From positions 1 through 41,168 of the forward strand of contig CAIUWO010001022.1 in the NCBI GenBank assembly GCA_903902895.1: a stretch of 41,168 bases of DNA, given 5' to 3'. Positions 1 through 41,168 of this stretch are shown here, in pieces. The notes under the pieces are model-generated. The model was given only the letters and a program-made list of their open reading frames with translations. It searched no databases and was not told the origin of the DNA. Both the position numbers and the translations under genes were made by a program. Source of the DNA: Candidatus Hydrogenedentota bacterium. GTDB taxonomy: Bacteria > Hydrogenedentota > Hydrogenedentia > Hydrogenedentales > CAITNO01. How positions within the stretch are numbered: the first letter of the stretch is position 1; each line of letters opens with the position of its first letter.

Positions 1-1085
1 AGCGCCTCGGCCTTCTCGAAGGAATCCTCCTTGAACTTTCGGGTTCCGTCCCGATGGGGCACCTCAATATCGAGCTGCGTGGCAAGACCGCCCACCATGC
101 CCTGGAAATAGAGGCACATCCCGCCGAGCCCCTTCACGCCGTTCGGTTCGGGAACGCCCTGCTCCACGCCGTCGCGCCAGTAGCCGCAGAAGTCGGAGGT
201 GATGAAGGGGTTGTTTCCACCCAGTGTCTCCGGATGGTTGCCCCAGTTGACCAGCGTGGCGATGGTTTCATCCGTGCCCGGCCTGGTGAACCGCACGCAG
301 TTGAGTTTGGTGTCGATGACAATGGGTGTGCGTGTGTCGGTGACAAACCCCTCTGGATTCAATTCATAGGTGCTCCCCCGCATCTCCGCCGGTTCGAGCT
401 TCTGGACCGCCTCCTCCACCGCCTCTTTGCAGGCGTTCTTGACCCGCTCCATGTTGGCGTGGTCGAAACTCCACGGCGTCGGCACGAGCCCGCTCCAGTT
501 GCCCATCGTGTCCGGCGTTTCGTGGTTGTGCAGGCACGCCACAATGACGTGGTCCACCTTCAGGCCCGGGTCAATCCGCAGGCGGATGTCGATTACCTTC
601 TCATGGAACAGCCCGATGGCGTCCAGCGTCACCATCGCCACCGTCACACCGTTGTTCCGGAAGGCAATCGCGCGCGCCCAAATCTGGTCATGCACCCCCT
701 TCGCGGGCCGGTCATTGCCGAATCCCGCCATCCACACGGGGTCAAACTTTCGGTTTCCGTTGCGGTCCTCAAAGGTGTCCGGCCCCTTGGCCGCGTCGAT
801 ATGGCTCAGCAGCCCCGTGGCCGGCCGGTACTTGTTGTCGTTGTCCACATCGTTCAGCACATCGTACAGCGCCAGGTTTGGCGTGATGTCGCGCTTGGCC
901 ACACCCACCTCCAGCACGCCCGGCGCGCCGCTGCCGGTCTTCACAAAGTCAAGACGATACGACCGGTACGGTCCCCGCATGCGCCAGAACACAAAGCCCG
1001 CCAAACACAGCAGCACCACGACAAAGAGAATCCCCAGCGTGGAGATGAATTTGTGACGCCGAAAAAAGGACTTGTCAGAGGACAT
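1..1085 (-). CDS. Neutral/alkaline ceramidase-like membrane-anchored protein (C-terminus cut by window edge)
   Basis: Reading leftward from an ATG at 1085, the frame stays open for 361 codons to the window edge, so the C-terminus is missing. Residues about 12-33 form one hydrophobic helix after a basic start (KSFFRRHK), suggesting an N-terminal membrane anchor or uncleaved signal. Then comes GVAKRDITP (about 61-69), the usual opening of neutral/alkaline non-lysosomal ceramidase N-terminal domains (PF04734 family). A His-rich CLHNHETPD stretch stands where that family has its metal-binding THTHSGP-like motif. In this lineage such proteins are often ceramidase-like rather than proven ceramidases, so the substrate is unknown. 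The gene is divergent from the acyltransferase at 1255. Family confidence is fairly high; exact activity is inferred. Confidence 0.8.
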   Translation of the reverse strand, partial: MSSDKSFFRRHKFISTLGILFVVVLLCLAGFVFWRMRGPYRSYRLDFVKTGSGAPGVLEVGVAKRDITPNLALYDVLNDVDNDNKYRPATGLLSHIDAAKGPDTFEDRNGNRKFDPVWMAGFGNDRPAKGVHDQIWARAIAFRNNGVTVAMVTLDAIGLFHEKVIDIRLRIDPGLKVDHVIVACLHNHETPDTMGNWSGLVPTPWSFDHANMERVKNACKEAVEEAVQKLEPAEMRGSTYELNPEGFVTDTRTPIVIDTKLNCVRFTRPGTDETIATLVNWGNHPETLGGNNPFITSDFCGYWRDGVEQGVPEPNGVKGLGGMCLYFQGMVGGLATQLDIEVPHRDGTRKFKEDSFEKAEA

Positions 1086-1254
1086 TGCAGACTCCCAAGT
1101 ACGCGTTGAACGATGCGGTTCAAAACCGAACGGAAATAATCATAGCAGAGGGGAAGGGCCGCATGCCGGTTTCCCGTGGGTATGGTCGCGCGCCCGGCTT
1201 GCGTGCCCCCGCCCCGCGTAGTACCATGCGCCAGGACGCAAGGCGGGACCCGGC

Positions 1255-2376
1255 ATGATTGAGCGGCGTTATGACATCGACTGGCTGCGCGTTTTCGCAA
1301 CCTATCTGCTCTTCCCCTTCCACATCGGCAAGGTGTTCGATGTGCCGCCCTACTACCCCATCAAGAGCCCCGACCTGTCGCCGCTGCTGGGAAGTTTCAC
1401 CGGCTTCATCCACCTGTGGCACATGCCGCTGTTCTTCCTGCTGGCGGGCTGGTCGCTGCACGCGTCCATGGCGCTGCGCGGCGTGCGCACGGCGCTGCGC
1501 GAGCGGGTGGACCGGATCCTCATCCCCTTCGTGGCGGGGACAGTCACGCTGTGCCTGGTCGTCGGCTACTATGAGCGGGTGATGATGACCGGCCAGCCGC
1601 TCAGCTTTTGGCAGTATGCGCCCAAGTTCTTCACAAGCCTTGACTACTTCACCTGGAGCCAGTTGTGGTTCCTGATCTACCTGTTCACGTTCACGCTGCT
1701 GTGGATGCCGCTGTTCCGCAGGCTGCTGGCAAAAGAGGGCGCCATGACGCTGCGCCACACGTGGCATATCTACCGCCCCATCCCCGCGCTGATCCTGATG
1801 CAGGGCATCCTGCGCATCTGGTGGCCGGGATACCAGAACCTCTACAACGACTGGGGCAACTTCTGCTGTTACAGTGCCATGATGCTGCTGGGGTTCATTC
1901 TTGGCAGCCAACCCGTCGTCGCTGAGGCCATCCAGCGCGAATGGCGCCGCGCGGCGGTCTTCGGGGCGCTGCTTGCCGCGCTGACCATCTGGGGTTGGTC
2001 GCACCCGGAGTGGCCGGACGCCATGCGGCACATCGCCTATTACGTGCCAGGCACGGCGGCCGGCTACTGCATTCTCATCGGCATGCTCGGCTTTGCCCGC
2101 GAACACCTTAACCGCCGCAACGGCGCGCTGGATTATCTGGCCGAGTCGGCGCTGCCCGTGTACATCCTGCACCAGGCCGGCATCGTCGTCCCCGGCTGGT
2201 ACATCGTCCACCTCAACCTCCCCATGGCTGCGCGGATTGCGCTGCTGCTGGTGGTGTCCGTAACGGTTACCATGGCCGTGTACCACTGCCTGGTGCGGCC
2301 GTTCAGCCTTACGCGTAGGCTCTCGGGGATGAAGGCGCGATCACGCAGAGTTGCCACCTCCCTGCATGGTGATTGA
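1255..2376 (+). CDS. Acyltransferase-3 family integral membrane protein
   Basis: A 373-residue protein starting at an ATG behind a weak purine-rich site (AAGGCGGG). It opens with YDIDWLRVFATYLLFPFHIG, the typical first helix of acyltransferase-3 (PF01757/OpgC-like) enzymes, with the conserved D-x-LR and a His at the end of the helix. About ten hydrophobic segments follow, with a conserved WHMPLFFLLAGW helix (about 58-69) and an RxxRIL(I/L)P segment (VDRILIPF). Such proteins transfer acetyl, succinyl or other acyl groups across the inner membrane onto glycans or lipids. It is not in an operon: upstream is the divergent ceramidase-like gene, and downstream is a convergent VIT1-type gene with a hairpin element between them. 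Linkage to the EPS locus is possible but not shown. Confidence 0.85.
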   Translation: MIERRYDIDWLRVFATYLLFPFHIGKVFDVPPYYPIKSPDLSPLLGSFTGFIHLWHMPLFFLLAGWSLHASMALRGVRTALRERVDRILIPFVAGTVTLCLVVGYYERVMMTGQPLSFWQYAPKFFTSLDYFTWSQLWFLIYLFTFTLLWMPLFRRLLAKEGAMTLRHTWHIYRPIPALILMQGILRIWWPGYQNLYNDWGNFCCYSAMMLLGFILGSQPVVAEAIQREWRRAAVFGALLAALTIWGWSHPEWPDAMRHIAYYVPGTAAGYCILIGMLGFAREHLNRRNGALDYLAESALPVYILHQAGIVVPGWYIVHLNLPMAARIALLLVVSVTVTMAVYHCLVRPFSLTRRLSGMKARSRRVATSLHGD

Positions 2377-2403
2377 CCCCATTGCCGCCGTGTCCCGACC
2401 GGC

Positions 2404-2461
2404 GAAAGAAACAGGGACAGACACGTCTCCGCTTCGCTTGCGTCAGCCCCTGCTTTTTTTC
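2404..2461. repeat. REP-like imperfect palindrome between convergent genes
   Basis: The left arm GAAAGAAACAGGGACAGACACG and the right arm, read in reverse complement (GAAAAAAAGCAGGGGCTGACG), match over most of their length around a centre rich in CTTCGCTTG. Motifs of the ACAGGGACAGACAC type are widespread in bacterial genomes near REP-associated tyrosine transposases (RAYTs), but no transposase is present here. The position between the stop codons of convergent genes also allows a bidirectional terminator role. Confidence 0.5.
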
Positions 2462-2463
2462 GC

Positions 2464-3159
2464 CTACGAGATCATCCGCGCGATGGCGAAGGCGGCCGCC
2501 GCCGCCAGTCCGCCGACAATTGCCGTCTGCACTGCGCTGCGCGCCACGGGCACGCCGGTAAAATGGCCCTTCACCCCGCCAAACACGGTCAGTGCCACGA
2601 GCGTGACGGCCACGGACACCCACAGGGCGGCCTGGGCGGTGGGCATGAACATGTACGCGCTGAGCGGGATGAACCCGCCCACGACATAGGCCCCGGCAAT
2701 GGTGAGGGCGCTTTGCCAGGCCCGGCGGGGATCGGGCTCTTCGAGGCCCAGTTCAAAGCGCATCATGAAACGCACCCAGTCCTTGGGCCGCTGCCGCAGC
2801 GATGCCACCACGGTCTCGCTTTCCTGGTCGGTCAGGCCATAGGTCTTGAAAATGTCGCGCACCTCCTGCGCCTCCGTGTCGGGCAGGGTGAAGATTTCCT
2901 CCTCCTCGCGGGCCAGTTCGCTGTGGTAATGCTCCCTGTCGCCGCGCGCAGCCAGGTAACCGCCCAGTCCCATGGCTATGGACCCCGCGACGACCTCCGC
3001 CAGCCCCGCCGTCACGATCACGTGGGTCTGCGAGACCGCTCCGGTCAGGCCCGCTGCGAGCGCAAAGGGCACGGTCAACCCGTCCGACATGCCAATCACG
3101 ACGTCGCGCACCGTTTCCCCAGCAGTGAAATGTTTTTCCATGTGCGGTGTCACGGGCAT
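2464..3159 (-). CDS. VIT1/CCC1 family Fe/Mn transporter
   Basis: A 231-residue integral membrane protein. The first helix carries VVIGMSDGLTVPFALAAGL, the signature D-G-x-x-x-P-F helix of the VIT1/CCC1 family (PF01988). Next come helix 2 with AGSIAMGLGGYLAARGD, a long charged cytoplasmic loop (about 75-135, rich in EEE and DE, the proposed metal-binding region), and three C-terminal helices. The family exports or sequesters Fe2+ and Mn2+. Length and architecture are complete. It stands alone, convergent with the acyltransferase at 1255. An alternative in-frame start is the second Met (MEKHFTAG). Confidence 0.9.
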   Translation of the reverse strand: MPVTPHMEKHFTAGETVRDVVIGMSDGLTVPFALAAGLTGAVSQTHVIVTAGLAEVVAGSIAMGLGGYLAARGDREHYHSELAREEEEIFTLPDTEAQEVRDIFKTYGLTDQESETVVASLRQRPKDWVRFMMRFELGLEEPDPRRAWQSALTIAGAYVVGGFIPLSAYMFMPTAQAALWVSVAVTLVALTVFGGVKGHFTGVPVARSAVQTAIVGGLAAAAAFAIARMIS

Positions 3160-3439
3160 GTCCAGTCTCCGGTAGTTGTGCGGCCTTCATCGGCTTGACT
3201 ATTGGGAACCCATATTACGGGTCTGATGGGAGCCAAGGCCAGCCGCCACGGCGGCCGGGGTGAGGCAACGCCCGGACCACGGCCCTCGCAAGCCATCAAA
3301 CCGGTGTCTGATTGATGACACCCGACCTGGGGTCGAAATGATGCAAGCCCATGCTTTTCCCCCCACTTATGGCCCACAGCGTTGAATTCTTGTGTCAGAG
3401 CGCACACCCCTTTTCATCGTTCCCATATGGGCTTGTCTG

Positions 3440-3470
3440 CCGCAACCCGCCTCATTCTGAGGGTTTGCGG
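3440..3470 (+). promoter_or_regulatory. Candidate activator-binding palindrome upstream of sigma-54 promoter
   Basis: CCGCAACCC (3440-3448) and GGGTTTGCGG (3461-3470) form an inverted repeat with a 12-bp spacer, ending 14 bp before the -24 element. Similar GGTTTGC/GGGTTGCG half-sites lie 15-17 bp upstream of the two other sigma-54 promoters in this window, which supports a shared activator site. The binding protein is not shown; the activator encoded at 6603 is the natural candidate. Confidence 0.5.
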
Positions 3471-3484
3471 CGATCCGGCGTGAC

Positions 3485-3500
3485 TGGCACGCATGTTGCT
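3485..3500 (+). promoter_or_regulatory. Sigma-54 promoter (-24/-12) of the receiver/EPS-initiation genes
   Basis: TGGCACGCATGTTGCT matches the consensus TGGCAC-N5-TTGC(A/T) at every conserved position, with GG at 3486-3487 and GC at 3498-3499 at the required spacing. Transcription would begin near 3512, about 128 nt before the receiver gene ATG at 3640. An almost identical core (GGCACGCATGTTGCTA) recurs at 9055-9070 on the other strand. Confidence 0.85.
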
Positions 3501-3639
3501 AGCTTTTTCTTGACAATCAGCAGAGTAGATTTTTTTGGCCACGTTGAAGCCGTGCCGAAAGCATTGTGATGGGAGTGTTTCTCCTTCGGAAGGTGCGGAG
3601 GATGGTCGGCGGCGTGGCGGACCTTAGAGGTGAAGTGCC

Positions 3640-4083
3640 ATGAGCAAGGAGCACATTCTGGTCGTTGATGAAGATGAAACGATCCGATGCATGCTCTCCC
3701 ATGCGCTGGCGCTTTCCGGCTTTGAGGTCACCACCACGGCAAGCGCTGAAGAAGCGCTGCTGTTGCTGTCCGAAAACGCATGGATGGGCGGCGTTGTGAA
3801 CCTCATGCTCATTGACATAGAACTTCCGGGAATCTCGGGACTGGAACTGTTGGATGAACTGAGCCGCAGGGGAAATGCGGTGCCCACCATCATCATGTCC
3901 GGAGTGAACGGAAAGGATGCGGTTTCCGGCGCCGTTCAAAGGCGCTGTGTGGGCTACTTCCCGAAACCGTTCCGCCTGCATTCCCTGCTGGGTGCAATCA
4001 GGGGCTATCTCGAGGGCGCCGCCCAAAAGCGGGGCGGTGAGGAGATAGACAAGATGCTGGAGATGTTTTTTGCAAGGTCGTAA
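3640..4083 (+). CDS. Stand-alone response-regulator receiver protein
   Basis: A 147-residue single receiver domain (PF00072). Visible are the acidic pocket (D10/E11/D12 in LVVDEDE), the phospho-acceptor D59 (LMLIDIELPG), the switch Ser S87 (IIMSG) and the conserved Lys K109 (YFPKPF). No output domain follows; the C-terminal 30 residues are a charged helix. It is the first gene after the sigma-54 promoter, with SD AGAGGTG just upstream of the ATG. Single-domain receivers act by protein-protein contact or as phosphorelay intermediates. No histidine kinase is encoded in this window, so its partner is unknown. It may modulate the phosphotransferase genes downstream or the activator at 6603. Confidence 0.9.
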   Translation: MSKEHILVVDEDETIRCMLSHALALSGFEVTTTASAEEALLLLSENAWMGGVVNLMLIDIELPGISGLELLDELSRRGNAVPTIIMSGVNGKDAVSGAVQRRCVGYFPKPFRLHSLLGAIRGYLEGAAQKRGGEEIDKMLEMFFARS

Positions 4084-4201
4084 GGGTACAGATGCAGTTT
4101 GTGGCGACGGCGGGCAGTGCATGGGGGCCAGAACGGAACCGGGCAGAACGGTTCGAAGGTCATCCCGGCTAACATCCCGCGCATAACCAAGGAGATTAGC
4201 C

Positions 4202-4735
4202 GTGAAATTAAGCATAACGAGTCTGGGCCATCAGGGCGACGGCATTCAGCATGTCCTTGTGGTTGGCGCGAACGGGCGGTCGGTGCGTCTTGTCGAGTCC
4301 ATTGTCGGCAAGGGCTCCAGCGGTTGCCACATTGAGGGTTTTGTCGACGACGACGCGGACCGCCACGAGATATTGGAGGGGCTGGGGGTGCATTATCTTG
4401 GGCAAATCGCGGCGCTGGACCAATTGATGATCGACCGGGTCATAGACTGCGTGTATGTGTGCCTGCCGCTGCGCTCCGCCTATGACAAGGCGCAGCGTGT
4501 CGTGGACCTGTGCGGCACGGCGGGGGTGCCGGTGCTTATGGTGGCGGACGTGCTGCCGCTGCGGAGCGAGTCTGACGCATTGTGGTCCGTGGAGTCCCAG
4601 TATCCAGCGGACCAGGCGCAAGGGTCACGGGCGTCGCTTTCGTTCGCGCTCAAATCACCGCTGTCGCTGCTCTTTGCCGCGCTTTCCGCGGCGGTGTCCG
4701 CGGGACTGTCCGCCTCTCTATTTGGTCTGGTGTAA
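4202..4735 (+). CDS. Truncated CoA-binding-like Rossmann protein related to the EPS phosphotransferase
   Basis: A 177-residue protein starting at GTG, chosen because AAGGAG lies about 7 nt upstream. Residues about 17-115 (HVLVVGANGRS, GFVDDDADR, YLGQIAAL, VYVCLPLRS, MVADVLPLR) match block by block the middle domain of the full-length phosphotransferase encoded at 4831 (VLIVGANER, GVLDDDAER, YLGACSAL, LFIGLTLRS, LLADLFQS). That is the PF13727 CoA_binding_3 fold. The four N-terminal helices and the whole catalytic sugar-transferase domain are absent. The protein ends in one hydrophobic segment (about 153-177). It could be a duplication remnant that remains open, or a regulatory nucleotide-sugar-binding partner. 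Codon use looks like that of real genes here. Confidence 0.75.
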   Translation: MKLSITSLGHQGDGIQHVLVVGANGRSVRLVESIVGKGSSGCHIEGFVDDDADRHEILEGLGVHYLGQIAALDQLMIDRVIDCVYVCLPLRSAYDKAQRVVDLCGTAGVPVLMVADVLPLRSESDALWSVESQYPADQAQGSRASLSFALKSPLSLLFAALSAAVSAGLSASLFGLV

Positions 4736-4738
4736 GAG

Positions 4739-4834
4739 ATGCATATCATGCAGGACAACCGGGCTGGAAGCGTGGGCGACCGCCTTTTTCAGCGCGCCCG
4801 GGCGCGTTGGGCAATCAGGGGAGGTAGCGGGTGA
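4739..4834 (+). CDS. Possible 31-residue ORF overlapping the phosphotransferase start
   Basis: ATG at 4739 opens a 31-codon frame (MHIMQDNRAG..., Arg-rich) whose TGA at 4832-4834 overlaps the GTG/ATG start of the phosphotransferase. The overlap would suit translational coupling. There is no strong SD and no family is recognised, so it may simply be chance. Confidence 0.2.
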   Translation: MHIMQDNRAGSVGDRLFQRARARWAIRGGSG

Positions 4835-6246
4835 TGCCGTCCAAGACGCGTGAACTGGGCGCGCTGGTGCCGGCGGCGCTCATGGTCGGCGATGTTGCCG
4901 GTCTTGCCGTCATGTACGCGTTGGCCGTGCGTTTCGGGTTGCCCGGAAACTTTTCGGTTGCGGTGGCGGCGCATTCCCCGCACCTTGTCTTCATCGCGGG
5001 CTGCTGGGTGATTGGTGCGGCCGAACACGGCTGTTGGCGGGTTCGGCGCATGGGTGAGATGGCCGCCCTGCTTCCGGCGCTGCTGAAGGCCTCGGCCTTT
5101 GCGGCGGCGTGCAGCATTCTGCTGATGGTGCTGTTCAACGGGGGCGGTGTGCAGGCGGGCTTTCTCGCAATACTTTACGGGGGCGGCATGGCGACGATCG
5201 CGACAGTGCGCCTTGCCTTGCTGGCGGCCACGGCCGCCCTTCACCGGGCGGGGTGCCTGCGGCGTGCGGTGCTGATTGTTGGGGCAAACGAGCGGACCAG
5301 ACAACTGGTGGAGCGGATTCGGGGCGGGCACGAATACACGGTGGTAGGGGTGCTTGATGACGATGCCGAACGCGGCGCGGACTTTTGCGGGGGTGACACG
5401 GCCTATCTGGGCGCGTGTTCGGCGCTGCCGGCGGTGCTTTCGGAAAAGCCCGTCGATGACCTGTTTATCGGGCTTACACTGCGGTCAAATTTCGAGGCTA
5501 TCCGCCGGATTGGGCAGGTGGCGGAACGGCACGGCCTGGCGGTGCATCTGCTGGCCGACCTGTTCCAGTCGCAGCATGCGCAGACCCTGGTGACGCAGAC
5601 AGGCGGCATCCCCATTCTCGCCCTGTCCCCCGTCCCTGAAAACAGGTTGGCGCTGGCGATGAAGCGGGTGATTGATTTTGTGGGGTCGTCCCTGCTTCTG
5701 GTGGTGTTCTTTCCCCTGTTTCTGATGACCGCCATTGTCATCAAGATGGATTCCAAGGGGCCCGTATTCTTTCTTCAGGAGCGTGCCGGCCGCAACCAGC
5801 GCCGGTTCAAAATGGTCAAGTTCCGCTCGATGGTGGCCAACGCGGAGGAGCTGCGCCAGGCGCTGGAGGCGCAGAACGAGGTGGCCGGCCCGGCGTTCAA
5901 GTTGAGCAGGGATCCCCGTGTGACCCGTGTCGGCGCGTTCATGCGCAAGCACAGCATCGACGAGCTGCCGCAACTCATCAACGTGTGGAGGGGTGAAATG
6001 AGTCTCGTCGGACCGCGTCCCGCGGTGGCGGCGGACGCGGGAAAGTACACACTCGAAGAACGGCGCCGCCTGAGCATGAAACAGGGGATGACGGGTTTGT
6101 GGCAGGTGAGCGGGCGCCACTCGCTTTCCTTTGAAGAGTGGCTGCGCCTTGACCTTGGCTATATCGATTCATGGAGCCTTTTCCAGGATTTTGTCATTCT
6201 CGTAAAGACGCTGCGCGAAGTCGTTCAGGGCAAGAACGCTGCGTGA
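4831..6246 (+). CDS. Polyprenyl-phosphate sugar-1-phosphate transferase (EPS initiation, WcaJ/PssZ type)
   Basis: A 471-residue integral membrane enzyme that starts EPS synthesis by moving a sugar-1-phosphate from a nucleotide sugar to undecaprenyl phosphate. Four hydrophobic helices span about residues 10-135. A Rossmann CoA_binding_3 domain follows (VLIVGANE, about 147-250). The catalytic bacterial sugar-transferase domain (PF02397, about 275-465) has its re-entrant helix after KRVIDFVG, FFLQERAGRNQRRFKMVKFRSM, the acidic IDELPQLINV, and MSLVGPRPA. All expected catalytic blocks are intact. The start is GTG at 4831 or ATG at 4834 behind GGGGAGGT. Glucose or galactose is the usual sugar, but the specificity here cannot be read. 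It lies downstream of its truncated relative at 4202. Confidence 0.93.
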   Translation: MMPSKTRELGALVPAALMVGDVAGLAVMYALAVRFGLPGNFSVAVAAHSPHLVFIAGCWVIGAAEHGCWRVRRMGEMAALLPALLKASAFAAACSILLMVLFNGGGVQAGFLAILYGGGMATIATVRLALLAATAALHRAGCLRRAVLIVGANERTRQLVERIRGGHEYTVVGVLDDDAERGADFCGGDTAYLGACSALPAVLSEKPVDDLFIGLTLRSNFEAIRRIGQVAERHGLAVHLLADLFQSQHAQTLVTQTGGIPILALSPVPENRLALAMKRVIDFVGSSLLLVVFFPLFLMTAIVIKMDSKGPVFFLQERAGRNQRRFKMVKFRSMVANAEELRQALEAQNEVAGPAFKLSRDPRVTRVGAFMRKHSIDELPQLINVWRGEMSLVGPRPAVAADAGKYTLEERRRLSMKQGMTGLWQVSGRHSLSFEEWLRLDLGYIDSWSLFQDFVILVKTLREVVQGKNAA

Positions 6247-6602
6247 GTGCGCCTGAGGAGGGGGCCAATACCGGACGCCCCATGCCCGTACCCGTTGCAG
6301 CGAAACGGCGGCCCGCGCGCTCCGGGGGACGAATATTGCCTGTTTTCTCCGTCCGGTTTCCGACACCCGTTGGAATAGGCACTCTTCCCGGTACGTTTCA
6401 GTGTGTGATGGTATGAGAGGTGAATTTGGGGAGACCCGAAGTGGGTTCAGAGGCTGTTTCCAGCCGGATGGAGGGCGTGTGCAATGAAGAAGGCCAGATC
6501 GATGTTCCCGGGCATGACCCGGGAGGCCTGTACCGCACCGGTGCGCGCGGCGCGGCTGCATGAGCCCGCGCGCATTGTACGGCAAGCCGGGGGAGCCGGC
6601 GC
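6247..6602. other. Intergenic leader before the sigma-54 activator gene
   Basis: A 356-bp stretch. The only feature I can support is a short ORF at 6484-6606 with a good SD. A weak sigma-70-like pair (TTGGAA and TACGTT, 16-bp spacer, near 6371-6398) may drive the activator gene, but it is not convincing. No sigma-54 core is visible here. Confidence 0.4.
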
Positions 6603-6606
6603 ATGA
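6484..6606 (+). CDS. Possible 40-residue leader peptide coupled to the activator gene
   Basis: ATG at 6484 follows GGAGG with good spacing and opens a 40-codon frame (MKKARSMFPGMTREACTAP...). Its TGA (6604-6606) overlaps the activator's ATG at 6603 as ATGA. The activator itself has only a weak SD (GGGGGAGCC), so translational coupling would make sense. No family is recognised. The peptide is basic and shows no signal peptide. Confidence 0.35.
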   Translation: MKKARSMFPGMTREACTAPVRAARLHEPARIVRQAGGAGA

Positions 6607-8015
6607 GCAATATTGTTTCGCCTGACATGCCGGTGCTGGTGGTGGATGACGACGCGGGCGCCCTCAAGAGCACGGAGCGGTTGCTCGTGTCCGCGGGCAT
6701 CACCAATGTACATCCCTGCCAGGACCCACGGATGGTTCCCGAACTGCTTCAAACCAAGGACTTCTCGCTTGTGCTGCTCGACCTTTGCATGCCGCGCCTG
6801 TCCGGGGAGGACCTGCTGCCAAGCATTGTCACAGCGCACCCCGAGGTGCCGATCATCATCGTGACCGGTTACAACGAGGTGGAGACCGTGGTGCGCTGCA
6901 TGAAGGCGGGGGCTTATGACTATCTGGTCAAGCCGGTGGATCGCGGCCGGCTGATTTCGGTCCTGCGCCGCGCCATTGAACTTCGCTACCTGCGCCGCGA
7001 GGTTGAAATCCTCCGCGACCACAACGATTCCAACAGCCTGAAGTCGCCGGAGGCGTTTTCCCACATCGTCACCGGCAACGCCGCCATGCACGCCATTTTT
7101 CGGTACTGTGAGAGTGTCTCAAAAAGCCTGTGGCCCGTCCTTGTGACCGGTGAAACGGGGGTTGGCAAAGAGCTGATAGCCCGCGCCATCCACACCCTGA
7201 GCGGACGGACCGGGGCGTTTGTCGCCGTGAACGCGGCCGGTCTGGACGATGCGGTTTTTTCGGACACGCTTTTCGGCCATGTGCGGGGCGCATACACCGG
7301 CGCGGAGGAGTTCCGGAAGGGCCTGATAGAGCAGGCCGGGGCGGGCACGCTGTTCCTGGACGAGATAGGCGACCTCCCGCACACGTCGCAGGTGAAACTG
7401 CTGCGCGTAATCCAGGAGCACGAGTTCTATCCGCTCGGGTCCGACGTGGCCAAGAAGACGGACGCACGGCTGGTGTTTGCCACCAACACGGATCTTGACG
7501 CGCTGCAGGCTTCGGGGCATTTCCGCAGGGACCTTTACCAGCGGCTGAAGACCCATCATGTCCACGTGCCCCCGCTGCGCAAGCGCCCCGATGACATTCC
7601 ACTTCTTGTGAATCATTTTCTGGAGAGGGCCGCCACGGCCCTGCACAAGAAGAAGCCCTCCCCCCCGAAGGAACTCTACACGCTGCTGGCAACCTACATG
7701 TTTCCCGGAAACGTGCGGGAGTTGGAAAGCATGGTTTCTGATGCGGTTGCCAACCACGAGTCCCACATGCTGTCCATGGCGGCTTTTGAGGCGCGCATTG
7801 CCCGGGACCGCCCGGCGGACGGTGCTTCCATGGGGAATGGAAACGGTAACGGCCCCTATGCCTGCCTGGAAAGCCTGCCCACGCTGGCGCAGTCGAACGA
7901 ACTGCTGATCGCTGAGGCCATGCGCCGCGCCGAGGGCAACCAGACCCTTGCCGCCCGCCTGCTGGGCATTTCGCGTCCCGCGTTGAACCGCAGAATCAAC
8001 GAGCCCAAGCGCTAA
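6603..8015 (+). CDS. Sigma-54-dependent response regulator (NtrC family)
   Basis: A 470-residue enhancer-binding protein. The N-terminal receiver has VDDD at 14-17, phospho-acceptor D60 (VLLDLCMP) and K109. A linker helix leads to the AAA+ domain (about 150-385), with Walker A GETGVGKE (182-189), sigma-54 contact loop GAYTGA (228-233, Tyr in place of the usual Phe of GAFTGA), Walker B TLFLDEIGD (248-256), and a conserved LYQRL plus LRKRPDDI sensor region. The C-terminal Fis-type helix-turn-helix is NQTLAARLLGISRPALNRRI. All parts needed for ATP-driven activation of sigma-54 promoters are present. Three sigma-54 promoters in this window (3485, 9055, 34010) are its likely targets. No cognate kinase is encoded here. 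It resembles the EPS-locus regulators of PEP-CTERM/PrsR systems in context, but I do not claim that subfamily. Confidence 0.93.
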   Translation: MSNIVSPDMPVLVVDDDAGALKSTERLLVSAGITNVHPCQDPRMVPELLQTKDFSLVLLDLCMPRLSGEDLLPSIVTAHPEVPIIIVTGYNEVETVVRCMKAGAYDYLVKPVDRGRLISVLRRAIELRYLRREVEILRDHNDSNSLKSPEAFSHIVTGNAAMHAIFRYCESVSKSLWPVLVTGETGVGKELIARAIHTLSGRTGAFVAVNAAGLDDAVFSDTLFGHVRGAYTGAEEFRKGLIEQAGAGTLFLDEIGDLPHTSQVKLLRVIQEHEFYPLGSDVAKKTDARLVFATNTDLDALQASGHFRRDLYQRLKTHHVHVPPLRKRPDDIPLLVNHFLERAATALHKKKPSPPKELYTLLATYMFPGNVRELESMVSDAVANHESHMLSMAAFEARIARDRPADGASMGNGNGNGPYACLESLPTLAQSNELLIAEAMRRAEGNQTLAARLLGISRPALNRRINEPKR

Positions 8016-8044
8016 CCTTCCCAGGCGCGGCGCATGCGCGGCAT

Positions 8045-8710
8045 TCAGGACTCGCGCGGTTGAAGTATCCTCGCCGGAATTCCAACGGCCACGGCCCCAT
8101 CGGGCACATCGCACAGCACAACGGCATTCGCGCCGATTCGCGCGTGGTCGCCCACGCGTATGCCTCCGAGCACCTTGGCCCCGGCGCCTATGGACACGTC
8201 CCCGCCAATCCACGGCACCCGCAGGCTGTTCTCGCGTGTTCCGATGGTCACCTGCTGAAAGAAGATGCAGTTGGGGCCAATGCGGGCCTCGGGATGAATC
8301 ACGATGCCGTTGGGATGAAGAAGCTGCAGGCCGCCGTCAACATGGGCGTTGAGGGGGATGTCGGCGCCGGACACAACACTCCAGAAGCGATGTTTAAGCA
8401 CCTGGTACTTGCGGGGCACAATGTACAGCCACCCCCTCCTGGAACCCCAGTGCTGATAATTTCTTATGCACCGGAGCAACTGTCTTCCAGGGTCCCACCA
8501 TCGTGTCGGCGCCTCACGACTCCAGTCCGGTATGACCGCACTGATTTCCCCGTGCTGACTGGGTTTCACTGCGGCACGGACTGTTTCTAAACGCTTTTCC
8601 CGAGCCGCCGGGCCGACTTCCCCTACTTTCTGAAAAAGATCCGTAGAAATCCCCTGCACTTTTTCTAAATCTCGGGTATAATAGTTCCGTGCGCGGTCTG
8701 TCATGTACAC
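8045..8710 (-). CDS. Serine O-acetyltransferase-like left-handed beta-helix acyltransferase
   Basis: A 221-residue protein starting at GTG 8710 or the in-frame ATG at 8704. The C-terminal half is a hexapeptide-repeat left-handed beta helix (PF00132) with the CysE-type layout HPNGIVIHPEARIGPNCIFFQQVTIG, then IGAGAKVLGGIRVGDHARIGANAVV and the closing VPDGAVAVGIPARIL. The conserved His of the active site is visible in the HPNGIVIHPEA stretch. The N-terminal 100 residues are helical and basic. In EPS loci such enzymes usually acetylate sugars or precursors rather than making cysteine. A sigma-54 core at 9055-9070 points at this gene with a leader of about 335 nt. It is convergent with the activator gene, 29 bp apart. 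Confidence 0.85.
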   Translation of the reverse strand: MYMTDRARNYYTRDLEKVQGISTDLFQKVGEVGPAAREKRLETVRAAVKPSQHGEISAVIPDWSREAPTRWWDPGRQLLRCIRNYQHWGSRRGWLYIVPRKYQVLKHRFWSVVSGADIPLNAHVDGGLQLLHPNGIVIHPEARIGPNCIFFQQVTIGTRENSLRVPWIGGDVSIGAGAKVLGGIRVGDHARIGANAVVLCDVPDGAVAVGIPARILQPRES

Positions 8711-8820
8711 ACGTTCATCTCCGCCCGCATACCGGCTGAGTAAGTTTATTTGTTTACAGGTCTACTTAATGGCGTTTCTGGCAAATCACCATAAACACCC
8801 TCTATAAGTGCATTTGTATC

Positions 8821-8956
8821 GGCGTGCCCAGAGCTTTCAGCCCCAGGCACGCCGCCCGCCTTCGCAAAGCGCGTGACTCGCATCCACCAACGCCGTGCGG
8901 AGTGAGACTCTCTAGCACTGTCAGAGTGCTTGTAAACGGCTCTGAGGAGTTTCACT
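8821..8956 (+). ncRNA. Structured leader element, copy A (orphan)
   Basis: P1 is a perfect 8-bp stem, GGCGTGCC (8821-8828) with GGCACGCC (8846-8853). P2 pairs CTTCGCAAAGCG (8860-8871) with CGCCGTGCGGAG (8891-8902) at 10 of 12 positions, around a 19-nt loop CGTGACTCGCATCCACCAA. A small hairpin AGCACT/AGTGCT follows (8914-8930). AGTGAGACTC (8901-8910) can pair without a mismatch (one G-U) with GAGTTTCACT (8947-8956), covering the SD. A GTG at 8957 is correctly spaced from GGAG, but the frame behind it does not look like a gene. I cannot assign the fold to a known riboswitch family. Confidence 0.55.
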
Positions 8957-9054
8957 GTGTCTTTACATATGTCTAAGCAAAGTCTACATCATGCCGCCAA
9001 ACCTTCTTTGGTTGCCCGACCCCACTGGGGGTTATGTCGTTCCACCCATTTAGT

Positions 9055-9070
9055 AGCAACATGCGTGCCG
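9055..9070 (-). promoter_or_regulatory. Leftward sigma-54 promoter toward the LbH acyltransferase
   Basis: Read on the minus strand, CGGCACGCATGTTGCT has the invariant GG (9069-9068) and GC (9057-9056) at the right spacing; only the first consensus T is replaced by C. Sixteen bases (GGCACGCATGTTGCTA) are identical to the promoter at 3485. Upstream on the same strand, GGGTTGCGACAAAC with CAAACC 13 bp farther out (9086-9112) resembles the palindrome at 3440. The next gene leftward starts at 8710. Confidence 0.7.
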
Positions 9071-9085
9071 TTTTCTTCAGTTTGT

Positions 9086-9112
9086 CGCAACCCATTTTCC
9101 ATCAAAGGTTTG
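9086..9112 (-). promoter_or_regulatory. Candidate activator site upstream of the 9055 promoter
   Basis: On the minus strand CAAACC-N13-GGGTTGCG ends about 15 bp before the -24 element. It matches the reverse-complemented palindrome at 3440-3470 in both half-sites and nearly in spacing. It is probably bound by the same activator; this is inference from similarity only. Confidence 0.4.
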
Positions 9113-9453
9113 GGGTGTGACTGCACAAGGGTGGAGAATCCAAAAGGGGTGTCCATTCTTGAAGAGGCGGCGCCAGTTTCCAGTTGTAAGTTAAACCGAG
9201 GAAAGGGATTGGGAACATGTGAAGCAACGCAACACAGTGAAAAATGTGACATGAGTTTTGCCGGAGTCCCGAGTCATCCCGTGGCAAACGAAGAGGACGG
9301 CTCATGGAGACGGAATATTGTCCGGATGGAGGAGCCACTCTAGCGCAGATAGCGGTCGTTTGTGTGCTGCAACCATCGCCTGGATGGCGGCACACATTGA
9401 CAGGCCCCCGTCTGCCTGCAACGTTCCTACAGTTTAATCCCCTTTTGCACGTA

Positions 9454-9592
9454 CGGCGTGCCTGCAGTTAGTGGCTGCCGACACGCCTTCCCGCCTTCGC
9501 AAAACGCGTGACTCGCATCCACCGACGCTTTGCGGATGAGACCCTCACAAGGAGCACCGTTAGTTCACGAACCCCTTAAGGAGTCTCTCTTC
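9454..9592 (+). ncRNA. Structured leader element, copy B (upstream of the 9593 gene)
   Basis: P1 is GGCGTG (9455-9460) with CACGCC (9482-9487). P2 pairs CTTCGCAAAACG (9495-9506) with CGCTTTGCGGAT (9526-9537) at 10 of 12 positions. The 19-nt loop CGTGACTCGCATCCACCGA differs from copy A at one base. GAGAC (9538-9542) can pair with GTCTC (9583-9587), beside the SD AAGGAG (9578-9583). The stem replaces the two mismatched middle positions of copy A by A-U pairs, which favours an RNA stem over a DNA site. Confidence 0.55.
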
Positions 9593-12500
9593 ATGATGCA
9601 AACAACACTAGTCAATCACCGCCATATTCCCGTGTGTCGGGCGATACTTTGCACGTCTTTGGTGCTGGCCTTCTTCGTTGCCAGCCTTCCGGCTTGGGCG
9701 GCCACCGCGCCGGTGCTGCAATTCTCGCCGTCCGGCGTGAATTTTGGCGCCGTCAAGGTGGGCCAAAGCGCCGGCGCATCGGTGGTGGTCAGCAATAGCG
9801 GCACGGCCAGGCTTCTGACGCGCCTGATTCAAATCACCGGCACGCAGCGCAGCCAGTTCAGTTCAAACGACAGGGACTGGTACTCGCTGGCGCCGGGCGC
9901 GTCCGTAAAGTTTACTGTGACCTACAAGCCGACGGTTGCGGGCAGCGCGACCGCGTCTTTCCAGGTCACCTCAAATGACCCTCGGGGTGTTCTCGGAATC
10001 ACCCTGACCGGCCAGGGAACGACCGTCACCGCCGTCCCGAACCTGACCGTGTCGCCGACCTCCCTATCCTTTGGGAGCGTTGCCGTCGGTGGCACGAGCG
10101 CGGCCTCGACCGTGCAGTTGAGCAACACGGGCACGGCGGCGCTCAGCGTCACCTCGCTGGCCCTGACCGGCGCGAACACGGGTTGTTTTACCCTGTCCGC
10201 GCCCGCGCTGCCGCTGCAAATCGCGGCGGGCGCGTCCGCAAGCGTTTCCGTGATGTGTAACCCGACCGCCTCGGGCGCGCGCGCCGCCGCTCTGTCCATC
10301 GGGTCCAACAACCCCGGCGGCACCGTGACCGTGGCCCTCTCCGGCCAGGGAACGGCCCCGAACCTGACCGTGTCGCCGACCTCCGTTTCCTGTGCCAGTG
10401 CCGCAGTGGGCGCGACGAGCGCGGCCTCGACCGTCCAACTGAGCAACACGGGCACCGCCGCGCTCAGTGTGACATCGCTGACCCTGACCGGCGCCAACGC
10501 CAGTGAATTTGTCCTTTCCGCGACCACGCTTCCGCTGCAAATCGCGGCAGGCGCGTCCTCAAGCGTTTCCGTGATGTGCAAGCCGACCGCGGCGGGCGCG
10601 CGCACGGCCACCCTCGCCATCGGGTCCACCAATCCCGGCGGCACGGTCACGGTGCCCCTTTCGGGCCAGGGAACGACAGCCGCCGCCCCCAAGGCGCAGC
10701 TTTCGCCGACCTCACTTGATTTCGGTGCTGTCGCCATCGGGCAGAGCGCCGCAAAGACGTTCACGGTCCTGAGCGTCGGCACCCAGACGCTGCAGACGAG
10801 CAACATCCAAATCACCGGCGCTCAGGCGGCCGCGTTCACGTCGAACGACGCCGACTGGTACACGCTGGGAGCGGGCATATCGGTCACCTTCTCCGTGACG
10901 TTCACGCCGACCGCCGCCGGTGCGGCCAACGCGCAGATTGAGGTCACCTCCAATGATCCGGCGGGCAAAACCATATTGCCGCTGACCGGGTCGGGCACCG
11001 GCACCGCAACCACGGCGCCAGCCCTTGCCGTCTCGCCGGCCTCAGTCTCCTTTGGCAGTGTTGCCGTCGGCGCGACCAGCGCGGCCTCAACGGTAACGCT
11101 AAGCAACACCGGCACGGCCGCGCTCAGCGTTACGGCGCTGACCCTGGGCGGCACAAACGCCGCGGAATTCACGCGGTCAACCCCCGCGCTGCCGCTGCAA
11201 ATCGCCGCGGGCGCGTCTTCCAGCCTCTCGCTGACCTTCAAGCCCACGGCCTCGGGCGCGCGCACGGCGTCGTTGACCATAGCCTCCAACAACCCGGCCG
11301 GAAACGTCTCCGTGGCGCTGACCGGGTCTGGAACCGCCACGACTTCCCAGCCCCTGCTGCAGGTCGCGCCGGCCTCGGTCTCCTTTGGCAGTGTCGCCGT
11401 CGGCGCCACCAGCGCGGCGTCAACCGTGCAGTTGAGCAACACCGGCACGGCCGCCCTGAGCATCACGTCGCTCACGCTGTCCGGCACCAACGCCGCGGAA
11501 TTCACGCGGTCAACCCCCGCGCTGCCGCTGCAGATTGCCGCGGGCGCGTCTTCCAGTCTCACGCTGACCTTCAAGCCCACAGCTTCGGGCACACGCACTG
11601 CGTCATTGACCATTGCCTCCAACAACCCGGCCGGAAACGTCACTGTGGCGATTACCGGGACCGCCCCGGCAGCCCCGGGCACAGGTTACCCGAACGACGG
11701 GTCGGTGCTGGGCACCAACCTGAGTCCCATATCCGACTGGAGTCCTGAATGGGCCTTTGTCGACTGCTTTAAGACCTCGCGCGACTGGGTTTCCGGCGAG
11801 TTGTGGGTCTTCCAGGATTCCCGGACGCTTCCGCTGGACGCCAACGGCTGGCCAACCTCGCTCCAGTCGGGCCAGGTTGCACGAAGCCTGCTGTTCTGGG
11901 AACAGGTGAACACCTATCCGAGCGGTGACTACATCGTGCTCTACGACGGTGCGGGCACCCTTGCCTACCAGGGCGCCGCGACGAAGAAGTCGGGCACCGC
12001 AGGCCGCGACGTGGTCACTGTGGACGCATCCAAGGGCGGTTGGCAGTTGCTGATTACCGCCACAACCCCCGGCAACCATGTCCGCAATGTCCGTGTGCTC
12101 ATGCCCGGCGGCGCGTCGGCCACGGACCTCTATTCCTGGTACGGCGACGCGGCCTCGTGCCCCAGCGGGGACTACAGATCCTTTGAGCAGACCTACCAGA
12201 CCCAGCCGTTCCATCCCATGTTCCTCGACACGATTAAGAATTACAAAGTGCTGCGCTTCATGGACTGGATGGACACCAACAACTCCGAGCAGGTGAACTG
12301 GACGGATCGCCCGACCCCGGCGGACGCGCGATGGAGCCTGAAAGGTGTGCCCGTGGAGACCATGTGCGCCCTGGCCAACACGATCCACGCGGACCCGTGG
12401 TTCAACCTTCCCCATCTGGCGAGCGACGACTACCTGGCGAAATTTGCCGCAGTGGTCCGCGACCAGCTGACCCCCGATCTGCACGCCTATATCGAGTATT

Positions 12501-13213
12501 CCAACGAGGTGTGGAACGGCCAGTTTCTCCAGGCGGGGTACGCCCAGCAGCGGGGTGTGGCGCTTGGGCTCGATTCAAACGCCTACGTGGCCCAGTCGTC
12601 CTACACATCGTTGCGCAGCGTGCAAATGTTTAGCATCTTTGAACAGGTGCTGGGCGGCACGTCGCGGCTCAAGCGGGTGATGGCAACGCAGGCCGCGGGC
12701 TGGTACCTGGGCGAGGTGCAGCTCTCCTACAACAACGCCTACCAGCATGCCGATGTGCTCGCCATCGCGCCCTACTTTGGCACCGAATACGGCAGCCCGA
12801 CCAATGCGCCGAACACCCAGAACATGACCGTGGCACAGTTGCTGGCGTCGATCAACAGCACCGAACTGCCCACCGTCTATACCTGGATGGACGCCAATGC
12901 CAAACTCGCCGCCAAGTACGGGCTGGAACTGGTGGCCTATGAGGGCGGCCAGTCCCTGATGGGCTATTGGGGCACGGAGAACAACGACACCCTCACGGCG
13001 CTGTACAACGCGACCAACCGCGACCCGGGCATGGGGCAGATCTACGCCAACTACCTGACCAAGTGGAGGTCGTACGGCGGCGGCATGTTCATCCACTATC
13101 TCAACTGCCTGAACAACACGAAGTGGGGTTATTGGGGCACGATTGAGCGACTCGACCAGACGCAGACACCAAAATTCACGGCGATCCAGCAGTTTATTGA
13201 GAACCACCGCTAG
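9593..13213 (+). CDS. Secreted six-repeat choice-of-anchor-D protein with NEVWN glycosidase-like domain
   Basis: A 1206-residue exported protein. The start is ATG 9593, nine bases after AAGGAG; the frame is open farther upstream, but that part is the leader element. The signal peptide is about residues 1-37 (hydrophobic LCTSLVLAFFVASLPAWAA). Six ASH/choice-of-anchor-D beta-sandwich repeats of about 110 residues follow (each opening with xLxVSPxSVSFGSVAVG; about 38-690). The C-terminal 500 residues start at TGYPNDGSVLGTNLS and carry AYIEYSNEVWN and LVAYEGGQS. Those two Glu positions suit the acid/base and nucleophile of a clan GH-A-type (beta/alpha)8 glycosidase; similar proteins are often annotated only as cellulose-binding. 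It probably acts on or binds the EPS outside the cell. A terminator follows at 13233. Paralogue: 13582. Confidence 0.85.
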   Translation: MMQTTLVNHRHIPVCRAILCTSLVLAFFVASLPAWAATAPVLQFSPSGVNFGAVKVGQSAGASVVVSNSGTARLLTRLIQITGTQRSQFSSNDRDWYSLAPGASVKFTVTYKPTVAGSATASFQVTSNDPRGVLGITLTGQGTTVTAVPNLTVSPTSLSFGSVAVGGTSAASTVQLSNTGTAALSVTSLALTGANTGCFTLSAPALPLQIAAGASASVSVMCNPTASGARAAALSIGSNNPGGTVTVALSGQGTAPNLTVSPTSVSCASAAVGATSAASTVQLSNTGTAALSVTSLTLTGANASEFVLSATTLPLQIAAGASSSVSVMCKPTAAGARTATLAIGSTNPGGTVTVPLSGQGTTAAAPKAQLSPTSLDFGAVAIGQSAAKTFTVLSVGTQTLQTSNIQITGAQAAAFTSNDADWYTLGAGISVTFSVTFTPTAAGAANAQIEVTSNDPAGKTILPLTGSGTGTATTAPALAVSPASVSFGSVAVGATSAASTVTLSNTGTAALSVTALTLGGTNAAEFTRSTPALPLQIAAGASSSLSLTFKPTASGARTASLTIASNNPAGNVSVALTGSGTATTSQPLLQVAPASVSFGSVAVGATSAASTVQLSNTGTAALSITSLTLSGTNAAEFTRSTPALPLQIAAGASSSLTLTFKPTASGTRTASLTIASNNPAGNVTVAITGTAPAAPGTGYPNDGSVLGTNLSPISDWSPEWAFVDCFKTSRDWVSGELWVFQDSRTLPLDANGWPTSLQSGQVARSLLFWEQVNTYPSGDYIVLYDGAGTLAYQGAATKKSGTAGRDVVTVDASKGGWQLLITATTPGNHVRNVRVLMPGGASATDLYSWYGDAASCPSGDYRSFEQTYQTQPFHPMFLDTIKNYKVLRFMDWMDTNNSEQVNWTDRPTPADARWSLKGVPVETMCALANTIHADPWFNLPHLASDDYLAKFAAVVRDQLTPDLHAYIEYSNEVWNGQFLQAGYAQQRGVALGLDSNAYVAQSSYTSLRSVQMFSIFEQVLGGTSRLKRVMATQAAGWYLGEVQLSYNNAYQHADVLAIAPYFGTEYGSPTNAPNTQNMTVAQLLASINSTELPTVYTWMDANAKLAAKYGLELVAYEGGQSLMGYWGTENNDTLTALYNATNRDPGMGQIYANYLTKWRSYGGGMFIHYLNCLNNTKWGYWGTIERLDQTQTPKFTAIQQFIENHR

Positions 13214-13232
13214 GTTTCGCCCCTTTTAGACG

Positions 13233-13274
13233 AGCCCCGTCCTCCGCGTGCGGAGGGCGGGGCTTTCGCCTTTT
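13233..13274 (+). terminator. Rho-independent terminator after the six-repeat gene
   Basis: AGCCCCGTCCTCCGC and GCGGAGGGCGGGGCT form a stem of about 15 bp with one mismatch and a 2-nt turn (13233-13264). It is followed by TTTCGCCTTTT. Its position 20 bp past the stop codon fits transcription termination. Confidence 0.85.
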
Positions 13275-13486
13275 GGGAGCTGGAAGAACACGCCATGCAC
13301 GGAGACGGAAGCTTCGGGAATAAACCCAACCAGAGGAAGATTATCTTTAGCAGCCTTTCTTTGACATAGGCTGAGTTTGATGAGTTTAGCCCACTGAGGC
13401 CCTGTGTGGATTTAAGAAGTGTGGAGTACAAGGGTCGGGGTGAGGCAGGTGGCGTTCAACAATGAGAAGTATAAGATTAATCCCGT

Positions 13487-13581
13487 CTGTGCAGGGCTTG
13501 TGACTCGCGACCACCATAGCACTGCGAAGTGAGACTCTGGAAATTGGCGTTAAGGCTGCAAACCAATGAGGAGTCTCGGTC
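13487..13581 (+). ncRNA. Structured leader element, copy C (upstream of the 13582 gene)
   Basis: P2 pairs CTGTGCAGGGCT (13487-13498) with AGCACTGCGAAG (13518-13529) at 10 of 12 positions, although most stem bases differ from copies A and B. The 19-nt loop TGTGACTCGCGACCACCAT keeps the GTGACTCGC and CCACC cores. GAGACTC (13531-13537) is perfectly complementary to GAGTCTC (13571-13577), directly over the SD GAGGAG of the gene at 13582. No equivalent of P1 is obvious. The element would be an untranslated RNA leader controlling translation start. Confidence 0.6.
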
Positions 13582-15540
13582 ATGAAGTTGTCCAACGTGA
13601 GGTTTGAAGCCCTGCATTCGCTTCGGCGGGTGTCTTCGGGATTGCTTGTGCTTGCCTTCCTTTCCGGTTGCCCCAAAGTTTCCCCCAATAACGTAGCTTT
13701 CGGCAATATTCCACTGGGAATGGGTGCTGCAACCCGGACAGTGACGCTGGAAAACAGGTCCACCGGCAACCTTGCCGTGAGTTCCATGAAAGTAGCCGGC
13801 GCGCACAAGGCGGACTATCGTCTGTCGGCGCCCGCCACCCCCCTGGAAGTGCTCCCGAGCGAGGAGCTGGGTGTCGGCGTGGCATTCTACCCCCTGGCAT
13901 TGGGCACACGGACAGCCGCGATCGAAATTACGTCGGGTCCGTCCAACACCGTCCTGAGTGTGCCGCTCTCCGGTCAGGGGGTGCCAAAGGCCGCCAACGG
14001 ACTGAACTATGCCAATGACGGGTCGGTCGTGGGCACCAACCTGAGTCCAATTTCCGACTGGAGTCCCGAATGGGCGTTCTTGGACTGTTTTAAGAGTTCC
14101 CGGGCCTGGATCTCAGGCACGATAGCCACTTTCCAAGACTCGCGAACGCTCCCGCTTGACGCGAACGGCTGGGTGACCTCGCTGCAGACGGCCCAGTGCG
14201 CCAAGACCCTGCTGTTTTGGGCGCAGCAGGGCACCTATCCGAGCGGCGATTATGTGGTGCTCTACGATGGCCTTGGCAAGTTGGAGTATCGCGACGCGGC
14301 GACGCGAATTCAGACCGCGGCGGGGAGGGATGTGGTCCGTGTGGATGCGTCCAAGGGCGGCTGGCAACTGTGGATTACCCAGACAGACCCCGCCAATTAC
14401 ATCCGTAATATCCGGGTTGTTATGCCCGGCGGCGGGTCACCCCGGGACCCCCATTCGTGGTGGGCCACCGCGGCCTCCTGCCCCTACCCCGACTTCCAGC
14501 CGTTTGAGCAAAGCTATCAGACACTGATATTCCACCCGGCCTTTCTCAAGACCGTCCGAAATTACAAAGTCCTCCGCTTCATGGACTGGATGAGCACGAA
14601 CAATTCCACACAGCAGAACTGGACGGACCGTCCAACCCCGCTGGATGCCCGCTGGACGTACCGGGGCGTTCCCGTTGAAACCATGTGCGCCCTCGCCAAC
14701 ACGCTGCACGCCGACCCTTGGTTCTGCCTGCCCCACATGGCCACCGACGATTATATGAAACAGTTTGCGACGGCCCTGCGCGACTACCTGTCCCCGGAGC
14801 TGCGCGCCCACATTGAGTACTCCAACGAGGTGTGGAATGGCAGTTTCGGCCAGGCAGGCTACGCGCAGCAGCAGGGGCTTGCACTGAAACTGAACACGAA
14901 CCCGTATATTGCGCAGGCCTATTTCACCGCCCGGCGCAGTATGGAGATGTTCGCAATTTTCACGGAGGTTCTCGGCGGGACGCAGCGGCTGAGGCGGGTG
15001 CTGGCCACACAGGCCGCTGGCTGGGGCATGGGCGAACAGGAAATCAAGTACATGAACGCCTATCAGCAGGCGGACCTGCTGGCCATTGCGCCCTATATCG
15101 GGCTTGAGTTCGGCAGCCCGGCCAACCAGGCCGCCACGCAGGCCATGACGGTGGACCAACTGTTTGCCGCGATCAACAACACCGCGCTGCCGGAGGTTTA
15201 CGCGTGGATCGACGCCAATGCGTCCCTGGCCAGGAAGTACGGGCTTGAACTCGCCTGCTACGAGGGCGGGCAGTCCCTGAACGGATACTACGGGGTGGAG
15301 AACAACAACGCCATCAACACCCTGTTCGACGCCGCCAACCGCGATCCGCGCATGGGGCAGGTCTACACCGCCTACCTGAACGCATGGAACGCGCGGGGCG
15401 GGGGCCTGTTCGTCCATTACCTGAACTGCCTGAACTACTCGAAATGGGGGCGCTGGGGTGCGCTTGAGCGTCTTGACCGGGCCACCGCATCGGCCCCCAA
15501 ACACGCCGCCCTGCAGCAGTTCATTGAAGACCACCGCTGA
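13582..15540 (+). CDS. Lipoprotein with one ASH domain and NEVWN glycosidase-like domain
   Basis: A 652-residue protein starting at ATG 13582, eight bases after GGAG. The signal sequence ends in a lipobox LSGC with C30, so it is a predicted lipoprotein. One choice-of-anchor-D/ASH-type beta-sandwich (about 31-135, FGNIPLGMGAATRTVTLENRSTG start) leads into a 510-residue domain parallel to that of the 9593 protein. Both share TNLSPISDWSPEWAF, FMDWM, NWTDRPTP, IEYSNEVWN, YEGGQSL and GLFVHYLNCLN. The two Glu in NEVWN and YEGG are candidate catalytic residues of a clan GH-A-type glycosidase. It is a tandem paralogue with a surface anchor and five fewer repeats. It is convergent with the acyltransferase, 12 bp apart. 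Confidence 0.85.
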   Translation: MKLSNVRFEALHSLRRVSSGLLVLAFLSGCPKVSPNNVAFGNIPLGMGAATRTVTLENRSTGNLAVSSMKVAGAHKADYRLSAPATPLEVLPSEELGVGVAFYPLALGTRTAAIEITSGPSNTVLSVPLSGQGVPKAANGLNYANDGSVVGTNLSPISDWSPEWAFLDCFKSSRAWISGTIATFQDSRTLPLDANGWVTSLQTAQCAKTLLFWAQQGTYPSGDYVVLYDGLGKLEYRDAATRIQTAAGRDVVRVDASKGGWQLWITQTDPANYIRNIRVVMPGGGSPRDPHSWWATAASCPYPDFQPFEQSYQTLIFHPAFLKTVRNYKVLRFMDWMSTNNSTQQNWTDRPTPLDARWTYRGVPVETMCALANTLHADPWFCLPHMATDDYMKQFATALRDYLSPELRAHIEYSNEVWNGSFGQAGYAQQQGLALKLNTNPYIAQAYFTARRSMEMFAIFTEVLGGTQRLRRVLATQAAGWGMGEQEIKYMNAYQQADLLAIAPYIGLEFGSPANQAATQAMTVDQLFAAINNTALPEVYAWIDANASLARKYGLELACYEGGQSLNGYYGVENNNAINTLFDAANRDPRMGQVYTAYLNAWNARGGGLFVHYLNCLNYSKWGRWGALERLDRATASAPKHAALQQFIEDHR

Positions 15541-15552
15541 CCGGGCGCGGCA

Positions 15553-16479
15553 TCACACAAACCGGTGCAGCACCGGCGCCTTGCGCATGCAGTACACCAG
15601 CGCGGCGCTGGCGGCAAACACCAGCGACACGCGCAGCAGTGTGTTGCTGGCCCCCGCGGCCCGGACAAACATGTCCATGACCAGCGGGTGAACCACGTAG
15701 ATGCCCATCGTCAGCGGGGCCAGCAGCCGCACCGCCGCCGTGTCGGGCAACCGCACTGCGCCCGCCGCCGAAAACAGTGCAAGACCCAGCAGCAGCATCA
15801 CCGCGTCCAACGCCTGCCGGCCCGGAATGAAGAACCGCGCCGCGCACACCGCCGCCGTTGCCGCCAGCAGCGCCGCTGTGGCCGCCCACCTCGGCCGGGC
15901 CGCGCGCCCCAGCCCGATGCGGCCAAGCGCCTGTCCAAACAGCGTCGAGGGCGCCGCCGTCAGCCACTGGTGCACCGGAATCACCGTCGGCAGCAGCACC
16001 GCATTGGCGACGAACACGGCCAACCCCAGCGCCGCGCAGACACCCACCCCCGCGGGGCGGTCCACCGCGGGGCAGCGTTGCCGGACCGCATACACCACGA
16101 CGGATGCGGTAAACAGGAAGGGCAGGTACCACAGATGCAGCGAGAAGCCCGCCGGCACCATCCACGGCTCGAAGAAAGGCGTACCGTGCCGCCACTGGCG
16201 CAGCAGGTTCATGGCGAGATAGACCGCCGACCAGAACACCCACGGCAAAAGTACCCGGCGCGCGCGCGACGCCGCGAACGCGCCCAGCGGCGCGTCGGTC
16301 TTTGACCCCGCAAGCAGCGAAAAGGAAATGAGCAGGAACAGAGACAGCCCCGCCACCCCCAGCCAGTAGCAGGGACCTTTCTGATGGTACAAGACCACGC
16401 TAAACGCCGCGGCAACGCGCAGATACTCGTATGACCACACCCGCCCGTCGCGCGCCGCCATATTCCCGCCTCGCATCAT
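15553..16479 (-). CDS. Acyltransferase-3 family membrane protein (EPS acylation)
   Basis: A 308-residue integral membrane protein. After SYEYLRVAAAFSVVLYHQKG (the acyltransferase-3 first helix, with LR and the catalytic-type His replaced in the pattern LYHQ) come about nine hydrophobic segments with SRARRVLLPWVFWSAVY (the conserved R-x-x-R-x-hP cytoplasmic loop) and a final GIYVVHPLVMDMF helix. It probably O-acylates a sugar of the locus polymer. ATG 16479 and 16476 are adjacent; a further in-frame ATG at 16461 is also possible. It lies between the lipoprotein gene and the divergent EPS operon at 16974. Confidence 0.85.
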   Translation of the reverse strand: MMRGGNMAARDGRVWSYEYLRVAAAFSVVLYHQKGPCYWLGVAGLSLFLLISFSLLAGSKTDAPLGAFAASRARRVLLPWVFWSAVYLAMNLLRQWRHGTPFFEPWMVPAGFSLHLWYLPFLFTASVVVYAVRQRCPAVDRPAGVGVCAALGLAVFVANAVLLPTVIPVHQWLTAAPSTLFGQALGRIGLGRAARPRWAATAALLAATAAVCAARFFIPGRQALDAVMLLLGLALFSAAGAVRLPDTAAVRLLAPLTMGIYVVHPLVMDMFVRAAGASNTLLRVSLVFAASAALVYCMRKAPVLHRFV

Positions 16480-16690
16480 GTCGTTCCCCAGTCGCCCGGG
16501 ACGAAAACGCCCCGTCCGTGCCTGTCCGCATTCCGGCGGAAACCACTGCGCTCCCGCACCGCATCATCACGTGACCATCCCGCGTCCACCCGTGGCCGCA
16601 GGCTTCCCGGCAGTATAGGAACACCGACCCCGCCTGTCAACAAACAGTCCCGCCGGATAAACGAAGCCCCCCCTTTTGCTGCTGCCGTGC

Positions 16691-16771
16691 CGCTCTGTGG
16701 GAATCGGTGTACTCTGTGGACCGGTTTTCCCAATGGCCCCGCCCACAGATTGCACCGATTTGCACAGAGCG
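16691..16771. repeat. Long imperfect inverted repeat (REP/MITE-like hairpin)
   Basis: Two 29-nt arms (16691-16719 and 16743-16771) are complementary at about 24-25 positions: CGCTCTGTG..AATCGGTG..TCTGTGG against its reverse complement, around a 23-nt loop. Motifs such as AATCGGTGTA and TCTGTGG are common in dispersed non-coding repeats of GC-rich bacteria. No transposase is nearby. A whole-genome copy count would decide. Confidence 0.55.
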
Positions 16772-16810
16772 AGAATAGGGAACGGGAAAGTGGTGAATTG
16801 TGCATGTCGT

Positions 16811-16843
16811 CCCCGCACGGGGGCGCCGTGCGGGGATTATAAT
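16811..16843 (+). promoter_or_regulatory. Perfect palindrome abutting a TATAAT box
   Basis: CCCCGCACGG (16811-16820) and CCGTGCGGGG (16826-16835) are perfect complements with a 5-nt centre. TATAAT follows at 16838-16843. No -35 match is visible because the palindrome occupies that place, as for an operator or activator-dependent promoter. It lies 130 bp upstream of the rightward EPS operon. Confidence 0.4.
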
Positions 16844-16973
16844 TCCGGCCTGCGGTGTTTACTTCGTCACGGCACGGCGGGATGAGGTGCGAATCGCCGT
16901 GACGGTAGTGTTGCGGGCATGCCTTGTCGTAAGGCAGGAGCCCCGCGTTGCGGGGCAAACGGAGAAGCGCCGG

Positions 16974-18014
16974 ATGGGCGATACCGAAAACACCGGGGAC
17001 AACGGGCGTATCAAGCGGTCCTGGACGCGCCTCCTGGCAGGCGTGCTGACGGCGGCGGCGCTGTCCGGAGTTCTTGCGCTGCTGGTCCTGGAGGGGTCTG
17101 TGCGGCTGCTTTGGCCGCAGCGGCCATTCGAGGATTGGATCGCGCCGGATGCCCGGTATGGGCATCTTTACAAGGCGAACGACCATTTTCAATACCCCTT
17201 TCCCAAGAGCGGCTACGTGATGGATGTGCGCACCAATTCCCTTGGATTTCGCGACGACGAACCGGTGCCGGCAAAAGAAGGGCAAAAAACAGTACTGTTT
17301 CTGGGGGACTCGTACACCATGGGCTTTGCCCTGGATGTCGAGAATCGTTTTGACAGGAAGCTGGCGCAACGGTGCCGGGACAAGGGAAAGGACTTCCGGT
17401 TCATCAACGCCGGTGTGGACGGATGGGGCACGGTGCAGGCGTCCCGCTACGCGCAGGACCATTTTGAGGTGTTGCGCCCAGACATTGTGGTCCTGACGTT
17501 CTGCGAGAACGATCCCTATGACGACGCGTCATTCCTCGAAGATGAAGGCCCCACTCGGGTTGAGACGCGCGCCGCGCGGCTGTTTCTGCAGCGGCATTCC
17601 CATCTATACCGGCTTGCCTACAATCTGCGATGGATGTGGCAGCACAAGGATGAGGTGCGGCAGTTGGGCCGGGACCAGAAGCAGGATGGTCAGGCCGACC
17701 CGTCGGCCGCGATATTCATACCGGAGGACCAATGGCAGAAGTCGTTACAGCGCCTGCGCGATTTTCACGCGGCGCTGCTGCGGCAAAATCCAAGCGCGGT
17801 TCTGTTGGTTCAGGCATCCTCACCCACCAGCACCGACGTGCGCAGTCATCTCTCGGGACTGGACAACGGCAAGAGTCTTTTCTATATTGATTTGAGCGGA
17901 CCGGTGGGCGCCCTGTCCGTGCCGGAAAGGCGGCTTACACATGACCCCCACTGGAGCGCCAAGGTGCAGGAAATCAGCGCGCAGGCACTGTATGACAGGA
18001 TCGCGCAGCTTTAG
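16974..18014 (+). CDS. SGNH/GDSL hydrolase-like membrane-anchored protein (AlgX/DHHW-like)
   Basis: 346 residues from ATG 16974, chosen because GGAG lies 9 nt upstream; the open frame extends to 16800 without a good start. One hydrophobic helix (about 20-40) anchors the protein, with the rest probably periplasmic. SGNH blocks are visible: GDSYTMG (111-117, nucleophile S113), NAGVDGWG (block II Gly), CEND (177-180, block III Asn179), and DPHW near the C-terminus (D324, H326), the D-x-H-W form typical of AlgX/AlgJ-type proteins. Such enzymes add or remove O-acetyl groups on exopolysaccharides. It is the first gene of the rightward EPS cluster, and the two acyltransferase-3 proteins are possible partners. 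Confidence 0.85.
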   Translation: MGDTENTGDNGRIKRSWTRLLAGVLTAAALSGVLALLVLEGSVRLLWPQRPFEDWIAPDARYGHLYKANDHFQYPFPKSGYVMDVRTNSLGFRDDEPVPAKEGQKTVLFLGDSYTMGFALDVENRFDRKLAQRCRDKGKDFRFINAGVDGWGTVQASRYAQDHFEVLRPDIVVLTFCENDPYDDASFLEDEGPTRVETRAARLFLQRHSHLYRLAYNLRWMWQHKDEVRQLGRDQKQDGQADPSAAIFIPEDQWQKSLQRLRDFHAALLRQNPSAVLLVQASSPTSTDVRSHLSGLDNGKSLFYIDLSGPVGALSVPERRLTHDPHWSAKVQEISAQALYDRIAQL

Positions 18015-18096
18015 GGGCAGGAATTCTACGAACCCTTACCGGGTTTATTAGAAAAGACCAAGACAATAGGCCGATTGGGGCCTGCGGAGGTGTGTA

Positions 18097-19344
18097 ATGG
18101 GCGCTTCGACAGTTGGCTATCTGTCCAGCCTGTACCCTGCCCTTTCGCACACGTTTATTTTCAGGGAAATCCAGGCGTTGCGGGCATTGGGGCTGACAGT
18201 CAAAACAGCGTCCATTCGCCTGCCGGAGGACCTTGACCGCATGACTGCCGAAGAGCGGGAGGAGTTCGGCCGGACCTACTACGTCAACAACACTTCCTAT
18301 GCCCGGCTGTTTTTTGCGCATTTGCGGCTTGTGGCACTGCGGCCGGGTGGCTACTTCCGCGCCTTGGGCTATGCGCTTGGCCTGCGAAAGAAGGGCCCCG
18401 TTCCCCTGTTGAAAATTGCGGCCTATTTCGCGCAGGCCGGTCTGCTGATGGACTGGATGCGCAGCGAGGGCATCTGCCATCTGCATGTGCATTTCGGCAA
18501 CCCGCCGGCAACGGCCGCGATGATTGCGGCCCATGCGGGCGCGGCCCCGTTCAGCCTTAGCATTCACGGTCCGGACATCTTTAATGACGAGGGGCCCAGC
18601 CTGCTGGCGGAAAAGATCGACAAGGCCCTTTTTGTGCGCTGTATCAGCCACTTCTGCCAAAGTCAGGTGATGCGCCTGACGGCGTTCAGCCAGTGGTCCA
18701 AACTGCACATAGTGCGGTGCGGTGTGGACATCGGCGCTTTTGGCCCGCGTCCGGCCACGAACAACGCGGTTCCGGAAATTGTCTGCGTCGGACGGCTCGT
18801 TTCGGCGAAGGGGCAGTACGTGCTTCTGCAGGCGTGCGACGAACTTCGCAGGCGCGGAGTGCGGCTGCATGTCACGTTCCTGGGAGACGGTCCCGAACGA
18901 CCGGCGCTTGAGGCGGCGGCGAAGCAGCTGAACCTGCAGGATGCGGCAGCCTTCGCGGGGGCCGTGGGGCAGGATCAGGTGCACAACAGCCTTGAACGGG
19001 CCGACATGATGGTGCTTCCAAGTTTTGCCGAGGGGCTTCCCGTTGTGCTGATGGAGGCCATGGCCAAGGAGGTGCCGTGCATCTCGACGCGCATTATGGG
19101 CATACCGGAATTGATTCAGGACGGTGTGAACGGTTTTCTGGCCCCGGCATCGGACTGGCGCACCCTGGCGGACAAGATGGAACTGTTGATTGGCAGTCCG
19201 GACCTGGGCGCCACCTTTGGCAGAAACGGCCGTCTCACGGTAATGGACGGGTATGACATCGAGGCAAACGGCAGGGCCATGCATGAGCTCTTTACGCGCT
19301 ACATTCCCCGCCCGGGAGTTCAAGAGAGTGGGGGAGGGGCATGA
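18097..19344 (+). CDS. Glycosyltransferase family 4 (GT-B)
   Basis: A 415-residue retaining GT-B glycosyltransferase. The N-terminal acceptor domain has the YPALSHTFIFREI motif typical of colanic-acid/EPS GT4 enzymes and LHVHFGN, SIHGPDIF. The C-terminal donor domain (PF00534) has IVCVGRLVSAKG, FLGDGPERP, and the E-x7-E motif EGLPVVLME with E312 and E320. It transfers a sugar from a nucleotide sugar to the lipid-linked repeat unit at the cytoplasmic face. GGAGG precedes the ATG. Its stop overlaps the next start by four bases (ATGA), so it is co-translated with the GT2 at 19341. Donor and acceptor cannot be read. Confidence 0.92.
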   Translation: MGASTVGYLSSLYPALSHTFIFREIQALRALGLTVKTASIRLPEDLDRMTAEEREEFGRTYYVNNTSYARLFFAHLRLVALRPGGYFRALGYALGLRKKGPVPLLKIAAYFAQAGLLMDWMRSEGICHLHVHFGNPPATAAMIAAHAGAAPFSLSIHGPDIFNDEGPSLLAEKIDKALFVRCISHFCQSQVMRLTAFSQWSKLHIVRCGVDIGAFGPRPATNNAVPEIVCVGRLVSAKGQYVLLQACDELRRRGVRLHVTFLGDGPERPALEAAAKQLNLQDAAAFAGAVGQDQVHNSLERADMMVLPSFAEGLPVVLMEAMAKEVPCISTRIMGIPELIQDGVNGFLAPASDWRTLADKMELLIGSPDLGATFGRNGRLTVMDGYDIEANGRAMHELFTRYIPRPGVQESGGGA

Positions 19345-20576
19345 TTCTTGGCGCGGCCCACATCGTTTTGTTTGTTGCCGCGCTGCTTTGCGCTGTCATA
19401 GGGCTCTATCTGCTTGTTGTGACCATTGCGGCGTTTGGGCTGAAGCCCAACCGCCGTGTTCCGGCGAATTATCCGTCCTGCGCCGTGGTCATTCCCGCGC
19501 ACAACGAGGCGCTGCAAATCGGACGCACCCTCGAGTGTCTTGCGCGCTCCAATTATCCCAAAGACCTTTTTCAGGCCTATGTTATTGCCGACAACTGCGA
19601 CGACGACACCGCCGCGACGGCCCGCGCTGCGGGGGCCGCGGTCTTTGAAAGAACCGACCCCGGCAACCGGGGAAAAGGACAGGCACTGGACTGGTGTTTC
19701 CGCGAGCACACCGAGATGCTTCGAAAACATCCGGCCACCGTCATCATTGACGCGGACAGCATGGTCGAGCCGGACTTTCTGGCCGCGCTTACGGCCCGCC
19801 TCTTGGAGCCGGGCGTGGCGGCGGTGCAGGGCAACAACAGCGTGGCCAACCCGCTGCAGCACTGGCGCACGGCATTGACGGGCGCGAGTTTTGCGCTGGT
19901 CAACTGTGTGCGCCCAGCGGGGCTTGCCCGGTTGGGAACCAGTGCCGGTCTTAAGGGAAACGGGATGGGCTTCCAGAGCGAACTGCTCGCGCACCGGGGA
20001 TGGCCGGCCCATTCAATCGTCGAGGATGTCGAGTTCGGCGTGCGGCTGCTGCTGGAGGGCCATCGCACCGTGTTTGACTTGGACGCCCGCATCAGTTCCG
20101 ACATGCCCGCCGGCCGGCGACAGGCCGATGCGCAGCGTCGGCGCTGGGAGTTTGGCCGTTTCCAGGTGGCCCGGCGCTACATACCCGCGCTGGTCAGGGC
20201 CATGATGACGGACCGCGTCTCCCGGCACATCGGGGCGCTGATGGAACTGGTCGTGCCGCCCCTGTCCGTGCTTGCACTGGTTGAGGGCGCCGGTCTGCTG
20301 CTTTCGTTTTTTGTTCATCCCGCCTGGACGGCGGTGTTTGCCGCCTGCATCGCGATGACCGCGCTGCACGTGGCCCTGGGCCTGCGCTATTGCCGCATGC
20401 CCGGGCGCGTCTGGCTGGCACTGGCCGCGGCGCCCGTGTTCCTGCTGTGGAAAGTGGGCGTTTACGTGGGCCTTGTTGTCACGCGCGGCCAGCGGGGCTG
20501 GGTGCGCACGCAGCGCGACGGGGAACTGCCGGCGGGCGGGATTGCGCCCCACCCACGGGGAGACCGTCACACCTGA
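19341..20576 (+). CDS. Membrane glycosyltransferase family 2 (cellulose-synthase-like)
   Basis: A 411-residue inverting GT-A enzyme. An N-terminal helix (about 5-32) is followed by the catalytic domain: VVIPAHNEA, DNCDDDT, IIDADS (D137, D139 binding the metal-nucleotide), the general-base region VEDVEFG (228-229) and QRRRW (265-269), as in processive GT2 proteins of the cellulose/hyaluronan synthase type. Two or three C-terminal helices (about 300-390) follow. It could polymerise a homopolymer or add one sugar; the surrounding Wzx/Wzy genes favour the latter. It overlaps the GT4 stop codon by four bases. Confidence 0.9.
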   Translation: MILGAAHIVLFVAALLCAVIGLYLLVVTIAAFGLKPNRRVPANYPSCAVVIPAHNEALQIGRTLECLARSNYPKDLFQAYVIADNCDDDTAATARAAGAAVFERTDPGNRGKGQALDWCFREHTEMLRKHPATVIIDADSMVEPDFLAALTARLLEPGVAAVQGNNSVANPLQHWRTALTGASFALVNCVRPAGLARLGTSAGLKGNGMGFQSELLAHRGWPAHSIVEDVEFGVRLLLEGHRTVFDLDARISSDMPAGRRQADAQRRRWEFGRFQVARRYIPALVRAMMTDRVSRHIGALMELVVPPLSVLALVEGAGLLLSFFVHPAWTAVFAACIAMTALHVALGLRYCRMPGRVWLALAAAPVFLLWKVGVYVGLVVTRGQRGWVRTQRDGELPAGGIAPHPRGDRHT

Positions 20577-20688
20577 CGCTTAGGACCGGTATTTTCGCGC
20601 AGTTCGGCGACAGGGTCCTTCCGGGCCCGCGAAACGAGCGCCGCCGCGCCGTTGCTGTTCTTCGGGGCCTTTTGGGACACTGGCAACC

Positions 20689-22065
20689 ATGACGACTGAA
20701 TATACAGGCACCCTGGCCGAGGTGAACGCCGCAGAGGCCGACGGGCTGGAATCCGCCCGGCCCGGCACGCTGCGGGGGCTTGCCCTGCGCGGGGGGCTGT
20801 GGACGCTCATGGGCCACGGCACTGCGCAGATTATCCGTCTTGGCGGCAACATCCTGGTGGCCCGGCTGCTGTTTCCCGAGGATTTCGGCATTATGGGCAC
20901 CGTGTTTGCCGTAATGATAGGCATTACGATGTTTTCGGACATCGGCCTCGGCCCGGGCATCATCCAGGACCGGCGCGGTACGGACCCGGTGTTTCTACGC
21001 ACCGCATGGACCCTCCAGGTCGTTCGCGGATTCTTTATCTGGCTCGTTTCGATTCCGCTGGCGCTGGCCGTCTACTGGTCCAATGGCGAGCCGCTTTTTC
21101 TCTGGCTGGTGCCGATTGCGGGGCTCACCTGCGTCATGTCCGGTTTCAACTCGGTGTCACTGATCACCTGCAAGCGCCGTCTCAGCTTCGGCCGCATGAC
21201 CCTGCTCAGCCTTGCCGCAAACACCGCCGGCACCGTGGCGATGATCTGCTGCGCCCTGGTCTATCCGACTGTCTGGGCGCTTCTGGCAAACGCCTTCGTG
21301 AGCGCCGCGGTCATTCTGGCAGGCAGTTTCCTTTTCCTTCCGGAGATCCCCATGCGCTGGCAGTGGGACCCGGAATCCGTGCGGGGTCTTGTCCGCTTCG
21401 GCCGGTGGATTTTTGTGGGCACAGCCCTGACGTTCTTGGTTTCCAGGCTGGACATCTTCATCCTGGGAAGCGTCACAGGCATGGCCGTGCTTGGTGTGTA
21501 CGCGGTGGCGAAGAACTTTGCCTTCGCCGCGCTGGATGCGCTGGGCATGGTGTGCTCAACGGTGCTTATGCCGGTCTATTCGCGCCTTGCCGAGCGCGGC
21601 CCCGAGGAGCTTCGGCGGCAGACCCTGAAGATGCGGGCGCTGCTGCTGGCCCTGTTTCTGCCGCCCTTCTGGGCGCTTGCCATCGCGGGACCGCGCCTGA
21701 TCGCGTTTCTCTACGATGATCGTTACCAGGATGCGGGCTGGATGATTCAGATACTTGCCGCGGGGGCCGTCGGCACGGCTGTTTCCGCCACGGTTGACCA
21801 GGTGCTGCTTGCCCGGGGGGACTCGTTCCGCTACATGCTCCAGCTTGCATCGAAGCTTGTGCTGCAGCTTTCGGGGATGGCGCTGGGCGCGCACTTCGGG
21901 GGCCTTCGCGGCTTCATTGTCGGGTTGGCGGTGGCCGACGCGCTCAATTATCCGATTCTGATGGGGTTGGCGCGGAAGTACGGCGTGTGGCTTCCCCGCC
22001 TCGACGCCGCCGCGTACGCCCTTTCGGCTGTCGTCATCGTGACCGGATGGCTGCTTCTTGCATAG
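20689..22065 (+). CDS. Wzx-type polysaccharide flippase
   Basis: A 458-residue multi-helix membrane protein of the polysaccharide-transporter/MOP superfamily (PF13440/PF01943). After a short polar N-terminus, GGLWTLMGHGTAQIIRLGGNILVARLLFPEDFGIMGTV is the classic first two helices. About 12 hydrophobic segments follow, with the conserved SRLDIFILGSV and LGVYAVAKNFAF in the second half. It flips the undecaprenyl-linked repeat unit to the periplasm. The SD is weak. It lies between GT2 and the Wzy gene, as in standard Wzx/Wzy clusters. Confidence 0.9.
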   Translation: MTTEYTGTLAEVNAAEADGLESARPGTLRGLALRGGLWTLMGHGTAQIIRLGGNILVARLLFPEDFGIMGTVFAVMIGITMFSDIGLGPGIIQDRRGTDPVFLRTAWTLQVVRGFFIWLVSIPLALAVYWSNGEPLFLWLVPIAGLTCVMSGFNSVSLITCKRRLSFGRMTLLSLAANTAGTVAMICCALVYPTVWALLANAFVSAAVILAGSFLFLPEIPMRWQWDPESVRGLVRFGRWIFVGTALTFLVSRLDIFILGSVTGMAVLGVYAVAKNFAFAALDALGMVCSTVLMPVYSRLAERGPEELRRQTLKMRALLLALFLPPFWALAIAGPRLIAFLYDDRYQDAGWMIQILAAGAVGTAVSATVDQVLLARGDSFRYMLQLASKLVLQLSGMALGAHFGGLRGFIVGLAVADALNYPILMGLARKYGVWLPRLDAAAYALSAVVIVTGWLLLA

Positions 22066-22109
22066 GCGGCCGCGTCCGGAGAAGGTGTTGATTACGAGGA
22101 GTTGCCGCC

Positions 22110-23522
22110 ATGGACGGCCATGTTAATTTTCTGGCGCCTGCAGCCCTGCTGGGCTGGTTCCCAGCCACCATCGCGCTGTTTGTGTATCTCCCCGCGCGCC
22201 GCGCGGTGATTGTGTCGTTCCTTGCGGGATGGATGTTTCTGCCGGTGATCGACTACAAGATTGCCTTTCTCCCCTCTTTTGACAAGACGGCGGTCATTTG
22301 CCTGGCGGTGCTCACGGGCGTTCTTCTTTTTGACGCGGCACGGTTGCTGCGTCTGCGGCCCCACTGGATAGACCTGACCATCCTGATCGTGTGCCTGGGC
22401 CCCTTTGCCTCGTCTGTCTCCAACGGGCTCGGCGCGCGCGATGGTGTTTCCGAATCGGTCCACGAGACGCTGCTCTGGGGGCTTCCCTGGCTGATTGGGC
22501 GCCTGTACTTCACCGACCTGGAGGCGCTGCGCGAACTGGCCGTTGGGATTTTCATCGGCGGCCTGGTCTACGCGCCCTTATGCCTTCTGGAGATTCGCAT
22601 CAGCCCCCAACTCCATTACCAGCTCTACGGATTTCACCAGCATTCATTCTTCCAGCACATCCGCTACGGGGGGTACCGCCCCATGGTGTTCATGCACCAC
22701 GGCCTCATGGTGGGCCTGTTCATGGCGGCGGCCGCGCTGAGCGGCGCGTGGCTTCACCGCAGCGGCAGTCTGAGGACGCTCTTGGGCATTCCGCTTCCGC
22801 TTCTCTTTCTTCCGCTTTTTGCCGTCACCATCCTGATCAAGTCCGTTGGGGCCATTGTGCTCCTGTTTGTGGGAATGGCCATTCTGTATTGTGTGCAGTA
22901 TCTGAGGTCGAGCCTTCCCGTCCTCGCGCTTGCGGCCGCGGCCGTGGCCTACATACTGGTGCGCATGACGGGCGTGATCCCCAGCAGCGACCTTGTGGCC
23001 GCGGCGAAGGCCACGCTGGGCGCCGACCGCGCGCAGTCGCTGGAAAGCCGCCTGGTCAACGAGGACATGCTCACGGGCCGCGCGCTGGAACGTCCCGTTG
23101 CCGGATGGGGCGGGTGGGGGCGCGCCCGCATCCACGACGAGTCCGGGCAGGATGTCACGATCACCGACAGCCTCTGGATCATTTTTCTTGGAAACAAGGG
23201 GCTCCTTGGCCTGGCCGGGCTGATGCTTGCGCTGCTCCTTCCGGTGGCGCTGCTTCCCCGGCGCATACCTGTGCGGTTTTGGGCCCATCCCGACGCCGGG
23301 GCATGCGCCGTGCTCTCGGTCATACTGCTGCTTTGGGCGGTTGACAACCTGCTCAATGGGATGATCAATCCGGTGTACCTTCTTATTGCCGGAGGCCTTG
23401 GCGGGCTCGCCAAAGTCGAGGAAGCCTGCGGGGACGAGAACGACGAAATCGCCGAAGAGGGTGGCGCGGACGAAGCGGCTGAAGGCGGCAGCGGTGTTGA
23501 GAGACTCCGGCCCCGCACCTGA
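22110..23522 (+). CDS. Wzy/O-antigen ligase-like polymerase
   Basis: A 470-residue membrane protein with about 11-12 hydrophobic segments and a large polar loop (about 160-200 with QLYGFHQHSFFQHIRYGGYRPMVFMHHG) followed by a second one (DRAQSLESRL...GWGGWGRARIHDE, about 305-350). The loop layout and the VTITDSLWIIFLGNKGLLGL helix match Wzy/WaaL-family polymerases (O-antigen ligase like, PF04932). It joins repeat units in the periplasm. The C-terminal 40 residues are acidic and rich in Glu/Ala and Gly, an unusual cytoplasmic tail. The gene follows Wzx by 44 bp. Confidence 0.85.
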   Translation: MDGHVNFLAPAALLGWFPATIALFVYLPARRAVIVSFLAGWMFLPVIDYKIAFLPSFDKTAVICLAVLTGVLLFDAARLLRLRPHWIDLTILIVCLGPFASSVSNGLGARDGVSESVHETLLWGLPWLIGRLYFTDLEALRELAVGIFIGGLVYAPLCLLEIRISPQLHYQLYGFHQHSFFQHIRYGGYRPMVFMHHGLMVGLFMAAAALSGAWLHRSGSLRTLLGIPLPLLFLPLFAVTILIKSVGAIVLLFVGMAILYCVQYLRSSLPVLALAAAAVAYILVRMTGVIPSSDLVAAAKATLGADRAQSLESRLVNEDMLTGRALERPVAGWGGWGRARIHDESGQDVTITDSLWIIFLGNKGLLGLAGLMLALLLPVALLPRRIPVRFWAHPDAGACAVLSVILLLWAVDNLLNGMINPVYLLIAGGLGGLAKVEEACGDENDEIAEEGGADEAAEGGSGVERLRPRT

Positions 23523-23654
23523 GGCCCGGGCGGGGGGAATATTGGGGCCGTGGTATTGGTTCGTAAAGAACGTGGCTAAGTGTAGGCGCCGACCTTTCAT
23601 GCGGAGGGCGGAATAGGTTCTATTGTTTTCCCAATTGCGAGGGGCTTTGCAGTC

Positions 23655-24902
23655 TTGGACCACAAGTGCGGCCAGAAGCGTATGCCCAGTTCCAGTGACG
23701 CGCCGGGCGGTCATGCCGGAGCAAGCTCCCCTGCACGGGGTGGCGGGCCGTTTGCGGCCGAAAGGGCAGGAAACAACGCGTTTGTGTGGCGCTCTTTCCC
23801 GTCGGACACGCTCGGCGAAACGGCCGTCTACAGGGCACACTGGGGTTCACGCTTCGACTTCATGTACCCGTATACGAACGACTGCAAGCGGTGGGTTGGG
23901 AATCTCGCCCAGAAGACCCTCTATTGGAGCGGCATTGCGGAAATATACAACCGCGCGCGGCACCATAGGGGCGCAACCATCCAGATGTACCACAGCGTTT
24001 CCAAGCCGGAGGAGCAGCGGTGGATCGACCCGCGATTCACCATAACGCCGGACGAGTTTGAGTCACAGATGCGCTTCCTGGGCAGGCACCGAAATGTCGT
24101 CCCCTACACCGCGCTTACCGAACTTCTTGAGCGGGGCGAGGAGCCTCCCGCGGGCACTGTGGCCATCACCTTCGATGACGGCTATCTGGACACGCTCCGG
24201 GTGGCCGCGCCCATTATGGAAAAGTACGGCCTGCCCGCCATCGCGTTTCTTGTCACAGGCTATGTGGACCGGGGCCAGACCCAGTGGAGCGACGAGCTGT
24301 TTTCACTGTTTGTTTCCCACACCCGCAACTTCGTGAAGATTCCGGAGATATCCCCGTCAACCGTGGACCTGGGCGATGAACTGGCCAAGGCGGCCGCCTA
24401 CGCCGCGCTGCAACTGTGGTTTATAACCGCCCTGCCCGCGGAGCGGGCGGAAATGCTGGCCCTGCTGGCGGACGAGTTCCGTCCCGAGTGCGTGCCGCCG
24501 CGCCTCACGATGACGTGGGATGATGTGCGCGAGATGGTCCGTGAGCACCCCTCCATTGAGATAGGCCTGCACAGCGCCGAGCATCTGGACTTGACGGCCC
24601 ATGACGGGGCATTGGCCCAAAGCGAACTGGACCAATGCCTTCAGGCAACGTACCGGGAACTGGGTGTCAGGCCGAAACACTTCGCGTTTCCCTACAACCG
24701 CGTGTCCCCGGAAGCCCGCGAACTGGTCCTGCAGTCCGGTTTCCGCTCAGCCGTGGCTACCGGCAACGGCATTGTCATTTCGAGCAAGTCGGACCGTCTG
24801 GCGCTGCCCCGCATGGAGACCTGCCGGTCGCTGACCCTCTTCCGATTCAGAACGGGCGGGGCCTGTCCGGGCGTTTCCCGCTCGCTGTTGAGGTACCCAT
24901 GA
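23655..24902 (+). CDS. NodB-type polysaccharide deacetylase
   Basis: An open frame of 415 codons from TTG 23655 (GAGGGG upstream); ATG 23682 and 23862 are alternatives and the true start is uncertain. The NodB fold (PF01522) shows IQMYHSV, TFDDGYLD (D174-D175 in the long numbering, catalytic base and metal ligand) and the metal-binding H-S-x-x-H motif LHSAEHLDL (H306, H310). No signal peptide is seen, so it is probably cytoplasmic or loosely associated. In similar EPS clusters the enzyme N-deacetylates a lipid-linked amino sugar. Its TGA overlaps the next ATG (ATGA), so it is co-translated with the GT2 gene. Confidence 0.9.
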   Translation: MDHKCGQKRMPSSSDAPGGHAGASSPARGGGPFAAERAGNNAFVWRSFPSDTLGETAVYRAHWGSRFDFMYPYTNDCKRWVGNLAQKTLYWSGIAEIYNRARHHRGATIQMYHSVSKPEEQRWIDPRFTITPDEFESQMRFLGRHRNVVPYTALTELLERGEEPPAGTVAITFDDGYLDTLRVAAPIMEKYGLPAIAFLVTGYVDRGQTQWSDELFSLFVSHTRNFVKIPEISPSTVDLGDELAKAAAYAALQLWFITALPAERAEMLALLADEFRPECVPPRLTMTWDDVREMVREHPSIEIGLHSAEHLDLTAHDGALAQSELDQCLQATYRELGVRPKHFAFPYNRVSPEARELVLQSGFRSAVATGNGIVISSKSDRLALPRMETCRSLTLFRFRTGGACPGVSRSLLRYP

Positions 24903-25816
24903 GCAACGCAAGGGTCACGGCGATTATCGTCTCGTACAACAGTGTGGACACTGTGGACGCCTCGCTGAGTTCGGCGCGCCAGGCGCACGATGCGGGGGTG
25001 CTGGAGTGTTTTGTCGTGGACAATGCCAGCAGCGACGGCACGCCCGCATTTATCGCCGCTGCGCACCCCTGGGTGACGCTCGTTGAAAGCGGGGAGAATC
25101 TCGGCTACGGCCGCGGGTGCAATCTTGCCCTGCGCCGTGTCAGCACGCCCTATGTTCTCTTTATGAATGCCGACGCCATAATCGACACCGGGGACATCCT
25201 TACGATGCTCAGGTTCCTCGAAGAGCACCCGAAGGCGGGGATGGCCGCGCCCGCGCTGATAGAGCCGGACGGCAGCCTGCAGGGCACCCGGGCCCTGCCG
25301 ACACCGCTGCACATACTGGCGCAGGCGGCCGGCGCCAACGGCGGCCGCCCAGATCAGCGGCCCATCCATCCCGGCGGCCCCCCTTTTGAGGCCGAGTGGC
25401 TTTGCGGCGCGGTGCTGCTTGCCGACAGGCTGCTGCTGGAGGAGTTGGGCGGCTTCGACCCCCGGTTCTTCCTGTATTTCGAGGAAACCGACCTGTGCCG
25501 GCGGGTCCGGGCGCATGGACGCCAGCTCTGGGCGCTGGGAACCGCCGTCGCGCGCCATGCCGCGCATGACAGTGCGGCCAAGACCCAAAAAGAGATGTAT
25601 GAGGGATGCATCGCGGAATTCTACTTCCCGAGCCGTTTCTATTATTTGGCAAAGCAGTATGGCTGGACGGTGGCGGCGGTCACGGAGGCCGCTGAAATCG
25701 CCCTGCTTGCAGGGCGCGCGCTGGGGGGGCGCATTGCGGGGCACCCGAACAGCCGTCTGGCGCAGCGCCTGCGCGCGCCGGTCTTCCGCGCGCCCAAGGC
25801 ATGGCCGCAATCATGA
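24899..25816 (+). CDS. Glycosyltransferase family 2 (rhamnosyltransferase-like)
   Basis: A 305-residue GT-A enzyme starting at ATG 24899, which overlaps the deacetylase stop by four bases; the longer open frame upstream is not used. Blocks are VTAIIVSYNS, FVVDNASSDGT, ENLGYGRGCNLAL, LFMNADAII (metal-binding D-type motif) and FFLYFEETDLCRRVRAHG. The NLGYGRGCN and EETDLC blocks are typical of WbbL/rhamnosyl-type GT2. The C-terminus is helical and ends in a basic tail. It adds one sugar to the EPS repeat unit. Confidence 0.9.
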   Translation: MSNARVTAIIVSYNSVDTVDASLSSARQAHDAGVLECFVVDNASSDGTPAFIAAAHPWVTLVESGENLGYGRGCNLALRRVSTPYVLFMNADAIIDTGDILTMLRFLEEHPKAGMAAPALIEPDGSLQGTRALPTPLHILAQAAGANGGRPDQRPIHPGGPPFEAEWLCGAVLLADRLLLEELGGFDPRFFLYFEETDLCRRVRAHGRQLWALGTAVARHAAHDSAAKTQKEMYEGCIAEFYFPSRFYYLAKQYGWTVAAVTEAAEIALLAGRALGGRIAGHPNSRLAQRLRAPVFRAPKAWPQS

Positions 25817-26886
25817 ACATCAGCGTCATTCGTCCGTCCGAATTGGACAGCGGGCTCTGCCGCCGCTGGGCCGACATTGTCGCCGCGAACGCGGCGCTCT
25901 CCAGTCCGTATTTTGCCCCGGAATACACGCAGGCTGTAGCCTCGGTTCGGGACGATGTGTACGTGGGTGTCATGCGGGACGGGCAGGATATTGTCGGCTT
26001 CTTTCCCTTCCAGCGCGGCCTCGGCCGGACCGGTCGGCAGGTGGGCGGTCCGTTTACGGACTGCCAGGGCGTCATAGTTTCCCCCGAGGCCGAGTGGTCC
26101 GCCGAAGAGCTGGTCCGCGGCTGCGGCCTGTCCCTGTGGCAGTTTGACCATGTGATAGCCTCCCAGGAACAGTTCCGGCCGTGGCGGAGGGTCCTGACCT
26201 GCTCGCCGATGGTGGACTTGCCGAACGGCTTTGCCGCCTACGCCGACACCCTGCGCGGGGCGGGCTCCAAACAAATGCAGCGCCTCGGCCAGAAACAGCG
26301 CGGATTCGAGCGCGATGAGGGGCCGCTCCGTTTTGAAATGAACATGCGGGACGTCAGCGCGCTGCGACAACTGCTGGATTGGAAGAGCCAGCAGTATCTT
26401 GAGTCCGGCCTGGTGGACGCATTCAGGTTCCCATGGACCCAGGCACTGCTCGAACGCATTCTTGGCACGCAGTCCGACAGTTTTGGAGGGGTTCTCTCCG
26501 CGCTGTACGCCAACGACCGTCTGGCCGCCGTCCACATGGGCATGCGCAGCCGCACGGTCTGGCATTATTGGTTCGCCGCCTACGCGCACGAGTTTGCGCG
26601 CTATTCACCGAGCCTGCTGCTGTTTGCCGAGATGGCCCGCGCCGCCGAGACCCTGGGCCTTACGGCCATTGACATGGGAAAGGGCCCGGAAGAGTACAAG
26701 AGCCTTTTTGCCACGAGCGCCGTGCTAATCATGGAAGGTTGCGTGGAGCTTCCCTCGCTTGCGCGCACCCTGCGCACGGCGCGCCAAAGCGCCGAAGACT
26801 GGGTGCGGCGCAGCCCCATTTTTCCTATTGTGCGGGCCCCGGGCCGGATAATCCGGCGCCTTGAGGCGAAGAACCTGTTTCGCTGA
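25801..26886 (+). CDS. GNAT/FemAB-like acetyltransferase (BioF2/CelD type)
   Basis: A 361-residue protein starting at ATG 25801 or 25813, overlapping the previous gene by up to 16 bases. It has the two-part GNAT fold of PF13480 proteins: an N-terminal half with SPYFAPEYTQAV and DIVGFFPFQRG, then MQRLGQKQRGFERDEG, a DWKSQQYLESG helix, and the C-terminal core LAAVHMGMRSRTVWHYWFAAYAHEFARYSPSLLLFAEM with IDMGKGPEEYKSLFA. These motifs are typical of EPS-linked CelD-type acyltransferases. It probably acylates an amino sugar exposed by the deacetylase at 23655. It is the last gene of the rightward cluster, convergent with 26947. Confidence 0.85.
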   Translation: MAAIMNISVIRPSELDSGLCRRWADIVAANAALSSPYFAPEYTQAVASVRDDVYVGVMRDGQDIVGFFPFQRGLGRTGRQVGGPFTDCQGVIVSPEAEWSAEELVRGCGLSLWQFDHVIASQEQFRPWRRVLTCSPMVDLPNGFAAYADTLRGAGSKQMQRLGQKQRGFERDEGPLRFEMNMRDVSALRQLLDWKSQQYLESGLVDAFRFPWTQALLERILGTQSDSFGGVLSALYANDRLAAVHMGMRSRTVWHYWFAAYAHEFARYSPSLLLFAEMARAAETLGLTAIDMGKGPEEYKSLFATSAVLIMEGCVELPSLARTLRTARQSAEDWVRRSPIFPIVRAPGRIIRRLEAKNLFR

Positions 26887-26946
26887 AGCATGCCGGCTCA
26901 GGCACACGCCGCCGCCACACCACGCAATGCGCATCCCGATGGCGGG

Positions 26947-28140
26947 TCACAGTTCTTCGCGAATAAGGTCCTGCAATATGAGGCGCAGTTTGCTGCCCCA
27001 GCTCTGCGCCTCGTCCAGAAAAGGCCTGGACGCGTCTGGGCAGGCGCGGAGCTTGGCCTCGTACAACGCGCCATCGTCAGCCAGACGGCGAACAGCCTCC
27101 ACATAGGCTTCAACCTGGTCGGGCGCAACCTCAACAAGCGTGTCCCCCAACAGGTCCAAGCCATGGCATAAGCGGCTTGTGATTAGCGGCCTTCCAGCCA
27201 GGGTTGCCTCTGATGCCGACTTCGCGAGGCCCTCCGCGAAGCGTGAAGTCGTTGGCGCAATGACGGCATGGCTCCGGCCGTAGGCTTGGCACATCTGTTC
27301 TTGGTTCAGTTTTCCGCGCAGGGATATCCTGCCCGAAAGCCCTTGTGTCTCCACGAGATTTCGGAGTTCTTCCTCGTCGCCGCCGCTCCCGCATATTTCC
27401 CAGAAAAAGCGCCCGGGCTCGTCCTTTTCAAGAATGGCCGCCATGCGCACGATATCAAAGACCCCCTTGCTTCGCTCAATGCGTCCGGCAAACAGGATGC
27501 GGAAGGGGTTGCGGTCCCCGGAAGGGGGGGGGACGGCGGCAAAGAAAGTTTTGCGAAAATGGCTTAGCCCAACCACAACCGGCGTGTTGAGTCCGGGCGC
27601 AATCGTGCGTATCTGCCGGCTGCATTCGGGTGACACCACCAGCGACGCGTCAACGCAATGCTCCCAGAACCATCCGGTGAGGCGCTGAAGAAGGCGGTCC
27701 TTTCGGCTTGCCGGGCGGAAACCCGAAGGCCACAGCGCGCAGTGCAGCACCGCCACAATGCGCAGCCCGAAACAGCATGCAATTGCCCACAGGGGCCAAA
27801 GGGGGCAGTCCTCCACAATTGCTATGTCCTCGCGGAAGTAGATGCATGTGCATATGAGGCTGAGCGTGCGCCAGGCTTCCACCAGGTAGTACCGCACGCC
27901 GCGCGCCGAAGTCCGGGGTCCGGGCCGGTGTTCAATGAGAAAGTCGCCCTCCTGCACGACTTCTTTTCGGGCATGCGGTGAAACCGCGTACAGTTGCAGC
28001 CCAAGCCCCGCGCATGCGTCATAAACCTGGCCCGAATAGGTGACCGACACCTCCTCCCTGTCGTCGCGGCCCTGCCGCCACTCCCGATAAGTGCCGATGA
28101 TGTCCCCGGCGCCATTTGCGGTATAGAATACCTTTTTCAT
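26947..28140 (-). CDS. Glycosyltransferase family 4
   Basis: 397 residues from the ATG at 28140 (MKKVFYTANGAG); the open frame continues upstream but a GGGGAAG site favours this start. It is a GT-B enzyme: the donor half contains FRILFAGRIERSKGVFDI, ICGSGGDEEELRNL and the E-x7-E motif in FAEGLAKSASEA. The acceptor half is Cys-rich and partly hydrophobic (LICTCIYFREDIAIVEDCPLWPLWAIACCFGLRIVAVLHC), suggesting membrane association. It lies 56 bp downstream of the GT2 at 29192 and ends the leftward EPS operon. Confidence 0.88.
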   Translation of the reverse strand: MKKVFYTANGAGDIIGTYREWRQGRDDREEVSVTYSGQVYDACAGLGLQLYAVSPHARKEVVQEGDFLIEHRPGPRTSARGVRYYLVEAWRTLSLICTCIYFREDIAIVEDCPLWPLWAIACCFGLRIVAVLHCALWPSGFRPASRKDRLLQRLTGWFWEHCVDASLVVSPECSRQIRTIAPGLNTPVVVGLSHFRKTFFAAVPPPSGDRNPFRILFAGRIERSKGVFDIVRMAAILEKDEPGRFFWEICGSGGDEEELRNLVETQGLSGRISLRGKLNQEQMCQAYGRSHAVIAPTTSRFAEGLAKSASEATLAGRPLITSRLCHGLDLLGDTLVEVAPDQVEAYVEAVRRLADDGALYEAKLRACPDASRPFLDEAQSWGSKLRLILQDLIREEL

Positions 28141-28196
28141 TTCATTCGCTTCCCCGCCCCGCCGGTCAAGCGGGCGGCTTAACCGGGAAGACCCGC

Positions 28197-29192
28197 TTAC
28201 TTGTATTCGATCAGTCTGCGGTGCTGGCCGGTTATGGTGCCGGTGCGGTAGGTCAGCGCCCCCCAGGCCTGCGGGAACTTGCCCAGGGTGCAGAAGAGGG
28301 CGTAGAGCGCGCTGTCCGCACGGGTAAAGCCGCGCCTGCGCGCGAACCGGTACGTGCGCGCGGCAAGCGCCGGATACGCGGCCAGCAGTCCCAGGCTCCA
28401 CAGCGCCGTCGGTCCGGCCAGGAGCACCGCGGTTGCCGGCAGCAGCAGTCCCCAGAAACCAACGCTGCGGGTCTCACGCACCCAGAAGCGTTCGCCTGAT
28501 TCGCCAACCCTGCGGCTGCATTCGGCGTAGGCGTGGCCTGTGCGCACGCTGCGTTTCCACCACTGTGCGAAACGTGTCATGGCGGCGTCATGCCATCCCA
28601 TGTCCGCGTCGATGCGCAGTATTGTCAACCCTTTCTGCCTGAGCCTGAAGCAGAGTTCGGGCTCCTCGCCGGCGATCAGCCCCTCGTCGAACCCGCCGCA
28701 TTCGCGCAGCGCGCGCACGCGCATCATGGCGATGCCGCCGCAGGCCGCCGCCTCGCCGACGGGTGTGTTCCATTCCATGTCGCACAGGCGGTTGTACAGC
28801 GACTGTTCAGGGTGCCTCTCGCGCAGGCGTCCGAAAACAGCGGCGACGTCGGGGCGCTTTTCGAGGGTGCCGCGGGCCTGCTCAAACCAGCTGTCGAAGA
28901 GTTCGCAGTCCCCGTCCACAAACTGCACGGTTTCCGCGGAAGGACATATTGTGAGCAGCCGTTCCAGTCCGGTGTTGCGCCCGCGCGCGGCCGTGAAGGG
29001 CGTAAACGCGTCAAGTTCCACGGTGTGAACGCCCATCGCGCGGGCCATGCCGGGACTTCCGTCGTAGGAGCCCGAGTCTGTGTAGACCACCCAGTCCGCG
29101 TTCCGCCCCACCGATTTCAGGCAGGTCTGAAGGCGTTTTCCCTCGTTGCGGCCTATCACCACACAGCCGTCAATCCGCGCGGTCCGTTCCAT
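28197..29192 (-). CDS. Glycosyltransferase family 2
   Basis: A 331-residue GT-A enzyme starting at ATG 29192. Blocks are GCVVIGRNEGKRL, YTDSGSYDGSP, NTGLERLL and VQFVDGDCEL (DGD metal motif), followed by a C-terminal hydrophobic pair (SVGFWGLLLPATAVLLAGPTALWSLGLLAAYPALA) that puts the enzyme at the inner membrane. A conserved GGIAMMRVRALRECGGFDEGLIAGEEPELCFRLRQ region is typical of GT2 with an acceptor-side ExxE. It adds a sugar to the lipid-linked repeat unit. It lies in the leftward cluster between WecG-type and GT4 genes. Confidence 0.88.
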   Translation of the reverse strand: MERTARIDGCVVIGRNEGKRLQTCLKSVGRNADWVVYTDSGSYDGSPGMARAMGVHTVELDAFTPFTAARGRNTGLERLLTICPSAETVQFVDGDCELFDSWFEQARGTLEKRPDVAAVFGRLRERHPEQSLYNRLCDMEWNTPVGEAAACGGIAMMRVRALRECGGFDEGLIAGEEPELCFRLRQKGLTILRIDADMGWHDAAMTRFAQWWKRSVRTGHAYAECSRRVGESGERFWVRETRSVGFWGLLLPATAVLLAGPTALWSLGLLAAYPALAARTYRFARRRGFTRADSALYALFCTLGKFPQAWGALTYRTGTITGQHRRLIEYK

Positions 29193-29251
29193 TTAACGTT
29201 CCTCTATGCGCTGCGAACCCCGGTTCTTGTCTGTCGGTTTCCGAAAGGGTG

Positions 29252-30169
29252 TCAGCGGGCGGTGTCGTCGCCCTCCAATTCCACGACCGCGTCCGGGGTG
29301 CGGCCCGGCGCCGAAAACCGCTCCATATACTGCCGCGCCAACAGCACGAAGAACAGCATGTCATCCACAAGATAGCGCCGCCACAGGCGCCGCGGCTCCG
29401 TGCACAGCCGCCAGAACCACTCAAGTCCGGCTTTCTGGAACACGCGCGGCGCCCGGCGTTTGTTGCCGGCAATAAAATCCAAGGAAGCCCCGATGCCGAC
29501 CATCAGGGGCACGAGGCTCTCCTCGCTGTATTGACTCATCCAGATTTCCTGCTTTGGCGAGCCGAGCGCCACAAAACAGAGGTCCGGTTTGGCCGCATGC
29601 AGCAGCGCGATGATCTTCGCGTTGTCGGCGGCGCTCTTTTCGAAGCCCATGGGCGGGCTGTGTGTCCCCGCGATGCGCAGTTCCGGATAAAGGGACCTGA
29701 GCCGTTCCGCAGCCTGCCCGGGAATGCCTTCCGCGGCGCCGAGGAGGAAGACGGAGCGGCCCTCGGTGGCCGCGCGCTCGCAAATGGCGTAGACGAGGTC
29801 CGTTCCGTTGAGACGCCCCGCGAGCGGGGTGCCCAGCAGTCTGCCTCCCCAGAGCAGCGGCACGCCGTCGGGCACACTGAGGAATGCGCCATCATAGGCG
29901 CTCTTAAACCCGGGATCTTTCGCGCACAGGCACACGTGGTCGACGTTTGGGGTGACAATGTAGCCCGGCGACCGCTGTTCAACGCGAGCCATGGCGTCAT
30001 CCAGCAACCCGTTGAGGCTGATGATGTTGACCTTTACGCCGCAGATGTCCGCGCTGGGCCTCCGTTGCGCCGCCGGCGCGGGGGCGGTTGTTCTGTTCTG
30101 CAGGCGGTCACACTCCCCCCCTCCCCGCTTCAAAGAGAAGTCCTTGAGCGCTGCGGTTCGCGGGCTCAT
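29252..30169 (-). CDS. WecG/TagA/CpsF family glycosyltransferase (GT26)
   Basis: A 305-residue enzyme. After a polar 40-residue N-terminus comes the GT26 core (PF03808): INIISLNG-like start (VNIISLNGLLDDAM), TPNVDHVCLC, SVPDGVPLLWGGRLLG, RLNGTDLVYAI, FLLGAAEGIPGQAAERL, CFVALGSPKQEIWM and VGIGASLDFIAGNKRRAP. The aspartate in TPNVDHV and the PKQE block are hallmark residues. It usually adds the second sugar (for example ManNAc-type) to undecaprenyl-PP-sugar. Its start overlaps the Wzc-like gene stop by four bases, so the two are co-translated. Confidence 0.92.
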   Translation of the reverse strand: MSPRTAALKDFSLKRGGGECDRLQNRTTAPAPAAQRRPSADICGVKVNIISLNGLLDDAMARVEQRSPGYIVTPNVDHVCLCAKDPGFKSAYDGAFLSVPDGVPLLWGGRLLGTPLAGRLNGTDLVYAICERAATEGRSVFLLGAAEGIPGQAAERLRSLYPELRIAGTHSPPMGFEKSAADNAKIIALLHAAKPDLCFVALGSPKQEIWMSQYSEESLVPLMVGIGASLDFIAGNKRRAPRVFQKAGLEWFWRLCTEPRRLWRRYLVDDMLFFVLLARQYMERFSAPGRTPDAVVELEGDDTAR

Positions 30170-32529
30170 TTTTGATGCACCTCAATAAGTCGCGGATTGT
30201 CGGCGCTGTTTCTTGTTCCACCGGGCGCCGGCCCCTCACTGTCGGCGCGCTCGTCCCTGGCCTTTTGTGCGGCCGGAGTGACGCGCTTCTTCGCCTGGTA
30301 AGCCTCGTAGTGCCTTACGCCGGGCATGGGCGGGGCAAAGGATGACAGCGCACAATTCAAGACCACCCCGAGCACGTTGGCTCCCAGACGGTTCAGTTCC
30401 ACCGATGCCTGCCGCACCATTCCCAGGCGGGAAACACCCGCACCGGCGACGAGCACGACCCCGTCAACGGCGGCCGCCAGCAGGCCGGCGTCGGCCATGG
30501 CGAGAACCGGGGGCGTGTCGATGACAACGTGGTCGAAATCCAGTTTCGCGCTGTGTATCAGGGCGACCATTTCCCTGGACGCCATTTTCATGGTAAGCCG
30601 TTCCGGTTCGGAACCCGCTCCCAGCACATACAAACCCTCGAACGCGGTGGAGCGCACCGCCTCAAGCAGCGGCATCCCCCCGAATAGGACGTCAGTAAGT
30701 CCGCAGCCGGGCTCCATGCCAAGGACCTCTTCGAGGTCGCCTTTGGGCGACACCTCCACCATCAGCACTTTCCGGTTTGCCTGCGTCAGGGTGATGGCGA
30801 GATTGCACGCAACGAGGGTCTTTCCATCGCCGGCCACCGGGCTGGTGACCATGATTGCGCCCACGGCCCCCTCCGGGTCCGCGATGTCGCGCAGGGAGAC
30901 GATGCTGGCGAGCACTTTTCTGAACTCGTTTCCAACGGCGGTGTCGGGCCTTTCGGCGACCGCGGTGGCCCGGCGCTGCCGTCTGAGACCATTCTTGTTT
31001 GCATGGAGGATGAGCCCCCTGCTCTCGCCGGCGCTTCCGGTGCCTGCCGGCAATGCCGGGACTTCTCCGCCCGAATGGGGGATCAGGGCGAGCACGGGGT
31101 TGTCGGTGACGGAGGCGATGTCTTGCGCCGACCGTATCTGCTGGTCCGTGAGTTCGCGCAGCAGTCCCGCGCCGAGGCCGGCCGCACCGGACAGCATCAG
31201 AAGCAGGAACAGCATCTGCAGGCGCTTGCCAAAGCCGGGGGACGTCGGAACGCTGGGGGGCGCGGCCAGTTTCACCCGCGCGGGGGCGTTGCTTTCGACG
31301 GTGATGGAGGTGATTTCCTCGCGCACGGCGCGGAGTTGCGTGCGCGTTTCCTCGGCGTGTATTTTGAGCTCGTCCATGGCGGCAATGACCTTGGACGCCT
31401 CCATGGTCCGCGCACGGTCCTGCTCGATCAGGCCCTCAAAGCCGGCCTTTCGCGTCTGCGCGTCCTCCATTTCTGACTGCGTTGCGCCCAGGTCCTTTTG
31501 CAGAAGGGCCAGCATGGAGGCAATCACCTCTCCGCGCACGGTCTGTTCGGTCTGCGCCATCCTGCTTTTCAGTGCGTTAATCTTGCCGCGCTCGACCTCA
31601 AGCTGGGGTGATTTGTCGCCGTAGCGGTCCGCTGTGGCGGCAAACTCGGCATCGGCCTTGATGAACTCCTGGCGCGCCGCAACAACCCTGGGATCAACCG
31701 CCACCTTGTCCTCGGCGCCCATCTCAAAGACTGGCTTGCCGGGCGATGCCTTGTATTTGGTGAACAGGGCGTTCACTTGGTCAATCTGACCGTTGAGCAG
31801 CTTTGTCTTGCTGCCGGCGCGGGACACGTCCTCCTCGGCGCGGGCGTGCGGTTCCTGGTAGGCCTTGTTCTCCTGAACGCCCTGTGTCGTGGCGCTGGAA
31901 ATGGGCGTTTCCACCTTTTGCTGCAGTTCGCTGATTTGCCTGAGCTGGTTGTCGAGGTCCGCCTGGCGGCTGTCCCTTTCCTTCATCAGCACGCGGAGCC
32001 GCTCGCCGCCGGTGTCGGCCTCCTCCGAAAGGGCGTAGGTCATGTAGGCCGAAAGCGCCTTGTCCACAAGGAGTTTGGCGGCCTCGCGGTCCGGCAGGGT
32101 GCAGGAAATGGTCACCAGCTCGCTGTTTGGCTGGGCCTCGGCCTTGATGGCTTCCTTTAGAAAATCGAGCGGGGTTTCTTTGTCGGCGATGAGGGGCAGG
32201 CTGCGCACCCCGGGTTCCTGCAGCATTTGGGACAGCACGGCGTTTCCGGTGATCAACGACACCTGCGTGTTGAGGAACTTGTCATAGGGCACCGTGCTCT
32301 CGCGGTTGTCGCGGCCCATTACGCGCGGCGTGGACGCGAGGAAGCGCACATCCGCCGAGGCCTTGTAGGTCAACGGGATGAGTTTCCAGACGGCGGCCGT
32401 GCCGGGGATGGCCAGCGCCGCAAAGACCACCGCGATGAGCGGCATGCGCAGCCGAAGCATGCGCTTGAGGTTGATGCCGCCGCTTTCGTCCTTTGACCTG
32501 GACACCGCGGGTTTCAGTCTGCTGTTCAT
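30166..32529 (-). CDS. Wzc-like chain-length/BY-kinase protein with altered Walker A'
   Basis: 787 residues. TM1 lies at about 28-50 and TM2 at about 437-458, framing a long coiled-coil periplasmic domain with many Glu/Gln/Arg heptads (about 170-415), as in Wzz/GumC/Wzc proteins (PF02706). The cytoplasmic ATPase part shows Walker A SPVAGDGKT (GDGKT 567-571) and Walker B VVIDTPP (D671). The A' motif is VEVSPKG (591-597) where BY-kinases have (I/L)DxDxR: the first Asp is Glu and the second is Ser. Only two Tyr are near the C-terminus (HYEAY), not a full Tyr cluster. It co-polymerises and sets EPS chain length; kinase activity is doubtful. It lies in an operon with the Wza-like gene upstream and overlaps the WecG gene. 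Confidence 0.9.
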   Translation of the reverse strand: MNSRLKPAVSRSKDESGGINLKRMLRLRMPLIAVVFAALAIPGTAAVWKLIPLTYKASADVRFLASTPRVMGRDNRESTVPYDKFLNTQVSLITGNAVLSQMLQEPGVRSLPLIADKETPLDFLKEAIKAEAQPNSELVTISCTLPDREAAKLLVDKALSAYMTYALSEEADTGGERLRVLMKERDSRQADLDNQLRQISELQQKVETPISSATTQGVQENKAYQEPHARAEEDVSRAGSKTKLLNGQIDQVNALFTKYKASPGKPVFEMGAEDKVAVDPRVVAARQEFIKADAEFAATADRYGDKSPQLEVERGKINALKSRMAQTEQTVRGEVIASMLALLQKDLGATQSEMEDAQTRKAGFEGLIEQDRARTMEASKVIAAMDELKIHAEETRTQLRAVREEITSITVESNAPARVKLAAPPSVPTSPGFGKRLQMLFLLLMLSGAAGLGAGLLRELTDQQIRSAQDIASVTDNPVLALIPHSGGEVPALPAGTGSAGESRGLILHANKNGLRRQRRATAVAERPDTAVGNEFRKVLASIVSLRDIADPEGAVGAIMVTSPVAGDGKTLVACNLAITLTQANRKVLMVEVSPKGDLEEVLGMEPGCGLTDVLFGGMPLLEAVRSTAFEGLYVLGAGSEPERLTMKMASREMVALIHSAKLDFDHVVIDTPPVLAMADAGLLAAAVDGVVLVAGAGVSRLGMVRQASVELNRLGANVLGVVLNCALSSFAPPMPGVRHYEAYQAKKRVTPAAQKARDERADSEGPAPGGTRNSADNPRLIEVHQK

Positions 32530-32558
32530 GGGACTTCCTTTCCAGCGTGCGCGACGTT

Positions 32559-33773
32559 TTACCGGAGCGATTTGGCCGCGCCGCCGCCGCTGGTTGCGGG
32601 CACGGAAACACCGGTGGAAGTGCCGGCCTGTGGGTTCAGCAGCACATCGTAGAGGTCCTTCCTGTAATAGGTGTCATAGCCCTGCATGTAGAGGTTGAGC
32701 AGCGGCGACACGGTTTCCGTGAGTCGGGTGAAGCGCATCAGGTTGTCGTAGAGCCGCACAAGTTTGCCCCGGGGCACATAGACGATGTCGCCCGCCTTGA
32801 GTTTCGGGCTGTAGCCCATGTCGAGGGCTTTGCGCAGGTCGATAGAGGTGACCTCGGTGTTCTCCTCGTCCACCTGGCGGAGCAGCAGGACGCTTCGCAT
32901 GCGCGCCATTTTCTCGTTGGCGCCGCCGGCCCGGGCAAGCAGTGCGAGCAGCGTCATGCCCTCCACAAGGGGATACACACCCGGAGTCAGGGTCTCGCCC
33001 ATGACGTACACCAGGTTCATGCCCTCGGGCAGATACACCGTGTCGCCGGGCAGCACGGGCGCGTCCGAGGGGTTCTCGCCGTCTTTGCGCACCCCCGACA
33101 GGTCGTACTCGTGAACTTCGCGCTTTCCATCCCTGTGGCGGATGACGAAGGCCTTGCTCAACTGGCCCTGCGCGCCGATGTACGAGTCGCCCGACATGGT
33201 GGTTACGCGGGGGCCGCCCGCGATGTTCAGCGCCTGCAGCACCGTAATCGGGCGCGTGTAGGGATATTCGGCGGGCTTTTCCACATCGCCAAGGATGAAG
33301 AAGGAGGTCCCGGCGGCTTCTTTCACGGTGAGCGCGATGTGCGGTTTCTTGTACACCTCCTCGTACGCCTTGATCAGGCCCTCAAGCGCCTCATCGCGCG
33401 TCATTCCCACAACCTTCATCTCGCTGATTTGCGGGAGCGAAATATACCCGTCATAGCGCACCTTGACCTCGCGGTTCATCCCCGTGTCGTCAAACAGCTG
33501 AAACTCCAGCGTGTCTCCGGGGCCGATCCGGTACCCCCCCTCTGCCTGGGCGGGCGCCTCAGCCCCGGCGGGCGCCGTTTTGTCCGGGGCTTTGGCCTCC
33601 GGGAAGGAATAGAGGGTTTTCGTCTTGACGATCGTGCTTTCCTGCACCACCTCCTTGAGGATGGTTGCCGTCCCGCCTGCCGGTTCTGCGCCGGCGGATT
33701 CGGCCGGGCCAAACGTGAGGCCGGTCGCGGCCGCGAGAACGCATATGCCCAGTATATGCCCCAGATGTTTCAT
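32559..33773 (-). CDS. Wza-type polysaccharide export protein (SLBB domains)
   Basis: A 404-residue outer-membrane export protein. The signal peptide is about 1-30 (ILGICVLAAATGLTFG, no lipobox at the usual site). A polar Ala/Glu-rich linker follows, then the poly-export domain (PF02563, about 78-165: GYRIGPGDTLEFQLFDD, VRYDGYISLPQI), and two SLBB domains (SSFFILGDVEKPAEYPY; YVMGETLTPGVYPLVEG). The C-terminal RLYDNLMRFTRLTETVSPLLNLYMQGYDTYYR helical stretch may form the outer-membrane ring. AGGA precedes the ATG. It is the first gene of the leftward operon behind the sigma-54 promoter at 34010. Confidence 0.9.
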   Translation of the reverse strand: MKHLGHILGICVLAAATGLTFGPAESAGAEPAGGTATILKEVVQESTIVKTKTLYSFPEAKAPDKTAPAGAEAPAQAEGGYRIGPGDTLEFQLFDDTGMNREVKVRYDGYISLPQISEMKVVGMTRDEALEGLIKAYEEVYKKPHIALTVKEAAGTSFFILGDVEKPAEYPYTRPITVLQALNIAGGPRVTTMSGDSYIGAQGQLSKAFVIRHRDGKREVHEYDLSGVRKDGENPSDAPVLPGDTVYLPEGMNLVYVMGETLTPGVYPLVEGMTLLALLARAGGANEKMARMRSVLLLRQVDEENTEVTSIDLRKALDMGYSPKLKAGDIVYVPRGKLVRLYDNLMRFTRLTETVSPLLNLYMQGYDTYYRKDLYDVLLNPQAGTSTGVSVPATSGGGAAKSLR

Positions 33774-34009
33774 GGCTCATTCCTATCTTTTCTGTTCTGG
33801 TTTCGCATGCCGTCACAGCGTGACAAGTATGCTCACCGTTCCAAGCGCCGTCTTCTGTTTCCGCCCCGCTGGATATTCCGTAAAGGCCGGACTCGCATGC
33901 TGCGCATCCCCTTGGATGCTCGCCCGAAAAAAGAAGAACCTTTCACCCTTTCTAAAGGCTTGAAGCAACTCGCAAGCCGTGTCTTCCAAACGCGATTGAA
34001 GTTGTTTGT

Positions 34010-34025
34010 AGCAAGACTCTTGCCA
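34010..34025 (-). promoter_or_regulatory. Sigma-54 promoter of the Wza/Wzc EPS operon
   Basis: On the minus strand TGGCAAGAGTCTTGCT has GG and GC at the -24/-12 spacing; only the sixth consensus base (C) is A. The start would be near 33998, giving a leader of about 225 nt to the ATG at 33773. A GGTTTGC half-site ends 15 bp before the -24 element, as at the promoters of 3485 and 9055. Confidence 0.7.
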
Positions 34026-34040
34026 GTGGAAATAAAACGT

Positions 34041-34072
34041 GCAAACCTTTGCAATAAGGCAGCTTAGCGGAC
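34041..34072 (-). promoter_or_regulatory. Candidate activator site upstream of the 34010 promoter
   Basis: On the minus strand CCGCTAAGCTGCCTTATTGC runs into AAAGGTTTGCAC. It matches the palindrome at 3440 in CGC-AA, GCCT-ATT and GGTTTGC when aligned with one gap, at the same distance from the -24 element. Confidence 0.35.
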
Positions 34073-34348
34073 TTCGGCGAGAACCCAAACCCTGTGAATG
34101 GGTGTCTGTTCTCTGACAGGGGATTCTGGTCGTGTCCCATAAAGCGAGCAGACAGGCCGAGCTTACCCTGTTCGGTCCACTGCACCGGTGTTCTGAAAGT
34201 GACACCCCTTCCCATTGCCTCCGGTCACGGTTATGAAGGCGCAGACATGAATGCACGTGGAGAATTGAGCAGTTCTGACAGGGGCATGTATCATGCGCGT
34301 GTCGCGTTGCACTGTTGTTTGCGGCGCCATTGCGAAAGGAATGCCGTC

Positions 34349-35818
34349 ATGAAACAACCCATCCGTTGCACCCTGGCCGTGGCGGCGCTGTGGCTTGGCC
34401 TGCTGGTTCCTGCCATGGCCGTTGAGGCGGCTGATGCGGACAAGACCATTGATGTTGGTGACCGAAAGCAGTGGTTCATTGACGGGCTGTTCTTTGCATC
34501 GTCGTCCAACATAACGCTTCAGGTGAAGCCGCCCGTGAAGACGGGTGAGCGAACGCTGGTGTCCGACCGTCCGTGGGAGAACGCCACGCTGAACTGGTTC
34601 AGCGTGATGGAAGATGGCGGCAAATACCGCATGTGGTATGAGTGCTACGATGTCGAGGGATGGCCGACCACCGACGACACATCGTTCTGCTATGCCGAGT
34701 CGGCCGACGGGATTCATTGGGAGAAGCCCGCGCTCGGGCTGTTTTCCTACCACGGCGCAAGCGACAACAATATCCTGTTCCGTCAAATCGGCGGGGAGGG
34801 CGCCCATTCACGCGTCCACGGCGCGGGCGTTTTCAAAGACCCGAGCGGACCGCCCGAGGCGCGTTACAGGGCCGTGTCGCAGGGGATGTTTGCGGGCGCC
34901 GACCCGCCCTACCGTGTCGCGGGGATGCACTCCGCCGACGGGCTGCGCTGGACGCGCCTGCCCGGCCCCATCTGCGATGTTTTCGCCGACAGCCAGTACT
35001 CGGCGTTCTGGGACACATCGACCAGCCAGTACGCGCTTTATGGCCGCGTGAGCGGGCGCGGCCGCGCCATTGGCCGCAGCACCAGTGCCGCGTGTGAGCG
35101 CTTCGCCCCGCCGGAACTGGTTCTTGAAACGAACAACCAGGACCCGGTCGGCGCCGATTTCTACAATCCCGCCGCAATCAAATACCCCCATGCCGACAAT
35201 GTCTATCTCATGTTTCCAAGCCTCTATAACCATGCGACAGACACGCTCGACATCCACCTCGCCGTCAGCCGCGACGGTATTCACTGGTCCCGTCCGGGAA
35301 GGGGCTCGCCGTTTATCCCCCTGGGTCCGGCGGGCAGTTTCGACAGCGGCTCGCTGTACATGGGGCAGGGCATGATCCGGTCCGGCAATGAGCTCTGGCT
35401 GTATTACAGCGGGTCGCCCCTGAAGCACAACGAAGCAGAACTGGACGCGCTGGCCAAGCCGGAGAACCAGCGCGTTTTCAGCCGGGTCGTCTCGCGGCTG
35501 GACGGGCTGGTTTGTGCGCAGGCCAACGACAAGGGGGGAAGCTTCACCACGTCGCCGCTGGCGTTTGCAGGCAGCCGTCTGCTGCTCAACGTGAAGGCCG
35601 GCGCGTTCGGGGAGGTCCGGGTGGGACTGCTCGACGCCGATGGCAAACCCATCGCGGGAAGGGCCGTCGATGACTGCATCGCCATCACGGGCGACCTAAT
35701 CGACAAAGCCGTCGCGTGGAAGAACGGGATCGACCTTGGCGGTCTGGCCAAGTCGCCCGTCAGGATGGTGGTCAAGATGCGAAACGCCGAACTCTTCGCC
35801 TTCCGCTTTTCCGGCTAA
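34349..35818 (+). CDS. Secreted beta-propeller glycoside-hydrolase-like protein (GH43/32/68 type)
   Basis: 489 residues from ATG 34349 with AAAGGA 8 nt upstream. A signal peptide is visible (CTLAVAALWLGLLVPAMAVEA). The rest has the five-bladed-propeller signature repeats of GH43/GH32/GH68-like proteins: FSVMEDGGKYRMWYECYD, SFCYAESADGIHWEKPALG, GVFKDPSG, RVAGMHSADGLRWTRL, DIHLAVSRDGIHWSRPG and MIRSGNELWLYYSG. The repeated SxDGxxW motif (three times) is diagnostic. The C-terminal domain is a small beta-sandwich. It probably binds or cleaves extracellular glycans. It is divergent from the EPS export operon and convergent with 35847. Confidence 0.82.
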   Translation: MKQPIRCTLAVAALWLGLLVPAMAVEAADADKTIDVGDRKQWFIDGLFFASSSNITLQVKPPVKTGERTLVSDRPWENATLNWFSVMEDGGKYRMWYECYDVEGWPTTDDTSFCYAESADGIHWEKPALGLFSYHGASDNNILFRQIGGEGAHSRVHGAGVFKDPSGPPEARYRAVSQGMFAGADPPYRVAGMHSADGLRWTRLPGPICDVFADSQYSAFWDTSTSQYALYGRVSGRGRAIGRSTSAACERFAPPELVLETNNQDPVGADFYNPAAIKYPHADNVYLMFPSLYNHATDTLDIHLAVSRDGIHWSRPGRGSPFIPLGPAGSFDSGSLYMGQGMIRSGNELWLYYSGSPLKHNEAELDALAKPENQRVFSRVVSRLDGLVCAQANDKGGSFTTSPLAFAGSRLLLNVKAGAFGEVRVGLLDADGKPIAGRAVDDCIAITGDLIDKAVAWKNGIDLGGLAKSPVRMVVKMRNAELFAFRFSG

Positions 35819-35846
35819 GGGGAGCGTTGTTTCGGTCGCCCGGAAA

Positions 35847-37988
35847 TCACCCCTGCGGCGTGAGCCGCACCATGGCGCATCCGCGTTGCAGCGGCACGTT
35901 GAGCCGCATTTTCGGCGCTGACTCCACTGCCCCGATACGGGTCCATGCCTCCGCGCCGGGATACATGGCTTCGGCGGTCAGTGTCCCGGTTCCCGCGCCT
36001 ACCGGCAGTCCGCGCAGGACCACCGTCACCCCCTTGGCGTCGCCGCCGAAGGTGACGGGCATCGCAAAGCCGCCGGGCACGGCGAAGAGGTTTGCCTTGG
36101 CGGCGTTGTTTTCCACGGCCACCACGTGCGCCTGCAGGACCCAGTGCTTGCCCCGCATGGCGTCGAGCATGGGGCCGTAGTCGAGATAGTACTTGTCCGC
36201 CCATTCACTGGGCACGATGGTATGGTCGTTGCCGGAGAGGGGCACGGTGGGGAATACGCCCATGTACATGTAGCGTTGGAAGAATCCGTCCGGGTCGGGC
36301 TTAAGGGTGTCCACGCTGACGGTCCAGCCGATGGCCGGCTTGTGCAGGGTGAGCAGGCCCGTTGCGTTGAGTGCACGGCCGTTGTCGGCAAACTCGCAGT
36401 AGATGCCGTCCACATGCCGGAGCAGGTCGATGCGCTTGAGATGGTTGTTGACGAAGACAAACTTGCCGGCGTCGTGGAAGATGGGGGCCAGTTTGGGCAT
36501 CAGGTCGCGCCAGGAAGTGTAGAGCAGCCGGCAGGGCTTGCCGTCGACCCAGCTCTCCCCGTCGTCGGCGTTCGGATTGGCCATGCGCAGCCAGTCCATG
36601 CGGTCGATGCACACGCCGGACGAGGCGGGCAGTTTCTCCACGTGCCGCCGCGCCTGGTCGAGCAGGAACTTCTGATAGTCGGGACCACCCGGATCCATGG
36701 CGACGGCGGCGCCCCAGGTGTTCCAGTATCCGCCGTTCGGCAGAGACAGCACCCCATCGGCCACCCGAGTATAGGTGAAGTCATTGGCGTTGCGCCACGC
36801 ATCCGGGTCCTTGTCCGCGCCGGGCGTGACCGCGGCGGCTCCTTTGAGGTTCACGCCGAACTCGGTAACGTTGAAGTAGTTGAGCACATAGAACCCGTAG
36901 CCGCGCATCTTCTCCGAATAGGCGCGCATGCGCGCGACGGAGGACCAGTTGTCTTCCTGGGGCAACGGCTGTCCGCAGGCCTTGTCGTTGAAACGGAACC
37001 ACCGGTCGTCGTCACCGGGCACGGGCGGCATAAACATGCCCATGTAGGGGAAGTCGAAGCTCGCCTTCCAATTCACGCGAAACGCCATCTTGCGGAACTT
37101 CTCCGCGTCGAGGTCGCCCTCATACGCGGAATAGGCGCCGCATCCGGCAATGTCGTGGGCGGCGGGCAGTGGTGGCTCGAAATATTCCGGATAGCGGGCT
37201 GCCATCCAGCCGAGCGCCGCGCGCGGGTCGGCCGGATGCGCCACAAGGTCCATGGCGAACCGGACCGGCCGGTCCTTGCCGATGCGGTGGTTCAACCGGA
37301 CAAAGGTTATCCCTCCGTCCTTGGCGGTGCGCAGTTCCAGGTCCAGCAGGGCGTCGTCGGGCGAGAGGACCAGGCTTATCCCCTGGTCCTGCGCGGGATA
37401 AAGCAGCGTCGCAACAGGCATGCAGAAGGTGTCGCCGTGCAGCGGGCAGTAGCTGACAAGCTTCTTCTTCTTCTGGGTGAATGCGGGGGCGCCATAGTAC
37501 CAGGTGCGGTTCTGGGGAGGCTGCGCTTCCATCGGGTCGTGCCAGCCCTCATCCGAGTGGAGCGGATCGGACCATGCCGTCCAGAACCGGGCGTCGTCGT
37601 TCACCGGCATCTGGAGCCGGGTGACGATTTTCGCGGAAAAGGCGCTTTCCCCGGCGATCTCCACCTCCCAACGGATGCTGTCCCGCTGGGGCGAGAAGCG
37701 CTCGACCACGGTGCAGGACTGCCCCAGCTTGTCGTCCGCAAGCGTCCGACGGAACGTCACCGCGCCGTTTTCAGAAAGGGTTCGGACCGCTTCTCCTGTA
37801 GGGACGGCATTCCCGATTTCCGTGAACCCCGGTGTCGTGTGAAACTCGCCGTTGGGCCCCAGCCTAATCGCGGCAACCCCGCCGTTCGCAGACAGCTGGA
37901 CGGCAATGTTGCCCGATTCGGAAGTCAACGTGGTCGGTTCACCGGCGGCAAACGCGCAAATGAAGGCAAGACAGACTTGGGTTAGCAT
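35847..37988 (-). CDS. Secreted ~713-residue glycosidase-like protein, copy 1
   Basis: 713 residues from ATG 37988, chosen because AGGAGA lies 8 nt upstream and a short signal peptide follows (MLTQVCLAFICAFAAG); the longer frame upstream runs through a repeat. I do not recognise a named family. An N-terminal beta-sandwich (ESGNIAVQLSANGGVAAIRLG, a galactose-mutarotase-like opening) leads to a central (beta/alpha)-rich part: NWKASFDFPYMGMFMPP, YGFYVLNYFNVTEFG, SGVCIDRMDWLR, FVFVNNHLKRIDLL and GIYCEFADNGRALN. A C-terminal beta domain follows (VLRGLPVGAGTGTL...MVRLTPQG). The IDRMDW Asp residues are candidate catalytic positions as in GH31/36/101-like TIM barrels. Copy 2 lies just upstream at 38144. 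Confidence 0.75.
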   Translation of the reverse strand: MLTQVCLAFICAFAAGEPTTLTSESGNIAVQLSANGGVAAIRLGPNGEFHTTPGFTEIGNAVPTGEAVRTLSENGAVTFRRTLADDKLGQSCTVVERFSPQRDSIRWEVEIAGESAFSAKIVTRLQMPVNDDARFWTAWSDPLHSDEGWHDPMEAQPPQNRTWYYGAPAFTQKKKKLVSYCPLHGDTFCMPVATLLYPAQDQGISLVLSPDDALLDLELRTAKDGGITFVRLNHRIGKDRPVRFAMDLVAHPADPRAALGWMAARYPEYFEPPLPAAHDIAGCGAYSAYEGDLDAEKFRKMAFRVNWKASFDFPYMGMFMPPVPGDDDRWFRFNDKACGQPLPQEDNWSSVARMRAYSEKMRGYGFYVLNYFNVTEFGVNLKGAAAVTPGADKDPDAWRNANDFTYTRVADGVLSLPNGGYWNTWGAAVAMDPGGPDYQKFLLDQARRHVEKLPASSGVCIDRMDWLRMANPNADDGESWVDGKPCRLLYTSWRDLMPKLAPIFHDAGKFVFVNNHLKRIDLLRHVDGIYCEFADNGRALNATGLLTLHKPAIGWTVSVDTLKPDPDGFFQRYMYMGVFPTVPLSGNDHTIVPSEWADKYYLDYGPMLDAMRGKHWVLQAHVVAVENNAAKANLFAVPGGFAMPVTFGGDAKGVTVVLRGLPVGAGTGTLTAEAMYPGAEAWTRIGAVESAPKMRLNVPLQRGCAMVRLTPQG

Positions 37989-38044
37989 CAGTATCGTCTC
38001 CTGTGGCCAAAGCATATCCTTTGGGACCGGGATACCGCCAATTT

Positions 38045-38134
38045 GGACTGCGGCGGCAACGACGCCGCTTTGACTCATATCTCGCGTTGGATTAGCCAAA
38101 GCGGTGTCGTCGCTGCGCTTTGCCACCGCAGTCC
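38045..38134. repeat. Long hairpin repeat between the two paralogues
   Basis: The left arm GGACTGCGGCGGCA...ACGACGCCGCTTTG (38045-38072) and the right arm (38097-38134), read in reverse complement, match over almost all of it except a 10-base insertion in the right arm, around a 24-nt loop. It looks like a dispersed REP/MITE-type element that inserted after the gene duplication. It sits within the leader/promoter region of the copy-1 gene. Confidence 0.6.
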
Positions 38135-38143
38135 ACACAGGCA

Positions 38144-40282
38144 TTATCCCTGCGGCGTGAGCCGCACCATGGCGCACTTGCGTTGCAACGGCACGGTCAC
38201 GCTCATTTTCGACGTGATATCCATTGTGCCAATCACCGACCATTTTTCCGCGCCGGGATAGAGGACCTCAGCGTTCACCTTTTTCACCCCGTCGCCCACG
38301 GGCAACCCGCGCAGTACCGCGACCACTTCTTTGGCATCGCCGCCGAAGGTTATGGGCATCACAAAGCCGCCGGGCACGGCGAAGAGATTTGCCTTGGCCG
38401 CGTCGTTCTCCACGGCCACCACGTGCGCCTGCAGGACCCAGTGTTTGCCGCGCATGGCGTCGAGCAGGGGCCCGTAGTCGAGGTAGTACTTCTCCGCCCA
38501 ATCGTCGGGGATGATGGTGTGGTTGTTGCCCGCGAAGGGTGCCGTGGGGAACACGCCCATGTGCAGGTGGCGCTGGAAGTAGCCGTCCGGGTCGGGCTGG
38601 AGGTCCTCCACCTTGGCCGTCCAGCCGATGGCCGGTTTGTGCACCGTGAGCAGGCCCGTTGTGTTGAGCGCACGGCCGTTGTTGGCATACTCGCAGTAGA
38701 TGCCGTCCACATGCCGCAGCAGGTCAATGCGTTTGAGAAGGTTGTTGACGAAGATGAACTTGCCCGCATCGTGGAAGATGGGCGCCAGCCTGGGCATCAG
38801 TTCACGCCAGGAGGAATAGGGCAGGCGGCAGGGCCTGCCCTCGAACCAGCTTTCCCCATCGTTGACGTTCGGGTTGGGGACGCGCAGCCAGTCCAGGCGG
38901 TCAATGCACACACCGGACGAGGCGGGCAGTTTCTCCACATGACGCCGGGCCTGGTCGAGCAGGAAGGTCTGGTAATTCGGTCCGCCCGGGTCCATGCCCA
39001 CCGCTCCGCCCCAGGTATCCCAGTATTTGCCCTCCGGGGTGAGCAACAGTCCGTCGGCCACCCGGGTATACGTGAAGTCGTTGGCGTTGCGCCATGCCTC
39101 CGGGTTCTTGTCGGCGCCGGGCGTCACCGCCTTTGCCCCTGTGATGTTCCAGCCGAACTCGGTGACGTTGAAGTAATTGAGCACGTGAAATCCGTAGCCC
39201 CGCATTTTTTCCGAATAGGCGTTCACGCGCGCAACCGACGACCAGTTGTCCTCGCCGGGCACCGGCTGGCCAAAGGCGTTTTCGTTGAAGCGAAGCCACC
39301 GGTCATTGTCGCCGGACACCGGCGGCAGGAACATGCCCATGTAGGGGAAATCGAAGCTGGCCTTCCAGTTCACACGAAAGGCCATCTTGCGGTACTTCTC
39401 CGCGTCCAGGTCGCCCTCATAGCTGGAATAGGCGCCGCATCCGGCCATGTCATGCGCGGCAGGAAGGGGCGGTTCGAAGTAGTCCGGATACCGCGCGGCC
39501 ATCCAACCGAGCGCCGCCCGCGGGTCGGCGGGATGGGCGACCAGGTCCAGGGCGAAGCGGACGGGCCGGTCTCTGGCGATGCGATGGTTGAGCCGGGCAA
39601 AGGCAATGCTGCCATGCTTGGTGGTGCTCAGTTCCAAATCGAGCAGCGCGTCGTCAGGCGAGAGGACCAGGCTGAGCCCGCTATCCTGCTCCGGATACAA
39701 CAGCGTTGCCACGGGCATGCAGAAGGTGTCGCCATGCACCGGAATGTAGCCGATCATGGGGTTCCGCCTGTTGAACACCGGTGCCCCATAGCACCAGGTC
39801 TGGTTTTGTTTGGGCTGCGGCACCATCGGGTCGTGCCAGCCCTCATCCGAATGCAGCGGGTCCGACCATGCCGTCCAGAACAGGATATCGTCGTTTGCCG
39901 GCATTTGGAGCCGGGTGACGATTTTTGCGGAGAAGGCATTCTTCCCGGTGACCTCCACCCCCCAGCGGATACTGTCCCGTCCGGGGGAAAACCGTTCAAC
40001 CACAGTGCAGGCTTGTCCGGCCTTGACGTCTGCAAGCGTCCTCCGGAATGCTGCCCCGCCATTTTTACAGGGAATGCGAACCGTCCCGCCCGAAGGCACG
40101 GCGTTTCCGATTTCCGTGCGGCCCGGTGCCGCCTGAAACACGCCGTCAGCCCCCAGCCTGACAGCGGTAACCCTGCCGTTCACAGACAGTTGGACGGCAA
40201 TATTGCCCGATTCGGAGGTCACGGTGACCGGGCCGCCGGCGGTAAACGCACAAAGGACCACAAGGCAGGCATGGAACAGCAT
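38144..40282 (-). CDS. Secreted ~712-residue glycosidase-like protein, copy 2
   Basis: 712 residues from ATG 40282 with AGGAGA upstream; signal peptide MLFHACLVVLCAFTAGG. Colinear with copy 1 over the full length, with no large indels and the same blocks (ESGNIAVQLS, TAWSDPLHSDEGWHDPM, NWKASFDFPYMGMF, VLNYFNVTEFG, SGVCIDRLDWLR, GIYCEYANNGRALN, HWVLQAHVVAVEN, RKCAMVRLTPQG). A plausible sigma-70 promoter lies on the minus strand: TTGCAC, 17-bp spacer, TATGCT (near 40351-40312). The AGGATATGCTT element is also kept before copy 1. The pair is a tandem duplication. The function is unknown; an extracellular glycan-active enzyme is the best guess. Confidence 0.75.
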   Translation of the reverse strand: MLFHACLVVLCAFTAGGPVTVTSESGNIAVQLSVNGRVTAVRLGADGVFQAAPGRTEIGNAVPSGGTVRIPCKNGGAAFRRTLADVKAGQACTVVERFSPGRDSIRWGVEVTGKNAFSAKIVTRLQMPANDDILFWTAWSDPLHSDEGWHDPMVPQPKQNQTWCYGAPVFNRRNPMIGYIPVHGDTFCMPVATLLYPEQDSGLSLVLSPDDALLDLELSTTKHGSIAFARLNHRIARDRPVRFALDLVAHPADPRAALGWMAARYPDYFEPPLPAAHDMAGCGAYSSYEGDLDAEKYRKMAFRVNWKASFDFPYMGMFLPPVSGDNDRWLRFNENAFGQPVPGEDNWSSVARVNAYSEKMRGYGFHVLNYFNVTEFGWNITGAKAVTPGADKNPEAWRNANDFTYTRVADGLLLTPEGKYWDTWGGAVGMDPGGPNYQTFLLDQARRHVEKLPASSGVCIDRLDWLRVPNPNVNDGESWFEGRPCRLPYSSWRELMPRLAPIFHDAGKFIFVNNLLKRIDLLRHVDGIYCEYANNGRALNTTGLLTVHKPAIGWTAKVEDLQPDPDGYFQRHLHMGVFPTAPFAGNNHTIIPDDWAEKYYLDYGPLLDAMRGKHWVLQAHVVAVENDAAKANLFAVPGGFVMPITFGGDAKEVVAVLRGLPVGDGVKKVNAEVLYPGAEKWSVIGTMDITSKMSVTVPLQRKCAMVRLTPQG

Positions 40283-40401
40283 GGACGGTGTCTCCTGTAT
40301 ACTCAAGCATATCCTGCCAACCTTGGGCGTGCAATAGCTTCCTGTCGGCAGGCGCGGGGGAGGTGCCCGGCCGGCGGGGTGTTTTGCCGGGCGTGCCGCA
40401 C

Positions 40402-40431
40402 TTGACACGGGGTCGGTTTTTTTGGTAGTTT
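40402..40431 (+). promoter_or_regulatory. Sigma-70-type promoter of the tRNA-tuf operon
   Basis: A consensus -35 TTGACA (40402-40407) and a -10-like TAGTTT (40426-40431) with an 18-bp spacer lie 50 bp upstream of the first tRNA. The spacer contains a T7 run. Confidence 0.6.
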
Positions 40432-40483
40432 ATCCATCGGTCGTCCGCGTCAGCGCGGGCGGCGTTTGTTTCTGGGTTAACGC

Positions 40484-40559
40484 GCTGGCGTAGCTCAGTT
40501 GGTAGAGCAGCTGACTTGTAATCAGCAGGTCGGGGGTTCGATTCCCTTCGCCAGCTCCA
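40484..40559 (+). tRNA. tRNA-Thr (anticodon TGT), CCA encoded
   Basis: Acceptor GCTGGCG pairs with CGCCAGC, D-loop AGCTCAGTTGGTAGAGC, anticodon stem-loop CTGACTTGTAATCAG with TGT, T-loop GGTTCGATTCC, discriminator T and CCA at 40557-40559. First tRNA of the Thr-Tyr-Gly-Thr-tuf cluster. Confidence 0.97.
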
Positions 40560-40621
40560 CTATGGATATGACAGTTGAAACTTTTCTTATAGACCGCCCT
40601 TCCCTTGGGCGGCGGCATCGT

Positions 40622-40707
40622 GGTGGGATGCCCGAGCGGTTAAAGGGGATGGGCTGTAAACCCATTGGCTAGCGCCTACGTTGGTTCAAATCCAACTCCC
40701 ACCACCA
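40622..40707 (+). tRNA. tRNA-Tyr (anticodon GTA), CCA encoded
   Basis: Acceptor GGTGGGA pairs with TCCCACC, anticodon loop CTGTAAA with GTA, long variable arm (class II, 86 nt with CCA), T-loop GGTTCAAATCC, discriminator A and CCA at 40705-40707. Confidence 0.97.
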
Positions 40708-40764
40708 TTTTGAAAACCAGGCTTCCCGGCCCGTTTTGGCCCGGAACCTTTGGGAATACTTGCT

Positions 40765-40840
<76 letters not shown>

Positions 40841-40866
40841 TTCTTGGTCAGGACCAGTGTTGGAAC

Positions 40867-40942
<76 letters not shown>

Positions 40943-41049
40943 TTGCAAAATTTTGAGTTGTTTGACGGCTCTTCGGCGTGATGCGGCGCGCTCTGGAAAC
41001 GCGTGGTTTCCGGCGGCGCGCGGGCTTACCAGCAACAAGGAACAGAGAG

Positions 41050-41168
41050 ATGGCGAAGGAAAAATTCCAGCGGAACAAGCCGCACGTTAACGTGGGCACC
41101 ATCGGCCACGTGGACCATGGCAAGACGACGCTGACGAGCGCGATCACGAAAGTGCTTTCGAAGACGGG
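41050..41168 (+). CDS. tuf: Elongation factor Tu (N-terminus only)
   Basis: The ATG at 41050 follows AAGGA. The 39 visible codons read [32 protein letters not shown]..., with the G1/P-loop GHVDHGKT of EF-Tu. The gene runs off the window edge. It delivers aminoacyl-tRNA to the ribosome. Linkage to the four upstream tRNAs is the conserved bacterial arrangement. Confidence 0.98.

Follow-up and report, generated by a model that had tools for sequence, protein, structure and literature searches.

A candidate translation-controlling mRNA leader before predicted secreted hydrolase genes in an exopolysaccharide locus of Hydrogenedentota

Described leaders and the Hydrogenedentota locus

The closest described logic is that of the psl mRNA of Pseudomonas aeruginosa, whose Shine-Dalgarno sequence is paired with an anti-Shine-Dalgarno sequence lying upstream, in a stem that RsmA stabilises (PMC2984543). 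The leader described here likewise belongs to a polysaccharide cluster and carries an anti-Shine-Dalgarno stem, but its sequence is unrelated to that of psl, the RsmA/CsrA regulator was not found in this genome, and the parts of the psl report used here mention no hairpins resembling the P0 and P1 elements defined below (PMC2984543). Translational riboswitches share the same two-part layout of an aptamer and a Shine-Dalgarno-sequestering platform; in the present leader, in contrast, the apical loop is not kept outside the genus and the distribution is narrow. Candidate structured RNAs from comparative genomics, as far as the set in PMC2864571 is represented here, rest on evidence of the same type and grade (covariation and gene association), although the present leader has far fewer representatives and no match in Rfam 15. 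Hydrolases are frequent in exopolysaccharide clusters according to the sections of PMC9075953 drawn on here, and the PslG-type glycosidases treated there are, like the proteins encoded downstream of this leader, hydrolases in a polysaccharide locus. The latter, which we call NEVWN proteins, differ from these glycosidases in being secreted, in carrying choice-of-anchor-D repeats, and in having no sequence match to any solved structure, and their GH-A-like assignment is predicted.

The window, i.e., the whole stretch of 41,168 nucleotides analysed here, includes genes for a priming glycosyltransferase, Wza, Wzc, WecG, a flippase, and several glycosyltransferases (other features are listed in Table 1). 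A search for the TIGR02602 exosortase returned nothing above the cut-off, and a PEP-CTERM system is thus not shown. A partial CoA_binding_3 open reading frame (ORF) (4202-4735) adjoins the full-length priming glycosyltransferase gene (4831-6246) and is possibly a partial duplicate. Two long minus-strand ORFs (798 and 754 amino acids) at 35847-40408 have no Pfam or NCBIfam match.

The C-terminal domain of the NEVWN proteins has no match in Pfam or, by sequence, among solved structures. A structural model built from nine homologues (pLDDT 82) found GH-A enzymes as the best folds, e.g., galactanase 6gpa (E = 1e-5), with TM-scores of only ~0.3 to 0.55. The motifs SNE.WN and YEGGQ are invariant among the NEVWN homologues, and we take the NE of the former and the E of the latter to fit the acid/base and nucleophile positions of clan GH-A. 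The domain is therefore predicted, on the basis of this model, to be a clan-GH-A glycoside hydrolase. The products had been labelled surface proteins in the initial annotation and can now be described more precisely as secreted proteins carrying a clan-GH-A-like hydrolase domain. A GC-rich inverted repeat lies 3′ of the NEVWN1 stop codon (13233-13264), and similar terminator-like repeats follow the homologues in two congeners (G001 and G002).

Anatomy and covariation of the leader

Table 1. Positions of the leader elements and neighbouring features in the window
Feature	Positions	Strand	Remarks
NtrC-type sigma-54-dependent response regulator of the locus	6603..8015	+	
Hexapeptide-repeat acyltransferase	8045..8710	-	copy 1 would be antisense in its 5′ region
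Copy 1, P0 hairpin (CGGCGUGCC...GGCACGCCG)	8820..8854	+	z = -5.5 vs dinucleotide shuffles; covaries with other copies
Copy 1, P1 hairpin, conserved loop of 19 nt	8861..8901	+	core 8873-8888
Copy 1, P2 helix AGUGAGACUC / GAGUUUCACU over GGAG Shine-Dalgarno	8901..8956	+	ends at GTG at 8957
Open frame after copy 1; probably no real gene	8957..9343	+	no Pfam match; all three codon positions equally conserved vs the orthologous region
Sigma-54 promoter-like site, one mismatch	9055..9070	-	points left through copy 1 toward the hexapeptide acyltransferase gene
Copy 2, P0 hairpin	9455..9487	+	z = -2.9; covariation
Copy 2, P1 hairpin	9496..9536	+	core 9508-9523
Copy 2, P2 helix GAGACCC / GAGUCUC over NEVWN1 Shine-Dalgarno	9538..9587	+	
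NEVWN1, predicted secreted	9593..13213	+	choice-of-anchor-D repeats and C-terminal GH-A-like domain
Copy 3, P1 hairpin	13488..13528	+	core 13500-13515
Copy 3, P2 helix GAGACUC / GAGUCUC over NEVWN2 Shine-Dalgarno	13531..13577	+	Shine-Dalgarno 2% unpaired
NEVWN2, predicted secreted	13582..15540	+	one choice-of-anchor-D domain and GH-A-like domain

The initial annotation had reported three copies of a stem flanking a loop of exactly 19 nt, two of them directly before NEVWN genes, and these observations hold. The sites at 8873, 9508, and 13500 are the only perfect matches to the core GTGACTCGCRWCCACC, not just in the window but across the 7.6-Mb assembly. Each of the three copies (c1, c2, and c3) forms a hairpin, P1, with a loop of exactly 19 nt and the core GUGACUCGCNNCCACC, and 84.8% of the P1 cells of their alignment are paired (86 to 87% with six or seven copies). 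Copies 2 and 3 are those that directly precede the NEVWN genes. The structured region is larger than first described, as P0 (c1 and c2) and P2 had been missing from that description. In copies 1 and 2 the order is P0, a short C-rich linker (CCCGCC), P1, and P2. P0 is a hairpin of ~35 nt located 5′ of P1; most copies share the position of an internal mismatch, and copy 3 has no P0.

P2, present in all three window copies, is a helix 3′ of P1 of the form GAGACUC...GGAGUCUC-AUG that pairs with the Shine-Dalgarno sequence. Its arms, GAGACUC (GAGACCC in copy 2) with GAGUCUC or GAGUUUC, cover a GGAG Shine-Dalgarno sequence 7 to 9 nt upstream of the start codon, which is computed to be 65 to 99% paired owing to P2. 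The whole-leader fold of c3 is no better than that of shuffled sequences. P2 alone is weak evidence, because a 7-bp helix over the Shine-Dalgarno sequence is also found before ~6% of mechanically called ORFs (11/195); its weight as evidence comes from its conservation.

Two covarying columns had also been claimed. They are real and correspond to P1 columns 8/36 and 12/32 of our alignment (A1), but the covariation in the three window copies alone was matched by 128 of 500 column shuffles, so relatives were needed. With seven copies, from the window and the genomes described below, 6 of the 11 P1 pairs have two-sided changes, a number reached in 4 of 500 shuffles, and the P1 covariation score was reached by none of the 500. 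In this alignment 91% of cells pair, compared with 34 to 53% for slid structures. P0 displays two-sided changes at 9 of its 12 pairs (manual alignment of five copies) and folds with z-scores of -2.9 to -6.4 relative to shuffles. The loop is 88 to 100% identical among the six copies of the genus, whereas the P0 and P2 regions are only 22 to 81% identical, a pattern that points to purifying selection on the loop. Counts of G-U versus A-C wobbles are tied, and about equal numbers of cells pair on either strand. We infer the RNA sense solely from gene position and chose the plus strand because c2, c3, and the copies B and G058 introduced below all end at a NEVWN start codon.

Homologues in related genomes

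No leader copy tested matched a family in Rfam 15, and the best unrelated scores were far under the gathering threshold, consistent with the earlier description of the element as unassigned. That annotation had also proposed a covariance-model search of related genomes, which recovered three copies in a congener and one in a more distant genome. A model built from the three window copies (R1) scored these at 98 to 99 bits and found nothing beyond them in the window's own 7.6-Mb genome. In the congener (G001; MAG AlinenLipids_bin-3554, Candidatus Hydrogenedentes), R1 identified three copies, A, B, and C, on a single contig (CAITNO010000076.1) with scores of 81, 68, and 46 bits. Copies A and B are in tandem, 640 nt apart, as in the spacing of c1 and c2, and B precedes the NEVWN1 orthologue. 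Their flanks show c1 to be the orthologue of A, and c2 that of B; therefore, the duplication of the copy is older than both species. Copy C is an orphan located after a sigma-54 response-regulator gene, in inverted orientation relative to A and B. It has lost P2, which is thus not needed everywhere. Relative to the window, the block of NEVWN and acyltransferase genes on this contig (C76) is inverted with respect to the response-regulator gene, and copies A and C lie near the ends of the rearranged stretch. No leader precedes NEVWN2 in the congener or either NEVWN gene in the second congener (G002).

All 68 genomes of the order were searched for NEVWN homologues, and the regions upstream of these homologues were scanned with a six-copy model from the window and the congener (R2). 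On the 47.7 kb around NEVWN homologues without the loop motif, R2 produced a single outlier, in G058, of a different family, at 23.8 bits (E = 0.0017; next match, 13.6 bits), a score to be read with the caution that E-values of small models are rough, that the model was applied where a match was hoped for, and that genome-wide scans yield chance matches of 22 to 31 bits. The match ends at 5445, beside the ATG of a NEVWN homologue (ORF 5449-1442), and this single copy has the order P0, CGCCCGCC linker, P1, GAGACUC...GGAGUCUC, AUG. The outer stem of its P1 is ACUGCA/UGCAGU. Of the sequence, only the P2 arms, the GCA/UGC of P1, and the CGCCCGCC linker are common to G058 and the genus copies. We regard this predicted copy as convincing through its exact position and its independent P0. 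The constant cores reported initially accordingly apply within the genus and do not extend to G058, where the P1 loop differs although P0, P1, the linker, and P2 are retained.

In total, seven copies are known from three species, all Hydrogenedentota. Across 84,980 species, a scan for the exact pattern returned the congener and otherwise a single Deltaproteobacterial site, which lies inside a long ORF. No further copies were detected in 386 genomes (relatives and other phyla), nor in viral contigs, plasmids, and phages, and the complement of the loop does not occur in the window's own genome besides the copies. Several matches were rejected. One in G030 lies inside an open frame of 1071 residues, one in G064:C152 (28 to 31 bits) falls, as we read the translation, in the sequence coding for the C-terminal end of a pyruvate kinase on the opposite strand, one in G058:C140 is coding sequence, and the pattern matches in G051 and G031 are followed by no start codon with a P1 hairpin. 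The leader thus appears, so far, to be narrowly distributed, being tied to one gene family and its locus in three species of Hydrogenedentota. Within this range, the comparison of sequences establishes the copies, their predicted helices, the compensatory changes, the position at the start codon, and the recurrence at a homologous gene in another family.

No convincing gene follows copies c1, A, and C. The frames after c1 and A evolve without coding constraint; for the ORF after copy 1 (8957-9343), the orthologous region served as reference, and the situation contrasts with that of copies 2 and 3.

Proposed mechanism and alternative explanations

We favour, with a probability of roughly 0.6, the reading of this element as a cis-regulatory mRNA leader, absent from Rfam, through which translation of the secreted GH-A-like hydrolases of an exopolysaccharide locus is controlled. 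A stable helix lies over the Shine-Dalgarno sequence and is kept in homologues, as in leaders that sequester this site. In the default fold, P2 would pair GAGACUC with GAGUCUC over the GGAG Shine-Dalgarno sequence and keep translation low, with P1 as the input domain and P0 as a 5′ brace. A binder at the exposed conserved P1 loop or at the P1-P2 junction would then shift the P2 equilibrium, so that the ribosome-binding site is opened or locked; the conserved loop is the likely contact of the regulator. With the plus strand taken as RNA, we infer that P2 represses translation and that P1 is the sensor. A switch through pairing of the loop with the Shine-Dalgarno region (GACUC with GAGUC) was rejected, because copy C and G058 have not retained this pairing.

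The leader would be of a known kind, a translation-controlling 5′ untranslated region, and is apparently undescribed in the open-access subset of the literature covered, a non-exhaustive scope. For a little-studied phylum, it provides a structured leader RNA associated with predicted matrix-cutting enzymes of a polysaccharide locus, with defined helices, controls, and genes now given for seeking the trigger. A ligand or RNA partner, if found, would reveal how these bacteria control when their own matrix is cut.

An orphan riboswitch, in which P0 and P1 would form a pocket for a ligand such as a nucleotide sugar or cyclic dinucleotide and P2 would be the expression platform, seems to us unlikely. 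It would agree with the two-domain layout of aptamer-like hairpins and a Shine-Dalgarno-sequestering helix, with a 16-nt loop core that is nearly invariant within the genus, with the lack of a matching Rfam class, and with a conserved, covarying structured domain in what its position suggests is a transcribed 5′ untranslated region. However, the loop differs in G058, so nucleotides that would contact a ligand are not kept across distant members, and a fixed ligand pocket in the P1 loop is weakened. Riboswitch classes usually recur at many unrelated operons, whereas these copies are restricted to a single locus in two of the genomes and to a single gene in the other.

Every copy before a gene, including that of G058, sits exactly at the start codon, P0 changes freely in sequence while its pairing is kept, and only three copies exist in 7.6 Mb, with none in plasmids, phages, or viral contigs. 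These features argue against a DNA-level element, be it palindromes for recombination or regulator binding or a small repeat spread by local duplication, which we hold to be improbable despite the strand-neutral wobble counts, the clustering of copies in one locus, and the inversion of C relative to A and B. The initial annotation had likewise preferred a conserved structured leader to a mere DNA site, and the homologues and compensatory changes in related genomes agree with it.

The orphan copies invite an antisense explanation, to which we give slightly less credence again. The sigma-54 promoter at 9070-9055 would yield an opposite-strand transcript of copy-1-type elements, and this RNA would pair through the loop with the NEVWN1 and NEVWN2 leaders. 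Copies c1, A, and C are without a clear gene of their own and share a sigma-54-like site on the opposite strand at an aligned position ~100 nt further on (with three mismatches after A), the loop is constant in the orphan copies too, and 19 loop bases are identical between c1 and c2, as are 18 between A and B. Against this, c1 and c3 differ within the loop and have their longest identity, 11 nt, in P2, and G058 has a single copy. The opposite-strand sites are only a lead, because sigma-54-like sites in the window are no more numerous than expected by chance. A paired-copy circuit, of similarly low probability, would have the sigma-54 promoter between copies 1 and 2 produce the opposite-strand acyltransferase mRNA, whose 5′ region, holding the leader complement, would contact the P1 loop of the hydrolase mRNAs and set their translation. 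If true, it would explain a loop that is frozen in all genus copies, orphans included, and free in the single-copy G058.

Attenuation by a leader peptide, encoded by a frame GTG ACT CGC ... TGA from the loop to P2, is very doubtful: its start and stop are common to five of the six genus copies, but no Shine-Dalgarno sequence precedes the frame, substitutions mostly affect the first and second codon positions and alter the residue, the stop is lost in c2, and the frame is absent in G058. CsrA/RsmA-type control, in which the protein would bind GGA motifs and stabilise the Shine-Dalgarno hairpin, is scarcely credible despite the GGA in the Shine-Dalgarno region and the stem hiding this site in the part of the psl leader report used here (PMC2984543), because no CsrA was detected in the 95%-complete genome by a search that was positive in Escherichia coli, Bacillus subtilis, and Thermotoga maritima.

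Two further sigma-54 promoter-like sites were observed in the window, a perfect one (TGGCACGCATGTTGCT) at 3485-3500 on the plus strand ahead of the priming glycosyltransferase region, and one with a single mismatch at 34025-34010 on the minus strand, preceding the Wza/Wzc genes. The right end of the window is occupied by a cluster of four tRNA genes (40484-40939).
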